Of a stretch of 61,766 nucleotides of DNA, positions 1 through 61,766 are shown in pieces. Made by a program: the position numbers and the translations under genes. This DNA comes from Muribaculaceae bacterium (GTDB lineage: Bacteria; Bacteroidota; Bacteroidia; Bacteroidales; Muribaculaceae), in NCBI GenBank assembly GCA_017483645.1, contig JAFUWD010000004.1, forward strand, positions 1 to 61,766, given 5' to 3'. Position 1 is the stretch's first letter. Each line of letters begins with the position of its first letter. The notes under the pieces were generated by a model that saw only the letters and a list, made by a program, of their open reading frames with translations, was not told the DNA's origin and did no database searches.

Positions 1-137
1 GTCAGGCCAGTGCTTTGCCGCCGGCTTCCTTCAGATTCCACCTCGCGATGGACACCCTTGCCTTTGGCTGTGCGCTTGCCGCTATTAGGCCGCGCTCGGG
101 ACTTGCACCCATTAGATTATGCCCATGTCGGGCGAAC
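1..137 (-). mobile_element. Group II intron (class C type), 5' end, cut by window edge
   Basis: Read on the minus strand from position 137, the sequence starts GTTCGCCCGACATGGGC and continues with the conserved domain I stretches GGGTGCAAGTCCC, AAGGGTGTCC and GGAATCTGAAGGAAGC. These match, from memory, class C bacterial introns such as the Bacillus halodurans type. The first five bases are GTTCG rather than the usual GTGYG. The 5' exon on the minus strand is a terminator hairpin (145-171) followed by seven bases, which is the known insertion preference of class C introns. The reverse transcriptase gene would lie beyond the window. No protein-coding call is made here. Confidence 0.82.
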
Positions 138-144
138 CAAAGAT

Positions 145-171
145 GGGGCGGTGCTTGTGTGGCACCGCCCC
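145..171. terminator. Terminator hairpin downstream of kbl
   Basis: A perfect 10-bp GC-rich stem, 145-154 with 162-171, has a 7-nt loop. It sits about 29 nt past the kbl stop on the minus strand. The intron begins 7 nt beyond it, so the run that would normally follow the hairpin has been interrupted by the intron. Confidence 0.7.
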
Positions 172-199
172 TTTGTTATGTCATTGAAAGCCCTGCGGC

Positions 200-1390
200 T
201 CAGGAAATCACGCCCAGTGTGCGTCCCACCTTGATGAAGGCGGCGATGGCACGGTCCAGATGCTCACGCTCATGGCCAGCCGACAATTGCACGCGGATGC
301 GGGCTTGTCCCTTGGGAACCACGGGATAGTAGAAACCGGTGACATAGATGCCCTCTTGCTGCATGGCGGCCGCAAAGTCCTGCGACAACTTGGCGTCGTA
401 GAGCATCACAGCACAGATAGCGCTCTGGGTGGGCTTGATGTCGAAGCCGGCGGCAAGCATCTTGTCGCGGAAATAGTTCACGTTCTCCACCAATTTGTCG
501 TGCAGGGCATTGCTCTCGTCGAGCATACGGAACATCTCGATGCTGGCACCCACAATACCCGGGGCGATGGAGTTGCTGAACAAATAGGGACGTGAGCGCT
601 GGCGAAGCATGTCGATGATTTCCTGACGGCCGGTGGTGAAACCGCCCATGGCACCGCCGAACGCCTTGCCCAGCGTGCCGGTGAAGATGTCGATGCGGCC
701 ATACAGATTGAACTGCTCGGCCACACCACGGCCCGTGGGACCCACCACGCCTGCACTGTGGCTCTCATCGACCATCACCAGTGCGTCGTAGCGCTCGGCC
801 AAATCACAAATTTTGTCCATCGGAGCCACATTGCCGTCCATCGAGAACACACCGTCGGTGGCGATGATGCGGAAGCGCTGCTCCTGCGCCTGTTTCAGGC
901 ACTCCTCCAGCTCGGCCATGTCGGCGTTGGCATAGCGATAGCGTTTGGCCTTGCACAGGCGCACACCGTCGATAATCGACGCATGATTCAGCGCGTCGCT
1001 GATGATGGCGTCCTCGTCGGTGAGCAGGGCCTCAAACAGACCGCCGTTGGCATCGAAGCACGAGCCGTAAAGGATGGCATCGTCGGTCTTGAAATAGCGG
1101 GCGATGGATGCCTCCAACTCCTTGTGAAGATCCTGCGTGCCACAGATGAAACGCACGCTCGACATACCAAATCCGTGCTCATCCATAGCTCGTTTCGATG
1201 CCTCAATCAAGCGGGTGTTGTCACTCAGGCCCAAATAGTTGTTGGCGCAAAAGTTCAGCACATCGGCATCTGGTTTCACCTTGATGTCGGCGCGTTGCGG
1301 TGTGGTGATAATGCGTTCTTTCTTGTACAAGCCGGCAGCTTCGATGTCGGCGAGTTCTTGACTCAGATGTTGTTGAAATTTTCCGTACAT
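200..1390 (-). CDS. kbl: Glycine C-acetyltransferase (2-amino-3-ketobutyrate CoA ligase)
   Basis: This PLP enzyme (396 aa, the usual family length) cleaves 2-amino-3-ketobutyrate with CoA to glycine and acetyl-CoA, the second step of threonine degradation. It is a cytosolic fold-type I alpha-oxoamine synthase. Visible motifs are VDESHS near residue 207 (D208 would contact the PLP nitrogen) and GTLGKAFGG, with K242 as the expected Schiff-base lysine. The start is the ATG at 1390. It is divergent from the threonine dehydrogenase gene at 1532, which makes the substrate, so the two form a divergent pathway pair. The identification rests on strong whole-length similarity to the family as I know it; KbL and the related synthases differ mainly in substrate, and the neighbour settles that. 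Confidence 0.95.
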   Translation of the reverse strand: MYGKFQQHLSQELADIEAAGLYKKERIITTPQRADIKVKPDADVLNFCANNYLGLSDNTRLIEASKRAMDEHGFGMSSVRFICGTQDLHKELEASIARYFKTDDAILYGSCFDANGGLFEALLTDEDAIISDALNHASIIDGVRLCKAKRYRYANADMAELEECLKQAQEQRFRIIATDGVFSMDGNVAPMDKICDLAERYDALVMVDESHSAGVVGPTGRGVAEQFNLYGRIDIFTGTLGKAFGGAMGGFTTGRQEIIDMLRQRSRPYLFSNSIAPGIVGASIEMFRMLDESNALHDKLVENVNYFRDKMLAAGFDIKPTQSAICAVMLYDAKLSQDFAAAMQQEGIYVTGFYYPVVPKGQARIRVQLSAGHEREHLDRAIAAFIKVGRTLGVIS

Positions 1391-1489
1391 GGATAGTTAT
1401 AGTTAATTAGTTACCGTTTCAGTAGTATTCACTCCCCACAAAGTTCATAAAAAATATTTGATTTTAAAAGAAAACATCAAAAATTATTG

Positions 1490-1497
1490 TAACTTTG
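1490..1497 (+). promoter_or_regulatory. Probable -7 box for tdh
   Basis: TAACTTTG matches the Bacteroidetes -7 consensus TAnnTTTG, 34 nt before the tdh ATG. I see no good -33 box at the expected distance. Confidence 0.5.
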
Positions 1498-1531
1498 CCG
1501 TGCTTAACACTCGACAAAATACGTAACATCA

Positions 1532-2491
1532 ATGAAAAACGTGTTGGTTATAGGTTCCACAGGCCAGATTGGCTCGGAACTGACCATGAAACTGAGAGAA
1601 ATATATGCTGGCGACATTGTGGCGGGCTACATCCCCGGTGCCGAGCCGAAAGGCGAGCTGGCCGAGAGCGGGCCGTCGATGGTGGTCGACATCACCAACG
1701 CCGCACAGATAGCCGAAGCCGTCGACCGCTATCACGTCGACACCATTTACAACCTGGCGGCGTTGCTCAGCGCGGTGGCCGAGTCGAAGCCGCAGCTGGC
1801 ATGGCACATCGGCATCGACGGGTTGCTCAATGTACTGGAGGTGGCTCGCGAAAAAAATTGTGCCGTGTTCACACCCAGTTCCATCGGTTCATTTGGTCCC
1901 AACGCACCCAAAGACGGCACGCCGCAGGACACCATTCAGCAGCCGCGCACCATGTACGGCGTGACGAAGGTCACCGGCGAGTTGCTCAGCAATTATTATG
2001 CATTGAAATACGGAGTCGACACGCGGTCGGTGCGTTTCCCGGGACTGATTTCCTATGTCACTCCTCCGGGTGGCGGCACCACCGACTATGCCGTCGACAT
2101 CTATTATAGCGCAGTGCGCGGCGAGAAATTCCATTGCCCCATTGCCGCCGGAACCCTCATGGACATGATGTATATGCCCGACGCCCTGCGCGCCGCCATC
2201 GAAATCATGGAGGCTCCGGAGCGCAAGCTGCGTCACCGCAATTCGTTCAACATTGCATCAATGAGCTTCGACCCCGAGGTGATTTACCACAAAATCAAGC
2301 AGTATGTGCCCGATTTTGAGATGGTCTATGAGGTAGACCCGCTGCGCCAAGCCATCGCCGATTCCTGGCCCAACAAGCTCGACGACACCTGCGCGCGCAT
2401 GGAGTGGGGCTGGAGACCCAAATATGACCTCGACGCCATGACGCGCGACATGCTGGAGAAACTACGCCTGAAACTTCTCCCCAGGCAGTAA
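1532..2491 (+). CDS. tdh: L-threonine 3-dehydrogenase, SDR type
   Basis: This 319-aa NAD-dependent enzyme of the extended short-chain dehydrogenase (epimerase-like) family oxidises L-threonine to 2-amino-3-ketobutyrate. The N-terminal Rossmann motif GSTGQIG spans residues 8-14. The catalytic residues visible are S116/S117 and YGVTK (Y142, K146). Bacteroidota use this GalE-like threonine dehydrogenase rather than the zinc-dependent one of E. coli. Placement back-to-back with kbl supports the function over a generic nucleotide-sugar epimerase. The start is the ATG at 1532, downstream of a -7 box. Confidence 0.9.
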   Translation: MKNVLVIGSTGQIGSELTMKLREIYAGDIVAGYIPGAEPKGELAESGPSMVVDITNAAQIAEAVDRYHVDTIYNLAALLSAVAESKPQLAWHIGIDGLLNVLEVAREKNCAVFTPSSIGSFGPNAPKDGTPQDTIQQPRTMYGVTKVTGELLSNYYALKYGVDTRSVRFPGLISYVTPPGGGTTDYAVDIYYSAVRGEKFHCPIAAGTLMDMMYMPDALRAAIEIMEAPERKLRHRNSFNIASMSFDPEVIYHKIKQYVPDFEMVYEVDPLRQAIADSWPNKLDDTCARMEWGWRPKYDLDAMTRDMLEKLRLKLLPRQ

Positions 2492-2526
2492 TCCACACAC
2501 GTCACAAGGGACTCATCCCAAAAGAC

Positions 2527-2564
2527 ATCACCCCTCTCACTTCCGCAGAAATGAGAGGGGTGAT
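2527..2564. terminator. Bidirectional terminator between tdh and yebC
   Basis: A 13-bp stem (2527-2539 with 2552-2564) is followed by a T-rich run on the plus strand and by a TCTTTT run on the minus strand. It serves the convergent tdh and yebC transcripts. Confidence 0.85.
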
Positions 2565-2586
2565 TTTGTTTTATGAGTGCCGGGAG

Positions 2587-3321
2587 TTACTCGTCGCCAC
2601 CGTCATCGGCAGCTTGCATGTTGGTGAACACGTTCTGCACGTCATCATCTTCTTCCACGGCCTCAATCAGCGCTTCCACTTCGGCTTGCTGCTCAGCGGT
2701 GAGAGCCTTGTAGTCGGCCGGCTCGTAGACAAACTCCGAGCTATTGATTTCGAAGCCATTGTCCTCCAGATACTTTTGCAAGTCTCCGTTGGCCTCAAAG
2801 GCGCCCGAGATGAGGATTTCTTCCTCATCGTGGTCGATTTCTTCAGCTCCGCAGTCAATCAGTTCCAACTCCAGTTCGTCGAAGTCGATGCCGTCCTTGG
2901 GCGCCACATGGAAGTAGCACTTGTGTGAGAACATGAATGCCACGGTGCCCGAGTTGCCCAGCGCGCCGCCTTTCTTGTTGAAATAGTTGCGCAGGTTGGC
3001 CACGGTGCGGGTGGTGTTGTCGGTGGCTGTTTCCACCAGCACAGCGATTCCGTGAGGGGCAAATCCTTCGTAGATTACCTCCTTGTAGTCGCTTGCGTCT
3101 TTCTCACTTGCTTTCTTGATGGCACGTTCCACGGTGTCCTTCGGCATATTGGCGGCCTTGGCATTCGCCATCAGGGCGCGCAGACGCGAGTTGGACGACG
3201 GATCAGGGCCACCGGCCTTCACGGCCATGGTGATTTCCTTGCCAATCTTGGTGAACGTGCGGGACATGCTGCCCCAGCGTTTCAGTTTTCTTGCTTTGCG
3301 ATATTCAAAAGCTCTTCCCAT
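2587..3321 (-). CDS. yebC: YebC/PmpR family regulator
   Basis: A 244-aa cytoplasmic protein of the YebC/PmpR family. It begins MGRAFEYRKARKLKRWGSM and carries the conserved AGGPDPSSNSRLRALM and YEGFAPHGIAVLVE stretches. The family was described as DNA-binding regulators; newer work also links members to translation of proline stretches, so the exact role is open. The N-terminus is clear at ATG 3321. The acidic C-terminal tail (VEEDDDVQNVFTNM) is typical. It lies 23 nt downstream of pheT's reading direction partner: pheT ends at 3345 only after yebC starts at 3321, so both are read in the same direction with pheT first and probably form one transcript. Confidence 0.93.
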   Translation of the reverse strand: MGRAFEYRKARKLKRWGSMSRTFTKIGKEITMAVKAGGPDPSSNSRLRALMANAKAANMPKDTVERAIKKASEKDASDYKEVIYEGFAPHGIAVLVETATDNTTRTVANLRNYFNKKGGALGNSGTVAFMFSHKCYFHVAPKDGIDFDELELELIDCGAEEIDHDEEEILISGAFEANGDLQKYLEDNGFEINSSEFVYEPADYKALTAEQQAEVEALIEAVEEDDDVQNVFTNMQAADDGGDE

Positions 3322-3344
3322 AGTTGTATTATAATAATGTGTTA

Positions 3345-5810
3345 TTATCTAAGTTTTGCACCCAATTGGGTTTCCAAATTCTTGATGACCTTGCTCATGA
3401 TGGCGTCGATTTGCTTCTCTTGCAGGGTCTTCACATCGTCCTGCAGAATGATGCTGATGGCATAAGACTTCTTTCCCGCCTCCAGTTTCTTGCTCTCGTA
3501 CACATCGAAGAGGTTCACGCCCTTGAGCAACTTGCGCTCGCTCTGCTCCACCACACGGCGGATGTCGGCGTAGGTGACGCTGGTGTCGACCAGCAGTGCC
3601 AAGTCGCGACGCACGGGCAACGTCTTGGGCAAGTCGTAGTACTTGATGTCGTGCTTCGAGGCCATGCGGCATGCCACCTGCCAGTGCACATGGGCGTAAT
3701 ACACGGGCTGGTCCACGTCCATGCGCTTGAGCAACTTGTCGCTCACCACACCCAGTTCGGCCACCGTCTTGCCACCTCGCTGACGATAAATCAGTGCGGG
3801 AACGATGGTGTCGTCTTGACCTTGTTCCACCTCCAGATCCTTGAGTTGGATTCCCATGCCGGTGAGCACGTTCTCCAGCGTGGTTTTCAAGTCGTAGACA
3901 CCGGTGGCGCGAGCCTTGTCGGCCCAAGTTTCATCGTGCGTCTGCCCGGTGAGCCACAGTCCCAACTCGGTGTGCTCGCTGTAGGGAGCCAGCGCCTTCT
4001 GCTCTTGGCTGGCGCTGCCGTCGTAATGGTAGACGTTTCCGAACTCGTAGAGCCGTAAATTGGCATTCTTGCGGTTGATGTTGCGTGCAATGCTTTCCAA
4101 ACCACCCATCAGCAAGGTGGGACGCATCACATTCAAGTCGCTGCTCAACGGGTTCATGATGTGCACGCACCCGGCCTCGGGATAACTTTCCAACTCGGTA
4201 TAGTAGGCAGCAGCGGTGAGTGAGTTGTTCATCATCTCGCGGTAACCTGTGGCAGTGAGTTGGTTGCTGATGTGCTCCTGCATATCGTCACAGTAGTCCA
4301 CCTCACCCTTGATTGACAGGGTGCTGCGCACCGATTCGCCAATCTCCACATTATTATAACCGTACACGCGCAGAATATCTTCCACCACGTCGCACGGCCG
4401 CTGCACATCTACGCGATAAGTGGGCACCACCAGCTCCAGATGCTCGTCGTCCTCGGCAGTGATGGTCATCTCCAGACTGTTCACTATCTGCTTGATGGTG
4501 TCGTGCCCTATTTCCTTGCCAATGAGGTTGTGCACATAGTCGTAGCGCAGGCTCAGCTCGAAGCCCGGGAAGTCGTGGGCCTTCACATCCACCACATCAC
4601 CGCAGATTTCTCCGCCTGCCACCTCCTTGATGAGCATGGCGGCCAGTTTCAGATTGTCGACAGTGGCATTGGGGTCGATGCCGCGCTCAAAACGGAACGA
4701 CGCATCCGTGTTCAATCCGAAGCGGCGGGCGGTTTTCCTTATCCAAGTGGGATGGAAATAAGCGCTCTCCAGAAACACATCGGTCGTCGATTCGGTCACG
4801 CCCGAATCAAGACCGCCGAACACGCCGCCGATGCACATGGGCTCCTCGGTGTTGCAAATCATCAGGTCGCGCTCGGTGAGGGTGCGTTCCACGCCGTCGA
4901 GTGTCACAAACTTGGTGCCTTCGGCCACCGTTTTGACCACCACATGGTCGCCTTTCACCTTGGCCAAGTCGAAGCAGTGCATGGGTTGTCCCATCCCCAG
5001 CAGGATGTAATTGGTCACATCCACAATATTGTTGATGGGGCGTTGCCCCACAGCCAGCAACAGGTCGCGTAACCACTTGGGGCTTTCCTGCACCTTCACG
5101 CCACGGATGGTGAGGCCGCTGTAGCGCGGGCAGGCCTCGGCGTTATCCACCGTCACTCCGATGGCTCCGTCGGTGCGGTCGGTCTTAAAGGCTTCGGCAC
5201 GGGGCTTCATCAATTTGCCGTCTTTGCCGTGGCGCTGCATCCATGCCCACAGGTCGCGTGCCACGCCATAGTGGCTGGCACCGTCAATGCGGTTGGGCGT
5301 AAGATCCACCTCAATCATCCAGTCGTCTTCCACACCGTAGTATTCGGCTGCGGGCATCCCCACCGGCGTATCCTCCGGCAGGACAATGATACCGTCGTGG
5401 CTCGTACCCACTCCAATCTCGTCCTCGGCGCAAATCATTCCCCGCGATTCTTCGCCACGGATTTTGCCGCGTTTGATAGTGAATTCCTTGTCACCGTCGT
5501 AAAGTTTGGTGCCCACAGTGGCCACAATCACTTTTTGCCCTGCAGCCACGTTGGGTGCGCCGCACACAATTTGCACAGGGTCGTTTTCATCACCCAGATT
5601 CACTGTGGTAATGTGCAGATGGTCGCTATTGGGATGCTCCACGCAAGTCAACACATGGCCCACCACCAATCCGCGCAGTCCACCGCGAATGGTCTCGACG
5701 CGTTCCAGCGCGCCCACTTCAAGGCCCAGCGACGTCAGCGCCTCGCTCACCTCGTTGGGAGTGAGGTCGGTGTCAATGTATCGCTTCAGCCATTTGTACG
5801 AAATATTCAT
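3345..5810 (-). CDS. pheT: Phenylalanyl-tRNA synthetase beta subunit
   Basis: The 821-aa beta chain of the alpha2-beta2 PheRS. Domain order visible: N-terminal B1 and tRNA-binding EMAP-like domain at about residues 40-155 (GLVVGHVLTCVEHPNSDHL), B3/B4 editing domain at about 215-400, B5 at about 410-480, catalytic-like module, and the ferredoxin-fold anticodon-binding domain at about 725-820. Length is normal for the Bacteroidota. The alpha subunit gene (pheS) is not in this window, so the two subunits are encoded apart here. It begins at ATG 5810 and is followed in the same direction by yebC after 23 nt. Confidence 0.97.
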   Translation of the reverse strand: MNISYKWLKRYIDTDLTPNEVSEALTSLGLEVGALERVETIRGGLRGLVVGHVLTCVEHPNSDHLHITTVNLGDENDPVQIVCGAPNVAAGQKVIVATVGTKLYDGDKEFTIKRGKIRGEESRGMICAEDEIGVGTSHDGIIVLPEDTPVGMPAAEYYGVEDDWMIEVDLTPNRIDGASHYGVARDLWAWMQRHGKDGKLMKPRAEAFKTDRTDGAIGVTVDNAEACPRYSGLTIRGVKVQESPKWLRDLLLAVGQRPINNIVDVTNYILLGMGQPMHCFDLAKVKGDHVVVKTVAEGTKFVTLDGVERTLTERDLMICNTEEPMCIGGVFGGLDSGVTESTTDVFLESAYFHPTWIRKTARRFGLNTDASFRFERGIDPNATVDNLKLAAMLIKEVAGGEICGDVVDVKAHDFPGFELSLRYDYVHNLIGKEIGHDTIKQIVNSLEMTITAEDDEHLELVVPTYRVDVQRPCDVVEDILRVYGYNNVEIGESVRSTLSIKGEVDYCDDMQEHISNQLTATGYREMMNNSLTAAAYYTELESYPEAGCVHIMNPLSSDLNVMRPTLLMGGLESIARNINRKNANLRLYEFGNVYHYDGSASQEQKALAPYSEHTELGLWLTGQTHDETWADKARATGVYDLKTTLENVLTGMGIQLKDLEVEQGQDDTIVPALIYRQRGGKTVAELGVVSDKLLKRMDVDQPVYYAHVHWQVACRMASKHDIKYYDLPKTLPVRRDLALLVDTSVTYADIRRVVEQSERKLLKGVNLFDVYESKKLEAGKKSYAISIILQDDVKTLQEKQIDAIMSKVIKNLETQLGAKLR

Positions 5811-5855
5811 AAACTTTTTATGTCGGTTTTTTGTTATTTTACGGTTTTTAACCTA

Positions 5856-5863
5856 CAAAGATA
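5856..5863 (-). promoter_or_regulatory. Probable -7 box for pheT-yebC
   Basis: On the minus strand this reads TATCTTTG, matching TAnnTTTG, about 45 nt upstream of the pheT ATG. The -33 box is weak. Confidence 0.5.
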
Positions 5864-6033
5864 CTGCAATAATTTGACAAATGGCAATCACCGCCCGTTT
5901 TTTTCGCTTTTTTCATTTTGCGTCACCTGATTTTGGCGGTTTCGGAGCACATCAGCAGATGAAAGTCGACAGGGGGTATGGAACCGGCTCGGAGTTGATG
6001 CCTGCAGTGCACAGGCACTCCTTAATTTGCACA

Positions 6034-6071
6034 AAAAAGTTTGACCCCGACAAAGCGAAATCAAACTTTTT
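6034..6071. terminator. Terminator after the pdxJ-exbBD-tonB operon
   Basis: A perfect 11-bp stem (6034-6044 with 6061-6071) with a 16-nt loop has A-run/T-run arms, so it can work in either direction. It lies 63 nt past the stop of the tonB-like gene. Confidence 0.75.
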
Positions 6072-6134
6072 ATTACCAGCCACTCTGATTTGCGCTTGCA
6101 GTTGTGGCAAGATTGTTCTTCGTTCCTTTCAGGG

Positions 6135-6959
6135 TCAAATAAAGCGCCAAGTGATGGTGCCGATGCCCTCGGTGGTGGTGTTTTTAGGCACCGAGAACGC
6201 ACTCTTGAGCGACTCTTCCTCGCACGAGCGCCGCACCTCGGGATGAGCCCAGGCTTCACCCGAGCCACTCACGGCCCTCGCCTCAATGACCTTGCCGCGT
6301 GTGTTGACGCGCACACGCACGTTGACCTTGCCTTCCCACTTGCTGTGGGGTCGGCCCCAGTATTCAAGGGTGTATCCCACCAGGCCGCCCAGGCCGGGCT
6401 TTCCTCCCAGCGCACCGTGCGACGCGTTGCCGTCGGGCGTGCCCTGCTTGCCGGTTCCCGAGCCGCCCGATTTTCCGAAGGCGTTCTTCACACGGCTGTT
6501 GGTGGCCGCATCGGTGCCTTGTTTCACCTGCACCTTCTTTTCTTCGGGTTTCTTGTTGTTGGCAGGGCCCGAGGGTTTGGTTTTCTCCTCTTTGGGCTTT
6601 TCCTTCACCTTCATGGGCGACGGGTCGGTATTGGTGACCAGCGGCTTAGGCTGCTTGGCCTGCGGTCCGGCATCATCCATGTCGTCGCCTTCCACGCTGG
6701 GCTGCTGCAACACGTCTTCGGCCTCGTTGGGCGCCTCGCTGTCCACTTCGCTGGACTCGGTGGGGTCGGGTGTATTGCCCAACATGACAAATTCACCGCC
6801 AAACATGATGGAGTCCTGCTTGAGCTGCGTGAGCACCATGTTGTCGGGGGGCCACTGATAGCGCAAATTGGTGAACATGAGCAGCGCCACGATGCCTGCG
6901 AAGAGCAGTAGCGTGAGCAGAGCGGCCGTCAATTCATTTTTGCGTTCGTTATTGTCCAT
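6135..6959 (-). CDS. TonB-like energy transducer
   Basis: A 274-aa inner-membrane protein. One transmembrane helix lies at about residues 12-28 (ALLTLLLFAGIVALLMF). A long Pro/Lys/Glu-rich periplasmic linker follows at about 60-180. The C-terminal part (about 190-274) has the look of a TonB-family C-terminal domain, with VRVRVNTRGKVIEARAV and a terminal TITWRFI strand. It closes the operon after exbB and exbD, so it is likely the partner that passes proton-motive energy to outer-membrane transporters. It could instead serve a TolA-like envelope role; sequence alone does not decide. Confidence 0.82.
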   Translation of the reverse strand: MDNNERKNELTAALLTLLLFAGIVALLMFTNLRYQWPPDNMVLTQLKQDSIMFGGEFVMLGNTPDPTESSEVDSEAPNEAEDVLQQPSVEGDDMDDAGPQAKQPKPLVTNTDPSPMKVKEKPKEEKTKPSGPANNKKPEEKKVQVKQGTDAATNSRVKNAFGKSGGSGTGKQGTPDGNASHGALGGKPGLGGLVGYTLEYWGRPHSKWEGKVNVRVRVNTRGKVIEARAVSGSGEAWAHPEVRRSCEEESLKSAFSVPKNTTTEGIGTITWRFI

Positions 6960-6968
6960 TTTGAGCGA

Positions 6969-7475
6969 TTAAATCGATTCATTGGGTTGGTTGGCTGCCG
7001 CAGGTTGTTGGCTGTCGGCCGCGGGGGGTTCGGGTTCGGGAGCGGCATAGGTGGCGCTGGCGGGTTTGGTGGCGAGCACTATCTTAAGCCCCGTCTTGCT
7101 GCCTTTGTCGAGGATGTCGACGATTTTTCCGTAGGGTACCTCCTCGTCGGCATAAAGCGCGACAAATTCATCGGGGTTGGCCGCCTTGAGCGTCTGCATG
7201 AATCCCATGAGTTGCTCGGCAGGCATGGGCATGAGTTCGCCATGGGTGTTTTCATCGCCTTGCGATGCAAACATGTTCATATCCTTGTCGATGTAGATGC
7301 GCGTGGTGGGTTTGAGCGACGTCTGCTGGCTGCTCTGCGGCAAGTTGACCTCGAGCGCCGACGGGAAGACAAACGTCGATGTGACCATGAAGAAGATGAG
7401 CAGCAGGAAGATGACATCGGTCATCGACGCCATGCTGAACATCGACAGGGTTTCGTGTTGTCTTTTCAGAGCCAT
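6969..7475 (-). CDS. exbD: ExbD/TolR family protein
   Basis: A 168-aa bitopic inner-membrane protein. The single transmembrane helix at residues 18-38 (SMTDVIFLLLIFFMVTSTFV) carries the conserved membrane aspartate D20, the expected proton-relay residue. The periplasmic domain follows, then a Pro/Ala/Glu-rich tail of about 30 residues that is longer than in E. coli ExbD. It lies between exbB (34 nt upstream) and the tonB-like gene (9 nt downstream), all on the minus strand. Confidence 0.92.
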   Translation of the reverse strand: MALKRQHETLSMFSMASMTDVIFLLLIFFMVTSTFVFPSALEVNLPQSSQQTSLKPTTRIYIDKDMNMFASQGDENTHGELMPMPAEQLMGFMQTLKAANPDEFVALYADEEVPYGKIVDILDKGSKTGLKIVLATKPASATYAAPEPEPPAADSQQPAAANQPNESI

Positions 7476-7509
7476 AATACTGACACAATTTAGAAAAATG
7501 AGTGTAGCG

Positions 7510-8274
7510 TCACTTGGCAGGCTCGTTAAGCAAATCCATGAACTCCATGGTCTTGCCTTCCAGCTTGTTCATCACTTTGTTGACACGCGATGTGAGGTAG
7601 TTGTAGGCAAAAAGCGCGATGATGCCCACAATCAGACCGCCCACCGTGGTAACCAATGCCTCATAGATGCCGCTGGCCAAGATGGAAACGTTGCTGTTGG
7701 CACCCGCACTGGCCAGCTGAAAGAAGGCCTGCACCATACCGGTAACCGTTCCGAGGAAACCAATCATGGGTGCTCCCGCGGCTGTCGTGGCGAGCCAGTT
7801 GAAGCCCTTTTCCAGTTTAGCAATCTCCATGTTGCCCACATTTTCGATGGCCACAAGCACATCGTTCATGGGACGTCCTATGCGGGTCACGCCCTTCTCT
7901 ATCATGCGTGCCGCCGGCGTGTCGGTGTCCTTGCACAGCTGCAAAGCCTTGTCGACCTGCCCGTCATGAATAAATCCCTTGATTTGGTTCATGAACGATT
8001 TGTCCTCGCGCGATGCCGCATTGATAGCGAAGAATCGCTCAAAGAAAATGTAGATGCTGACGATGGCCAGCAACGCCAGCGGAATCATGAGCCAGCCGCC
8101 GGCCATGGTAAGGTTCCACACAGAAAGTTCTTTGACCACAGGCACGGCTGCCTGGGCTGCCGGTGCCACGGCGGCTGCAACGGTATCGGCTACGGCGGCC
8201 ACGCTGTCGGCAATGGGCTGAGTGGCGCTGTCGGTCACTGCCACTTGCGCCAAAATTGTGCTGAGTAAAGCCAT
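7510..8274 (-). CDS. exbB: MotA/TolQ/ExbB proton channel protein
   Basis: A 254-aa inner-membrane protein of the MotA/TolQ/ExbB family, forming the proton channel with ExbD. An Ala/Val-rich N-terminal extension (residues 1-45) precedes the first transmembrane helix at about 60-80. The conserved pair of helices lies at about 165-235, with LATTAAGAPMIGFLGTVTGM and LVTTVGGLIVGIIALFAYN. The start is the ATG at 8274, only 38 nt after pdxJ, so the operon order is pdxJ-exbB-exbD-tonB-like. Whether the extension is cleaved as a signal is not clear. Confidence 0.93.
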   Translation of the reverse strand: MALLSTILAQVAVTDSATQPIADSVAAVADTVAAAVAPAAQAAVPVVKELSVWNLTMAGGWLMIPLALLAIVSIYIFFERFFAINAASREDKSFMNQIKGFIHDGQVDKALQLCKDTDTPAARMIEKGVTRIGRPMNDVLVAIENVGNMEIAKLEKGFNWLATTAAGAPMIGFLGTVTGMVQAFFQLASAGANSNVSILASGIYEALVTTVGGLIVGIIALFAYNYLTSRVNKVMNKLEGKTMEFMDLLNEPAK

Positions 8275-8312
8275 TATGATTTAGTGTTATTTGTTATGTT
8301 TCGTGTTTGTTT

Positions 8313-9026
8313 TCATTTCAGACAGGCTTTGTAGGCTTGGATGGTTTGTTCCAGCCCCATGTAGAGGGCGTCGCTGATAAGCGAATGTCCGATGGACACT
8401 TCAAGCAGATGCGGCACACGCTCCTTGAAGAACTTGAGGTTCTCCAAATTCAGGTCGTGACCCGCATTCAGCCCCAACCCGGCCTTGCGAGCAGCCAGAG
8501 CGGCCTCCACATAGGGTGCCACAGCGGCCTCGGGGTCGGTCTTGAAGGCCTCGGCATAAGGGCCTGTGTATAATTCCACACGGTCGGCACCGGTTCGGGC
8601 CGCCATGCGAATGTTTTCGATATCGGTGCTCACGAAGATGCTGGTGCGGATACCCACTTCCTTGAGGCGGTCGACGATTGACGAGAGAAATTCAAGATTG
8701 GGCTCCACATCCCATCCCGCCGACGACGTAAGCACATTGGGTGCGTCGGGGACAAGCGTCACCTGGGAGGGTTTCACCAGCAGCACCAGCTGCATGAACT
8801 CCTCGGTGGGATAGCCCTCGATATTGAACTCCGTGCGGATGAGCGGCCTGAGGGCGAGCACATCGTCGTGGCGGATGTGCCGCTGGTCGGGCCTGGGATG
8901 CACGGTGATGCCGTCGGCTCCAAATCGCTCACAGTCGATTGCCACTGTTTCCACATTGGGAACATTTCCTCCGCGAGCATTTCGCAGAGTGGCTATTTTG
9001 TTGATGTTTACACTCAGATTGGTCAT
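8313..9026 (-). CDS. pdxJ: Pyridoxine 5'-phosphate synthase
   Basis: The 237-aa TIM-barrel enzyme condenses 1-deoxyxylulose 5-phosphate with 3-amino-2-oxopropyl phosphate to pyridoxine 5'-phosphate. Visible family motifs are [17 protein letters not shown] at the N-terminus, [19 protein letters not shown] and [10 protein letters not shown]. The length is typical. It is the first gene of the minus-strand run that continues with exbB, and it has a well-formed promoter at 9112-9142, divergent from nadK. Confidence 0.96.
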
Positions 9027-9076
9027 TTTCTCTTCGTTTTATTAAGTCAAATGCGGCCAAATTTCGGAAAAATGCG

Positions 9077-9084
9077 TAATTTTG
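9077..9084 (+). promoter_or_regulatory. Probable -7 box for nadK
   Basis: TAATTTTG fits TAnnTTTG, about 90 nt upstream of the nadK ATG. No clear -33 box. Confidence 0.45.
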
Positions 9085-9111
9085 CCGTTGCGCCACAATG
9101 CTTCAATTAGG

Positions 9112-9142
9112 CAAAGGTACAGCAAACCTGACGCATGACAAA
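9112..9142 (-). promoter_or_regulatory. Promoter of the pdxJ-exbB operon
   Basis: On the minus strand TTTG (9142-9139) and TACCTTTG (9119-9112) are 19 nt apart, the Bacteroidetes primary sigma pattern. It overlaps the nadK leader, so the two divergent transcripts share this region. Confidence 0.7.
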
Positions 9143-9174
9143 ATAAAAAACCTAAAAAAATAATAATAACAACC

Positions 9175-10044
9175 ATGAAATTGCTGATTTTCGGTCACGA
9201 GCACCAAGAAAAAAGCATGGAAGGCATCGCACACCTGCTGTCGACAGTGCGCAGCATGGGCATCGAGATGGCTATGGAGGATGCATTTGAGCGCCATGTG
9301 AGGGCCGGCGGCGTGACGGGTCTTGACAGTGTGGCGACATTTTGCCCGCAAGCACTACCCCAGGGCGACGTAGCCCTGAGCCTGGGCGGTGACGGCACGT
9401 TTCTGAGCACAGTCATGTGGGTGGGCGACCGAGGCCTCCCCATTTTGGGCATCAACACCGGGCATCTGGGCTACCTCACATCGGCCACACTGGAGCAGGC
9501 CGACCGGGCCTTGGCCGATTTGGTGGCAGGCCGATACACCATCGAGGAAAGGTCGATGCTGCGCGTGCAATGTCAAGGGATGGAAGTGCAACACCCCTAT
9601 GCGCTCAACGAGATAGCCATCCTCAGGCAAGACACTTCATCGATGATTGAGATGGACACCCTGCTGCGTGGCAACCCACTCACCACCTATAAAGGCGACG
9701 GGCTGGTGGTGAGCACCCCCACCGGCAGCACGGCCTACAACCTGAGTGCCGGCGGCCCCTTGCTGGAGCCTACCACACGCTGCATCGTGCTGTCGCCGCT
9801 GTCGCCACACTCCCTGAACATGAGGCCGCTGGTGGTGGGAGATGATGCTGTGCTGAACATCGTCACACACTCGCGGGCCACGCACTATCAAGTGAGTATT
9901 GACGGTGAGACCGTGGTGTGCCCCACCGGAAGTATGGTGACCATCGACCGCGCACCCTTTGTGACACATGTCGTTCACCTCGAAGGTCATGATTTCGCGC
10001 GCACCCTGCGCCACAAGTTGCTTTGGGGCACCGATCAGCGATGA
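9175..10044 (+). CDS. nadK: NAD kinase
   Basis: A 289-aa cytosolic ATP-dependent kinase making NADP from NAD. The GGDGT motif is at residues 71-75, and the NE-containing motif YALNEIAI and the stretch GDGLVVSTPTGSTAYNLSAGGP are intact. The ATG at 9175 gives a normal N-terminus. Its last 10 bases overlap the end of the convergent membrane-protein gene (10035-11282), so there is no room for a terminator between them. Confidence 0.96.
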   Translation: MKLLIFGHEHQEKSMEGIAHLLSTVRSMGIEMAMEDAFERHVRAGGVTGLDSVATFCPQALPQGDVALSLGGDGTFLSTVMWVGDRGLPILGINTGHLGYLTSATLEQADRALADLVAGRYTIEERSMLRVQCQGMEVQHPYALNEIAILRQDTSSMIEMDTLLRGNPLTTYKGDGLVVSTPTGSTAYNLSAGGPLLEPTTRCIVLSPLSPHSLNMRPLVVGDDAVLNIVTHSRATHYQVSIDGETVVCPTGSMVTIDRAPFVTHVVHLEGHDFARTLRHKLLWGTDQR

Positions 10045-11282
10045 GCACCGCCCCTTGCCGAACGGCCAAAGCGCAGCGGGCCTAAAGTGGCCATAACGAA
10101 CAAAAGCGCGGGCAGCACCAGCGCCAGTGTTCCGCGCCAGGTGAAAGCAAAATGCCACACCGTGTGCTGGAACAGCACCAGCACCCACAGCACATAGACT
10201 GCCGCAAAAACCAGCAACCAGGCGTTGTCGACAAACGCCTGCCGCCCCCGTGCAAACAGCGCATAGAGCAAAACAAGAATGAAAACGCCCGCAAGCATGT
10301 GCGGCGCATGGGAAAACCGCATTTGCCCCACAAACGACCACGGCGTGTAATGTTCACTCCAGGTGTGAATGGCCATATAGTGCATCACCTGCTCAGCCAT
10401 TCCCTCGCCCGTGACAATCCACACCATGAGCCACTTGGCCGCCCACAAGCCGAAGTATCCTGCCGCCCAGGCCATCACCAGCATGCACGTCAAGCGCATC
10501 TTGTTGCGGGTGGTGCTGTGCAACACCGCCAGCACACCCGGCAGCGCCAGCGACACCAACGGCACAGTGAGCAAATCGACGTAGGACGCACACGCCCCAA
10601 TCACGAAAAACGCTATCACTGGCGGCGAAGTGCGCGGCTTGCGTCGCATCACTACCCACAGGGCGCCCACCAAAGCCACATAAAACACATGGGCAAACTG
10701 CATACATAACGGCACACTGGGCACTGCCACCCACATCACCACAGCCGCCACCGCAACCGCCACTTTCCATCCCAGGCGCATCCATGTGAGAGCCACCAGC
10801 AAAAGCAGCAGCGCCGACATGACAATGCAATTCACCACCCGCAGCCCACGCAGGTCGGTCATCGCCATCATGGGCCTGACAAGCACTTGATGCCCATGCC
10901 AGTAACGGTTATATTCACCGATGTCGAACGGAGCGTCCGGTTCATCAAAAGCACGCCGGGTGCCTTCCATCAAATTGTCCTTATAAGCGATGCGGTTGCG
11001 CATGGAAGCCTGCAAGGGCTGACGCTCATCGGCCATAAAGGTCATATTCAAGATGAGGGCATCGGTGAAATTGTCGAGACGGTTGAGTTTTTCACCCCAA
11101 ATTACAGGATGCTGCCCCTCCTCGAAAATGGTGTGCACCGAGCGTGTCGTGCCTTCGGCCACAGCACTGTGAGGTATACAGTTGGCCAACGTGAGGAGCG
11201 CAGTGAACACCGCAAGCAGTGTCAGCGCCGTTACCAGCAGGCGTCCCGCCAAAGGCATGCATCGGCGAATGGTGTCGTTCAT
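10035..11282 (-). CDS. Polytopic membrane protein, possibly GT-C-type, function unknown
   Basis: A 415-aa protein with one N-terminal membrane helix (about residues 12-34), a soluble stretch of about 110 residues (35-145), and then about eight to nine hydrophobic segments to the C-terminus. The soluble loop has NFTDALILNM and a conserved-looking RYWHGHQVLVRPMM. This arrangement is reminiscent of GT-C-like integral membrane proteins, but I recognise no catalytic motif, so that is only a suggestion. Its start overlaps the ABC permease stop by four bases (ATGA at 11279-11282), implying translational coupling and a shared role with the exporter. Confidence 0.7.
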   Translation of the reverse strand: MNDTIRRCMPLAGRLLVTALTLLAVFTALLTLANCIPHSAVAEGTTRSVHTIFEEGQHPVIWGEKLNRLDNFTDALILNMTFMADERQPLQASMRNRIAYKDNLMEGTRRAFDEPDAPFDIGEYNRYWHGHQVLVRPMMAMTDLRGLRVVNCIVMSALLLLLVALTWMRLGWKVAVAVAAVVMWVAVPSVPLCMQFAHVFYVALVGALWVVMRRKPRTSPPVIAFFVIGACASYVDLLTVPLVSLALPGVLAVLHSTTRNKMRLTCMLVMAWAAGYFGLWAAKWLMVWIVTGEGMAEQVMHYMAIHTWSEHYTPWSFVGQMRFSHAPHMLAGVFILVLLYALFARGRQAFVDNAWLLVFAAVYVLWVLVLFQHTVWHFAFTWRGTLALVLPALLFVMATLGPLRFGRSARGGAHR

Positions 11283-12592
11283 CGCTTAATCCAGCGCATG
11301 ATTTCTCCAAAGGAGTGTTTCTTTCCATAAAGCAGAATACCTGTGCGATAGATGCGGGCGGCCAACCACACACACGCCGCGGCAGTGACATAGAGCAGCA
11401 CAATGCTCAGCACCAATTGCCACAACGGCACATCATAAGGCAGACGAACCATCATCACCACTGGCGAAGTGAACGGAATCATCGAACACCACACGGCCAT
11501 TGGGCCGTTAGGATTCTCGATGCACGCCATTCCGGCATAGAGCGCCACCACCATAATCATGATGATGGGTGTGGTGGCCTGCGAGGCGTCGCTGGCCTGG
11601 TCCACAGCCGAGCCAAATCCCGCAAAGAGCGACGCATAGAGCAGGTATCCGCCAATAAAATAGAACACGAAGCTCATCAGGATATAGACATAATTCACGC
11701 TGCTCACAGCCTGCATCACCGCTCCCATGTCGAAATCGTCGGCAGCGGCGGCCATAGCGGCCGCTCCGTCGGGCGAGGCTGCCGAGAGTGCGGCGGGGCC
11801 AAAGATGGCACTGAGCACGGCACCCACCACCGCCATAATGACCACCCAAATGGCAAGTTGGGTAAGTCCCACAAGCGCCACCCCGATGATTTTGCCCATC
11901 ATGAGCTGGAAAGGCTTGCAACTGCCCACAATCACCTCCACAATGCGGTTGGTTTTCTCCTCTATCACGCCATTCATAATCATGGCGCCATAAAGCAGCA
12001 CAAACATATAGGTGAGAAACGCCAGTATCAACCCCACGGCCAGTGCCACCTCGGTCGATGACTGACTCTCGTCGCCCTCGGCGTTCCATTTCACACTTTT
12101 GAGGTTCACATTGACGTTCGACTCGTCCATCATCTTCTGCAGACCAGGCACGCCATAGGATGCCACCCGAGCACGGGTCAAAGTGTCGGACAATTGATTG
12201 GCAATGCGCTCTTTGAGCGCCAGATTGATGGTATTTTCGCTGTATACGGTCACCTCCGATGTACTGTCGACATCGGCCGGAATGACCACCACGGCAGCAA
12301 GTTGCCCATCGGCCTTTTTGTAAAACTCATGCGGGTTAGCCACAGTGTCGGCACGAAGCGGCACGAAGTGGAACAACTCATTGTCGGCAATGGCTCCGCC
12401 ATAACGCCCGGTCTCGTCAATCACCGCCACAGTCTCGGCCTCGCTGGCCGAGTTGTTAAAATAACCGATGGCAGCCGGCAGCGCCATGCACAATATCATG
12501 ATGACGGGAATCAGAAGCGTCATGACGATGAACGACCTCCTTCCCACAATCGACAAATACTCTCGCAGTATGATAAGTTTGAGCTTCTCCAT
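11279..12592 (-). CDS. ABC-2 type transporter permease (NatB-like)
   Basis: A 437-aa inner-membrane permease. One helix lies near residues 20-40, then a periplasmic domain of about 150 residues (AETVAVIDETGRYGG onward), then five to six helices from about residue 190. This is the layout of the NatB/YhaP group of ABC-2 permeases. It is preceded 5 nt upstream by its ATPase gene and followed with a 4-nt overlap by the polytopic membrane protein. The substrate cannot be read from sequence; family members have been tied to sodium or drug export. Confidence 0.88.
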   Translation of the reverse strand: MEKLKLIILREYLSIVGRRSFIVMTLLIPVIMILCMALPAAIGYFNNSASEAETVAVIDETGRYGGAIADNELFHFVPLRADTVANPHEFYKKADGQLAAVVVIPADVDSTSEVTVYSENTINLALKERIANQLSDTLTRARVASYGVPGLQKMMDESNVNVNLKSVKWNAEGDESQSSTEVALAVGLILAFLTYMFVLLYGAMIMNGVIEEKTNRIVEVIVGSCKPFQLMMGKIIGVALVGLTQLAIWVVIMAVVGAVLSAIFGPAALSAASPDGAAAMAAAADDFDMGAVMQAVSSVNYVYILMSFVFYFIGGYLLYASLFAGFGSAVDQASDASQATTPIIMIMVVALYAGMACIENPNGPMAVWCSMIPFTSPVVMMVRLPYDVPLWQLVLSIVLLYVTAAACVWLAARIYRTGILLYGKKHSFGEIMRWIKR

Positions 12593-12597
12593 GATAA

Positions 12598-13506
12598 TCA
12601 GGCTGTTTTAACGGTTTCGATGAAAATCTCGTGCATGCTGGGCAACACCTCGTGGAAGCCTGTGAGCTGACAATGCTCATTGAGCCAAGCGATGACATCG
12701 CGCACGGCAATACCTTGATTTACCTTGATGTGTGTAGCTTGCTGTCCCGCAACAGGCGGCAACAGGGTGAACAAGTCGTCATTGGTAGCGATTTGCGTAC
12801 CCTCGCGCACATCAATGGCGATGATGTTCTTTTTGTGCTGCTGCTTGATGTCGCTCACATGGCCCTGAAGCACCACCTGCGAGTGGTTGATGAGCGAAAT
12901 CTGCTCGCACACAGCCTCCACACTCTCCATGTTGTGCGTGGAGAATAAGATGGTGGAGCCTTCGTCGCGCAGGCGCAAAATTTCCACCTTGAGTTGCTCG
13001 GCATTCACCGGGTCAAATCCCGAGAACGGCTCGTCGAAGATGAGCAACCGCGGCTGGTGGATGACCGTGGCGATGAACTGCACCTTCTGTGCCATACCCT
13101 TTGACAACGCCTCTAATTTTTTGTTTTCCCACTCGGTGAGGTCGAAGCGTGCCAGCCACTGACGCATGGCATTGCGGGCATCGAGCTTGCTCATGCCTTT
13201 CAAACGCGCCAGATACACGATTTGGTCGCCCACGTTCATTTTCTTATACAATCCTCTTTCCTCGGGCAGATAACCAATATTCGACACATCATCGGGCACC
13301 ATGGGACGTCCATCCAACAGCACCTCGCCACTGTCCTGGCGGGTAATCATGTTGATGATGCGGATGAGCGACGTTTTTCCGGCACCGTTGGGTCCGAGCA
13401 GCCCATAAATGCAGCCCTGCGGCACATTCAGGCTGACGTGATTAAGCGCCATGTGGCCATCATATTGCTTGACCACATCGCGCACTTGGATAAAATCGTT
13501 CTCCAT
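12598..13506 (-). CDS. ABC transporter ATP-binding protein (NatA-like)
   Basis: A 302-aa ATPase. Walker A GPNGAGKT is at residues 38-45, the signature-like ALSKGMAQKVQ is near 133-143, and Walker B LLIFDEPFSGFDP is near 156-168. The signature has LSKG in place of the standard LSGG, which is common in this subgroup. A C-terminal domain of about 80 residues (DUF4162 type) follows the ATPase core. It pairs with the permease 5 nt downstream; the L,D-transpeptidase gene ends 5 nt upstream, so all four genes are likely one transcript. Confidence 0.92.
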   Translation of the reverse strand: MENDFIQVRDVVKQYDGHMALNHVSLNVPQGCIYGLLGPNGAGKTSLIRIINMITRQDSGEVLLDGRPMVPDDVSNIGYLPEERGLYKKMNVGDQIVYLARLKGMSKLDARNAMRQWLARFDLTEWENKKLEALSKGMAQKVQFIATVIHQPRLLIFDEPFSGFDPVNAEQLKVEILRLRDEGSTILFSTHNMESVEAVCEQISLINHSQVVLQGHVSDIKQQHKKNIIAIDVREGTQIATNDDLFTLLPPVAGQQATHIKVNQGIAVRDVIAWLNEHCQLTGFHEVLPSMHEIFIETVKTA

Positions 13507-13511
13507 AGCAG

Positions 13512-14126
13512 TTATTTCTTTTTAGCCCTTGTTTCCCAAGGCAGCAGCCCTTGCTCCTCGGCCTTGATGATAACCGGCATGCCCACATAGGCATATTTGC
13601 TCTTGAGGGTGATAATGTCGGCATCGCGCAAACGAATGCATCCCTCGCTGGCACGGCCGGGCACCGACGACTCGTTGTTGGTGCTACCGTGGATGCCGAT
13701 GCCCGAATGCCCAGGCGTGAGCAGTCGCAGAAACCAGTGGCCGTAGGCCTTGATGCTTCCGCGGCCGTCTTTAAAGTCGTGTTTCCACGTCGATGCGTCC
13801 TGAATAGCAGTGATTTTGAACGGCTTGCCGGTCGGCGACTCGGGGGTGCGCATGTCACCCACACGCTGCTTGTTGCCTTTGTTCTTGCTCAAGCAGGCCG
13901 GGAACTGCGCCAGCAGCACCGTATCTTTTCCCACTCGGTCATAGACCCTGAGATTGAGGTCTTTCTTTGAAATCACGATAAACGCTGTCTTGGCGGGCAT
14001 TTTTGTGGTAGTGACAGCCGTAGTTTTCTTCTTGGCTCCAGTGGCAACTTTCTTTTTGGGCGTGGCGGCCATGACTGCTATGGGCAGTGCCACCATCAAC
14101 AACAGAGTGAGAAATTTTTTAATCAT
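13512..14126 (-). CDS. L,D-transpeptidase (YkuD domain), exported
   Basis: A 204-aa protein with a signal peptide (residues 1-20), a Lys/Thr-rich spacer (about 22-45), and a YkuD catalytic domain at about 48-190. The active-site pattern is present: IHGSTN with H146 and SEGCIRL with the nucleophile C163. It would cross-link or anchor to peptidoglycan in the periplasm. It is first in a run with the NatAB-like exporter and a polytopic membrane protein, with only 5 nt to the next gene, hinting at an envelope-maintenance role for that operon. Confidence 0.92.
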   Translation of the reverse strand: MIKKFLTLLLMVALPIAVMAATPKKKVATGAKKKTTAVTTTKMPAKTAFIVISKKDLNLRVYDRVGKDTVLLAQFPACLSKNKGNKQRVGDMRTPESPTGKPFKITAIQDASTWKHDFKDGRGSIKAYGHWFLRLLTPGHSGIGIHGSTNNESSVPGRASEGCIRLRDADIITLKSKYAYVGMPVIIKAEEQGLLPWETRAKKK

Positions 14127-14151
14127 TTTATTTTTAGCTTTAAATTTGATG

Positions 14152-14159
14152 CAAATTTA
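14152..14159 (-). promoter_or_regulatory. Possible -7 box for the L,D-transpeptidase operon
   Basis: Minus-strand TAAATTTG fits TAnnTTTG, 26 nt before the ATG at 14126. The region is AT-rich, so chance matches are likely. Confidence 0.35.
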
Positions 14160-14181
14160 ATTGAAATACTTGATTTTTTAG

Positions 14182-14189
14182 TAGCTTTG
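14182..14189 (+). promoter_or_regulatory. Probable -7 box for the HD-domain gene
   Basis: TAGCTTTG fits TAnnTTTG, 20 nt upstream of the ATG at 14209. An imperfect -33 box (ATTG, 14160-14163) lies 18 nt before it. Confidence 0.5.
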
Positions 14190-14208
14190 TAAATAATTTA
14201 TCTCTGTA

Positions 14209-14844
14209 ATGCGGCAAATTGATGAAATAACCCGTTTTCTTGAGGATGAGATTGTGCCACAATACGACCGTTTCGATGCCGGGCACCGGCGCGAGCACGT
14301 CCATCATGTGATGGCCGAAGGCCTGCACTTGGCACGCCACTTCGCCGATGTGGACCCCGCCCTCGTGGTCGTGGCCGCGGCCTATCACGACCTGGGCCTG
14401 TGCGAAGGACGCGAGCAGCACCAGCTGGTGAGCGGACGCATCTTGCGCAACGACCACAGGTTGCTGCAATGGTTCTCGCCCCAGGAAATCGAGGTCATGG
14501 CGCAGGCCGCCGAAGACCACCGCGCATCGAGCAAACAAGCGCCACGAACCATCTACGGCCGCATCTTGGCCGAAGCCGACCGTCAGATTGACGCCGACAC
14601 CATAGTGCGGCGAGCACTGCACTACGGGTTGGCGAATTATCCCGAGCTGGACCGTGAAGGCCAATTCCGACGGCTCATGGAGCACCTACGCGTCAAATAC
14701 GGTCCGTGCGGATACCTGCGTCTGTGGATTGAACAAAGCGACAACGCACAGCGGTTGGAGGACTTCAGGCGACTTCTTGCCGATGAAGCCGCCATGCGCT
14801 CTACCTTCGACCTTATTTATCAACAAATAACCTCTAAACCCTAA
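14209..14844 (+). CDS. HD domain phosphohydrolase
   Basis: A 211-aa cytosolic protein of the HD superfamily of metal-dependent phosphohydrolases. Metal-ligand residues are visible: H in HRREHVHHV (about residues 25-33) and the HD pair in AAAYHDLGLCEG (about 59-70), with a later histidine in AEDHRASS. No nucleotide-specificity domain is attached, so the substrate is unknown. The stop is only 5 nt before the large secreted protein gene, suggesting one transcript though the two products act in different compartments. Confidence 0.85.
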   Translation: MRQIDEITRFLEDEIVPQYDRFDAGHRREHVHHVMAEGLHLARHFADVDPALVVVAAAYHDLGLCEGREQHQLVSGRILRNDHRLLQWFSPQEIEVMAQAAEDHRASSKQAPRTIYGRILAEADRQIDADTIVRRALHYGLANYPELDREGQFRRLMEHLRVKYGPCGYLRLWIEQSDNAQRLEDFRRLLADEAAMRSTFDLIYQQITSKP

Positions 14845-14849
14845 TAACC

Positions 14850-17645
14850 ATGACACGCCACCTGCTTTCCTCTTTGATACTCAGCGGCATCACCGCCCTG
14901 AGCACAGCGGCAAACCCTATCATTTATGCCTACCGCAACTATCAGTACGACGCACGCGAGGCCAGTGTGTGCGGTCCCGTGACCGTGGATGCCGCTGACC
15001 CCACCCAAGTGACACTGCTGGCCGACCAAACCCGCCGTGGCGACTGCTATGCCGGCACCTATTACAACTATAAATGGTATGCCCAAATCACCCTCAATGG
15101 CACCCAAAGCAGCGTGGAAGGGCTTTACAGCATCGACCTGGTGACCGGCGATCGCACAGTGGTAGGCAGGTCGGGCAGCCAGCTCAATGACATGGCCTAC
15201 GACTACTCCTCGGGGATGATGTACGGCATCCGCAACGGCAACACCCACCTGATGACCGTGAACTTGACCACCGGTGCCACCAAGAGCGTGGGCGCGTTCA
15301 AAAAGGCCGACGGCACGAGCCTGTATGTGCTGGCCATCGCCGCCACCACCGACGGGGTGATGTACGGCGTGGCCACCGACGACAATCTCTACACCATCGA
15401 CACCACCAATGCCATGTGCACACCGGTAGGACCGCTGGGGGTGGATGCCGCCTACACGCAGAGCATGTGTTTCGACTATGCCACCGGCACCCTTTACTGG
15501 GCCAACAATGGCGACTATGTGCTGTATACCATCGACACCGCCAGCGGCAGCGCCACCCGCGTGGGAAGGATTGGGCGCACCGGGTACGACAGCCTGAACA
15601 GTCTTTTCATACCCTATATCCATGTGGCACCCGGTGCCCCCGACCGTGTGAGCAACCGCTCGGTGAGCATCGAGGGCAACCAAGTGACCCTCACTTGGAC
15701 CAATCCCGCCACCAATGCACAGGGAGGTGACCTGAATGACCTGACCGGCGTGCGGGTGCTGCGCAACGGAGAGCAGGTGGGTATGGTAACACTCAGCATG
15801 GCCGATGCAGGACAGGCAGCCTCTTTTACCGACACCGATGTGCCACAAGGGCACCACACTTATCGCCTGGTGCCCGTCAACGGTCAGGGCGACGGCGGAG
15901 CCGACACCGACGACGTGCGCGCCACTGTGGGGCCGAATGCGCCCGGAGCGGTAACCGGATTCACCGCCACCGCCGGCAACAATGTGGCCCTCCTGTCATG
16001 GACACCGCCCAGCCAGGGCGAGTTCGGCGGCCCATTCGACCCCGCTGAAATCACCCGATATGTGGTGAGGCGCACACGCGGAGCCTCCACATCGACTTTC
16101 TATGTGAACAACGGCGCCTCCACATCGTTCACCGACAAGCCCGGCTTCGGATGGTGCTCCTATACCATTGCCGCCGAAAACGAAACAGGGTTGGGTCCGG
16201 CCACGGGCAGCGATGCTATTCTGGTGAAGCCCTCCGACTGGATTGTGATGCACAATGGTGAAGTCATCGTTGACAACGAGACGGACTACACCTTCTATGA
16301 TGCCGGCGGAACGGGCTATTACCCCAATGCCGAACAAGACACCCTGACACTGAGACCAGCCACCGACAATGCTTATGTGACCGCAAAGTTCACCGATTTT
16401 TCACTCGACTATTATGACGACTTGCGGGTGTACGACGGTGTGAACACCGATGCGCCATTGATAGGCAAATTCTCGGCCACAACGGTTCCGGCCGAATTGC
16501 AGCACCTGAGTGCCGCCAACAGCGACGGAGCGCTCACCTTTGTTTTCACCAGCGACATTCTGACAGCCGACCGTGGCTGGATTGCCGCCGTGAGCACAGT
16601 CATCAAGCCTGAGAACGACCTGGCCATCACACGATTCACCACCGACGGCTACCCCGTGGCCGGCCAACCCGTGGAATGTGTGGTGAACATCATGAACCGA
16701 GGCGTTCAACCCAGCCAAGACCGCAACATCCAAATAGTGGACTTGAGCAGTGGCCTTATTCTGGCTGAAGCCCCCGCACCCCGACTGAGCAGCATGAAGC
16801 AGGCACAAGTGACACTGAGTTATCGGCCGAACACTGTGGGCGACTTTGAACTGGCGGCACGACTCACGGGCCATGACGATGATGCCACCAACGACCAAAG
16901 CGCACCGGTGGCACAGTGTGTGGTGCCTGCCGAGAGCAAGCGGGTGGATGTGCGCTGTGACAAGACACAGAATCTACTGGTGGTGCCCATGTCGTTCATG
17001 TCGGACGAGTCCATCAGCCAAACCATCTATCCCGCCGAGCATTTCGACGGCCATGCCGGCCTGTTGCTGAAAATGCTGTCCTACCCTCTCACACAATGCA
17101 CCTACACCTATCCTGTGGTGCCGCTGCAGGTGTGGCTGTGCGAAACAGAGCAGACCCTGCTCACCGACGGCTCGTTGCCCGGCAGCCAGATGACAAAGGT
17201 GTTTGACGGCGTGGTGGGCGTCACCACCGGCGACAAGGAAATCGTCATCGGGCTGGACCACGAATTTGAATACCACGGCGGCAATCTCGCCATCATGGTT
17301 CACAAAAACGGCACTGCCACCGACAATCAGGGTGTGCAGTTTGCCGGCGACTTCGGAGATTACCGCCCCGAACACGGGTGGACGCGATTTGCCTCGGGCG
17401 CAGGCGCTGACGCCCCCGACGCCTCCTTCGGGCTGAGTGCCATGTCGCTCAAGGCCGACGTGTCGCTCCTGTTCATTCCCAAACCGACTGCCGTGACCGA
17501 GGTAAAGACCGATGAGACCGGGCTGCATGGCAGCACAGGAATCTTCACGCTGGATGGCCGGCAGGTGCGCCGCGCCAGCAGCGACACCCAGGGACTTTCA
17601 CCGGGCATTTATATCGTCGACGGCCACAAAGTTGTGGTGCATTAA
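14850..17645 (+). CDS. Large secreted Fn3/CUB-type multidomain protein
   Basis: A 931-aa exported protein. Signal peptide at residues 1-21; a propeller-like region with repeated (L/I)YTIDT and GTLYWANNGDY motifs at about 30-255; two fibronectin type III-like domains at about 260-355 and 364-455; a CUB-like beta-sandwich at about 469-588; a CARDB-like domain at about 590-690; and an unassigned beta-rich domain after that. The end (about 897-931: GIFTLDGRQVRR then LSPGIYIVDGHKVVV) resembles the C-terminal sorting module common in Bacteroidales secreted proteins (type IX secretion-like). No catalytic motif seen. Function unknown; adhesion or binding is a guess from the domains. Confidence 0.8.
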   Translation: MTRHLLSSLILSGITALSTAANPIIYAYRNYQYDAREASVCGPVTVDAADPTQVTLLADQTRRGDCYAGTYYNYKWYAQITLNGTQSSVEGLYSIDLVTGDRTVVGRSGSQLNDMAYDYSSGMMYGIRNGNTHLMTVNLTTGATKSVGAFKKADGTSLYVLAIAATTDGVMYGVATDDNLYTIDTTNAMCTPVGPLGVDAAYTQSMCFDYATGTLYWANNGDYVLYTIDTASGSATRVGRIGRTGYDSLNSLFIPYIHVAPGAPDRVSNRSVSIEGNQVTLTWTNPATNAQGGDLNDLTGVRVLRNGEQVGMVTLSMADAGQAASFTDTDVPQGHHTYRLVPVNGQGDGGADTDDVRATVGPNAPGAVTGFTATAGNNVALLSWTPPSQGEFGGPFDPAEITRYVVRRTRGASTSTFYVNNGASTSFTDKPGFGWCSYTIAAENETGLGPATGSDAILVKPSDWIVMHNGEVIVDNETDYTFYDAGGTGYYPNAEQDTLTLRPATDNAYVTAKFTDFSLDYYDDLRVYDGVNTDAPLIGKFSATTVPAELQHLSAANSDGALTFVFTSDILTADRGWIAAVSTVIKPENDLAITRFTTDGYPVAGQPVECVVNIMNRGVQPSQDRNIQIVDLSSGLILAEAPAPRLSSMKQAQVTLSYRPNTVGDFELAARLTGHDDDATNDQSAPVAQCVVPAESKRVDVRCDKTQNLLVVPMSFMSDESISQTIYPAEHFDGHAGLLLKMLSYPLTQCTYTYPVVPLQVWLCETEQTLLTDGSLPGSQMTKVFDGVVGVTTGDKEIVIGLDHEFEYHGGNLAIMVHKNGTATDNQGVQFAGDFGDYRPEHGWTRFASGAGADAPDASFGLSAMSLKADVSLLFIPKPTAVTEVKTDETGLHGSTGIFTLDGRQVRRASSDTQGLSPGIYIVDGHKVVVH

Positions 17646-17667
17646 CGCAAATGTGCCGTTTTTGCAT

Positions 17668-17675
17668 TATCTTTG
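17668..17675 (+). promoter_or_regulatory. Probable -7 box for msbA
   Basis: TATCTTTG fits TAnnTTTG, 19 nt upstream of the ATG at 17695, so msbA can be transcribed apart from the gene before it. Confidence 0.5.
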
Positions 17676-17694
17676 CATGCTAAAACCATTTTGA

Positions 17695-19521
17695 ATGAAA
17701 GGATTTTTTCAATTACTGGCCCGTTTCGTGCCACCGTATAAGAAATTTCTGTTTCTCAACATATTCTTCAATCTGCTGGCAGCGTTCCTCACGTTGTTCT
17801 CTTTTGCCTTGATCATCCCCATCCTGGAGATGCTCTTCGGGCTCAACACGCAGACTTATGAATTCATGCCGTGGACGGCCAGCAAGCTCGATGCCGTGGC
17901 AGTGAACAACTTCTATTATTATGTGCAATGCATCATCGAGCGGTACGGCTCGTCGGCCGCACTGGCCAGCATCGCGCTGGCACTGGTGGTGATGACAGCT
18001 TTCAAGACCGGCAGCGCCTACATGAGCGCTTTCTTCATGATTCCCATCCGCACAGGCATCGTGCGTGACATCCGCAACCAGATTTACTCCAAAATCGTGT
18101 CGCTGCCCATCGCGTTCTTCTCCAACGAGCGCAAGGGCGACGTCATGGCGCGCATGAGCGGCGACGTGACCGAGGTGGAGAACTCGGTGATGTCGTCACT
18201 CGACATGATGTTCAAGAATCCTATCATGATTATCGTGTGCCTCACGATGATGATTGTGCTCAGCTGGCAACTCACGCTGTTTGTGCTCATCTTGCTGCCT
18301 GTGGCCGGAGCCATCATGGGCGGTGTGGGCAAGCGGTTGAAACGCGTGTCGCTGGCCGGGCAAAACCAGTGGGGTGTGCTTTTGAGCAACATCGAGGAAA
18401 CCATCGGCGGACTGCGCATTGTCAAGGCCTTCAATGCCGAGGACAAGGTGCGTCGCCGCTTTGAGGGCGAAAACGAGCATTACCGGTCCATCACCACACG
18501 CATGCAGCGCCGCTACGAACTGGCTCACCCCATGAGCGAATTTTTGGGCACAGCCACCATCGCCGTGGTGCTGTGGTTTGGCGGCACACTCATCCTGGGT
18601 GGCCACAGCAGCATCACTGCTCCCAAGTTCATCTACTACATGGTGATTTTCTACAGCATCATCAACCCCGCCAAGGACTTGTCGAAAGCCGGCTACGCCA
18701 TCCAGCGAGGCCTGGCTTCGATGCAGCGCATCGACAAAATTTTGGCCGCAACCAACCCCATCACCGACCCCGAGCAGCCTGTGCCGCTGAAGGCCATGCA
18801 CCAGGGCATCAGCTACCAAGATGTGCGTTTCCGCTACGGCGAGCAGTGGGTTATCGACGGTGTGTCGCTCGATATTGCACGGGGGCAGACGGTGGCGCTG
18901 GTGGGACAGAGCGGCAGCGGCAAGACAACCCTTGCCGACTTGCTGCCACGCTTCTATGACGTGCAGCAAGGGCAAGTGAAAATCGACGGTGTCGACATCC
19001 GCAATTACCGCGTGGCCGACCTGCGCGCGCTCATGGGCAATGTGAACCAGGAAGCCATCTTGTTCAACGACTCATTCTACAACAACATCACCTTCGGTGT
19101 GGAGCATGCCACACGCGAGCAGGTGGAGGCCGCGGCACGCATCGCCAACGCCTACGACTTCATCATGGCCACCGAGGATGGCTTCGACACCAACATCGGT
19201 GACCGCGGCTGCAAACTGAGCGGCGGACAGCGCCAGCGTATCAGCATAGCACGAGCCATCCTGAAAAATCCGCCCATCCTCATTCTGGATGAGGCCACCA
19301 GCGCGCTCGACACCGAAAGCGAGCATCTGGTTCAGGAAGCACTCGACAACCTGATGAAGGGGCGCACTACACTGGTGATTGCCCACCGGCTGAGCACCAT
19401 CAAAAATGCCGATGTGATATGCGTGATGCAAGACGGACGCATCATCGAGCAGGGCACGCACACCGACTTGCTGGCACGCAACGGCGCCTACAAGCACCTG
19501 GTGGACATGCAGAAGTTCTAA
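17695..19521 (+). CDS. msbA: ABC exporter, MsbA-like (fused permease and ATPase)
   Basis: A 608-aa inner-membrane half-transporter acting as a homodimer. Six membrane helices fill about residues 1-330. The ATPase domain follows, with Walker A GQSGSGKTT near 402-410, signature LSGGQRQRISIARAIL near 508-523 and Walker B ILILDEATSALD near 529-540. The likely substrate is lipid A-core, as for MsbA, but Bacteroidota carry several similar exporters, so drug or lipid export remains possible. The ATG at 17695 follows a -7 box. Confidence 0.88.
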   Translation: MKGFFQLLARFVPPYKKFLFLNIFFNLLAAFLTLFSFALIIPILEMLFGLNTQTYEFMPWTASKLDAVAVNNFYYYVQCIIERYGSSAALASIALALVVMTAFKTGSAYMSAFFMIPIRTGIVRDIRNQIYSKIVSLPIAFFSNERKGDVMARMSGDVTEVENSVMSSLDMMFKNPIMIIVCLTMMIVLSWQLTLFVLILLPVAGAIMGGVGKRLKRVSLAGQNQWGVLLSNIEETIGGLRIVKAFNAEDKVRRRFEGENEHYRSITTRMQRRYELAHPMSEFLGTATIAVVLWFGGTLILGGHSSITAPKFIYYMVIFYSIINPAKDLSKAGYAIQRGLASMQRIDKILAATNPITDPEQPVPLKAMHQGISYQDVRFRYGEQWVIDGVSLDIARGQTVALVGQSGSGKTTLADLLPRFYDVQQGQVKIDGVDIRNYRVADLRALMGNVNQEAILFNDSFYNNITFGVEHATREQVEAAARIANAYDFIMATEDGFDTNIGDRGCKLSGGQRQRISIARAILKNPPILILDEATSALDTESEHLVQEALDNLMKGRTTLVIAHRLSTIKNADVICVMQDGRIIEQGTHTDLLARNGAYKHLVDMQKF

Positions 19522-19595
19522 CACCTGACAGCAAGGGAGTGCTATCCAAAACTATACTTTTGCCCCTTGATGGAAGTATAATAAGAAAAATTTCG

Positions 19596-19603
19596 TAACT
19601 TTG
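19596..19603 (+). promoter_or_regulatory. Probable -7 box for the 260-aa membrane protein gene
   Basis: TAACTTTG fits TAnnTTTG. Because it lies only 12 nt before an upstream in-frame ATG at 19615 and 60 nt before the ATG at 19663, the second is preferred as start. Confidence 0.5.
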
Positions 19604-19662
19604 CACTGACCACGATGCTGGCACAGGCCACAATGTGGGCATTAACCCTTAATAACAAGACA

Positions 19663-20445
19663 ATGAAGCGACTGTATGTCATTTTCTGCATGGTGGCACT
19701 GCTTGCCATCACCAGCCTGGCAGCCGAGAAGGCCGCCCGTAAATCGACCATCCACCTGCGCAGCGGCGAGTTTGTGACGGGCGTCATCACCGCCCGTGAC
19801 AACCAGATGGTGGAAATCGTGACCGACGACCAGATGAAATACATCTACGACATGAACGACGTGGACTACATCACTCACGATGTGAAAAAGAAAAACTACG
19901 ACACGGCCAAGTTCCGCGGTTTCATCGACCTGGGCTACTCCCTGGGCGTGGGCGAGCCGAGAAATAACTATTGGCTCATCGAGACGTCATTCGGCTACCA
20001 AGTCACGCCCCTCTGGTATGTGGGCGCCGGCGTGGCTCTGCACCACTTCAAAGCCAATGTGGGCTCCTACCCCTTGCGCAACGACAAGACCGTGCCCGAA
20101 CCGAACGACCCCGACTGGAAATATCCGTTCATCCCCTTCTACCTGAACGGGCGCTACAACCTGCGCAGCGAGAGCCAGCACACACCGTGGGTCGACCTGA
20201 AAGTGGGTGCCACGTTTATCAACCACACCGGATTCTTCACCTCGCCATCCATCGGCTATCATTTTGCCACCAACCAGTTCTTCACCATCAATGTGGGCGT
20301 GGGCTACGCCCTGCAAACCGCCACCTACAAACTGTGGTGCCTGGGCGACACGCCGGGGGCCATCAGCGACGACCGGGGCGGCTCCTATGTGAAAAAAGGC
20401 GGCACATTCCACAACTTGTTTGTCAAGATAGGGGTGGAATTCTGA
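19663..20445 (+). CDS. Exported, probable outer-membrane beta-barrel protein, unknown function
   Basis: A 260-aa protein. The chosen ATG gives a clear signal peptide (MKRLYVIFCMVALLAITSLA); an upstream ATG at 19615 would add 16 polar residues in front of it. Residues about 25-70 form a small domain (STIHLRSGEFVTGVITARDNQ, then YIYDMNDVDYI) like those sensing or anchoring modules seen in Bacteroidales exported proteins. The rest alternates aromatic strands and ends in FVKIGVEF, with a terminal phenylalanine as in beta-barrels. No specific family recognised. Confidence 0.7.
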   Translation: MKRLYVIFCMVALLAITSLAAEKAARKSTIHLRSGEFVTGVITARDNQMVEIVTDDQMKYIYDMNDVDYITHDVKKKNYDTAKFRGFIDLGYSLGVGEPRNNYWLIETSFGYQVTPLWYVGAGVALHHFKANVGSYPLRNDKTVPEPNDPDWKYPFIPFYLNGRYNLRSESQHTPWVDLKVGATFINHTGFFTSPSIGYHFATNQFFTINVGVGYALQTATYKLWCLGDTPGAISDDRGGSYVKKGGTFHNLFVKIGVEF

Positions 20446-20483
20446 GGCTTTAGTCGATAAAAAGATTAGATTGATATATCTTA

Positions 20484-20515
20484 TTTGGTGTCTTGTGGGC
20501 ATCATGCTACCTTTG
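20484..20515 (+). promoter_or_regulatory. Promoter of the 947-aa outer-membrane protein gene
   Basis: TTTG (20484-20487), 20 nt, TACCTTTG (20508-20515): full Bacteroidetes promoter. The expected transcript start is only about 10 nt before the ATG, so the leader is very short. Confidence 0.7.
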
Positions 20516-20530
20516 TGCCATCAATAACGA

Positions 20531-23374
20531 ATGGTCATGACTAAAAAATTTGCACTTCTCATATTGCTGGTAATGGCTTTCACTACCGGCTTGCAAGGTG
20601 CCACCATCAATGGCGTGCTTGTCGACGCGGCCGACACCACCGGCCTGATTGAAGCCACCGTGAAACTGGTGCGTGCCAACAAGGACAGCACCTTTGTCAA
20701 AGGAACTACCACCGACTTCAACGGCGTGTTCAACATCAAGGGCGTGCAACCGGGCAAATACCTGTTGCGGGTGAGCTACATCGGCTACAACGAGTTGATT
20801 AAACATGTGACCGTGGGAACCGACGGCCGCGACGTCAACATGGGAGTCATCACGCTCGACGCCAACACCGTGATGCTCCAGGAGGCTGTGGTGGTGGGCG
20901 TGAAGACGGCCATCACCGTCAAAGAGGACACCGTGGAATTTAACGCCGACACCTACAAGACTCAGGCCAACGCCGTGGTGGAAGACCTGCTCAAGCGCCT
21001 GCCGGGTGTAGAGGTGGGAACCGACGGAAAAATCACCGCCAACGGCAAAGAAGTGAAGAAAATTCTCATCGACGGAAAAGAATTTTTCGCCGATGACCCC
21101 ACCGTGGCATCGAAAAACATACCCGCCGACATGGTCAACAAGCTGCAAGTGATTGACCGCAAGAGCGACCTGGCACGACTCACGGGCGTCGACGACGGCG
21201 AGGACGAGACGGTGATTAACCTCACGGTGAAAAAAGGAATGAACAACGGCTGGTTCGGCACGGTCAATGCCGGATACGGCACCGACAACCGCTACGCCGG
21301 CAATTTTATCGCAAACTATTTCCATGAGGGTAATCAGCTCACCTTCCTGGGTGGCGGAAACAACACCAACAACCTGGGGTTCAGTGACGGCGGCGCCACG
21401 CGCTTCCAGCGCTTCGGGGGCGACCGAGGCATCACCAAATCGCAAAACCTGGGCATCAACTTCAGTGCCGGCTCAAAGGACGACGAGCATTTCAGAGTGG
21501 GCGGAAACCTGCTTTACAGCCACAGCGACCGCGACACGCGCAACAACACCGCCCGGCAGTACCTCTTCGAGGACTCCACCAGCTACTACGACGCGGCCAC
21601 CAAGGCGCGCGACCGCGGCCACAACCTGCGCGGCGACTTCCGCATGAAATGGGAAATCGATTCGTTCAACACACTCGACGTGCGCCCCACTTTCTCGTTC
21701 AACTTCAACAAAAGCGAGCGCACCGACTCCTCGTTCACCCGCGCCGGCGATGCGGCACGAAGCCGGGTAAACCAGAGCATGAGCAGCTACAGCAACGACG
21801 GAAAGAGCTACGAAGCGGGCTTGTCGGCAACTTTCAACCACAAATTCAAAAACAAGCCCGGCCGGAGTTTCAGTGTCAACATGCGCTACAACTTCAGCCG
21901 CGTGAATGAAGACGGCAACACGCTCACTAACAACATCTATTACCTGCTCGACTCCATTGCCTATATCAACCAGGACAACTCCAACCACCGCACCACCAAT
22001 AACGTGAGCGGCCGCATCACCTGGACCGAGCCGCTGGGCGATGTGCGCAACGCGCGGTTCCTGGAATTTGCCTACAACAGCCGTTATCGGTACAGCAAAG
22101 CGGAAAAGATGGTCTATGACATCCCCGGCGGCGCTGCAGGGGCCGGGGAATGGAACGAGAAACTGAGCAACAGCTTCCGCAACAAGTTCCTCGACCAGTC
22201 GTTCCAGATTGGCTTCAGGCAGGTGCGCAAAGAATACAATCTGAATGTGGGTGTCACGGTAAACTCAGCCATGTCGTCGAGCGAGAACCGCATCAACTCG
22301 GCACGCGACATCCCCAGCCGATGGGCTTGGGCCATAGCCCCCTATGCACGCTTGCGCTACAAGTTCAGCGCCACGCGCAACCTCACGCTCAACTACCGCA
22401 TGCGCGCCAACCAGCCATCCATCAACCAGTTACAACCGGTGGCCGATGAGAGCAACCCGCTGGCTATCGTGGTGGGTAACCCCAACCTGAAAGCCACCTT
22501 CTCGCATCGGTTCAACACACGCTACAGCGACTTTGACCAGCAGAGCCAGCGCAGCATCATGGCCATGCTGAATGTGAACTTCGAGCAAAACAGCATCATC
22601 TCCACCACCGATTACGATGCAGCCACCGGCGGACGCACCACCACCTATGCCAACGTGAACGGTGTGTGGAACGCCATGGCCATGAACATGCTCAGTTTCC
22701 CATTTGGTGGGAGCAAAGCGTGGTACTACACACAGAACACCTTTATGCGCTACGCATCGACCAAGGGCTATAACAACGGACAGTTCAACCGCAGCGGCTC
22801 ATTCACCATCAATTTCATGCCCGGACTGGCTTACCGCACCGGTGTTTGGGATTTGGAGCTGCGGCCCCGCTACAACCTGCAGACCACGCACAACAGTGTG
22901 CAAATGACCAGCAGCCGCAACGTCCACACCTACGGAGCCATGTTCAACGGTACCTATTCGGCTCCCTTCGGACTGGTTATCAGCACTGACCTGAATTTCA
23001 GCTCCACCAGCGGTTACACCAGTGGCTACAACACCAACCAATGGCTGTGGAACGCCTCAATCGCCTATCAATTCCTGCGCAACAAGGAAGCTGCGCTCAC
23101 GCTGTCGGTCTACGACATTCTGGGCCAGCGCAAGAACATCAGTCGCAACGTCACTGCCAATTATATTGAAGATGTGCAATATAATTCACTCACGCGCTAT
23201 GCCATGCTCATGTTCACCTACCGCTTCACCACGTTCAAGCGTGGAGAAGAGCCCAAGTTGAAGGACGGTGAGTTTGGCGGTCCCGACGGACGCGGACGCA
23301 GGGATGGCGGCGGACGACCGGGCGGATTTGGTGGTGGACGGCCGGGTGGCTTCGGCGGCGGACGGCCTTTCTAA
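20531..23374 (+). CDS. Outer-membrane beta-barrel protein with carboxypeptidase-regulatory-like domain
   Basis: A 947-aa TonB-receptor-like protein. Signal peptide about 1-23; carboxypeptidase D regulatory-like domain at about 25-105 (INGVLVDAADTTGLIEATVKL); plug-like region at about 125-240 (VEDLLKRLPGVEVGTDGKI and LIDGKEFFADDP); then the barrel of the OMP_b-brl_3 type to about 915. After the barrel comes a Gly/Arg/Pro-rich tail (GRGRRDGGGRPGGF, then repeated GGGRPGGF) ending in RPF. Start could be 20531 or the in-frame ATG at 20537. It is not paired with a SusD, so it is not a classical Sus importer. Ligand unknown. Confidence 0.88.
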   Translation: MVMTKKFALLILLVMAFTTGLQGATINGVLVDAADTTGLIEATVKLVRANKDSTFVKGTTTDFNGVFNIKGVQPGKYLLRVSYIGYNELIKHVTVGTDGRDVNMGVITLDANTVMLQEAVVVGVKTAITVKEDTVEFNADTYKTQANAVVEDLLKRLPGVEVGTDGKITANGKEVKKILIDGKEFFADDPTVASKNIPADMVNKLQVIDRKSDLARLTGVDDGEDETVINLTVKKGMNNGWFGTVNAGYGTDNRYAGNFIANYFHEGNQLTFLGGGNNTNNLGFSDGGATRFQRFGGDRGITKSQNLGINFSAGSKDDEHFRVGGNLLYSHSDRDTRNNTARQYLFEDSTSYYDAATKARDRGHNLRGDFRMKWEIDSFNTLDVRPTFSFNFNKSERTDSSFTRAGDAARSRVNQSMSSYSNDGKSYEAGLSATFNHKFKNKPGRSFSVNMRYNFSRVNEDGNTLTNNIYYLLDSIAYINQDNSNHRTTNNVSGRITWTEPLGDVRNARFLEFAYNSRYRYSKAEKMVYDIPGGAAGAGEWNEKLSNSFRNKFLDQSFQIGFRQVRKEYNLNVGVTVNSAMSSSENRINSARDIPSRWAWAIAPYARLRYKFSATRNLTLNYRMRANQPSINQLQPVADESNPLAIVVGNPNLKATFSHRFNTRYSDFDQQSQRSIMAMLNVNFEQNSIISTTDYDAATGGRTTTYANVNGVWNAMAMNMLSFPFGGSKAWYYTQNTFMRYASTKGYNNGQFNRSGSFTINFMPGLAYRTGVWDLELRPRYNLQTTHNSVQMTSSRNVHTYGAMFNGTYSAPFGLVISTDLNFSSTSGYTSGYNTNQWLWNASIAYQFLRNKEAALTLSVYDILGQRKNISRNVTANYIEDVQYNSLTRYAMLMFTYRFTTFKRGEEPKLKDGEFGGPDGRGRRDGGGRPGGFGGGRPGGFGGGRPF

Positions 23375-23402
23375 CCCGCAGCCATTATTTTCCCCCGATG
23401 GG

Positions 23403-24731
23403 TCACAGCCTTTGAAGCAAAGCGTCGCGCTGTCGGCAGAAGTCGGCAAACGTGTCGTAGACATCGGTGAGTGCCATGTTGGCATTGTCGGCCTGCATTT
23501 GATAGAGTGAGGCCGAATTATGGGCGGTGTCGCTCTTGCCCTGCAAGGCTCCCGACACGCCGGATGCCTGCTCCATCAGTTTGAGTTGAAGGTTAATCAT
23601 GTCGTAGGCACCGGCATCGGCTCCTGCGGCGATGATTTGCTCGGGGCGGGCATCGGAGCGACTGGGGTCATAAGGCAACAATCCGCCCGTACTGCTCCAC
23701 AACCGTCTCACGTCTTCCCAAGTGAAGCCTTCGGGCAAAGCCGTTTCGGGAAAGAGCAGCACACCCTTGGCGTTGGAACGAATCACTTGATCAACCATAG
23801 TTACCAGGCGGTTGACCAATCGTTGCTGGTCGATGACATCCTCCACCAGAGCATGCACCTCGCCATCGATGAGCGGGTACATCTTCACCACAAAGGGGTG
23901 TGAGCGGTGTAGCCACGGCGAGTCGTATTCGGCCAGCAGGTCGCCCATGGGGGTGAACCAGCGACAATGCCACACCATTGTCACCGACCATGTGCCTCGA
24001 CTCATCTGCTCGCGACTATCGAGAGTCCAGACTTCAATTGCACGGCATTTTCCCGTGCGCGAATACCAAAAATCGGTTCCCGAGTGCACATCGGCACCCA
24101 ATGCGGTGGCGGTCTGCGCCGTGCGTTCGTCGGAGTGGTCGCTGTAGAGGCGCCGCACCCAGGCGGCCTGACGGCGCGAGGTGCACTGCAACCGCTGCAA
24201 CAACTGCGCCAGACTCATATCGTGCAATTGCCCCACCAGTTCACAATCACGACCGCGCACGTCGGTCATCGCATTGACGAAAAAATGACTCAGGCTCACA
24301 TTCTCCACCACAGCCGTCTCACCGGGCATGGTGTGAACGCGCTGTACGCAACAACCCGAGATGACGAACTCCTCGAGTGCTCGGCTGTCGAGTTCGTCAA
24401 GTCGGTTGACCTCATGAATGGACTTCAACTTGTCGGGCAGGCGGGCAGGGCGTTCATCGATGACTTGAGCGCGAAAACGCCCCACAATGGTCTTCACCAG
24501 CTGACGGATAAGGTTGTTGGTAATCGGCTCACGGCCGTTTCGTGTGTAAAACGCTCTCTCGGTGACCCATCGCCCGTGCGCATCACGCACGACATCAGCC
24601 CACTGGTCGCCGTAGGCATAGCGTTTGTTCCTCAACCGGCAGGCACGCAAGGGCGCGGCCGCCATCCAAGCGTTGTAGGCCGCTCGGAGCACGGCCTGGT
24701 TGCGTTCGATAGTGCTTTTTGTGTTTTCCAT
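23403..24731 (-). CDS. Phage portal-like protein, isolated
   Basis: A 442-aa protein that resembles P22-type phage portal proteins: N-terminal YAYGDQW and NGREPITNNLIRQLVKTIVG, a central beta domain (about 130-270), the helix-rich part ending QASGVSGALQGKSDTAHNSA and LYQMQADNANMAL. The ATG at 24731 (MENTKSTIERNQ) is preferred to a start 60 nt upstream, as it follows an A/G-rich stretch and a -7 box. No terminase, capsid, protease or tail gene is next to it; both neighbours are ordinary Bacteroidales genes. It may be a phage remnant or a domesticated portal. Assignment is by recalled family features, not by a search. Confidence 0.65.
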   Translation of the reverse strand: MENTKSTIERNQAVLRAAYNAWMAAAPLRACRLRNKRYAYGDQWADVVRDAHGRWVTERAFYTRNGREPITNNLIRQLVKTIVGRFRAQVIDERPARLPDKLKSIHEVNRLDELDSRALEEFVISGCCVQRVHTMPGETAVVENVSLSHFFVNAMTDVRGRDCELVGQLHDMSLAQLLQRLQCTSRRQAAWVRRLYSDHSDERTAQTATALGADVHSGTDFWYSRTGKCRAIEVWTLDSREQMSRGTWSVTMVWHCRWFTPMGDLLAEYDSPWLHRSHPFVVKMYPLIDGEVHALVEDVIDQQRLVNRLVTMVDQVIRSNAKGVLLFPETALPEGFTWEDVRRLWSSTGGLLPYDPSRSDARPEQIIAAGADAGAYDMINLQLKLMEQASGVSGALQGKSDTAHNSASLYQMQADNANMALTDVYDTFADFCRQRDALLQRL

Positions 24732-24758
24732 GGTTCTTTTTTTGAAAAATGACGAGCG

Positions 24759-24766
24759 CAAAAATA
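24759..24766 (-). promoter_or_regulatory. Probable -7 box for the portal-like gene
   Basis: Minus-strand TATTTTTG fits TAnnTTTG, 27 nt upstream of the ATG at 24731. It suggests the gene is transcribed from a host-type promoter. Confidence 0.45.
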
Positions 24767-24829
24767 ATGAGTGACTGCCACAGGCAGCCACATCAAAAAA
24801 ATCAAAAGTCGAGGGGCTTTCGCTTTCCG

Positions 24830-25957
24830 TCAGCGGCGGGCCACACGGCGCTGCAGGCGGGCGATACGGCGGTTGGCCTCCACAATGCGGCCATAGGGGA
24901 TGCGCCCCTGCTTCACGGCCGTGACGATGATTTGCGCCAAGCGCTGCGGGCGGTCGGGCTCAAACCCGGTGTTGATATTGTTGCCGACACACAGCATGTC
25001 GGCACCGGCATTGATGGCCATCACCACAGCCCGCTCGATGCTGTAGTTGTCGATGATACCCTGCATATACATGTCGTCGGTCACTACCACGCCGTCATAG
25101 CCCATGTCGCGGCGCAGCAAGCCCGTGAGCGTGGCGCGCGACAATGTGGCGGGATAATCGGGGTCGATTTGGCGGTTAAAAATGTGTGCCGTCATCACCA
25201 AGTCCACTTTACCCTGCTTGATGAGGCGGGCGAAGGGTTGCAGTTCATCACGATTCCAAGTGTTGGTCACATCGACAAAGCCCCAGTGCGAGTCGTCACG
25301 CGCACTGCCGTGGCCAGGAAAGTGCTTCACCGCACACAGCACTCCGGCTTGGTGACACTCGTCAATAAACCACCGCGCATGGCGGGTGATGACATTCACA
25401 TCGGTCGAAAAGCATCGGCCCAGACGTCCCAGGCCGGGCGTGTCGCCACCGATGTCGAGCACAGGAGCAAGATTCACGCTCACACCACATTCACGCAATT
25501 CCCGAGCCAGCCGCCCGGCATAGAACCGGGTGGTGTCGCGGTTGTCGGTCTGACCCAGATAGGCGGCCGAAACGGTAGGCTCAAAACCATATTCGGTTTT
25601 CAGGCGGGCCACGCGCCCACCCTCCTGATCCAAGGCGATGAGCAACTGGCCGTCACGGGCCCAGCGGTAAAGCTGGCTGGTGAGGCGTTGAAGCTGTGTC
25701 TTGCCGGTGACGTTGCGCGAACCGATGGTGGCGTCACCGGTAAGATCCACATCAAAGAGGATGATGGCTCCCACTCCCAAGTCGCGCACATAGCGTGCCG
25801 CATCACTGCTTTCATCCACCGCATCGCCCTTGAAGCCCACCATGAGCATCCGCGCAGCCATGCGTTGCAACACCGAGTCGGGCGGCAGCAAGGGCTGGGC
25901 AGCGGTCGACAGCGCAACGCATATTGTAGCCACTAAAACGGCAGCACGTACAATCAT
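24830..25957 (-). CDS. GH3 beta-N-acetylhexosaminidase (NagZ-like), exported
   Basis: A 375-aa glycoside hydrolase family 3 protein. Signal peptide at 1-20. The hexosaminidase loop KHFPGHG is at residues 211-217, with H224 as the expected general acid and D294 (in VVVTDDMYM) as the nucleophile. Lacks the second GH3 domain of beta-glucosidases, as in NagZ. It likely removes N-acetylglucosamine from peptidoglycan or glycan fragments in the periplasm. Its ATG overlaps the stop of the upstream small repeat protein by four bases (25954-25957), so the two are translationally coupled. Confidence 0.9.
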   Translation of the reverse strand: MIVRAAVLVATICVALSTAAQPLLPPDSVLQRMAARMLMVGFKGDAVDESSDAARYVRDLGVGAIILFDVDLTGDATIGSRNVTGKTQLQRLTSQLYRWARDGQLLIALDQEGGRVARLKTEYGFEPTVSAAYLGQTDNRDTTRFYAGRLARELRECGVSVNLAPVLDIGGDTPGLGRLGRCFSTDVNVITRHARWFIDECHQAGVLCAVKHFPGHGSARDDSHWGFVDVTNTWNRDELQPFARLIKQGKVDLVMTAHIFNRQIDPDYPATLSRATLTGLLRRDMGYDGVVVTDDMYMQGIIDNYSIERAVVMAINAGADMLCVGNNINTGFEPDRPQRLAQIIVTAVKQGRIPYGRIVEANRRIARLQRRVARR

Positions 25958-26379
25958 CGGTCGAAGAAGCGGAACAGGTAGTAGCAGGCGATCCAGTCGA
26001 CGCGTATGCCACGGGCATAGCCCAGCGTGTTGTGCCGGGCATCGGTCACCTTGCCGTCACTGAGGTTGACGGCACCCATGGGATGGCTCTCTCCGTCGCG
26101 CACGTTGCCGTCACTGTTGATGTAACCGATGCGCTCACCGTCCTTGTCGAATATCTCAAGGCGTGCGATGCGTCCCAGCACATGCCCGGCCTTGTCGCGC
26201 ACGGTGCCATCGTCGTCAAAACTGCCGATGGAATGGCCTTCGGCATCACGCACCACGCCGTTGCCGTTGATGCGGCCTATGGCGTTATAGTTGGCATCAC
26301 GCAGCACTTGTGCCTGCACAGTGAAGCTGGCGGCGAGGGCCAGCACCAAGGCGGTGATATATAATCTTAACTTTTTCAT
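25954..26379 (-). CDS. Small exported repeat protein (beta-flower-like)
   Basis: A 141-aa protein with a signal peptide (MKKLRLYITALVLALAAS, cleaved near residue 22). The mature part is about five to six copies of an 18-21-residue unit of the pattern (V)RDA..(H/N).IGRI..(D/N)G.VRD, for example GRINGNGVVRDAEGHSIG. Similar proteins have been called 5-fold beta-flower proteins in Bacteroidales; I recall the name but not a function. The C-terminus ends YYLFRFFDR. It is coupled to the GH3 gene by a 4-nt overlap. The ATG at 26379 is chosen over an upstream start because the signal peptide begins there. Confidence 0.75.
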   Translation of the reverse strand: MKKLRLYITALVLALAASFTVQAQVLRDANYNAIGRINGNGVVRDAEGHSIGSFDDDGTVRDKAGHVLGRIARLEIFDKDGERIGYINSDGNVRDGESHPMGAVNLSDGKVTDARHNTLGYARGIRVDWIACYYLFRFFDR

Positions 26380-26428
26380 GTCGGTAAGCATTTAAAGGTT
26401 GGTTTATCTTTAGACTGACAATGAGGCA

Positions 26429-26460
26429 CAAAGTTAAATTTTTTTCTCGAAAATTGCAAA
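26429..26460 (-). promoter_or_regulatory. Promoter of the repeat protein/GH3 operon
   Basis: On the minus strand TTTG (26460-26457), 20 nt, TAACTTTG (26436-26429): full Bacteroidetes promoter, about 50 nt upstream of the ATG. Confidence 0.7.
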
Positions 26461-26541
26461 CACGGTGTGCCGCCCTTAACCGAAAAATATAGAGAAAAGA
26501 GTGCGTTTTGCCGATTTTTCTTTTTGCTTTGTTGAATAAAT

Positions 26542-26572
26542 TTTGGCATCGAACACATTTAAAGTAATTTTG
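26542..26572 (+). promoter_or_regulatory. Promoter of the 792-aa DUF4353 gene
   Basis: TTTG (26542-26545), 19 nt, TAATTTTG (26565-26572). It decides the start of the following gene: an upstream in-frame start at 26543 lies in the -33 box and cannot be used from this transcript. Confidence 0.75.
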
Positions 26573-26617
26573 CGAATTATCGAAAACAAACGTATTATCA
26601 GCCTAACTTCAAACGCT

Positions 26618-28996
26618 ATGAGGAACAAATTATTCATTTTTGCGCTCCTGATGACATGCACATTGTGCATGGAGGCGCAGCAAACGATGTGGGTGCACAC
26701 CGGTCAAGTGAAGTGGGCGTTCACCACATCTCAGCTGGGACAAATGCCCATAGCCGATGCGACATCGGTGACCATCCTCGACAAAGTTTTTGCCGTGAGC
26801 GATATCGACAGCATCACTGTCGACAAGCAAGAATGGCCCGACAACAACATTGCCGTGACCTACAACGGCTCGAAAGCCCAAGTAACCGTGGCCGGCAACA
26901 TTGCAAAGAATATCACCCTGGCAACCGTCACCGGAGCCAATGTGGCCATCATCCAAGACCCCGAAGCTGTGGCCGACGAGTACACCTACACACTGAGCGG
27001 AACAAGCAGCAACGGGTCGTTCTGGATGGACGGCAAGTATAAAATGACGCTTGTGCTCGACAATCTGACGCTCACCAGCGCCGACAGCGCCGCCGTGAAC
27101 ATCCGCAACGGCAAGCGCATCGCCGTGACGCTTGTGGGTGACAATGTGCTTGCCGATGGAGCTTCTGGCAGCCAGAAGGGTTGCTTTGCCGTGAAGGGTC
27201 ATCCCGAAGTGGGAGGTAGCGGAAACCTCACCCTCACCGGCAATGCCAAGCACGCATTGTGGACGGGCGAATATCTGCAACTGAAAAAGAAATTCACCGG
27301 CACCATCACCGTGGCCAAGTCGGCCGGTGACGGCTTCAATATCAACCAGTATTTCCAACTCAATGGTGGCAACGTGCTGATTAACAACGTGGCCGACGAC
27401 GGCATCCAAGTGGGTGTCACCGACGACGAGACGGATGAATATAACGGACAAATACTGATTAACGGCGGCTCACTCAAAGTCACCGTGAGCGCAGCCGGCA
27501 CCAAGGGCCTGAAAGCCGACAGCCACATCAGCATCACCGGCGGAACGACCGACATCACTTCGAGCGCACCCGGTACTTGGGACACCACCGACCTCGACAC
27601 CAAGACCAGCGCCTGCATCAAGAGCGACAGCACCGTCACCATCACCGGCGACGACACACAAGTCACACTCAAGGCCACCGGCACCGGCGGCAAGGGCATC
27701 AATGCCGACACGGGCATCACCATCGGCGGCGGCACGGTGACGGCTACTACCACAGGAGCCATTTATACCTACACCTATAATTCCACCGTTTACACCGGTT
27801 CGACCGACGGCATCAAGACCGACGGAAACATCACCATCACCGGCGGAAACATTACCGCCAGCACCACGGGTGTGGCCAGCAAGGGCATCAAGTGCAAGGG
27901 CAACATGGTGGTGGATGGGGGAACCATCAAGTCGACCACCACCGGCGGTGCGCGCTGGGATGCCGTAGACAACGAAACCAAGGCCTGCGCGGCCCTGAAA
28001 GTGGGAGGAACGCTCACCACCAACGGCGGCACTTTCACGCTCAGCAGCAGCGGACAGGGTGGCAAAGGCATCAGTGGCGATGGCGTAATGACCTTCAACG
28101 ACGGTGATTTCACCATCAAAACCACCGGCACACGCTACACCTACGGCAGCACCGGTGGCGGCGGTTGGGGACCGGGCAGCTCCAGTGGCAGCAGCAACAA
28201 GCGTTCCTCGCCCAAGGGTATCAAATGTGATGCGGCCATCGTGTTTAACGGCGGCACCTTCAATGTGAGTGCCACCGGTTCGGGCGACGGCTCGGAGTGC
28301 ATCGAGTCCAAGAGCACACTCACCATCAACGACGGCACCATCGAGTGCAACGGCTATGACGACTGCATCAACTCGGCGGGCGAAATGAGAATCAATGGCG
28401 GAAAAGTGTATGTCAATGCCACCAACAACGATGGCCTTGACGCCAACAGCAACCTCATCATCACTGGCGGCGTGGTCGTGGCCTACGGCGCCTCCAGTCC
28501 TGAGTGTGGCCTCGATGCTATCGACGGCGAGGGCGGCGTGGCAGGCTACCTCTACATCACAGGCGGCTATGTGCTGGCCGTGGGCGGAGGCACATCAAAC
28601 CCGCACAGCCCCACCACCTCGATGGGCATCGGCACGGCGCAGCCTGTCATGATTTACAAAGGCACTCAGACGGCCAACACCAACTACGCACTGGGCACCA
28701 CCAGCAGCAATGTCATGGCCTACACAATGACCAAGACCTTCAGCGGTGGCGGTGGCGGCCGGCCCGGCGGCGGTGGCGGCAGCTCGCTGACCGTGGTGAT
28801 GAGCGCTCCGAAACTCACCAGCGGCACAACCTACAACTTTTACAGTGGCACATCGGTCAACACCGCCAAGGAAAACTGGCACGGCTTGTACTATAACGGC
28901 GACGCCGTGACGAGTACAGGCACATCCCAGGGAAGCAAGGCGGCATCCACCCCCTATTTTCAAATAGGAAACAGCAGCGGCGGATGGGGATGGTAA
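26618..28996 (+). CDS. Exported DUF4353 beta-helix protein (carbohydrate-binding-like)
   Basis: A 792-aa protein. Signal peptide at about 1-21 (MRNKLFIFALLMTCTLCMEA); a short module at about 22-75 ending VSDIDSITVD, shared in outline with many Bacteroidales secreted proteins; then a long DUF4353-type region of repeated turns (GGKGIN, KGIKC, GGT(I/V)) that predicts a right-handed beta-helix; a Gly/Ser/Trp-rich insertion at about 510-530; and a Gly/Arg/Pro-rich linker near 710-724 before a small C-terminal domain. The family is named carbohydrate-binding in databases but activity is unproven. Start chosen from the promoter at 26542-26572. Confidence 0.8.
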   Translation: MRNKLFIFALLMTCTLCMEAQQTMWVHTGQVKWAFTTSQLGQMPIADATSVTILDKVFAVSDIDSITVDKQEWPDNNIAVTYNGSKAQVTVAGNIAKNITLATVTGANVAIIQDPEAVADEYTYTLSGTSSNGSFWMDGKYKMTLVLDNLTLTSADSAAVNIRNGKRIAVTLVGDNVLADGASGSQKGCFAVKGHPEVGGSGNLTLTGNAKHALWTGEYLQLKKKFTGTITVAKSAGDGFNINQYFQLNGGNVLINNVADDGIQVGVTDDETDEYNGQILINGGSLKVTVSAAGTKGLKADSHISITGGTTDITSSAPGTWDTTDLDTKTSACIKSDSTVTITGDDTQVTLKATGTGGKGINADTGITIGGGTVTATTTGAIYTYTYNSTVYTGSTDGIKTDGNITITGGNITASTTGVASKGIKCKGNMVVDGGTIKSTTTGGARWDAVDNETKACAALKVGGTLTTNGGTFTLSSSGQGGKGISGDGVMTFNDGDFTIKTTGTRYTYGSTGGGGWGPGSSSGSSNKRSSPKGIKCDAAIVFNGGTFNVSATGSGDGSECIESKSTLTINDGTIECNGYDDCINSAGEMRINGGKVYVNATNNDGLDANSNLIITGGVVVAYGASSPECGLDAIDGEGGVAGYLYITGGYVLAVGGGTSNPHSPTTSMGIGTAQPVMIYKGTQTANTNYALGTTSSNVMAYTMTKTFSGGGGGRPGGGGGSSLTVVMSAPKLTSGTTYNFYSGTSVNTAKENWHGLYYNGDAVTSTGTSQGSKAASTPYFQIGNSSGGWGW

Positions 28997-29034
28997 AAAA
29001 TTATAATTAAGAGTGTGTAATCAAAAGAATTTTG

Positions 29035-29042
29035 TATTTTTG
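29035..29042 (+). promoter_or_regulatory. Possible -7 box for the small dockerin gene
   Basis: TATTTTTG fits TAnnTTTG, 19 nt before the ATG at 29062, but without a good -33 box. An upstream start at 29032 would lie at this box, favouring 29062. Confidence 0.4.
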
Positions 29043-29061
29043 CAAAAATTTATCGAAAACA

Positions 29062-29493
29062 ATGAGAAAGATTATATTGATTATCATGCTGGCCATTGTG
29101 GGGCTGAATGTTCAGGCCGATGGATTTGGCTATGTAAAATTCAACCTGACAGGTGGTAACGAGCAACCTTTTGCCGCCGATGGTCTGAAAATCACGTTCG
29201 ACAACGGAAATGCTGTGCTCACGCTGGCCGATGGCACCGTCAGCACATTGAACTTAGATGACATCAACTACTTTTACTTCACCGACGACGCCGGAACACC
29301 AACAGGGCTGAAAGGTGATGTGAACAACGACAAAGAAGTTGGTGTGGCCGACATTACAGCGCTCATCAACCTGCTGCTCACCGACGAGCAGATTACCGAT
29401 GCCGACTTGTTCTATCGTGCCGATGTGAACAGTGATGATGAAATCAGCATTGCTGATGTAACGGCACTCGTGAATTTGGTGCTTACCCAATAA
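29062..29493 (+). CDS. Small exported protein with dockerin type I repeats
   Basis: A 143-aa protein: signal peptide at 1-18; an N-terminal module at about 20-75 (FGYVKFNLTGGNEQPF to YFYFTDD) resembling the start of the upstream DUF4353 protein; and a paired dockerin at about 82-143, with GDVNNDKEVGVADITALINLL and DVNSDDEISIADVTALVNLVL as two calcium-binding EF-hand-like halves. No cohesin is encoded in the window, so a cellulosome-type partner is not implied. A strong terminator follows, so it is transcribed separately from the next operon. Confidence 0.85.
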   Translation: MRKIILIIMLAIVGLNVQADGFGYVKFNLTGGNEQPFAADGLKITFDNGNAVLTLADGTVSTLNLDDINYFYFTDDAGTPTGLKGDVNNDKEVGVADITALINLLLTDEQITDADLFYRADVNSDDEISIADVTALVNLVLTQ

Positions 29494-29517
29494 CGCCATT
29501 CACTGTGCACAACATCA

Positions 29518-29557
29518 CCCCGTTTTGGTAGTCGCCGATGCCAAAACGGGGCTTTTT
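29518..29557 (+). terminator. Intrinsic terminator after the dockerin gene
   Basis: An 11-bp stem (29518-29528 with 29541-29551), 12-nt loop, then CTTTTTATT. It separates the dockerin gene from the VTC operon. Confidence 0.9.
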
Positions 29558-29646
29558 ATTCGAGCTTTGGTGGGATAAATAGTTCCATTGGTCGACATTT
29601 GGCTACCGATTATAGGTTTAAGTACTTATGTTACAATAAAATTTTG

Positions 29647-29654
29647 TAATTTTG
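29647..29654 (+). promoter_or_regulatory. Probable -7 box for the VTC operon
   Basis: TAATTTTG fits TAnnTTTG, 18 nt before the ATG at 29672; no convincing -33 box. With the terminator upstream it marks the start of the five-gene operon. Confidence 0.5.
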
Positions 29655-29671
29655 CGTTGAAATATAAACAA

Positions 29672-30463
29672 ATGAATATTTCAGGCGACAACTTCAGCCG
29701 GTTTGCCCCCATCAGTCTTGACGAGATGTCGGGAATCAAACTAATGAACCGCATTGACACCAAGTTTGTCACTACGGTTCCCTTGCTGCTGCGTCTGCTG
29801 AAACTGGCGCAAGACGACTACCGCATGCAAGAAATAGACGGATTGCGCAATATGACCTACGGCACCGTCTACTTCGACACACCGGCGCTTGACATGTTCA
29901 TCGCGCACCACAACGGACACTCCGGACGACAAAAAGTGAGAATCCGCACCTATGTGGACTCGCACATGGATTTCCTGGAAGTAAAAACGAAAAACAACCA
30001 CGGGCGCACGCGTAAAAAACGCATCTCGGTCACCGACGACAACCTGAGAGAGCCCGCCAAGGTGGCCTTCCTGAACCAGCACCTGCGATACGACCCCGAC
30101 GCGCTCACACCACGGCTGCAAAACCGCTTCAACCGCATCACACTGGTGAACCGCAGATGCACCGAGCGGCTCACCATCGACACCAATCTGCAATTTCACA
30201 ATCTGTTCACCGGCCGTGACTACTCACTGCCCACACTGGCCATTGTGGAACTAAAGCGTGACGGGCTACAACCGTCGCCCGTGCTTGAGATGCTGCGCCA
30301 ACTACGCATCATGCCCACGGGATTCAGCAAGTACTGCATCGGCTCACTGCTCACCGACCCCACGCTGAAACGCAACCGTTTCAAAGAACGGCTTCACACA
30401 CTGGAACGCCTCACCGGCAGTTCTTTTCACTTATACTCCCAACCTCAGCAACAACACACATTA
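29672..30463 (+). CDS. VTC-domain polyphosphate polymerase
   Basis: A 263-264-aa protein with one VTC domain over nearly its full length. Expected tunnel residues of the Vtc4 family are present: K31 in RIDTKF, R90 and R92 in KVRIRTY, K105/K107 in EVKTK, basic RTRKKR at 112-117, R161/R162, E193 in IVELKRD and K220 in GFSKY. Yeast Vtc4 makes polyphosphate from ATP with this fold; bacterial single-domain forms are less studied. No membrane helix here, so it probably works with the DUF4956 membrane protein next to it. The start at 29672 follows a -7 box; its stop overlaps the next ATG (30463-30466). The in-frame end is the TGA at 30464-30466. Confidence 0.88.
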
Positions 30464-31173
30464 TGAATACTGATTTTCTCGCATTGCTCACTCAATTCTT
30501 CACAACAGGAGATTTTGGACACATCTCATTAGCAACTTTTCTGCTCAACATGCTGTTTGTGTGGATAATCATCCACTTCTTGTACTTCCGCCGCAGCCAT
30601 CGACGTGATTTCTATTTCACCTTCATGTTGCTGGGAATCACCATCTACTTCCTGGTGTACTTCATGATTTATGTACTGGAGGATTTGAAAGGAAAGACAG
30701 GCATCGGCATCGGCATTGGCTTGTTCGGCATTTTCAGCATCATGCGCTACCGCACCGACGCCATGCCAGTGCGGGAAATGACCTATCTGTTCACCATCAT
30801 CTGCATGTCGGTTATCAATGCACTGGGGTCAACCATCAGCTTTGCCGAGCAACTGATTCCCAACATCATCATTCTGTTGGCCATCGGGCTGTGCGAGGGC
30901 TTGCTGCTTCGAGGCAAAGAGATGTCGAAACTTGTGCAATACGACCGCATTGAGCTCATCAAGCCCGAACGGCACGACGAACTGCTGGCCGACCTGCAAG
31001 AACGCACCGGGCTTGAAATCAAACGTATCGACGTAGGAGCCATCGACTTCCTGCGCGACATGGCCATGCTCAAAATCTACTACACCGACCCCGGCGTGGG
31101 GGCAAGCGACGACGCCGTGAACCATCAAAGTAAAATCACTCGACAAGAATGGGAAGACGTAAACCAAAATTGA
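30463..31173 (+). CDS. DUF4956 membrane protein
   Basis: A 236-aa protein with four hydrophobic segments in the first 140 residues (about 22-40, 52-72, 80-92, 110-128) and a soluble C-terminal domain of about 90 residues. The segment IFSIMRYRTDAMPVREMTYLF, just after the third helix, is the family hallmark. DUF4956 genes regularly sit beside VTC polymerases in bacteria, as here with a 4-nt overlap, so a complex in the inner membrane is likely: VTC on the cytoplasmic face and DUF4956 as anchor or conduit. The function is inferred from this association only. Confidence 0.88.
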   Translation: MNTDFLALLTQFFTTGDFGHISLATFLLNMLFVWIIIHFLYFRRSHRRDFYFTFMLLGITIYFLVYFMIYVLEDLKGKTGIGIGIGLFGIFSIMRYRTDAMPVREMTYLFTIICMSVINALGSTISFAEQLIPNIIILLAIGLCEGLLLRGKEMSKLVQYDRIELIKPERHDELLADLQERTGLEIKRIDVGAIDFLRDMAMLKIYYTDPGVGASDDAVNHQSKITRQEWEDVNQN

Positions 31174-31910
31174 TACGGCTCTTAGTGCTGATGCTGCTGG
31201 TGGGCAGCGTGGCCTTGCCGGTCAAAGCCGATGACAGCGGGCTCATCATATCGGTGGGAGCCGACAAGAAAGTGAATAAAAAACTCACCTTAGGCACCGA
31301 ACTGGAATGGCGCACACGCAACAATTGGCGCACGGCCGACCGATTGGCGCTTTCGCTCGACGCACAATACCGACTCCTGCCCTGGCTCAAAGCCGGAGCA
31401 GGTTATGTGCTGCTGGTAGACAACAACCCCGAGAAAATATCCTATCACACTGGGGGCGATCTGAATAATTGGCGACCTTCTTACTGGGGCACACGTCACC
31501 GCCTGAATGCCACCCTCACGGGAACTTACACTTACAAAAAACGTTTCTCGGTGTCGCTGCGTGAGCGATATCAGTTCACTTGGCGCCCCACACACACCAC
31601 ACGGCGCTACGATTTCGACAATGCATACTGGGAAGACACCGATGTCGACAGCCGATGCAAGCATGTGTTGCGCTCCCGGCTCAAGCTGGAATACAACCCT
31701 CGCAAATGCCCCGTCGATTTCTGGAGCAGTGTGGAGTTTTTCAACGCATTGCGACTTGAGAAAACACGCGTGCAGGTGGGAGCCGACTATAAAATCCAGA
31801 AAAAACACACCCTGTCACTCTACTATCGCTACCAGGCCGTGAACGGCGATGACGACGAAACCGAGACCGACATGCACATGGTGGGACTGGGCTATAACTT
31901 CAAATTTTGA
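31149..31910 (+). CDS. DUF2490 protein, probable outer-membrane beta-barrel
   Basis: A 253-aa exported protein: signal peptide at about 1-27 (LIRLLVLMLLVGSVALPVKA), then amphipathic strands throughout (LTLGTELEWRTRNNW, FSVSLRERYQFTWRPT, HTLSLYYRYQAV) and a C-terminal MVGLGYNFKF with terminal phenylalanine. DUF2490 members are predicted small outer-membrane barrels. It overlaps the DUF4956 gene by 25 nt and is followed 3 nt later by the lipoprotein gene, so it belongs to the operon. In this context it could be the outer-membrane element of the system. Confidence 0.85.
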   Translation: MGRRKPKLIRLLVLMLLVGSVALPVKADDSGLIISVGADKKVNKKLTLGTELEWRTRNNWRTADRLALSLDAQYRLLPWLKAGAGYVLLVDNNPEKISYHTGGDLNNWRPSYWGTRHRLNATLTGTYTYKKRFSVSLRERYQFTWRPTHTTRRYDFDNAYWEDTDVDSRCKHVLRSRLKLEYNPRKCPVDFWSSVEFFNALRLEKTRVQVGADYKIQKKHTLSLYYRYQAVNGDDDETETDMHMVGLGYNFKF

Positions 31911-31913
31911 ACA

Positions 31914-33131
31914 ATGAAAAGCGTAATCAAGCATATCATCATTGCAATGGCCGCAGGCATCACCATTATGCTCGCCGCCACAGGCTGCCAAAAGGATGAC
32001 ACCAATTTTGACGAGGTGATAGCCGAATACGAGGCTCAGCCCGACATCAACATCGAGTGGGACAACAGCGCGCTCGCCGAGGCTCCCGATGAGCCGGTGA
32101 CCGATGAAACCGACGAATTTTTCAACGACTACGTGGAGAATACCAACTTCTCCAACACCATTGCCATCGACTACAACGGCAACAGCGTCACCGTCAGCGG
32201 GACGGTGGGCGGTGTGATGGTGGAAACCGACGGCGCACATGTGACAGTGACTTCGGCCAAGGGGCATGTGAACTACATTTTGAGCGGAAGCACCACCAAC
32301 GGCTCCTTCAAGATTTACAGCTTCAACAAATATTGCATCACCCTGAACGGCGTGAGCATCACCAATCCTGCCGGAGCGGCCATCAACAGCCAAAGCAGCA
32401 AATCGTGCTACATTGTGCTGCCCGAGGGAACCGACAATCATCTGGCCGACGGTGCCACCTACACCGAAGTGGAACTTGAGGACCAAAAGGCTGCACTCTT
32501 CAGCGAGGGACAAATCATCTTTTCGGGCAGCGGTTCACTCACTGTCAACGCCACGGGCAAAGCGGGCATCACCAGCGACGACTACATCCGCTTCAGGCCC
32601 GGCCCGCACATCAACGTCACCAGCACGGCCGGCAATGGTGTAAAAGGGAAGGATGCGGTGTTTATCGACGGCGGGGTGCTCAATATCACCGCAAGCGCAT
32701 CCGGAGCCAAGGGCATCAACAGCGAAGGGCTTGTGAACGTGCGCGGCGGACGCACCACAGCCATCACCACAGGCAGCACACGCATTGAGGGCACCGACAC
32801 CACCACTTGCGCCGCACTGAAGGTCGACAGCGTGCTCAATATCAGTGCCGGCACGCTGCGGCTCAAAGCCACCGGCGAGGGCGGAAAAGGCATCAACTGC
32901 AATCAAAGCATCACCCTGAGTGGCGGCGATGTGGCTGTTGTGGCAACGGGCATCAAGGAGGCAGGCTCGCCCAAGGGCGTGAAATGCGACCAAAACATGA
33001 CCATGACCGGCGGCCACCTCTACAGCTACAGCGCATGGGCTGCTCCGCTCGATGTGAACGGAATACTCACCGTAGCCAGCAACCGTACCCGGTATGAAAC
33101 CAAAAAACGCTCAATAAACATCCTATTTTGA
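31914..33131 (+). CDS. Surface lipoprotein with DUF4353 beta-helix
   Basis: A 405-aa lipoprotein: signal peptide ending in the lipobox LAATGC with the lipidated cysteine C25. The residues after it, QKDDT, match the Bacteroidetes lipoprotein export signal (K followed by two acidic residues) that directs lipoproteins to the cell surface. An acidic spacer (about 30-75) precedes a DUF4353-type beta-helix at about 80-395 with repeated (K/R)GIN and GG(D/R) turns. It is a close paralogue of the next gene but lacks its dockerin. It lies 3 nt after the DUF2490 gene. Confidence 0.85.
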   Translation: MKSVIKHIIIAMAAGITIMLAATGCQKDDTNFDEVIAEYEAQPDINIEWDNSALAEAPDEPVTDETDEFFNDYVENTNFSNTIAIDYNGNSVTVSGTVGGVMVETDGAHVTVTSAKGHVNYILSGSTTNGSFKIYSFNKYCITLNGVSITNPAGAAINSQSSKSCYIVLPEGTDNHLADGATYTEVELEDQKAALFSEGQIIFSGSGSLTVNATGKAGITSDDYIRFRPGPHINVTSTAGNGVKGKDAVFIDGGVLNITASASGAKGINSEGLVNVRGGRTTAITTGSTRIEGTDTTTCAALKVDSVLNISAGTLRLKATGEGGKGINCNQSITLSGGDVAVVATGIKEAGSPKGVKCDQNMTMTGGHLYSYSAWAAPLDVNGILTVASNRTRYETKKRSINILF

Positions 33132-33142
33132 ACACACCACAC

Positions 33143-34486
33143 ATGAAACTCAAAATACTGCTCTTTTGCATGGTCGCAAGTCTGACCGCAGCGGCTGCCA
33201 CCTACACCTTTGTGGGCGATGTCAACAACGATGGCGAGGTTAACATTGCCGATGTGACATCGCTGGTGAACATTGTACTCAGCGAAGACGCCTCAAGCAA
33301 TGCGATGGCCGATGTCAACGAAGATGATGAAGTGAGTGTGGCCGACATCACCTCGCTGGTGAATCTGGTTCTCGACAGTGAGGCGCCACGAAAAGTGACG
33401 CTCGACGACAGCGACCTGACCGAGGCAGCCGATGTGGTGGAAGACGACGAGGACGCACCCGCCTATGGCGACTACATTGAGAACGCATCCTTCACCAGCA
33501 CGGTCACCATCACCTACGACGGCAACAGTGCAGCCGTAAGCGGAAGGCCCACGGGCGTGAGCATCACCACCAGCGGCGCCCATGTGACCGTGATTTCGGC
33601 CATCAAAAACGTAAAATATGTGCTCACCGGAAGCAGTAGCGACGGCTCGTTCAAGATTTACAGCGAAAAGAAATTCTGCCTCACGCTCAATGGTCTGGAC
33701 CTCACCAATCCCAGTGGTGCCGCCATCAACAACCAATGTGGAAAAACGCTCTATCTGGTGCTGCCCGAGGGAACCGACAACCATCTGGCCGATGGCGAAA
33801 CCTATACCGAGGTGGAGCTTGAGGACCAAAAGGCGGCTTTCTTCAGCGAGGGGCAAATCATCTTTTCGGGCAAAGGCCGCCTGAATGTGGATGCTGTGGG
33901 CAAAAGCGGCATCACCAGCGACGACTACATCCGTTTCAGGCCGGGCACACACATCAACATCAACAGCAGCGCCAATCATGGCGTGAAGGCCAACGACGGC
34001 ATCTTCATCGATGGCGGAGTGCTCAATATCCGGGTCACCGCCAATGGAGCGAAAGGCATCAACTGCGGAGGCGTCATGGAAGTGAACGGCGGACGCACCA
34101 CCGTTATCACCACCGGCGCACCCGTTATTGAAAGCACCGAGCTGGGCAACGACACCACATCGTGTGCCGCACTGAAAGCCGACACGCTGCTTACCATCAC
34201 CGGCGGCACACTTTGCTTGAAATCCTCGGGCGATGGCGGCAAGGGCATCAACTGCAACAACAACATTGTGATGACCGACGGCAATGTCACCATCGTGGCG
34301 CAGGGGGTAAAAGATTTAGCCGCACCCAAAGGCGTGAAATGTGACGGCACCCTTTCGGTGACAAGCGGTGCCTTCTACACCTACAGTTCCAAAAGCAAGC
34401 CACTCGACGTGGCCGGCGGTGTAACTGTGAGCGACGGCTATAGAGCCTACACCGAAACTGAGCGATCGGTTAACATTGAGTTTTAG
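33143..34486 (+). CDS. Secreted dockerin plus DUF4353 beta-helix protein
   Basis: A 447-aa protein: signal peptide at about 1-20; a dockerin pair right behind it at about 24-78 (GDVNNDGEVNIADVTSLVNI and DVNEDDEVSVADITSLVNL); an acidic linker; then a DUF4353 beta-helix at about 115-440. Dockerins are more often C-terminal, so an N-terminal one is unusual. The helix shares long identical stretches with the upstream gene, for example LPEGTDNHLADG and DQKAA.FSEGQIIFSG. The ATG at 33143 is preferred; a TTG at 33128 in frame is within the upstream stop region. It is last in the operon, ahead of a terminator. Confidence 0.85.
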   Translation: MKLKILLFCMVASLTAAAATYTFVGDVNNDGEVNIADVTSLVNIVLSEDASSNAMADVNEDDEVSVADITSLVNLVLDSEAPRKVTLDDSDLTEAADVVEDDEDAPAYGDYIENASFTSTVTITYDGNSAAVSGRPTGVSITTSGAHVTVISAIKNVKYVLTGSSSDGSFKIYSEKKFCLTLNGLDLTNPSGAAINNQCGKTLYLVLPEGTDNHLADGETYTEVELEDQKAAFFSEGQIIFSGKGRLNVDAVGKSGITSDDYIRFRPGTHININSSANHGVKANDGIFIDGGVLNIRVTANGAKGINCGGVMEVNGGRTTVITTGAPVIESTELGNDTTSCAALKADTLLTITGGTLCLKSSGDGGKGINCNNNIVMTDGNVTIVAQGVKDLAAPKGVKCDGTLSVTSGAFYTYSSKSKPLDVAGGVTVSDGYRAYTETERSVNIEF

Positions 34487-34542
34487 CTCTTTCGCATCAA
34501 TATTCCAGTGACTGCCACGAAGTGAAAAACATGTAAACACTC

Positions 34543-34586
34543 AAAATCAGCGATTGACCTATAAAACAAAGCCAATCGCTGATTTT
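34543..34586. terminator. Terminator at the end of the VTC/DUF4353 operon
   Basis: A perfect 14-bp stem (34543-34556 with 34573-34586) with a 16-nt loop and T-rich 3' arm. It separates the operon from the two-component genes. Confidence 0.85.
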
Positions 34587-34587
34587 A

Positions 34588-34619
34588 TTTGCATGTTCAC
34601 TTTCCATAACCTAATTTTG
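34588..34619 (+). promoter_or_regulatory. Promoter of the LytS/LytTR two-component operon
   Basis: TTTG (34588-34591), 20 nt, TAATTTTG (34612-34619), just after the terminator and 19 nt before the ATG at 34639. Confidence 0.75.
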
Positions 34620-34638
34620 TTTATCATAGACATAGACC

Positions 34639-35733
34639 ATGACCACCGCATCTTTCAAAAAATTGGTGAACCAAGAAAAACTCATCTACTTGGTCGTTTG
34701 GATTATTTGGTACATCGCTCCACTGGTAGTGATTTACTCACACTCGCAGCTCAACGAGGAGCGGCCCTTTGAGTGGAGGCCTGTCTTGATAATGTGGGAA
34801 AACATCACTGTGTTTTTTGTGGCGTTTATCCTGCACAACTGGCTGCTGGCACCGCTGCTTGTGTTCAAACACAAAACGAAATTGTACGTGGCGGGCATCT
34901 TACTGCTGATGGCAACTTTCACTGTCTTTCAATGCTCACACCATCCGCGGGGGCCGCGGCATCCGCGAGAGATGGCAATGGAAAAAAACAAACCCGAGCC
35001 GCACATGCGGCACATGCCCCCGCCCAACCGCCCACCAATGGGTATGCACGACGTGGGAGCCTTTGCGCTCTTCTTGTTTATGATTGGCGCAAACTTGGGT
35101 GTAAAACAATATTTCAAATCACAAGAAGACCATAAGCAATACGAAGAGTTGAAGCAAGCCAGCCTGGAACAAGAATTGGAGTATTTGAAATACCAAATCA
35201 ACCCACACTTCTTCATGAACACGCTCAACAATATTCATGCCTTGGTCGACATCGACCCCGACCGAGCCAAAACGAGCGTGGTGGAGCTGTCCAAACTGAT
35301 GCGTTACCTGCTCTATGAGGGTACCCAGGAGCGCATCGACTTGCAACGAGGCATCGACTTTTTGGAACACTATTTCTCACTGATGCGTCTGCGTTACACC
35401 GACAAGGTGAGAATCAACTTCTCTGTGCCGTCGGAGATTCCCGCAGTGCAGATTCCGCCACTGCTCATGGTGCCCTTTGTGGAAAACGCTTTCAAACATG
35501 GAGTGAGCTATCAAAACCTGTCGTTTGTTGATGTGACTATGACCATCGAGGACAACATTCTCCACTTTGCCTGCAGCAACAGCAAGAACGACAGCCAGCA
35601 AGAGCGTGGCGGAGTGGGATTGGCCAATGTGCGCAAGCGGCTCGACCTCATCTACGGCGACAGCTACCACCTCACCACCACCGACGGCCCCACAGTCTAC
35701 TCTATGCAACTCGACATTCCCCTAAACGTGTAA
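34639..35733 (+). CDS. LytS-type sensor histidine kinase
   Basis: A 364-aa inner-membrane kinase. Four hydrophobic segments lie at about 17-33, 55-75, 83-98 and 140-156. A loop at about 99-138, predicted periplasmic if the N-terminus is cytoplasmic, is rich in His, Met and Pro (H101, H102, H108, H122, H125, H137; M112, M114, M123, M126, M134, M136; C99). A short coiled coil (160-182) leads to the kinase core with the phospho-acceptor H190 in QINPHFFMNTLNN and the ATPase N-box VPFVENAFKHG. It pairs with the LytTR regulator 25 nt downstream. The signal sensed is unknown; the loop suggests metal. Confidence 0.9.
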   Translation: MTTASFKKLVNQEKLIYLVVWIIWYIAPLVVIYSHSQLNEERPFEWRPVLIMWENITVFFVAFILHNWLLAPLLVFKHKTKLYVAGILLLMATFTVFQCSHHPRGPRHPREMAMEKNKPEPHMRHMPPPNRPPMGMHDVGAFALFLFMIGANLGVKQYFKSQEDHKQYEELKQASLEQELEYLKYQINPHFFMNTLNNIHALVDIDPDRAKTSVVELSKLMRYLLYEGTQERIDLQRGIDFLEHYFSLMRLRYTDKVRINFSVPSEIPAVQIPPLLMVPFVENAFKHGVSYQNLSFVDVTMTIEDNILHFACSNSKNDSQQERGGVGLANVRKRLDLIYGDSYHLTTTDGPTVYSMQLDIPLNV

Positions 35734-35758
35734 CCATGAAACAATAACTCAATTCATC

Positions 35759-36481
35759 ATGATACGCTGCATTGCAATCGACGACGAACCACTGGCCCTG
35801 CAACAACTGGCCTCGTATGTGAAAAAAGTGTCTTATCTGGAACTCATTGGCCAATGCCAAAGTGCCATCGAAGCCCGTGAATTGTTGGAAAAAGAGCAAG
35901 TCGACGCCATCTTCATCGACATCAACATGCCCGACCTGAACGGACTGGACTTTGTGCGCTCACTCGAAAACCCGCCTCTGGTGGTATTCACCACGGCCTA
36001 TAGCGAATACGCTGTGGAGGGCTTCAAGGCCAACGCCATCGACTATCTGCTCAAGCCATTCGACCTGAATGAATTCAGGCGTGCGGCTGAAAAATTGAAG
36101 ACACAATTCGAATTGCTTAACGCCGCGCAGGTGAGCCAAGTCGATGAGGACGATGCCATGTTCCTGAAAAGTGAATACAAGGTGGTGAGGGTCAACATAA
36201 AGGACATCCGTTACATCGAGGCCATGAGTGAGTACCTGCGCATCTACACCACCACACTCAGCCGCCCGGTGATAGTGCTGCTGAGCATGAAAAAAATGGA
36301 AGAGCGACTGCCGTCGGCACAATTCATGCGAATCCACCGCTCCTACATCGTGAACCTCAAGAAAATTCGTGAGGTGAGCAAGAACCATGTGACCATTGAT
36401 GCCGACACATCGCTCCCCATTGGCGACATTTACAAAGAAACTTTCAATGCCTACATCGCCAGCAAATTCCTGACAAGATGA
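35759..36481 (+). CDS. LytTR-family response regulator
   Basis: A 240-aa cytoplasmic regulator. Receiver domain at about 1-120 with D54 in FIDINMPDLNG as the phosphorylation site and K104-type lysine in YLLKPFD. A LytTR DNA-binding domain at about 137-238 (VRVNIKDIRYIEAMSEYLRIY, MRIHRSYIVNL). It is the cognate of the kinase just upstream. LytTR regulators usually bind a pair of short direct repeats; I see no obvious pair in the neighbouring promoters, so the target is open. Confidence 0.93.
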   Translation: MIRCIAIDDEPLALQQLASYVKKVSYLELIGQCQSAIEARELLEKEQVDAIFIDINMPDLNGLDFVRSLENPPLVVFTTAYSEYAVEGFKANAIDYLLKPFDLNEFRRAAEKLKTQFELLNAAQVSQVDEDDAMFLKSEYKVVRVNIKDIRYIEAMSEYLRIYTTTLSRPVIVLLSMKKMEERLPSAQFMRIHRSYIVNLKKIREVSKNHVTIDADTSLPIGDIYKETFNAYIASKFLTR

Positions 36482-36499
36482 GCATCACAAATTCATCCA

Positions 36500-36548
36500 A
36501 ATTAAAAACTGTGCGGCTTCCTGATGGAAAGCCGCACAGTTTTTAATT
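36500..36548. terminator. Bidirectional terminator between the LytTR gene and sdhB
   Basis: A 20-bp stem (36500-36519 with 36529-36548), 9-nt loop, AT-rich base with A- and T-runs on both sides. It ends both convergent transcripts. Confidence 0.92.
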
Positions 36549-36564
36549 GACTTCTCTCGTGACG

Positions 36565-37320
36565 TCAGTCAGAGCACTTGGCACCCAAGAACTCGCGGTT
36601 CAGGCGCGAGATGTTGCTCAACTTGATATTCTTGGGGCACTCGGCTGCACAGGCACCAGTGTTGGTGCAGTTGCCGAATCCCAGCTCGTCCATCTTGCTG
36701 AGCATGGCTTTCACGCGCTTCTTGGCCTCAGCACGACCCTGCGGCAGCAGAGCAAACTGGCTGACCTTGGCACTGACAAAGAGCATGGCCGAGCCATTCT
36801 TGCAAGCCGCCACACATGCTCCGCAGCCAATGCACGACGCGCTGTCCATGGCCTCATCGGCCGCCACCTTGCTGATGGGAATGGCGTTGGCATCTTGCGC
36901 GCCGCCGGTGTTGAAACTCACATAGCCGCCGGCTTGCTGGATTTGGTCGAAAGCATTGCGGTTCACCATCAGGTCTTTGATAACGGGAAACGCCGCACTG
37001 CGCCAGGGCTCCACGGTGATGGTGTCGCCATCGTTGAAGCGACGCATATAGAGCTGGCAAGTGGTGGCGCCGGTGGCCGGGCCATGAGGATGACCATTGA
37101 CGTAGAGCGAGCACATACCGCAGATACCCTCGCGGCAGTCGTGGTCGAACACGATGGGTTCCTCACCCTTCTCGATGAGCTGTTCATTAACGATGTCGAG
37201 CATCTCCAAGAACGAAGTGTCGGTGGGGATGTCATTCACATCGTAAGTCACAAATTGTCCTTGAGCCTTAGGAGATTTCTGTCTCCAGACTTTAAGCTTG
37301 AAGCTGATGTTTTTCTCCAT
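36565..37320 (-). CDS. sdhB: Succinate dehydrogenase/fumarate reductase iron-sulfur subunit
   Basis: A 251-aa subunit carrying electrons between the flavoprotein and the membrane cytochrome. The [2Fe-2S] ligands are in [18 protein letters not shown], the [4Fe-4S]/[3Fe-4S] ligands in [13 protein letters not shown] and [13 protein letters not shown]. The ATG at 37320 is preferred: an upstream in-frame start would run into the flavoprotein gene and add 37 unrelated residues. Last of the three-gene sdhCAB operon, 8 nt after sdhA. Confidence 0.95.
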
Positions 37321-37328
37321 AGTGCTAT

Positions 37329-39335
37329 TTAGTTTTTGTAGTTTCTCGTTTGTACTTTGATGGCCTCGTAATGGAGTGGCTCCTTGATGAGAGTGGGTGC
37401 GGTCTCGTCGTCGCCGTTGTACTTCCAGCATGCCACATAGAAGTAGTTCTCATCGTCGCGCTTGGCCTCTCCCTCTTCGGTCTGATACTCCTCGCGGAAG
37501 TGACCGCCACACGACTCGTTGCGGTTCAAGGCGTCGTGTGCAATAAGCTCGCCCATCGTGATGAAGTCGCGCAGGCGGAATGCCTTGTCAAGCTCCACGT
37601 TCATGCCCTCTTGGGTGCCGGGGATGAACAGGTTGGTCTCAAACTCATGACGCAGCTCTTTGAGCTTGGTCAATGCCGTTTGCAGGCCTTCCTTGGTGCG
37701 TCCCATTCCCACATATTCCCACATGATGTGGCCCAGCTCCTTGTGGATGCTGTCGACCGAGCGCTTGCCACCGATTGACATCAGGTTGTCCAGATTGGCC
37801 TGCACACGCTTCTCGGCCTCCTCAAACTCAGGCAAATCGGTCGAGAAATGCGGCACGGTGATTTGGTCGCTCAGGTAGTTCTGAATGGTGTAAGGCAGCA
37901 CAAAGTATCCATCGGCAAGACCTTGCATCAGAGCCGATGCACCCAGACGGTTGGCGCCGTGGTCACTGAAGTTGCACTCACCGATGGCAAACAAGCCCTT
38001 GACGCTCGTCTGCAGCTCGTAGTCGACCCAGATGCCGCCCATAGTATAGTGAATGGCCGGGAAAATCATCATGGGATTGTAGTATTTCTCGCCGTCAATT
38101 TCGTTGGCCAGCTCACCGGGGTTCACATCGGTGATTTCCTCATACATGTCGAAGAGGTTGCCATAGCGCTGGCGAATCACGTCGATGCCCAGGCGGTTGA
38201 TGGCTTCGCTGAAATCGAGGAACACAGCCAGGCCGGTGTTGTTCACACCATAGCCCTTGTCGCAACGCTCCTTGGCGGCACGGCTGGCCACGTCGCGCGG
38301 CACCAGGTTGCCAAATGCCGGATAACGGCGCTCCAGATAATAGTCGCGCTTGTCTTCGGGAATGTCACTGCCCTTGATTTCACCGGCTTGCAGGCGTTTG
38401 GCGTCCTCAATGTCCTTGGGCACCCAGATACGGCCGTCGTTACGCAGCGACTCGCTCATGAGTGTGAGCTTCGACTGCTTGTCGCCATGAACGGGGATGC
38501 AGGTGGGGTGAATCTGAACGTAGGCGGGGTTGGCAAACATGGCGCCCTTGCGATAGCAAGCCATTGCTGCCGAGCAGTTGCAACCCATGGCATTGGTACT
38601 CAAGAAATAGGTGTTTCCGTAGCCACCGGTGGCAATCACCATGGCGTGAGCGGCAAAACGTTCCAGTTTGCCGGTAACCAGATTCTTGGCAATGATACCA
38701 CGTGCACGTCCGTCAACAATGACCACATCGTGCATCTCGTAGCGGTTATAGCTTTTCACCTTGCCGGCCTGGATTTGACGGTTCAGGCTGGAATAAGCAC
38801 CCAGCAGCAGCTGCTGGCCGGTTTGCCCCTTGGCGTAGAATGTGCGGCTCACCTGAGCGCCACCGAACGAGCGGTTGGCTAGCAAGCCACCATACTCACG
38901 GGCACAGGGAACACCCTGCGCCACGCATTGGTCGATGATATTGTTCGACACCTCGGCCAGACGATAAACGTTGGCCTCACGAGCACGATAGTCACCACCC
39001 TTCACTGTGTCATAGAACAATCGGTAAATCGAGTCGCCGTCGTTCTGATAGTTCTTGGCGGCATTGATACCACCCTGTGCGGCGATGGAGTGAGCTCGGC
39101 GGGGAGAGTCTTGAATGCAGAAGTTGAGCACATTGAAACCCATCTCACCGAGTGTGGCGGCAGCGCTGGCGCCAGCCAGACCGGTTCCCACCACGATGAT
39201 GTCGAGGCGGCGCTTATTGGCGGGATTCACCAGTTTCTGATGTGCTTTATAGTTGGTCCACTTCTCAGCGATAGGCCCTTCGGGAATCTTAGAGTCGATG
39301 ACCGGCTGAGCAGTTTTATTGATAGTTTCTTCCAT
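37329..39335 (-). CDS. sdhA: Succinate dehydrogenase/fumarate reductase flavoprotein subunit
   Basis: The 668-aa FAD subunit. Dinucleotide-binding motif [18 protein letters not shown] at about 50-67; the FAD-attachment histidine in [17 protein letters not shown]; active-site region with [12 protein letters not shown]. Length fits the Bacteroides/Wolinella-type (class with one diheme cytochrome). In an anaerobe the complex likely works as fumarate reductase in succinate production. Middle gene of sdhCAB, start ATG 39335. Confidence 0.97.
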
Positions 39336-39374
39336 TTTTGTTAAAGATTTGAATGTTAGTTACTCAGCGTTGAC

Positions 39375-40031
39375 TTAAAAAGCAAAGAACCAGGTAAAGT
39401 AGCAAGCCTCGATAGCAAACAATGCCATCACGCAGGTAGCCCACCACCAACCGATGCATTTGAAACGCTCAATCCACTTCTCGTTGGCAGCGCCCAGGCT
39501 CTGGAATGCGCTCCAGAAGCCATGAGTGATGTGGAACCAGATGGCCACAAAACCAATGAGATAGACCGGCAACACCCACACTTGGCTGAAGGCCAGCTCA
39601 AGGGCCTCTTTTCCGCGAAGGGGTGCTTCACCCATGATTTCGGGCAGCTGCATCTTGGCCCAGAAGTGGAACAAGTGGAGCAGCAAGAAGCACAGCACGA
39701 TGATGCCCAGCACCAGCATGTTCTGCGAAGCCCATTCCACCGTCTTGGGGCGGGCACTCACCTCGTAACGGTCGGTGCCGCGAGCCTTGCGGTTCTGCAA
39801 TGTGAGCCAGAAGGCATAGATGATGTGAATCACAAATCCGGCGGCCAGCACGGCTGTGCCCACCAGAGCATACCAGTTAGCGCCGAGGAACTCACATACG
39901 GCCTCATACGCATCGAACGAAATGAGGGACACAGCGTTCATCAGCGCATGGAAGGTTAAGAATAGGATTAAGAAAAGCCCGGTGACGCTCATCACCACTT
40001 TTCGTCCTATCGATGAATTAGTTAACCACAT
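39375..40031 (-). CDS. sdhC: Succinate dehydrogenase/fumarate reductase cytochrome b subunit
   Basis: A 218-aa diheme cytochrome b with five membrane helices. Conserved histidines that could bind heme are seen in LTFHALMN, FVIHIIYAF, LLHLFHFW and WFHITHGFWS. It anchors the complex and exchanges electrons with menaquinone. It is the first gene of the operon, with a probable promoter on the minus strand at 40084-40115, and precedes sdhA by 39 nt. Confidence 0.95.
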   Translation of the reverse strand: MWLTNSSIGRKVVMSVTGLFLILFLTFHALMNAVSLISFDAYEAVCEFLGANWYALVGTAVLAAGFVIHIIYAFWLTLQNRKARGTDRYEVSARPKTVEWASQNMLVLGIIVLCFLLLHLFHFWAKMQLPEIMGEAPLRGKEALELAFSQVWVLPVYLIGFVAIWFHITHGFWSAFQSLGAANEKWIERFKCIGWWWATCVMALFAIEACYFTWFFAF

Positions 40032-40083
40032 AGTAGTTTTGGAATTAAGTTATTAAATTGAATATTTATTATTGTCTAATTTG

Positions 40084-40115
40084 CAAAATTACCCATAAAT
40101 GTAGTCATTTGCAAC
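40084..40115 (-). promoter_or_regulatory. Probable promoter of sdhCAB
   Basis: Minus-strand GTTG (40115-40112, imperfect -33), 20 nt, TAATTTTG (40091-40084). Confidence 0.55.
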
Positions 40116-40203
40116 AATTAAGGAAAAAAATCATTATTTTTTTATCCTTTCATGCCACAAAAAATGCCTAACTTTACCATCCCGAACAACAAAAAATCTT
40201 GCC

Positions 40204-42057
40204 ATGACAAAAAACACAGGCACAATTCTGAAAGCGACAGGCATCACACTCGCCTCCATAGCGGCACTGCTCATGGCAGCCATGCTGCTGCTCAACACTG
40301 ATGCCGTGCAACAAAAAATACTGAAACACGCCACACAAATGCTTACTGACAAACTGAAAACCCGGGTGAGCATTGAGCGGGCAAGTGTGGACCTGTTCTC
40401 GCAGGATATCAGACTACACAACATGAGTGTCGACGACCGCCAGCAGCGCCCCCTGCTGAGGCTTGAACAATTACAACTCGATGTGGACCTGTGGGCTCTC
40501 ATCAGTCATCGGGTAGTCATTCACAAGGCGAAAGTGGCCGGACTGAGGGCTGAATTGCATCAAGATGGCAGCGACTCAGTACCGAACTACCAATTCCTGA
40601 TTGACGCGCTGGCACCAAAGCACAGCCCCGACCAACATAATGAGGGCAACAAGCACCCTCTTGCACTTGACATCGACCAGGCAAGCGGAGAGCGGATCCA
40701 AATACTATACAACGAAAACAGCGTGACGCTGGGGCGCGCCGACTACAAGCAACCCCGTCAGGGGAAAGCCACCGCCACCGTACAGAATCTGAGCACTGCC
40801 TGGAAGCAAACCAACGGCAAAGGATATCTCGTGGACTACTCACTGGGTGTGAAACGCATCGACTACCAGCAGGCCGACAGCCAGCGCAGCATCAACGTGG
40901 AGCAACTACGATTTTTCACCGACAACCATCAGCCGCGCAAAAATGCCGGGAATCCCCATCGTGGTTTTTTCGATGCCGAGCACCTCAACCTCACAGCAAG
41001 CATGAAACTGGAGCTCGACCATGCCGATGCCGACTCACTGCATGCCACCTTAACCCAATTCACGGCCACCGACAGCGTGGCGGGCATCGACCTGCGGCGG
41101 CTCACAGCCACCGTGGCGGCCACCAAGCAAGGCATCGAGTTCACCAATGTCAACATTCAGCAGGGGAGTAGCATCCAGCTGGTTTTTGCACAAGGGTTGA
41201 TGCGCCTGCCCGACAAAGAGCGGGGCACCTCGCTTGCTTATTCCACCTCGACCATTACCGGGAATGTCCTGTTGCGAGACATCGCACGCCCCTTTGCACC
41301 CGCATTGGCCCGTTTCACCTTGCCACTGAAACTGCGCACTCGCATGTACGGCGACAATAACACCATCCATTTCACAGACGTTGATGTGCGGCGCACAAAC
41401 AATGCCCTCGCCATCCAGGCCAGCGGATATGTCCACGAACTCAAAGACCCCAAGGGGCTGCACGTGCATTTTGACGTAAGCCACATGAAAACCACAGCCA
41501 CCGAAGCCGAGCAAATCATCAACCAGTTCACCGTCAAGAAATTCATGATGGAACAGCTGGCCCGGTTGGGACAAATCACCTATACCGGCCACTTCGACGT
41601 GCTGTGGAAACGTGAATTATTTGCAGGACAGCTCGGCACCCAGGCCGGAAACATGACATTCGACTTCGGACTCGACGAACTCACGCACCACATGAGCGGG
41701 CATGTCAAGACCGATGCCCTGCAAATCGGGCACGTCATGGATTTGCCCGACATCGGGCCGGTGGCAGCGTCAGCCAGCTTCAAATTCGATGTGTCCAAAG
41801 AGCGCACCGCCGCCGTAAGGCGAGTCAAGGGAGGCAAACTTCCCATCGGCGGAGTGAAGGCCCATGTGGACAAGGCTTCCTACAAGTTCATCTCCACCAG
41901 CGACCTCGATGTGGAAATCAACAGTGACGGCGCCGAGGCGCAAGGCACACTCAACGCCCCGCACAAGTTCATGGACTTGGGCTGCTCGTTCTCCTTCACC
42001 AACACCAGCGAGATGCACAAAATGAAAATCAAGCCATTAGTGAAGCTACACCTGTAA
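40204..42057 (+). CDS. AsmA-like envelope protein
   Basis: A 617-aa protein with one N-terminal membrane helix (about 12-30) and a long beta-rich periplasmic part without enzyme motifs. The opening after the helix (LKTRVSIERASVDLFSQDIRLHNMSV, read in shorter pieces, and LEQLQLDVDLWALI) is typical of AsmA/TamB-like proteins, which bridge membranes and move lipids. Bacteroidota have several such proteins and the subfamily is not clear. It stands alone between divergent sdhC and the downstream kinase gene, each with its own promoter. Confidence 0.72.
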   Translation: MTKNTGTILKATGITLASIAALLMAAMLLLNTDAVQQKILKHATQMLTDKLKTRVSIERASVDLFSQDIRLHNMSVDDRQQRPLLRLEQLQLDVDLWALISHRVVIHKAKVAGLRAELHQDGSDSVPNYQFLIDALAPKHSPDQHNEGNKHPLALDIDQASGERIQILYNENSVTLGRADYKQPRQGKATATVQNLSTAWKQTNGKGYLVDYSLGVKRIDYQQADSQRSINVEQLRFFTDNHQPRKNAGNPHRGFFDAEHLNLTASMKLELDHADADSLHATLTQFTATDSVAGIDLRRLTATVAATKQGIEFTNVNIQQGSSIQLVFAQGLMRLPDKERGTSLAYSTSTITGNVLLRDIARPFAPALARFTLPLKLRTRMYGDNNTIHFTDVDVRRTNNALAIQASGYVHELKDPKGLHVHFDVSHMKTTATEAEQIINQFTVKKFMMEQLARLGQITYTGHFDVLWKRELFAGQLGTQAGNMTFDFGLDELTHHMSGHVKTDALQIGHVMDLPDIGPVAASASFKFDVSKERTAAVRRVKGGKLPIGGVKAHVDKASYKFISTSDLDVEINSDGAEAQGTLNAPHKFMDLGCSFSFTNTSEMHKMKIKPLVKLHL

Positions 42058-42102
42058 AGGCACAACCCAAAAACAGGGCACATCCATTTTCAGGGCATGC
42101 TG

Positions 42103-42134
42103 CTTGTGGGAGCCGAAAAAATTGATTACTTTTG
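42103..42134 (+). promoter_or_regulatory. Promoter of the deoxynucleoside kinase gene
   Basis: CTTG (42103-42106), 20 nt, TACTTTTG (42127-42134), 33 nt before the ATG. Confidence 0.6.
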
Positions 42135-42167
42135 TTAGCGGACAAAACCTTTAACACCTAAACCACT

Positions 42168-42788
42168 ATGCACATTGCCGTTGCTGGAAACATCGGGAGC
42201 GGAAAAACCACTCTCACACAAATGCTGGTGCAGCGTTATGGCTGGACACCACGATATGAATCGGTGGGTGACAACCCTTATTTGGCCGACTTTTATGCCG
42301 ATATGCCCCGATGGTCGTTCAATCTACAGGTCTATTTTCTTAACAACCATTTCAAGGAGGTGGTGGAGATTGCACAGAGCCAAGAAACCATCATTCAGGA
42401 CCGCAGCATCTTCGAGGACGCCTACATCTTTGCCACCAACCTGCATGAACAAGGACTGATGAGCGAGCGCGACTGGAACAACTACAAGAGCTTGTTCGAC
42501 TTGATGCTGTCGCTGGTCAAGCTGCCCGACCTCATGATATACATCCGCTCAAGCATCCCCACCCTGGTGGCGCAAATCCAGAAACGGGGACGCGACTATG
42601 AGCAAAGCATCCGTCTGGACTATCTGCAGGGCCTGGAACGGCGCTACGAGGAGTGGATTGCCGGCTACAAGGGGCAGCTGCTCATCATCGATGGTGACAA
42701 CTGCAAGTTTGGCGACCGTCCCGAGGACTTTGTGCAGGTGACCGACCGCATCGACTCCATCCTCTATGGCCTGTTCCCCATGATTTAG
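42168..42788 (+). CDS. Deoxynucleoside kinase
   Basis: A 206-aa cytosolic kinase of the dNK/dGK family, phosphorylating deoxynucleosides for salvage. P-loop GNIGSGKT at residues 7-14, the QDRSIFED motif near 84-91 and the LID arginines in QKRGRDYEQSIR near 140-151. Length and motifs fit well; base preference (deoxyadenosine, deoxyguanosine or pyrimidine) is not readable. Single gene, ended by a GC-rich hairpin at 42825-42861. Confidence 0.92.
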   Translation: MHIAVAGNIGSGKTTLTQMLVQRYGWTPRYESVGDNPYLADFYADMPRWSFNLQVYFLNNHFKEVVEIAQSQETIIQDRSIFEDAYIFATNLHEQGLMSERDWNNYKSLFDLMLSLVKLPDLMIYIRSSIPTLVAQIQKRGRDYEQSIRLDYLQGLERRYEEWIAGYKGQLLIIDGDNCKFGDRPEDFVQVTDRIDSILYGLFPMI

Positions 42789-42824
42789 GCAGCTCAACTT
42801 TCAGACAACAATAACGCGGGGCGG

Positions 42825-42861
42825 CAACACCAAGATGGTTGCCGCCCCGCGCTTGATGCCA
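42825..42861. terminator. Terminator between dNK and the PUL GH3 gene
   Basis: A 14-bp GC-rich stem (42825-42838 with 42848-42861) with a 9-nt loop, between two convergent genes. The T-run is weak on both sides. Confidence 0.75.
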
Positions 42862-42868
42862 TAGGGGG

Positions 42869-45097
42869 TCACTGGAGCGTGAAACGCACCTTCGACAAGA
42901 TACGGTCGCTGGAAGTGCCCAGCAGAGCTTCAAAGTCGCCCGGCTCTGCCACCCACTGGTGGCTGTTGTTGTCGTAGAAACTCAAGGCGTCACCGCCGAT
43001 GGTAATCGACACATCGCAGCTCTCGCCGGGCTGCAAGTACACTTTCTTGAAGCCTTTCAGTTCTTTGACAGGACGCGGCAGCGATGATTTGAGGTCGCTC
43101 ACATAGAGTTGTACCACCTCGGCCCCGGCACGGTTGCCAGTGTTTTTCACATTCACTGTGAAGGTGATGCTGTCGCCCTTCGTTATCGACTTGGCACTGG
43201 CCACGGGCTTACCCAACTCGAAGGTGGTGTAACTCAAGCCGTGACCGAAAGCAAAGGTGGGCTTCGTCTTGAAATGGTCCACGCCACGGTAGCCCACATA
43301 AAGCCCCTCCTTGTATTCCAAATCCCACACTTCTTCATTGGCACGCTTCACGCCGGGATAAGCGTTCAGCCGATGGGCACCCACGTCGTTGAGCGATTCG
43401 GGCCAGGTGAAAGGCAACTTGCCACTGGGATTCACATCGCCCACCAGCACGCTGGCCAGCGCCGTGCCGGCCTCGCTGCCGATGAACCACCCCTGCACTA
43501 TGGCGGGCACTTTCTTGACCCAAGGCATGGCCACCGCATTGCCACTGACATTGACCACCACAAGATTCTTATTGGCTGCGGCCAGCGCCTCAATCACCCG
43601 GTCTTGCCCATAAGGCATGGCGAAGTCCAGGCGGTCGTACTCCTCGGCATCCTGATGGTTGCTCTTGTTGAGGCCACCAAAGAAAATCACCACATCGGCC
43701 TGGCGGGCTTTGGCCACGGCTTCGGCGATGAGCTGGTCGGGCGTGCGGTCGTCCTTGAGGTCTTGACCCGTGGTGACACCATTGTACTCACCGGTGACAT
43801 CACCCACATATCCACGGGCGTAATCCACGGTGGCCAAGCCGGCCAGCCGTGCCTTGAGCCCGTCGAGCGGAGAAATCTCTCGCTGCACCTTGAGCGAGCT
43901 GGAGCCACCGCCCACGGTCATCATTTTCACCGCGTTCTCACCCACCACAAGCACCTTGTGAGTCTTGGCCAGGTCGATGGGCAACACGCCATTCTGGTTC
44001 TTGAGCAGCACAATGCCCTCACCGGCAATGTCGCGCGCGGCCTGATAGTGTTCTTCGCTGCACATCGAGCCGAAAGGACGATGTGCGTTGAGCGTGGTGC
44101 GCAGGAAAAGGCGCAGCACACGGCGCACCTTGTCGTCGAGCTCCCGGGTGGTGTATTTGCCCTCTAAAATGAGTTTTTTGTAGGGTTGGGCCAGATAATA
44201 ACTGTCGTAGGCATTGGGATAGCCCTCGTTCAAGCCATTGGTCCACGAGCCAAACTCCATGTCAAGGCCACCTACAATGGCTTGATGAGTGTCGTGTGCG
44301 CCACCCCAGTCACTCACCACCACGCCGTCAAAACCCCAGTCACGCTTCAAAATGTCGACCAGCAGATAGGGATTCTGGCAGTTGTGGATATTTTTGTAGA
44401 GGTTATAGGCCCCCATGATGCCCCATGCATGCCCCTGCTGCACAGCGGCCTTGAAAGCGGGCAGATAAATTTCGTGCAGTGTTCGCTCGTCCACGATGAC
44501 ATTGGTGGTGTGGCGATTCAGCTCGTTATTGTTCAGGGCATAGTGCTTTACGCAAGCCGCCACACCTTGCGACTGAAGGCCACGCACATATGGCGCCACC
44601 ATCGTCGAGGCCAGATAGGGGTCTTCACCCATATACTCAAAGTTGCGTCCGTTGAGCGGCGTGCGATAGATGTTCACACCCGGCCCAAGAATCATGTCCT
44701 TGCTGCGATAGCGCGCCTCCTCGCCCAACGCCACGCCATAGCGGTGCGCCATAGCGGGATTCCAGGTCGCGGCCAGGCAGGTCAATGCCGGGAATGCCAC
44801 ACACGAGTCGTTGGTCTGGCCGGCTTGCTCCCACTCGTCCCACAGCACATCGGGGCGCACTCCGTGCGGTCCGTCATCGGTCCAAAAATCACGGATGCCC
44901 AAGCGCTTGATACCCGGCGACGAGAACTTGCTCTGCGCATGGATAATGGCGATTTTATCATCGAGTGTGAGCCTCGACATCAAGTCGTCGATACGCTCAT
45001 TCTCGCTGAGCGATTCGTCAAGGTAGGCCGGCGCTTTTTGCGCACCCAAAGCCAGCGACATCCACAAGAATGCCACAAAAAAAACGTTTTTTTTCAT
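42869..45097 (-). CDS. bglX: GH3 beta-glucosidase (BglX-like)
   Basis: A 742-aa exported glycoside hydrolase family 3 enzyme. Signal peptide at about 1-19; N-terminal TIM-barrel domain with the nucleophile D263 in VVVSDWGGAHDT; the second alpha/beta domain from about 380; and a fibronectin III-like C-terminal domain at about 650-735 (VTFTVNVKNTGNRAGAEV-type strand). It would release glucose from beta-linked oligosaccharides. It is last in the minus-strand locus SusC-SusD-binding protein-GH128-GH3, 30 nt after the GH128 gene. Confidence 0.93.
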   Translation of the reverse strand: MKKNVFFVAFLWMSLALGAQKAPAYLDESLSENERIDDLMSRLTLDDKIAIIHAQSKFSSPGIKRLGIRDFWTDDGPHGVRPDVLWDEWEQAGQTNDSCVAFPALTCLAATWNPAMAHRYGVALGEEARYRSKDMILGPGVNIYRTPLNGRNFEYMGEDPYLASTMVAPYVRGLQSQGVAACVKHYALNNNELNRHTTNVIVDERTLHEIYLPAFKAAVQQGHAWGIMGAYNLYKNIHNCQNPYLLVDILKRDWGFDGVVVSDWGGAHDTHQAIVGGLDMEFGSWTNGLNEGYPNAYDSYYLAQPYKKLILEGKYTTRELDDKVRRVLRLFLRTTLNAHRPFGSMCSEEHYQAARDIAGEGIVLLKNQNGVLPIDLAKTHKVLVVGENAVKMMTVGGGSSSLKVQREISPLDGLKARLAGLATVDYARGYVGDVTGEYNGVTTGQDLKDDRTPDQLIAEAVAKARQADVVIFFGGLNKSNHQDAEEYDRLDFAMPYGQDRVIEALAAANKNLVVVNVSGNAVAMPWVKKVPAIVQGWFIGSEAGTALASVLVGDVNPSGKLPFTWPESLNDVGAHRLNAYPGVKRANEEVWDLEYKEGLYVGYRGVDHFKTKPTFAFGHGLSYTTFELGKPVASAKSITKGDSITFTVNVKNTGNRAGAEVVQLYVSDLKSSLPRPVKELKGFKKVYLQPGESCDVSITIGGDALSFYDNNSHQWVAEPGDFEALLGTSSDRILSKVRFTLQ

Positions 45098-45127
45098 GTC
45101 GGTGAACGAGGTTGGAATAAAATGGTT

Positions 45128-46579
45128 TTATTGGTTCAATAATATCATGACCAGCGCGGTGACATCGGCCACACTCGTTTCGTTGTCATCGTTGACATCG
45201 CTGCGTTCGTTCGATGTTTGGCGCATCACCAGGTCGACCAGTGTGGTGACATCGGCTATCGACACTTCACCGTCGCCATTCACATCGCCCTTCAGAAAGC
45301 CACCTTGCGACTCAATCCGCATCCATGCCAGCTTGCAGGTGGAGCTATACTTACCCGTAAAGGTGAGGCGGTGTTTGCCTGCCGGCAAAGTGACAGTGGC
45401 CTCGTAGGTCTGCCACTTGTCTTGGGTCGATGTCATACCGGTGTAGGGCAGGTCGAGATTGGCCACCAGCACACCGTCGCATTTCAATTCCAGACGAGGG
45501 GTGGAGATGAAGTTCATGCTCGAGTGGCGCAGCGTGAGTTTGTATTCACCTGCTTGAGGCACTTCCACCAGGTACTCACCCACCGAGCCGATGCCAAATG
45601 AGCTGATGTTCAGTTTCACGTCACTCTCCCCGTCGGTGTTGGGACGGAGCTGCACCCCCTTGCTGTAAACATAGTTGGTGGCAGGAATAAGTTCCGCCGG
45701 GCGATAGTAGTAGGTGGTGTCGAAGGGCGACATATAGGTGTAAATTTGCCCCATCCAGGTGAGTGTGCCTGCAGGCGGCAAGTGTGTCACCATGTTGGGG
45801 GTGATAAGCAGCCTGTAATAGGGGGCGGCATTGCTGCCGCGAGCCTTGAACCAGGCATAACGATATACATAGGGACTAAGCTCCAGATCCTGAATTTTCT
45901 GCACCATGGTATTCATTTGAGAAATGGAGTCCACAGTGCCTTCCCAAGCACAGAACTCGGTGAGCCACACCTGCTTGCCATATTTCTTGGCAAAATTCTC
46001 CACAAAGCCGATTTGGGCCGAGGGAGAGTTCATGTAGCAGTGAAGGGCCAAATAGTCGATACGAGCCTGGGGATAAGCGGCCAGAAACGCGTCCATCCAC
46101 TGTTCGGGCTGGTAGGTGTTGCCGTCGTTGATGGCACCGTCGGGGTAGTTGAGCGCCGGAGCCACCAGTTTGAGGCCAAACTCGTCGGCAATGGCCTCTA
46201 AGCGGGGCCACAGGGCAGCAGCTTGCTGGGGTGTCATGTTGGCCTGGGCCCTGAAGTTGGGCTCATTGAATCCCAGCAGATATTTGGCATCGGGGTGCTC
46301 GGTGTAGAACGAGCGCAGCGCCGACTCATTGAAATTGCCATTCCAAGCCATGGGCACAAACTCCATCTCAGCATCGGCTCCGCCCACCACATCGCGCACA
46401 TAGGACGTGGGGGTGGGTCCCCAGTTATAAGTCCACGACACTCCAGGCGACAATGAGTGAATCTCAGCGGGATAACCAAATGCGTTCTCACTGGCTCCGC
46501 GTTTGAAGCTGCGTGCAGGTTGTGCGGTCAGGCTCACGGCCATCGACACCAGCACCGCAAAAAACAATAACTTTCTCAT
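45128..46579 (-). CDS. GH128-like endo-beta-1,3-glucanase with carbohydrate-binding and dockerin modules
   Basis: A 483-aa exported enzyme: signal peptide at 1-20; catalytic barrel (Asl1/GH128 type) at about 25-275, with E106 in GFNEPNF as likely acid/base and E208 in WLTEFCAWEG as likely nucleophile; a beta-sandwich CBM6-like domain at about 300-425 (GEYLVEVPQAGEYKLTLRHS); and a C-terminal dockerin pair at about 430-483. GH128 enzymes cut beta-1,3-glucans such as curdlan or laminarin. The ATG at 46579 starts the signal peptide; an upstream GTG at 46630 is less likely. It suggests beta-1,3-glucan as target of the locus. Confidence 0.85.
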   Translation of the reverse strand: MRKLLFFAVLVSMAVSLTAQPARSFKRGASENAFGYPAEIHSLSPGVSWTYNWGPTPTSYVRDVVGGADAEMEFVPMAWNGNFNESALRSFYTEHPDAKYLLGFNEPNFRAQANMTPQQAAALWPRLEAIADEFGLKLVAPALNYPDGAINDGNTYQPEQWMDAFLAAYPQARIDYLALHCYMNSPSAQIGFVENFAKKYGKQVWLTEFCAWEGTVDSISQMNTMVQKIQDLELSPYVYRYAWFKARGSNAAPYYRLLITPNMVTHLPPAGTLTWMGQIYTYMSPFDTTYYYRPAELIPATNYVYSKGVQLRPNTDGESDVKLNISSFGIGSVGEYLVEVPQAGEYKLTLRHSSMNFISTPRLELKCDGVLVANLDLPYTGMTSTQDKWQTYEATVTLPAGKHRLTFTGKYSSTCKLAWMRIESQGGFLKGDVNGDGEVSIADVTTLVDLVMRQTSNERSDVNDDNETSVADVTALVMILLNQ

Positions 46580-46680
46580 GGTTTGTACTCTATGTTTATG
46601 CTTGGAAATGTTTAATAAAAGTTTTCTCACCCGGCCCGGAGATTCTGCCGGGCCGGGTAGGAAAACCGGTTAATAGTCAA

Positions 46681-47562
46681 TTACTCAGCGGGGTTGGTGT
46701 GTCCACCGGTCATGACGTGCTCAATGAGGTAGGTGACATCGGCAATTCCCACCTCACCGTCGTGGTTCACGTCGCAGGTGTCGCCAGTCACAGGCTCGGG
46801 CGTTTCCTCTACAAGACCCTTGGTGTAGAAGAAGATGTTGTCCATGTGGAGCTCAGCACCGGCCACGCCACCACTCAGTGTCCAGAAGTAGTTGCTCCTG
46901 TACGCCTTGGCACCGCCTTCGGTGGCCTCCCACACATCATCCTGATTGATAGGTGCGCTGGTAGCGATTTGTTTCAGCACGCTGTAGGGAATGTCGAAAT
47001 AGTACCATTCACCGTCATTCTCATAGGTACCCACATTGATGTAGAGTTTACCACCGTCATCAAACTGTCCGTTGCCCACCGACATTTTGGCCGACCCTAT
47101 ACCGATTGCGTGAACCACATCGGGGTTACCCTTGATGGCGAAGTGCAGGTAGTAGTTCTCGTCGAGGAAGCTCAAATCCAGGGGCACATCGCTCACGAAT
47201 CCCTGACCCGACCAATTTTGTGCGCCCGACACGCGGATGGCAAAGTGGTTCTCCTGCTCGCCGAACGAGTTCTCACCGCCTTCACCGCCGTCGGAAATGC
47301 CTACATAAGTGCCATCCCAGAACCAATCGTGTGTGGTTTCCTCATTGATGCGCAGGTCGAATTTGATGCCCTGCTCGGTAACCGATTCCATGGCCTCGGC
47401 CACACCGGTGCTCACGGCGATGGGAACAAAGTTGTGGGCATTTTCCCAATCAAACTTATCGTAGTTACCGGTCACGTCGTTGTAAGCCTTGGTAACATAC
47501 TGTGCGCTGGCCAGTGCAGAGCCAGCAAGCAGCAATGCTGCGATAGCGAAAATCTTTTTCAT
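46681..47562 (-). CDS. Exported glycan-binding-like protein with half dockerin
   Basis: A 293-aa protein: signal peptide at about 1-20, a beta-rich region at about 25-255 (HFAIRVSGAQNWSG, YLHFAIKGNPDVVHAIGIG, AELHMDNIFFY), and one dockerin-type half at about 263-285 (CDVNHDGEVGIADVTYLI). It is not a lipoprotein. Its place between SusD and the glucanase is where SusE/SusF-like surface glycan-binding proteins are found, so glycan binding is inferred. No catalytic residues seen. Gaps to its neighbours are 64 and 101 nt. Confidence 0.7.
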   Translation of the reverse strand: MKKIFAIAALLLAGSALASAQYVTKAYNDVTGNYDKFDWENAHNFVPIAVSTGVAEAMESVTEQGIKFDLRINEETTHDWFWDGTYVGISDGGEGGENSFGEQENHFAIRVSGAQNWSGQGFVSDVPLDLSFLDENYYLHFAIKGNPDVVHAIGIGSAKMSVGNGQFDDGGKLYINVGTYENDGEWYYFDIPYSVLKQIATSAPINQDDVWEATEGGAKAYRSNYFWTLSGGVAGAELHMDNIFFYTKGLVEETPEPVTGDTCDVNHDGEVGIADVTYLIEHVMTGGHTNPAE

Positions 47563-47626
47563 TTTTTGTGATTTTAAAAGTTAGTAAAAAATTTGTATTT
47601 TATTAATTTTATGTCTTGCAATATTA

Positions 47627-49288
47627 TTACCATCCATTGTTCTGCTCAATGCCGCTCAGCGTGATTTCTTCGCTGGGGATGGGGAAAAGCTCGTGCTTGC
47701 CCTTGATGAAAGGCGACACATGGCTGCGGCACTCCTCGGTCTCACCGGCAAAGTAGGCCTCCATCGTTTCGGCGGCAATGCCCCACCGGCACAGGTCGAA
47801 CCAGCGATGACCTTCCATAGCCAGCTCACAACGACGCTCGTGGCGCAGAGCCGTGCGCAGGTCGGCCTGATTCATCTCGAGTTTCACCACCTGACCGCGG
47901 ATGTAGGTGGTATAGGGGAACTTGGGCAGGCGGTTGCTGGCGCGGTTACGCACCTGGTTGATGGCTTCCACAGCGGGCTCCAAGTCGTTGAGCTCAATAC
48001 AAGCCTCGGCATACATCAACAGCACGTCGGCATAACGAATCTGTCGACTGTTGGCCGGACCTCGTGTGGCATGCGTCAGGTGATACATGGCACCGCCGGG
48101 GCCGTCACTCATCATGTTGTATTTGCGGGCACAGTGGCGTGTGCCCAGATAAATTTCCTGCTCCTCATTCTGAATTTGGTCATCGGTGGGCGTGAGGATG
48201 CTGTTGGCACGCCGCACATCACGCGTGGCGGTGGTGGTGGCCATGTTGGTCTCATACTCATCGTAGAGGTCTTGCGAAGGCTTGTCGAAGCCCCAGCCGC
48301 TCTCGCCGAAGGCCGTGGTGCGCGGACGTTGCAGAATGGTGGTGAACGTGCCGCGGGTGAACCCTTCACCCTCGCCATAGTCGCTCATGGGATCCTCGGT
48401 GTACTGGATATCGAAGACCGACTCAATGCCGTTCTCCTCGGCCAGCGTGAAGATGGCGGCATAGGTGGGCGTGAGGTCATACTCGCCGCTTTCAATCACC
48501 TTCTTGCCCCATGTGCGGGCTTGCTGATAGCACTGCTCCACCGTGGCGCCGTCCACACTTTCATCGCCCTGAGCCAGGAAGCCGGCACGATAGAGCCACA
48601 CCTTGCACAGCATGGCGTCGGCGGCTCCGATAGTGGCGCGGCCGGCATCCTCCACGGGATACTCGCTCTTCTCAATGAGCAACGTGTCGGCGGCCTCCAG
48701 GTCGTCGAGAATGAAGCGGAACGTGGCATCGCGGGTGGCACGGGTTTGTTTCCACTTGGCATTGCTGTCAATCACATCGGTGATGAGCGGCATGCCGCCA
48801 AAGATGCGCAACAGGCGGAAATAATAGTAAGCGCGAACAAAGCGTGCCTCGCCCTTGAGCCGTTTTTTCAAGGCAGGGGTGTAGTCGGTGCTCATCGGGA
48901 TTTTTTCAAGCTCGTCGAGGGCAAGGTTGCAACGGGCAATGCCCTGCCACTGAGCACGGTAGAAGCCCAGCAGCAATTTGTTGTCGGTATTGGTCTTGAA
49001 ATTCTCCATGTCGTACACATCGCCCATGTCGCTGGTGACGCTCTGACCGCCCTTCAGGGCATCGTCGCTCACCACATCGCCGATGAACCATTCGGGATAA
49101 TAGGTGGGGCCATATTCCCACATCAGTGGCATATAAGCCGCATTGACGACCTCAATACCCGTCTCGGCCGTGGCAAAATAAGCGTCGCGGGTGCTCACAC
49201 CGGGAGTTTCCTCGGTGAGCCAGTCGTGACATGAGGTAGTGGACAATGCCAGTGCGCCAATCATCGCATATGATAAAAACTTTTTCAT
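47627..49288 (-). CDS. susD: SusD/RagB family outer-membrane lipoprotein
   Basis: A 553-aa lipoprotein: signal peptide with lipobox ALSTTSC (C20), SusD-like N-terminal TPR region (about 40-330) and C-terminal part with the family-typical ATRGPANSRQIRYADVLLMY and HERRCELAMEGHRWFDLCRW. It caps the SusC transporter and binds the glycan at the cell surface. The ATG at 49288 is chosen because the signal peptide starts there. It follows susC after 37 nt. Confidence 0.95.
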   Translation of the reverse strand: MKKFLSYAMIGALALSTTSCHDWLTEETPGVSTRDAYFATAETGIEVVNAAYMPLMWEYGPTYYPEWFIGDVVSDDALKGGQSVTSDMGDVYDMENFKTNTDNKLLLGFYRAQWQGIARCNLALDELEKIPMSTDYTPALKKRLKGEARFVRAYYYFRLLRIFGGMPLITDVIDSNAKWKQTRATRDATFRFILDDLEAADTLLIEKSEYPVEDAGRATIGAADAMLCKVWLYRAGFLAQGDESVDGATVEQCYQQARTWGKKVIESGEYDLTPTYAAIFTLAEENGIESVFDIQYTEDPMSDYGEGEGFTRGTFTTILQRPRTTAFGESGWGFDKPSQDLYDEYETNMATTTATRDVRRANSILTPTDDQIQNEEQEIYLGTRHCARKYNMMSDGPGGAMYHLTHATRGPANSRQIRYADVLLMYAEACIELNDLEPAVEAINQVRNRASNRLPKFPYTTYIRGQVVKLEMNQADLRTALRHERRCELAMEGHRWFDLCRWGIAAETMEAYFAGETEECRSHVSPFIKGKHELFPIPSEEITLSGIEQNNGW

Positions 49289-49325
49289 CGTTGTTTTATT
49301 TTCAAAGGTCATACGTTTCGGTTAC

Positions 49326-52300
49326 TTAGAACGACAGGTTGATGCCAAACAGATAGGTGCGCGACTGCGGATAGTTGCCATAGTCGATGCCGCTTCCCAC
49401 CTCGGGGTCATAGCCTTTGTACTTGGTGAAGGTGAGCAGGTTGCTCACAGTGGCATAAACGCGGCAGCGGCTCATCCCCAGATGGCGGGCGATGTTGTTG
49501 GGCAGAGTGTAGCCCAGCTGCACGTTTTTCAGGCGCAGGTAGTTGGCGTTCTCCACAAAGCGGCTGCTATAACTGGTGTTGGCGCTGTTGCCTTTGGGGT
49601 TGGGGATGGTGCCGTCCACATTGTCGGGGGTCCACACGTTGACCATGTCGGCGCTGAGCTGTGTCTGCAAGCCCGCTCCCTCGGTGCGTGTGCGCATCAT
49701 GTTATACACCTTGGCTCCCGCCACGCCCTGGAAGAAGAGCGACAGGTCAAAGCCTTTCCAATCGGCGCTCAAGTTCAAGCCGTAGGTGAGCCAGGGGAAC
49801 GAGCTGCCCAAATTTTGCTTGTCGTTGTCGTCGATGATGCCGTCGTGGTTGATGTCCTCGTACTTGGCATCGCCGGCATGGTAAGGATTGAGCGACACGC
49901 CGCCGGCATTGGTGCCATAGCCGTCGAGATACTGGTTGGCCTCCTCATCGGTCTTGAACACACCCAAGAATTTATAGCCCCAATAAGTGTAGAGAGGCAG
50001 CCCCTCGTCATTCACACGCAGTGCGATGCCGTCCCAGGCTTTCTCGCCACCGTTAAGGGCAGTGAGCTTGTTGTCAATCATCGACACGTTTCCGTCAATA
50101 GCATAGTGGAACGAGCCCACCGTGTTCTGGTGGCCGAGTGTGATTTCAATACCCTTGTTACGCACGGTACCCACATTGGACTGGGCATCGTAGCGGTTGC
50201 CCACCCATGCCGGACCCTTGACGGTGAGCAACATGTCCTTGGTGTCACGGATAAAGAGGTCGACGGTAGTGGTCAGACGTCCATTCCAGAACGATGCGTC
50301 CACACCCACGTTCCACGTTTCGGTCTTTTCCCACTTGCCACCCTGGTTCACATAGGTGAGGATGGTGGCGCCATTCAGGTTATAGTCACCATTGAAGGGA
50401 TAGGTGACAAATGTGGGGCCGGTGTGGAAAATGGTCTGGTTGAAAGCATCATTTCCAATCTTGTCATTACCGATTTGTCCCCAGCCCAGACGCAACTTCA
50501 GGTTGTCGAGCCATTGCACATCCTTGAGGAAGTTCTCCTTGTTGATGCGCCAACCCAGTGCCAACGAGGGGAAGAAGCCCCATGTGTTCTCAGGGAAGCG
50601 GTTCGACCCGTCGGCGCGGAAGTTCACGGTGGCCATGTAACGGTCCATCAAGGTGTAGTGGAAACGGCCCAGGAAGCTCAATCGACGCGTGCGACCCACG
50701 CCGTCACCGGCATAACCCTTGTCCTCGGTGGTCTGGCTCAAGTACCAGTTATTCTGCACCGGCAGCAAGATGTTCGAGCCGCTTCCGCCAATGTTGTATG
50801 AATTCCACTCCTCGGTGGTTTGGCCCACCATGAAATTGATGTAATGCTTGTCGGTGAGCTGCTTCATGTAGGTGAGCGTGTTTTCCCACACCAGCGTCTT
50901 ATAGTGAGTCATGGAGCGCTCCAGGAAGTTTTTGTCCAGATTGTCGTAGCTCGACACCTCATATTTGTCCTTGAACAGGCGATGGTTCACATTCACATCG
51001 TCGTAGCTCAAGTCGGTGCGGTAGGTCAGCCCGTCGATGGGAGTGATTTCCAGATAGATGTCGCCAATCCATCGGCTGGTCTTGTCCTGAGGATGGGAGT
51101 AGGTAATCATGGAGATGGGGCTGTACACATTCTTGAAGTTGCTGGGAGGAGCCACGCGGCCGTCGGGGTAGAACGCGGGGTCCCAGGGAGCCATGGAGAT
51201 GGCCTGCGACAACAGGTTGCTGTCCATCGACCAGTCTTGGGTGGCAGCATTGCGGCCCCAAGAATAGACGTACGAGAGATTCTCGCCTATCTTGAGCCAG
51301 GGTTTCACCTGGAACGAAGTGTTGGCACGAACCGTCAGGCGGTTGAAGTTACTGGCCTTGAGCGTACCATCCTGCTGGAAGTAGCTGGCACTGAACGAGT
51401 AATTGGCCTTGTCGGTGCCGCCATCCACGCTCACATGGTAGTTCTGGATGGGAGCCGTGCGGAACATTTCGTCCTGCCAGTCGTGATTGATGGCCGAATA
51501 GTCAAGACCGTCGGGGTTGTCAGCGGTCTTGGGCTGCATATAGTGGTCGTCGCCGCGGGTCTTGAATTGATAGAGCCACTCGTTGAAGCCTTTTTCCTCA
51601 AAGTAGGCTTTTTCACGCGCGGTGGCGTTCATCGCAATATATGTGCGCACAAAATCGTCTTTGCTCATCAGGTCGATTTTGCGCCAGCGCTGCTGGAAGC
51701 CATAGTAGGCATCGAACGTGACGTGGCTTTGGCCTTTCTCGCCCTTCTTGGTGGTGACCAGCACCACACCGTTAGCACCGCGGCTGCCGTAGATGGCCGT
51801 TGCCGAGGCATCCTTCAGAATTTCGGTGCTCTCAATGTCGCTGGGGCTGAGGAAATTGATGTCGTTGCAAATCACACCGTCCACCACATACACCGGGTCG
51901 CTGTTGTTCACGGTGCCTATACCGCGGATGCGCACTTGCGCTCCCGCACCGGGCTGGCCGCTGCTGGCGTTCACCGTCACACCGGCGGCACGGCCCTGCA
52001 GGGCCTGGTCGAGGTTGGCGGCCGGTGTCTTTTTCAGCTTGTCGGCGCTGATGGATGCCACCGAGCCGGTGAGGTCGCTCTTTTTCATCACACCGTAACC
52101 CACCACCACCAGCTCGCTGAGCATCTGGTTGTCCTCACCCATTCTCACATTGATGGTGGTGGAGCCGGTGAACTGACGTTTCTCGGCTCTCATTCCCACG
52201 AAGGAGAAAACAAGTGTGCCGGGCTTGTCGGCAGTGAAGACATACTGTCCGTCAAAATCGGTGACAGTGGCTTTGTTCGTACCTTCCAGCGTCACGGTGA

Positions 52301-52418
52301 CACCGGGCAACGGCTCACCGTCGCTGTCGTCGACCACCGTGCCCTGGATTTTCATAGTCTGTGCCATCAGTGCTGAAGGCATCAGCAGTAGCAAAAAAAT
52401 CGCTAATTTCAGTTTCAT
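49326..52418 (-). CDS. susC: SusC/RagA TonB-dependent glycan transporter
   Basis: A 1030-aa outer-membrane receptor: signal peptide at 1-19, carboxypeptidase regulatory-like domain at about 22-100 (IQGTVVDDSDGEPLPGVTVTL), TonB-dependent plug at about 115-225 (DLTGSVASISADKLKKTP; YVVDG), and barrel to the end (YLFGINLSF). First gene of the polysaccharide locus, with a full promoter at 52467-52499. It imports oligosaccharides cut at the surface. Divergent from the membrane regulator at 52672. Confidence 0.96.
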   Translation of the reverse strand: MKLKLAIFLLLLMPSALMAQTMKIQGTVVDDSDGEPLPGVTVTLEGTNKATVTDFDGQYVFTADKPGTLVFSFVGMRAEKRQFTGSTTINVRMGEDNQMLSELVVVGYGVMKKSDLTGSVASISADKLKKTPAANLDQALQGRAAGVTVNASSGQPGAGAQVRIRGIGTVNNSDPVYVVDGVICNDINFLSPSDIESTEILKDASATAIYGSRGANGVVLVTTKKGEKGQSHVTFDAYYGFQQRWRKIDLMSKDDFVRTYIAMNATAREKAYFEEKGFNEWLYQFKTRGDDHYMQPKTADNPDGLDYSAINHDWQDEMFRTAPIQNYHVSVDGGTDKANYSFSASYFQQDGTLKASNFNRLTVRANTSFQVKPWLKIGENLSYVYSWGRNAATQDWSMDSNLLSQAISMAPWDPAFYPDGRVAPPSNFKNVYSPISMITYSHPQDKTSRWIGDIYLEITPIDGLTYRTDLSYDDVNVNHRLFKDKYEVSSYDNLDKNFLERSMTHYKTLVWENTLTYMKQLTDKHYINFMVGQTTEEWNSYNIGGSGSNILLPVQNNWYLSQTTEDKGYAGDGVGRTRRLSFLGRFHYTLMDRYMATVNFRADGSNRFPENTWGFFPSLALGWRINKENFLKDVQWLDNLKLRLGWGQIGNDKIGNDAFNQTIFHTGPTFVTYPFNGDYNLNGATILTYVNQGGKWEKTETWNVGVDASFWNGRLTTTVDLFIRDTKDMLLTVKGPAWVGNRYDAQSNVGTVRNKGIEITLGHQNTVGSFHYAIDGNVSMIDNKLTALNGGEKAWDGIALRVNDEGLPLYTYWGYKFLGVFKTDEEANQYLDGYGTNAGGVSLNPYHAGDAKYEDINHDGIIDDNDKQNLGSSFPWLTYGLNLSADWKGFDLSLFFQGVAGAKVYNMMRTRTEGAGLQTQLSADMVNVWTPDNVDGTIPNPKGNSANTSYSSRFVENANYLRLKNVQLGYTLPNNIARHLGMSRCRVYATVSNLLTFTKYKGYDPEVGSGIDYGNYPQSRTYLFGINLSF

Positions 52419-52466
52419 CGGTATTATTTTTTTCGTTTGATTGAATGCAGGTTATAAAATCTGCCG

Positions 52467-52499
52467 CAAAGTTAAGCTATCGCGCGCATTCACACCAAA
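52467..52499 (-). promoter_or_regulatory. Promoter of the susC operon
   Basis: Minus-strand TTTG (52499-52496), 21 nt, TAACTTTG (52474-52467), about 49 nt upstream of the susC ATG. Confidence 0.7.
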
Positions 52500-52639
52500 T
52501 AATAAACCTCACAAAAACCTCACTTTTTGAGAACAAGGTCAAAACCAGCATCACACATAATCGGCTGATTTATTTTGCTTTATGAAATTTATATGTTGTA
52601 AAACATAAAATATTCAACCTCAACTTGGCGATTTTTGCC

Positions 52640-52647
52640 TACTTTTG
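52640..52647 (+). promoter_or_regulatory. Probable -7 box for the PUL regulator
   Basis: TACTTTTG fits TAnnTTTG, 24 nt before the ATG at 52672. An upstream in-frame TTG at 52645 lies in this box and is unlikely as start. Confidence 0.5.
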
Positions 52648-52671
52648 CAGCACAAGAAAACCACACAAGCC

Positions 52672-55557
52672 ATGAGACTATATCTTTCTGTTTTTTTGCT
52701 CACTTTCATCGGCGCGATTGCACCGGCGCAACGCCCGCTACTCTATAACTTCACGCCACAGGACTACAATGGCGGCACCCAGAACTGGTGCATCAGCAAG
52801 ACCACCGACAACCGCCTGCTCTTTGCCAACAACCAGGGGCTCATCAGCTACGACAGCCAGTTGTGGCACAGAATGCCGTTGCCCAACTACTCCTCGATGT
52901 GGGCAGTCTATTACGATGAGGCGCGCGCCTGCGCTTGGGTGGGAGGAACGGGCGAAGCGGGGTATTTTTCCCACGACAAGGCCACGCACACCATTGGCTA
53001 TCACTCCATCATCGGCGACCTGCCGGCCGGCAAGCGCGACGTGGGCGAGGTGTGGCGCATCATGCCGTGGAAAAACGGCCTGGTGTTCCAGTGCCGCCAA
53101 TGCGTGCTGCTGCGCAGCGACAAGGGGGCACTCACCGTGGTGCCATCGGAGCATCTGATTGACTGCTCGGCAGTGGTCGACGGACGGCTGCTGGTAGCCA
53201 CCAAGCAAGGCGTCTTCGAGGTAGTGAACGGGCAGATGGTGCAGCAACAAGGCTGTGAAACGCTCGTCGGAAAAACCATTCGCTCCATGCTGCCGCTCGA
53301 CAACGGCACCATGGTCATCGCCACCAGCAACGACGGAGCCTACATCTATGATGGCGACTCCCTGAAACCGCTGTTGATGGACATCACGCCGTTTTTAAAA
53401 CAGAACGAGGTGTTTTGTGCCGCCATTCAGGGCAAGCAACTGGCTTTCGGCACGGTGCACTGCGGCGCAGTCATCAAAAATCTGGAAACGGGAACCACAC
53501 AATACGCCAACATGGCCACCGGATTGAAAAACAACACCGTGCTCAGCATGAAATTCGACGAGCTGAACAATCTGTGGCTGGGGCTAGACCAAGGATTGGC
53601 CTACGTAATGCCCGGCTCGCCCTACGGCAACCTGCTCACCGACGTGAACAACATCGGCACCGGATACACTTCGCTCGTGTGGGACGGACGGCTCTACCTG
53701 GGCACCAACCAGGGTGTCTATTACCTGCCCCACCCCATCCCTAACAGCGCCATCCCGCCTGCACCCATACCCGTCGTGGGACTGAGCGGACAAGCCTGGC
53801 GGCTCACAGCCATCGACGGCACACTGCTTTGCGGCAACGACCACGGGGCTTACACCATCGTGGGGGGCATTGCGGCTCCCATTGCCGGCCCCGAAGGCAC
53901 CTGGAACTTCATCGAGCTGACGCGGCACCCGGGGCGAGTGCTGGCTTGCGACTACCGCTCGCTCTACGTGATGGAACGCACAGCGGGCGGGGGCTTTCGC
54001 TTTGTGGGACGCGTGAGTGGTTTTGACCAAACCAGCGCATCGTTCATCGAGGACAGCGACGGAACCATCTGGCTCAGCCACTGGCAGAAGGGCATCTACC
54101 ACCTGTGGCTGAGCGACGACTGCCTGCGGGTGACCAAGAGCGAGCGGTTCGACAAGAACCACGGCCTGCTGGTCGACGACAACAACATCCTGTGCCGGGT
54201 GGACGGAAAAATCTACATTTCATCGGTCGACGGATTTCACACCTACGACCACAGCACCCACCAGCTGCGGGCTGCCGAGTGGCTCACCAAACTTTTCGGC
54301 AGCATGGGCCAATCGCTCAACGTCTACGAAACGCCATCGCGCCATCTGTGGGCCTACAACAGCAGCTTTGTGGCCGTGGCACGCCCCGCCGCAAGCGGCT
54401 ACGAGGCCGACACGCTGTCCTACCAGGCCTTGAGCAACCGGCTGCAGATGGCTCTGGGCAATTTCAGTTCACTCGACTCGGCACACACCATCCTCAATTG
54501 CGGGTCGGGCTTCATCATCGCCGCCAACCGCTATTCGGCCGTACCGAGCAACCACCGGGTGGTGTTACGCAGCCTTTACGCCATGAGCGACACCGATAGC
54601 CTGACGCTGCATTTTCCCATCGATGACCGAGAGCCCGAGGTGACCATTCCTCACGACCATAACTCGCTCACTTTCAACTTTGTCATGCCCGAATATGTGC
54701 GCACCAGCGACATCAGCTACCGCTGCTTCCTCGAGGGCTACGACAGCAAGTGGGGAGGACCCCAAGAGCAACCATTCAAAACCTACACCCAGCTGCCGGG
54801 AGGCAATTACCGCTTTCACATCGAGGCCACCAATCAAGTGAGCGGACACACCGACACGCTGGTGGTGAAACTCAGGGTCAAGCCGGCATGGTACGAGACA
54901 TGGTGGGCATGGATGCTCTATGCCATGGCGGCTGGTGCAGCGGCATGGATGGTGGCAAAAGTGGTGCAGCGGCGACAGGCACGCAAAATCGCACTCATGG
55001 AGAAGGAAAATGAACGCCAGATGCGCGAGCAGCAAGCCCAATTCGAGCTGGAACGGCACCGCAAGGAGAGTGAGCTGGCCCATCTGCGCAGCGACCAGCT
55101 GGAGATGGAACTGAAGCACAAATCGAGCGAGCTGGCCGACAGCACCATGAATCTGGTGAGAAAAAACGACATGCTGCAACTGCTCGACGGACAGATGGAG
55201 GAACTGGCCACCACGCTGTGGAAAGAAGACAACAAAGCCATGCTGGTGAAAAAAATCAACGCCATCCGTCACGACATCAAAACCAACATCAAGGAAGACG
55301 AAAACTGGGAGCGCTTTGAGGAAAATTTCAATCTGGTATACGACAACTTCATGATTCGGCTCGTTGAGCAGTTCCCCGACCTGAAAATAACCGATAAAAA
55401 GCTATGCGCCTATCTGCGCATGGGGCTCACCAGCAAGGAAATGGCCTCGCTGCTCAACACCAGTGTCCGCTCGGTGGAAACGGCGCGCTACCGCCTGCGT
55501 AAAAAACTGAACCTCGAGGCTGGCGACAATCTCACCGACTTCATCCAGCATTTCTAA
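52672..55557 (+). CDS. Membrane-bound PUL regulator: propeller, triple-Tyr domain and LuxR-type HTH
   Basis: A 961-aa inner-membrane protein. Signal/anchor at about 1-20; two-component-regulator-type propeller repeats at about 25-650 (for example NNLWLGLDQGLAYV and GTIWLSHWQKGIYHL); a Y_Y_Y domain at about 660-735; one membrane helix at about 741-765 (TWWAWMLYAMAAGAAAWMV); a cytoplasmic coiled coil at about 770-870; and a LuxR-type helix-turn-helix at about 900-955 (LTSKEMASLLNTSVRSVETARYRL-like, in pieces). No kinase or receiver domain, unlike hybrid two-component PUL regulators. It lies divergent to susC and is the likely sensor/activator. Confidence 0.85.
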   Translation: MRLYLSVFLLTFIGAIAPAQRPLLYNFTPQDYNGGTQNWCISKTTDNRLLFANNQGLISYDSQLWHRMPLPNYSSMWAVYYDEARACAWVGGTGEAGYFSHDKATHTIGYHSIIGDLPAGKRDVGEVWRIMPWKNGLVFQCRQCVLLRSDKGALTVVPSEHLIDCSAVVDGRLLVATKQGVFEVVNGQMVQQQGCETLVGKTIRSMLPLDNGTMVIATSNDGAYIYDGDSLKPLLMDITPFLKQNEVFCAAIQGKQLAFGTVHCGAVIKNLETGTTQYANMATGLKNNTVLSMKFDELNNLWLGLDQGLAYVMPGSPYGNLLTDVNNIGTGYTSLVWDGRLYLGTNQGVYYLPHPIPNSAIPPAPIPVVGLSGQAWRLTAIDGTLLCGNDHGAYTIVGGIAAPIAGPEGTWNFIELTRHPGRVLACDYRSLYVMERTAGGGFRFVGRVSGFDQTSASFIEDSDGTIWLSHWQKGIYHLWLSDDCLRVTKSERFDKNHGLLVDDNNILCRVDGKIYISSVDGFHTYDHSTHQLRAAEWLTKLFGSMGQSLNVYETPSRHLWAYNSSFVAVARPAASGYEADTLSYQALSNRLQMALGNFSSLDSAHTILNCGSGFIIAANRYSAVPSNHRVVLRSLYAMSDTDSLTLHFPIDDREPEVTIPHDHNSLTFNFVMPEYVRTSDISYRCFLEGYDSKWGGPQEQPFKTYTQLPGGNYRFHIEATNQVSGHTDTLVVKLRVKPAWYETWWAWMLYAMAAGAAAWMVAKVVQRRQARKIALMEKENERQMREQQAQFELERHRKESELAHLRSDQLEMELKHKSSELADSTMNLVRKNDMLQLLDGQMEELATTLWKEDNKAMLVKKINAIRHDIKTNIKEDENWERFEENFNLVYDNFMIRLVEQFPDLKITDKKLCAYLRMGLTSKEMASLLNTSVRSVETARYRLRKKLNLEAGDNLTDFIQHF

Positions 55558-55565
55558 TCAAGAAC

Positions 55566-56411
55566 ATGACAATAAACACCAAAACACTCTATGTGAGCGA
55601 CTTGGACGGAACCTTGCTGGGTGCCGACTCACGGCTCTCGGCCGGCAGTGCCCGGCTGCTCAACCACCTCATCACCGAGCACGGCGCACTGTTCACCGTG
55701 GCCACGGCGCGCACACCGGCCACCGTGGTGCCGCTGATGCAGCAGGTGGAAGCAACGCTGCCCTTCATCGTCATCGGAGGAGCGGCCCTGTGGAATGTGC
55801 AGCAGAATGCCTACGAGCAGGCACGACCCATCAAGCCCGACACCGTTCTAACCATTGCCGACGCCTTCGAGCGCAACTCGTTACACCCGTTCATCTACCG
55901 GCAGCACGGCTCGCTGCTTCACACCCATCACTTCGGCCCGATGAGCGACCAGGAGAGCCGGTTTGTGGCTCAGCGCCAAAACCTGCCCCTGAAACGCTTT
56001 TTTCTCGATGACGCCCATTATCGCACCAGCCCCGACCCGGCGCTGCTCATCTTCTCCATGAACAAATACCGCGTGCTGAAGGGCATCGTCGACGAAGTGA
56101 TGCCACAAGTGCAGTGCGAGGTGATGCTCTACCACGACATCTTCGACCCCGACGACGGCTACCTTGAAATCTGCGCCCCGGGGACAACCAAGGCACTTGC
56201 CATCAAGCGACTCGCCAAGCGGCTGGGTGTGGAACGCGTGGTGGTCTTCGGCGACAACCGCAACGACATCGCCATGATGCGGGCAGCCACATGGAGCGTG
56301 GCAGTGGACAACGCTTTCGACGAGGTGAAAGCTGCGGCCCATGAAATCACCGGCCCCAATACGGCCGATGCCGTGCCACACTGGATTCTTAATGACTTGC
56401 TACAAAGATAA
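55566..56411 (+). CDS. HAD-family sugar phosphatase (Cof type)
   Basis: A 281-aa cytosolic hydrolase. Motif I DLDGTLLG at about 10-17 with the nucleophile Asp, a Cof-type cap in the middle, KALAIKRLAKRLG with the motif III lysine, and motif IV GDNRNDIAMM. Family members dephosphorylate small phosphorylated metabolites; the substrate is unknown. It starts 8 nt after the regulator gene and could be co-transcribed with it. Confidence 0.88.
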   Translation: MTINTKTLYVSDLDGTLLGADSRLSAGSARLLNHLITEHGALFTVATARTPATVVPLMQQVEATLPFIVIGGAALWNVQQNAYEQARPIKPDTVLTIADAFERNSLHPFIYRQHGSLLHTHHFGPMSDQESRFVAQRQNLPLKRFFLDDAHYRTSPDPALLIFSMNKYRVLKGIVDEVMPQVQCEVMLYHDIFDPDDGYLEICAPGTTKALAIKRLAKRLGVERVVVFGDNRNDIAMMRAATWSVAVDNAFDEVKAAAHEITGPNTADAVPHWILNDLLQR

Positions 56412-56465
56412 CCGCCCCTATGGTATTGAGTTGCAGGAGGATTTCTACTTATCAATATTTTTTTG

Positions 56466-56473
56466 TAATTTTG
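56466..56473 (+). promoter_or_regulatory. Probable -7 box for the sensor kinase gene
   Basis: TAATTTTG fits TAnnTTTG. It lies inside the extended open frame of the kinase gene, so the true start must be downstream, without an ATG nearby. Confidence 0.5.
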
Positions 56474-56490
56474 TGACCATCGTGGCCAAT

Positions 56491-57714
56491 TTGAGAAACA
56501 TATACGATTCGCGGCGCATCTGGAAAATTGCCCTTATCGCCATCTCGATGACACTCGTGGCAGCTTTCCTCTACATCTCCAACCGCCTGGTAAAAGACCT
56601 GGCGGCGCAGGAGCGCGACCGCATGGAAATCTGGGCCAGCGCCACGCAGGAACTCGCCACGATGAACACCGAGCCGGTCGACAGCCTGGGCAACCCGCCG
56701 CCCATGACCGATGTGGACTTCCTGCTTTCCATCATCGAGGGAAACCGCACCATTCCGGTGCTGCTGGTGGATGACGATGACAACATCTTGCAGCACCGCA
56801 ATTTCCGTCTGCCCGAGCCGGTGGACAGCATGAACCCCTACGACATCTCGCCGGCCAACATGGCGTTTCTCAAGAAAAAACTGCAGGCCCTCAAGGGCGG
56901 CACCAATTCCATCGAGATAAAAATCGACCCCACCACCACACAGCATCTCTACTACGAGGATTCCACCGTGCTTCGACGGTTGGCCTATTACCCCTACATC
57001 CAACTGGCGGTGCTGCTCATCTTCATCGCCGTAGCCTATTTTGCGCTCATCAGTGTCAAGAAGGCCGAACAGAACAAAGTGTGGGTGGGATTGTCGAAGG
57101 AAACGGCGCACCAGCTGGGCACGCCCATCTCATCGCTCATGGCCTGGACACAGATGCTCGAATCAATGGGCGTGGAAAAGGAAATCGTGAACGACATGGA
57201 CAAGGACGTACACCGCCTGGCCATGATTGCCGACCGCTTCTCAAAAATCGGCTCCATGCCCGACAAGGAACTGGCCTATGTCAACGAGGCTGTGACAAGC
57301 AGCCTGGAATACATGCGCACCCGCATCCCCAAGCGTGTGGCTCTCACCATCGGCACCAATGATGACACCAACTGCGGTGTGATGCTTTGCTTGCCGCTGT
57401 TTGCCTGGGTGATGGAAAACCTCACCAAGAACGCGGTCGACGCCATGGACGGCGAGGGAAGGCTCGACATCGATGTCGGCAGCGACGAGCACAATGCCTT
57501 GATTCTCGTGCGCGACACCGGAAAGGGCATCGCACGCAAAAACTTCAAGAACGTCTTCAACCCGGGATTCACCACCAAAAAGCGTGGATGGGGACTGGGG
57601 TTGACCCTGGTGAAGCGCATCATCGAGGAATACCACGGCGGACGCATCTACGTCAAGGACTCCGAACTGGGGCGCGGCACCACCTTTGCCATCGAGATAC
57701 CAAAAATCACCTAA
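56491..57714 (+). CDS. Sensor histidine kinase
   Basis: A 407-aa inner-membrane kinase. Two helices at about 11-31 and 168-188 bracket a periplasmic domain of about 135 residues; the cytoplasmic core has H207 in SKETAHQLGTP, the N-box ENLTKNAVDAM, and the G-boxes DTGKGI and GLGLTLVKRI. There is no ATG at a sensible site: the open frame reaches back to 56341 through the promoter, and the first ATG inside would cut the first helix. I choose TTG 56491 (MRNIYDSRRIWK); GTG at 56482 is the alternative. No response regulator is adjacent; the next gene, 12 nt on, is an MBL hydrolase. Confidence 0.82.
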   Translation: MRNIYDSRRIWKIALIAISMTLVAAFLYISNRLVKDLAAQERDRMEIWASATQELATMNTEPVDSLGNPPPMTDVDFLLSIIEGNRTIPVLLVDDDDNILQHRNFRLPEPVDSMNPYDISPANMAFLKKKLQALKGGTNSIEIKIDPTTTQHLYYEDSTVLRRLAYYPYIQLAVLLIFIAVAYFALISVKKAEQNKVWVGLSKETAHQLGTPISSLMAWTQMLESMGVEKEIVNDMDKDVHRLAMIADRFSKIGSMPDKELAYVNEAVTSSLEYMRTRIPKRVALTIGTNDDTNCGVMLCLPLFAWVMENLTKNAVDAMDGEGRLDIDVGSDEHNALILVRDTGKGIARKNFKNVFNPGFTTKKRGWGLGLTLVKRIIEEYHGGRIYVKDSELGRGTTFAIEIPKIT

Positions 57715-57726
57715 CAACCCACCACC

Positions 57727-58539
57727 ATGCCATCCCCCTCACAACTCATCATGCTCGGCACAGGCAACGCCATGTGCACACGGTGCTACAACACCTGTTT
57801 TTATCTGCGCACACCCGGCGGGGGCCTCATGGTGGACGCCGGTGGCGGAAACGGCATCTTCCGCCAGCTCTACAAGGCGCACGTCACCGTGGAGGAAGTG
57901 AGGAACCTGTTTGTCACCCATGTCCACACCGACCATATCCTGGGAGTGGTGTGGATGGTGCGCAAAATCTCACCCATGATTCACAAGGGCCGCCACACAG
58001 CACCGTTCACCATCTACTGCAACGCTGAAGTGGCCGATGCCGTGCGCACCATCTGCCGCCTCACCATGCCGCGGAAAATTTGCAGCGCGCTCGACGACAC
58101 CATCATCCTGCGCGAGGTTACCGACGGCGAAACTCTCACCATCGACGACATGGAGGTCACTTTTTTCGACATTGGCACCATCAAGACCAAGCAATTCGGC
58201 TTCAGTGCCATCTTGCCCGACGGCCAACGCGTAACCTGCCTGGGCGACGAGCCCTACAACCCTGTGGCCGAGCAATATGCCCGCGAGGCCGACTGGCTGC
58301 TGTGCGAGGCGTTCTGCCTCTACGGCGACCGCGCGCAATTCAACCCCTATGAGAAAAATCACTCCACTGCCCTCGATGCCGGGCAAACGGCTCAACAGCT
58401 GGGCGTGAAAAACCTGTTGCTCTACCACACCGAGGACACCCATCTGGCCACACGGCACCAAGCTTACGCCACCGAGGCCGCCAGCCACTTCACCGGCCAC
58501 ATCGTCGTCCCCGACGACCTCGAAACCATCGACCTCTGA
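57727..58539 (+). CDS. MBL-fold metallohydrolase (RNase Z-like)
   Basis: A 270-aa protein of the metallo-beta-lactamase fold. Metal-binding HVHTDH at about 60-65, further ligands in CLGDEPYN, CEAFCLY and the late LLLYHTED. The arrangement is like RNase Z, but the tRNA-binding exosite is not evident, so it may be a general phosphodiesterase-type hydrolase. ATG at 57727, 12 nt after the kinase gene. Confidence 0.85.
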   Translation: MPSPSQLIMLGTGNAMCTRCYNTCFYLRTPGGGLMVDAGGGNGIFRQLYKAHVTVEEVRNLFVTHVHTDHILGVVWMVRKISPMIHKGRHTAPFTIYCNAEVADAVRTICRLTMPRKICSALDDTIILREVTDGETLTIDDMEVTFFDIGTIKTKQFGFSAILPDGQRVTCLGDEPYNPVAEQYAREADWLLCEAFCLYGDRAQFNPYEKNHSTALDAGQTAQQLGVKNLLLYHTEDTHLATRHQAYATEAASHFTGHIVVPDDLETIDL

Positions 58540-58567
58540 CCACCACCTTCTCCCCTGGCCCATTTTT

Positions 58568-58606
58568 ACTGAAAATCCGATTAGTATTTGCATAAAAACT
58601 GAAAAT
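58568..58606 (+). promoter_or_regulatory. Direct repeat in the polyferredoxin promoter
   Basis: ACTGAAAAT occurs at 58568-58576 and again at 58598-58606, 30 bp apart (about three helical turns), flanking and overlapping the promoter at 58587-58618. It could be an operator for a dimeric regulator. Confidence 0.35.
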
Positions 58607-58618
58607 ACAGTAATTTTG
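58587..58618 (+). promoter_or_regulatory. Promoter of the polyferredoxin/AKR operon
   Basis: TTTG (58587-58590), 20 nt, TAATTTTG (58611-58618), 41 nt before the ATG at 58660. Confidence 0.75.
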
Positions 58619-58659
58619 TGCTAAATCTTTCATAAACTGTTTACACACCTTATTCTTTC

Positions 58660-60138
58660 ATGCTACGGAAAATCCGCATTATTCTCGCCACGGTGATGAT
58701 GACACTCATCACTCTGCTCTTGCTCGATTTCACAGGCACAGTCCATCACTGGATGGGATGGGTGGCCAAAATTCAGTTCCTGCCGGCTGTGCTGGCACTC
58801 AATGTGGTAGTGGTGGCGGCACTGGTGCTACTCACGCTCGTTTTCGGGCGCATCTACTGCTCGGTGATTTGCCCGCTGGGTATCATGCAGGACCTGCTGT
58901 CGAGCATGAACCGCAAGAAAAACCACTTCAGTTATTCTCCCGAAAAGCGATGGCTGCGCTACGGCGTGCTGGCAGTGTTTCTGGCGGCGCTGGCAGCCGG
59001 CGTGGGAGCCATCGTGGCCCTGCTGGCACCCTACAGCGCCTACGGGCGCATCGTGGCCAACCTGCTTCAACCGCTCTACATCTGGGGTAACAACGGGCTG
59101 GCGGCCATCGCCGAGCACTATGAGAGCTACGCCTTCTATAGCCGCGACGTGTGGCTGCGCGGCGTCCCCACACTGATTGTGGCCGTGCTCACACTGGTGC
59201 TGCTGGCCGTGCTGGCCTGGCGTGGTGGACGCACCTATTGCAACACCATCTGCCCCGTGGGCACCGTGCTGAGCTGGCTGGCCCGCTTCTCGTGGTTCAA
59301 GGTCTATATCGACACTGACAAATGCCGCAATTGCAGCCTCTGCAGCAAGAACTGCAAGGCCAGCTGCATCGACTACAAGAACCATCGTGTGGACTACAGC
59401 CGGTGCGTGACGTGCGGCAACTGCCTGGAGAAATGCGAATTTGGCGCGTTGCGCTATGGCCGCCCCATGAAGCAGCCGGCCACACAGCCGGCTCCTGACC
59501 AGCAACCCGACACCGCACGGCGTGCGTTCCTGGTGGGTGGCTCCATTGTGGCAGCTGATGCTGCACTGGCACAAGCAGGCAAGAAAGTCGACGGCGGGTT
59601 GGCCGTTATCATCGACAAAAAACAGCCCAAGCGCACCACTCCTATCACGCCGCCAGGCTCAATCAGCGCGGCCAACATGGCTCGCCACTGCACGGCCTGC
59701 CAACTGTGCGTGGCCCAGTGCCCCAACGACGTGCTGCGCCCCAGCACCGACCTCAAGACCTTCATGCAACCCGTCATGAGCTACGAGCGCGGATACTGCC
59801 GCCCCGAGTGCCACCACTGCTCACAAGTGTGCCCGTCAGGGGCCATCCGCCCCATCGGCCATGCCGCCAAGGCCTCTACGCAGATTGGCCACGCTGTGTG
59901 GATCAAGGATAACTGCGTGGTTCTCACCGACGGCGTGTCGTGCGGCAACTGCGCGCGCCACTGCCCGTCGGGGGCTATCATGATGGTGCCGCTCGACCCC
60001 GATGACGACACATCGCCCATGGTACCCGCCGTGGACCGCTCGCGCTGCATCGGCTGCGGTGCCTGCGAATATGTGTGCCCGGCCCGCCCGTTCTCGGCCA
60101 TCTACGTCGAGGGGCATGAGCAACATCAGGAAATTTGA
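58660..60138 (+). CDS. Membrane polyferredoxin (NapH-like 4Fe-4S protein)
   Basis: A 492-aa protein. The N-terminal half (about 1-210) has four to five membrane helices and two YC..ICP(L/V)G motifs, as in NapH/NosR-like proteins. Then follow 4Fe-4S clusters: CRNCSLCSKNC, CVTCGNCLEKC at about 220-265; a Tat-like stretch RRAFLVGGSIVAADAALA at about 287-304; CTACQLCVAQCP, CHHCSQVCP, CGNCARHCP and CIGCGACEYVCP to the end. It likely takes electrons from quinol and passes them on to the partner reductase encoded 34 nt downstream. Confidence 0.87.
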   Translation: MLRKIRIILATVMMTLITLLLLDFTGTVHHWMGWVAKIQFLPAVLALNVVVVAALVLLTLVFGRIYCSVICPLGIMQDLLSSMNRKKNHFSYSPEKRWLRYGVLAVFLAALAAGVGAIVALLAPYSAYGRIVANLLQPLYIWGNNGLAAIAEHYESYAFYSRDVWLRGVPTLIVAVLTLVLLAVLAWRGGRTYCNTICPVGTVLSWLARFSWFKVYIDTDKCRNCSLCSKNCKASCIDYKNHRVDYSRCVTCGNCLEKCEFGALRYGRPMKQPATQPAPDQQPDTARRAFLVGGSIVAADAALAQAGKKVDGGLAVIIDKKQPKRTTPITPPGSISAANMARHCTACQLCVAQCPNDVLRPSTDLKTFMQPVMSYERGYCRPECHHCSQVCPSGAIRPIGHAAKASTQIGHAVWIKDNCVVLTDGVSCGNCARHCPSGAIMMVPLDPDDDTSPMVPAVDRSRCIGCGACEYVCPARPFSAIYVEGHEQHQEI

Positions 60139-60172
60139 TTTATTCACTCCACCGGAAAACACCTCACCGAAC

Positions 60173-61615
60173 ATGAACGAGAAAAAAATATTGTCGCGCC
60201 GCACATTCCTCAAAGCCCTCGGACTGGGCACTGCCACGGCTGCCGTGCCCACCATCGTGGGATGCGCCACCGCCGACCACCAAGAATCGCCCCAAGAACC
60301 TCCTGTGGGCAAAATGACCTACCGCACCAACCACAACACCGGCGACCGCGTGTCGCTGCTGGGCTACGGCATGATGCGCCTCCCCACTGTGGGGGCGCAA
60401 GCCAGCGCACGCGAGGACGGGGATGCCGAAATCGACCAAGACATGGTCAACCGGCAGGTGGACTATGCCATTGAGCATGGGGTCAACTATTTCGACACAT
60501 CGCCGGCCTATTGCAAAGGCCGCAGCGAGCATTGCACCGGCATAGCGCTCGCCCGGCACAAGCGCGAAGAGTTCTTTATCGCCACCAAATTGTCGAATTT
60601 CAGCCCCGAGACGCAATCACGCGCCGCAAGCATCGAGATGTTCCAAAACTCGCTGCGCGAGCTGCAGGTCACCTATATCGACTACTTGCTGCTGCACAGC
60701 ATCGGAGGCGGCAGCGATGCCATGCAGGAGTTCAACAGCCGCTATATCGACAACGGCATCCTGCAATACCTCATCGAGCAAAAACAAAAAGGCACCATCC
60801 GCAATCTGGGTTTCAGCTATCACGGCGACATCGCCGTCTTTGACCACGCCTTGCAGATGCACGACCGCGGCGAGGTTCACTGGGATTTTGTGCAAATCGA
60901 GCTCAACTACCTCGACTGGCAACATGCCAAGGAAATCAACGAACGCAACACCAACGCCGAATACCTCTACGGTGAACTTGTGAAGCGCGACATCCCGTCG
61001 GTCATCATGGAGCCGCTGCTGGGCGGACGCCTGGCAAAACTGCCCGACCCGCTGGCACACCGGCTGCTGCAACGCGCCCCCGAGCGCAGCGTGGCCTCCT
61101 GGGCGTTCCGCTATGCCGGCACCTATCCCAAGGTGCTCACCGTGCTCAGCGGCATGACCTTCATGGAGCACCTCAAGGACAATTTGCTGTCCTACTGCCC
61201 ACTCAAGCCTCTCACCGACGAGGAGATGCAATTCCTTGAGAGGGTCGCCACCGACATGGTGAGCTACAACACCATACCCTGCAACGACTGCAAGTACTGC
61301 ATGCCATGCCCCTACGGCATCGACATACCGGCCATTTTTGTTCACTACAACAAATGCCTGAGCGAGGACAACGCGCCTAACGACCGCATGGACCCCGACT
61401 ATGCCGAGCGCAGGCGCGCCTTCCTGGTGGGATACGACCGTGCCGTGCCCCGTCTGCGGCAGGCCGACCACTGCATCGGCTGTGGACAGTGCGAGCCCCA
61501 TTGCCCACAGCGCATACGCATCCCGCAGGAGTTGCGCCGCATCAGTGAATATGCCGAGACCCTGCGCCGTGAAAAACCCGGTCATCACCGTCATGATGCA
61601 CCGAAACCACACTGA
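60173..61615 (+). CDS. Tat-type aldo/keto reductase with C-terminal ferredoxin domain
   Basis: A 480-aa protein. N-terminal Tat motif SRRTFLKALG and a lipobox-like IVGC near residue 28 suggest export as a lipoprotein. The AKR barrel (about 45-350) keeps the full catalytic tetrad: D108 in FDTSPAY, Y113, K139 in ATKL, H175 in LLLHSI. A C-terminal ferredoxin-like part has CNDCKYCMPCP and CIGCGQCEPHCP. The ATG at 60173 is chosen for the Tat signal; an in-frame ATG at 60116 would overlap the upstream gene. It forms an operon with the polyferredoxin. Redox partner and substrate unknown. Confidence 0.88.
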   Translation: MNEKKILSRRTFLKALGLGTATAAVPTIVGCATADHQESPQEPPVGKMTYRTNHNTGDRVSLLGYGMMRLPTVGAQASAREDGDAEIDQDMVNRQVDYAIEHGVNYFDTSPAYCKGRSEHCTGIALARHKREEFFIATKLSNFSPETQSRAASIEMFQNSLRELQVTYIDYLLLHSIGGGSDAMQEFNSRYIDNGILQYLIEQKQKGTIRNLGFSYHGDIAVFDHALQMHDRGEVHWDFVQIELNYLDWQHAKEINERNTNAEYLYGELVKRDIPSVIMEPLLGGRLAKLPDPLAHRLLQRAPERSVASWAFRYAGTYPKVLTVLSGMTFMEHLKDNLLSYCPLKPLTDEEMQFLERVATDMVSYNTIPCNDCKYCMPCPYGIDIPAIFVHYNKCLSEDNAPNDRMDPDYAERRRAFLVGYDRAVPRLRQADHCIGCGQCEPHCPQRIRIPQELRRISEYAETLRREKPGHHRHDAPKPH

Positions 61616-61641
61616 TTTTCAGGATTTTCGTTTAATTCACA

Positions 61642-61766
61642 ATCGAGTAGGTCGGGGAGCGTGAGCGTTTAGCTTGCGCTCCCTTTCCTCTCACACCACC
61701 GTACGTGCCGTTCGGCATACGGCGGTTTAATTTGTTTTCAAAGAATGCCTAATCTCATAGTAGTCA
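61642..61766 (-). mobile_element. Group II intron (class C type), 3' end, cut by window edge
   Basis: On the minus strand this holds domain V (hairpin CCGCCGTATGCC...GGCACGTACGGTGG, about 61725-61697, with the CGC-type triad of class C introns), the linker TGTGAGAGG, a domain VI hairpin with 7-bp stem GGGAGCG/CGCTCCC, and the conserved end CCTACTCGAT. The last intron base is placed at 61642, 27 nt past the AKR stop on the opposite strand. The rest of the intron lies outside. Confidence 0.85.
61727..61766 (-). CDS. C-terminal end of the intron reverse transcriptase (partial)
   Basis: Only the last 12 codons are in the window, on the minus strand, reading DYYEIRHSLKTN and then TAA immediately before domain V. 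The position is where the intron-encoded reverse transcriptase/maturase of class C introns ends. The fragment is too short to identify by itself. Confidence 0.45.
   Translation of the reverse strand, partial: DYYEIRHSLKTN

Follow-up and report, generated by a model that had tools for sequence, protein, structure and literature searches.

What might a polymerase of the VTC type be doing in a tightly packed set of genes together with a DUF4956 membrane protein, a DUF2490 barrel and two beta-helix proteins, and where does this set begin and end? The window, i.e., the whole stretch of DNA analysed here, covers 61,766 nt of contig JAFUWD010000004.1 (GCA_017483645.1); all positions are numbered within it and all features lie on the plus strand (Table 1). 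Our answer is tentative, a little short of an even chance: the block would be an envelope-spanning polyanion unit, in which a polymer, probably polyphosphate (polyP), is synthesized in the cytosol and exported via DUF4956 and DUF2490.

Layout of the VTC block

The order of the five genes and their spacings of -4, -25, +3 and +11 nt, as given in the first-pass annotation, were reproduced, and all five proteins match their Pfam families far over the cut-offs (VTC at 100.3 bits against a cut-off of 23; for the others see Table 1). The family once labelled DUF4353 is now PF14262, Cthe_2159, in Pfam; the "DUF4353" of a Riemerella paper is a ferric-coprogen receptor there and irrelevant to this locus (PMC11481396). 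Terminators had been placed on both sides of the operon, and both were located, a 13-pair stem before it and a perfect 14-bp inverted repeat after it, the latter read by eye as its 16-nt loop lies outside the range of the terminator scanner (maximum loop, 8 nt). The predicted upstream terminator separates the Cthe_2159/dockerin pair upstream from the VTC operon. The start proposed for the block, 29647, coincides with a TAnnTTTG element, which we take to be the Bacteroidota-type promoter -7 consensus and which is present also in the relative L078, at -26.

The end proposed at 34486 had to be moved, because genes for a LytS-type histidine kinase and a LytTR regulator follow, and because this pair is connected to the block through the kinase, by its genomic linkage and its lineage. 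The five-gene set thus stands but was incomplete, both this pair and the upstream Cthe_2159/dockerin pair having been overlooked; with these extensions the block comprises nine proteins: the upstream pair, the five-gene operon and the two-component pair.

Table 1. Features of the VTC block and its extensions
Feature	Position	Strand	Evidence
Large secreted Cthe_2159 protein, upstream unit, 792 aa from ATG	26618..28996	+	PF14262 196 bits, four matched stretches
Small secreted protein, C-terminal dockerin type I pair	29062..29493	+	PF00404 30.8 bits
Terminator, 5' side of VTC operon	29518..29551	+	13-pair stem and T tail
Promoter -7 element TAnnTTTG, TAATTTTG	29647..29654	+	25 nt upstream of VTC ATG
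VTC-domain (TTM) polymerase, 264 aa, pI about 10	29672..30466	+	PF09359, ATG start
DUF4956 inner-membrane protein	30463..31173	+	PF16316 176 bits
DUF2490 outer-membrane beta-barrel (predicted), basic lumen	31149..31910	+	Pfam 84 bits and model
Cthe_2159 beta-helix protein, predicted surface lipoprotein (C-QKDDTNFDE)	31914..33131	+	PF14262 153 bits
Secreted protein, N-terminal dockerin type I pair and Cthe_2159 beta-helix	33143..34486	+	PF14262 148 bits, PF00404 31 bits; ATG start
Terminator-like inverted repeat after operon	34543..34556 / 34573..34586	+	Perfect 14-bp stem, 16-nt loop, T-rich tail; read by eye
LytS-type histidine kinase, His/Pro/Arg-rich loop	34639..35733	+	PF06580 83 bits
LytTR response regulator	35759..36481	+	PF04397 and PF00072

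Conservation of the gene set

In the window's family, 119 genomes were searched, and one and the same set of 29 carries both VTC and DUF4956. DUF2490 exceeds the cut-off in all 29 VTC genomes and in 3 of the 90 others (9 of the 90 at E 0.001), and Cthe_2159 is present in 28/29 against 15/90. At the 29 loci, DUF4956 lies directly 3' of VTC without exception and DUF2490 directly downstream of DUF4956 in 28. The pairing of VTC with DUF4956, described before as recurrent in bacteria, holds also in the phylum sample, where every VTC genome carries DUF4956 (43/43) and the two genes lie within 600 bp in 45 of 48 places; VTC without DUF4956 was found in neither sample, whereas DUF4956 occurs without VTC in 25 of 68 phylum genomes. 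It is this co-occurrence across genomes that places the five-gene block beyond chance.

The order is kept beyond the window's genome and in several families, often as four genes, the exact five-gene form being rare (5 of 137 loci). Cthe_2159 comes next after the VTC-DUF4956-DUF2490 trio in 11/25 cases in the family, 33/64 in other Bacteroidales and 1/10 in the wider sample. DUF2490 does not adjoin VTC-DUF4956 in L151, L164, L172, L187 and L192, and 18 of 28 phylum loci are without an adjoining DUF2490, some of these without VTC too. Upstream, homologues of the small dockerin protein adjoin VTC in L072, L078, L079 and L082, and Cthe_2159/dockerin pairs beside VTC loci recur in some relatives. 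Three unusual forms were set aside: a 430-aa DUF4956 in L189 (wrong upstream start), a 542-aa VTC-DUF4956 fusion in Bacteroides cellulosilyticus L194 (artefact of an N run in the record) and a DUF4956-DUF2490 fusion in L171 (at a MAG contig end).

The kinase is found near a minority of loci (3/20, 1/10 and 9/54), and the tree places every one of its 17 VTC-linked kinases in a single supported set of 19 rows. Its loop, predicted to be periplasmic, carries 15-25 His/Pro/Arg/Lys in 40 residues in 18 of 18 VTC-linked kinases, against mostly 7-13 in other kinases (exceptions L210, L220 and L223 at 15-22; four without a value). The net charge of the loop is mixed by eye, and a role as polyanion detector is not claimed. 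In 18 upstream stretches only scattered half-site matches were seen, and a LytTR site upstream of VTC was not recognised.

Predicted properties of the encoded proteins

The VTC profile retrieves Vtc4 structures (E 1.3e-6), and the protein, with a computed net charge of +13, has the VTC domain alone among Pfam matches over its 264 aa, SPX being absent. We take K200, K281, R361 and K458 of Vtc4 to be tunnel residues. Together with R264, R266 and E426 (PMC9911596) they match K31, R90, R92, K105, R155, E193 and K220 of the window in an alignment read by eye, and these positions are invariant or at least 90% conserved among 36 of the 49 VTC sequences. The earlier reading had been made to depend on the tunnel residues, and by alignment they are there; the Pfam match and these residues fit a VTC-type polyphosphate polymerase, which would make polyP from ATP.

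The DUF4956 protein models as five long helices and a C-terminal ferredoxin-like domain (pLDDT 84), with R95 and R97 invariant in the alignment and, judged from charge, probably at the cytoplasmic face. Neither by sequence nor by fold was a significant solved relative found, with no Vtc1-like or other clear fold among the PDB matches listed, and a channel role for DUF4956 is for this reason a guess.

DUF2490 (net charge +15, computed) had been taken for an outer-membrane element, in keeping with its model as a 12-stranded beta-barrel of KdgM/NanC-type fold with a predicted basic lumen and with its near confinement to VTC genomes of the family. KdgM and NanC head its VIA list, with autotransporter barrels equal in Z. 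Inward positions conserved at more than 85% (114 of 117 sequences) include 12 basic against 3 acidic residues, the inward side being assigned by hydropathy rather than coordinates and the count made on DUF2490 alone. The barrel thus resembles acidic-oligosaccharide porins in modelled fold and basic lumen; in contrast to them it is VTC-linked and not sugar-locus-linked, shares 11-16% identity with KdgM/NanC and gave no KdgM-family match in a Pfam scan to E 0.1.

The Cthe_2159 protein at 31914-33131 resembles PDB 4peu (E 4.7e-16). Its lipobox is followed by C-Q-K-D-D, which fits the surface-export signal (LES) of Capnocytophaga canimorsus, optimally C-X-K-(D/E)2-X (PMC5080379). Among the Cthe_2159 proteins downstream of DUF2490 in 48 relatives including the window, 46 are predicted lipoproteins (4 of them by eye) and 35 carry C-x-[NKS]-D-D, the +3 residue being K in 8, N/K/S in 35 and N/K/S/D in 39. 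The lipobox and export-like motif, here and in relatives, agree with the earlier proposal of a surface-type lipoprotein. The computed net charges are -14 for this protein, -27 for its dockerin sibling and -12 for the large upstream protein; since the displayed proteins are strongly acidic, simple polyP binding by them, as earlier suggested, is disfavoured. In our reading the lipoprotein probably binds Ca2+. Attachment of the dockerin proteins through cohesin was dropped, as the window's genome (79% complete) gave no cohesin match.

Proposed export of a polyanion and its alternatives

The export reading draws on the genes, their order and co-occurrence, the tunnel residues, the barrel model with its charge pattern, the lipoprotein motif and the kinase lineage. 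VTC would polymerise a phosphate chain in the cytosol, most likely polyP from ATP; DUF4956 would take the chain at its invariant arginine cluster at the cytoplasmic face and move or anchor it across the inner membrane; and the arginine-rich lumen of DUF2490 would give passage, presumably outwards, to the surface. There the beta-helix lipoprotein and the secreted dockerin sibling may build or cap a polyanion/Ca2+ layer, with LytS/LytTR perhaps sensing the envelope and setting expression. The direction assumed for DUF2490 is at odds with the import of sugars by KdgM-type barrels. Bacterial polyP is usually described as the product of PPK (PMC10657179). No PPK1 match was obtained in the 29 VTC genomes and no PPK2 match in any of the 119 family genomes, so that VTC may be the only known polyP synthase in the family's VTC genomes; the 12 PPK1 genomes fall within 3 genera, the contrast with VTC is weak (P 0.037), and most genomes without VTC also lack PPK1. 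The fullest version, a PPK-independent Gram-negative apparatus for polyP secretion spread in gut and rumen Bacteroidales, with VTC synthesis, DUF4956 translocation, DUF2490 passage, a layer at the surface made up of polyP, Ca2+ and acidic beta-helices, and a dedicated LytS/LytTR sensor, is in our judgement doubtful. If true, these gut bacteria would have a polyP export route without the usual enzyme; as the constant partners of VTC lie in the envelope, the presence of polyP on the surface of these abundant gut and rumen bacteria can be tested directly, DUF4956, DUF2490 and Bacteroidota Cthe_2159 gain a common candidate function, and the linked sensor kinase offers a handle.

VTC-DUF4956 might instead regulate or prime an exopolysaccharide made elsewhere, with barrel and lipoprotein handling the polysaccharide, a reading suggested by streptococci and clostridia, in which genes for CotH, polyphosphate polymerase and DUF4956 directly adjoin pelDEADAFG (PMC7112168), and by the classification of Cthe_2159 as a carbohydrate-binding family in Pfam. 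We consider this unlikely, as no glycosyltransferase or polysaccharide synthase match occurs among the nine block proteins, and none of the unlabelled neighbour clusters mapped over 57 loci has more than 8 genes (neighbours taken as clusters rather than gene by gene). A store of polyP inside the cell, with VTC substituting PPK, DUF4956 an anchor only and the envelope genes passengers with a common regulator, would suit the PPK results and the loci that keep VTC-DUF4956 alone; the very tight association with DUF2490 and, at genome level, Cthe_2159, the overlapping genes and the wide conservation make it quite unlikely.

Capture of an acidic glycan, with DUF2490 as a KdgM-like importer, Cthe_2159 binding pectin-like polygalacturonate and VTC-DUF4956 merely co-regulated, appears very unlikely. 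The founding Cthe_2159 member binds polygalacturonate. The best VIA rows for DUF2490 are oligogalacturonate and sialic-acid porins, and a predicted adhesin cluster, distant Cthe_2159 kin, resembles a pectic-acid-binding protein (PMC9210967); against it, lyase, glycosidase and sugar transporter are all absent from the nine block proteins, DUF2490 tracks VTC in the family, and its Pfam matches up to E 0.1 include no KdgM family. That exported polyP serves CotH-type or similar kinases as phosphoryl donor for envelope proteins would be most surprising: we know of no instance of polyP use by CotH, and CotH, although present in 28/29 family VTC genomes, occurs also in 59/90 without VTC and, while lying within 5.5 kb of VTC-DUF4956-DUF2490 at 5/10 phylum loci, does so at 0/20 family and 2/54 contig trios. 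The remark that CotH is missing holds for the nine-protein block but not for the genome, in which 6 CotH matches were found, the five listed all on other contigs.

The proposed export by VTC, DUF4956 and DUF2490 may be set beside several known systems. In yeast, VTC couples synthesis in the cytosol with translocation, and the channel for the latter has basic residues (PMC9911596); the eukaryotic complex (Vtc1/3/4) shares the tunnel residues with the block, and synthesis-channel coupling is a proposed analogy, whereas the block's VTC is without SPX and its membrane partner is DUF4956, for which no Vtc1-like fold was seen among the PDB matches listed. With the Gram-positive Pel accessory set (CotH, polyphosphate polymerase, DUF4956 and DUF4832 by pelDEADAFG; PMC7112168) the block shares the polymerase-type gene and DUF4956; unlike that set, it has no recognised CotH, DUF4832 or Pel gene and has in addition an outer-membrane barrel, a lipoprotein predicted at the surface and a two-component pair linked to it. 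In NELoc-2 of Clostridium perfringens, a Gram-positive, VTC genes each adjoin a 222-226 aa membrane protein labelled tubulin/FtsZ, near CotH, and DUF2490 and Cthe_2159 are not mentioned in the available text (PMC2879425, PMC11677781); that this protein is DUF4956 is our guess. Compared with the Cthe_2159 founder (PDB 4peu, 4phb), with which they share Pfam family and homology, the block forms differ in lying next to VTC, one as a predicted surface lipoprotein, the other fused to a dockerin.

The accessible parts of a Bifidobacterium table (PMC6848847) and of two C. thermocellum papers (PMC7063780, PMC10503014) name a DUF4956 and a VTC gene, respectively, and nothing further. An iron-response table of B. 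thetaiotaomicron gives -7.6 fold in low iron at P 0.175 for BT3498-BT3499, and iron regulation of the block was not adopted on this value; these neighbours, DUF4956 and DUF2490, form the same adjoining pair as in the block (PMC10434189).

Extent and content of the block

The five genes of the block, for VTC, DUF4956, DUF2490 and two Cthe_2159 proteins, were found with the spacings (-4, -25, +3 and +11 nt) and the flanking terminators described in the first-pass annotation, and the architecture of the block is real and conserved and includes more than was supposed there. The five-gene operon was upheld but its boundary was not, further genes being present on both sides: ahead of the first terminator, a gene pair encodes a Cthe_2159 protein of 792 aa and a small protein with a dockerin, and downstream, beginning 152 nt past the last block gene, come a histidine kinase of the LytS type and a LytTR regulator. 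Position 29647, given as the start of the block in the first-pass annotation, is a TAnnTTTG promoter element, and VTC begins at ATG 29672. The earlier name DUF4353 corresponds to the present-day Pfam family Cthe_2159, classed as carbohydrate-binding. The best reading is an envelope-spanning polyanion unit; export of polyphosphate (polyP) in particular by the block is plausible but unproven.

Features of the window, with position, strand and content
Feature	Position	Strand	Content
Portal-like open frame	23403-24791	-	462 aa; phage P22-like portal family match, 75 bits, E 4e-21; surroundings otherwise bacterial-looking
Dockerin protein	29062-29493		dockerin type I pair
VTC	29672-30466	+	
DUF4956	30463-31173	+	
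DUF2490	31149-31910	+	
Predicted Cthe_2159 lipoprotein	31914-33131	+	
Dockerin and Cthe_2159 protein	33143-34486	+	dockerin type I pair, N-terminal
Histidine kinase	34639-35733		
Glycan utilisation locus	42869-55557		GH3; CBM6 glycosyl hydrolase; SusD; TonB-dependent (SusC-like) receptor; Y_Y_Y-domain protein; substrate, at a guess, beta-glucan

A Gram-positive CotH/polymerase/DUF4956 set adjoining Pel (PMC7112168) and a C. perfringens VTC/CotH locus (PMC11677781, PMC2879425) are already in print, DUF2490 is a putative porin family without assigned function (PMC4827864), and the B. thetaiotaomicron DUF4956 and DUF2490 genes BT3498-BT3499 appear in a published table (PMC10434189). Among the matches listed, no published description of the Bacteroidota set was found in the open-access literature.

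Conservation of the gene order

In a sample of 119 evenly drawn Muribaculaceae genomes, the window's genome among them, VTC and DUF4956 were detected in the identical 29 genomes. DUF2490 was found above the cut-off in 32 (all 29 VTC genomes plus G035, G046 and G065) and at E 0.001 in 38, the six additional genomes giving weak matches and carrying no VTC. Cthe_2159 was found in 43 genomes, comprising 28 of the 29 with VTC (it was not found in G047) and 15 of the 90 without; the association with VTC gave Fisher P values of 1e-24 for DUF2490 and 3e-15 for Cthe_2159, the genomes not being independent. At the 29 family loci (window plus 28), VTC lies immediately 5' of DUF4956 in all and DUF2490 immediately 3' in 28, the exception, L082, being rearranged, and Cthe_2159 comes next in 11 of the 25 VTC-DUF4956-DUF2490 trios with more than 2.5 kb downstream.

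Among 247 genomes of the phylum sample, VTC was found in 43 and DUF4956 in 68, including all 43 with VTC, and at 45 of the 48 VTC places DUF4956 lies no more than 600 bp away. In the 28 phylum loci mapped out of 73 DUF4956 places, VTC precedes DUF4956 in 19 and DUF2490 directly follows it in 10; one of these 10 (L088) has Cthe_2159 next and five have CotH near, indicating that in some other Bacteroidota families CotH is near the trio at the place that Cthe_2159 has here. Arylsulfotransferase-like genes are located near CotH and VTC-DUF4956 at three other Bacteroidota loci (L097, L107, L111), one L111 protein being confirmed by Pfam and the rest assigned through clustering with it.

A scan of named genome contigs, from which the best 80 of at least 554 relatives were taken, these being the closest ones (two duplicate family contigs, L122 = L074 and L132 = L079), gave VTC upstream in 76 of 80 loci by script and on inspection also in L185, L189 and L194, L195 being without it. 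DUF2490 came next by script in 68 of the 76 with more than 1 kb downstream (on inspection also in L189 and L194), and Cthe_2159 in 33 of 64 trios. The exact five-gene order occurs beyond the window, yet in only 5 of 137 mapped loci (window, L078, L129, L142, L169). A single open frame lying at a MAG contig end (L171, 6471-7880) contains both DUF4956 and DUF2490 in-frame, possibly a fusion or an assembly error.

Proteins of the block and possible polyP synthases

The VTC profile recovers yeast Vtc4 structures (E 1.3e-6), and the tunnel residues are kept: by eye in the alignment, window K31, R90, R92, K105, R155, E193 and K220 correspond to Vtc4 K200, R264, R266, K281, R361, E426 and K458. In 36 of the 49 available VTC sequences, each of the seven positions is either invariant or conserved to at least 90%. 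The substitutions R264A, R266A and E426N serve to impair catalysis in PMC9911596.

PPK1 was found in 12 of the 119 family genomes, all within three genera, and together with VTC in none of the sample (0/29 VTC genomes vs 12/90 others, P 0.037); PPK2 was not found in any of the 119, and the majority of non-VTC genomes have neither. Completeness of the window's genome is 79%. PPK1 and VTC are possibly alternative polyP synthases, the independent cases being few. In genus g25, PPK1 is present in three genomes (G025, G046, G065) and VTC in one (G080).

In the DUF4956 model (pLDDT 84), five long helices lie in the N-terminal 150 residues and the C-terminal domain is ferredoxin-like; no significant relative was found among solved structures by sequence or fold. 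G86, R95, R97, T98 and F110 are invariant in 49 of the 57 sequences available; from charge placement, the RRSHRR motif, R95/R97 and the C-terminal domain would lie on the cytoplasmic side.

For Cthe_2159 proteins encoded immediately after DUF2490, a lipobox was detected in 42 of 48 by pattern and in four more by eye (L070, L081, L086, L088), and by neither in L133 and L166. From the lipobox Cys onward the sequence reads C-x-[N/K/S]-D-D in 35 of 48 (39 if D is also accepted at the third place), with K at the third place, as in the Capnocytophaga surface signal of PMC5080379, in eight. Among the other Cthe_2159 proteins the pattern matched 5 of 27, all five ordinary-looking signal peptides by eye; the second copy of L169, missed by pattern, looks lipoprotein-like. 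The two block proteins have net charges of -14 and -27 and all nine relatives checked are acidic, so that they are unlikely to bind polyP directly unless Ca2+ or something else acts as a bridge. Cohesin gave no match in the window's genome, which is 79% complete.

The linked two-component pair

A kinase is located within 6 kb of the trio, where flank is enough, in 3 of 20 family, 1 of 10 phylum and 9 of 54 contig trios (L122 repeating L074), the chance linkage being, by our own estimate, about 1.5% per locus. PF06580 matches number three in the window's genome and 0 to 4 in 12 congeners compared. In L194 (Bacteroides cellulosilyticus) DUF2490, Cthe_2159, kinase and LytTR are in the same order as in the window, and in L126 and L153 the pair is upstream of VTC. 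The search gave 18 VTC-linked kinases, some as far as about 8 kb away, or 17 after removal of one repeat; in a 41-row tree all 17 fall, together with two other kinases, within one 19-row set (support 99/98). The VTC-linked kinases are a single lineage, a result that may be biased by the profile, made from close members, with which they were found. Kinase presence mapped on the DUF4956 tree needs 12 changes, with clustering no greater than in shuffles, and therefore the linkage was either repeatedly gained or lost or is masked by short contigs. In the window kinase and 17 other VTC-linked kinases, predicted helices 3 and 4 are separated by a variable loop rich in His, Pro, Arg and Lys, a possible metal or polyanion sensor.
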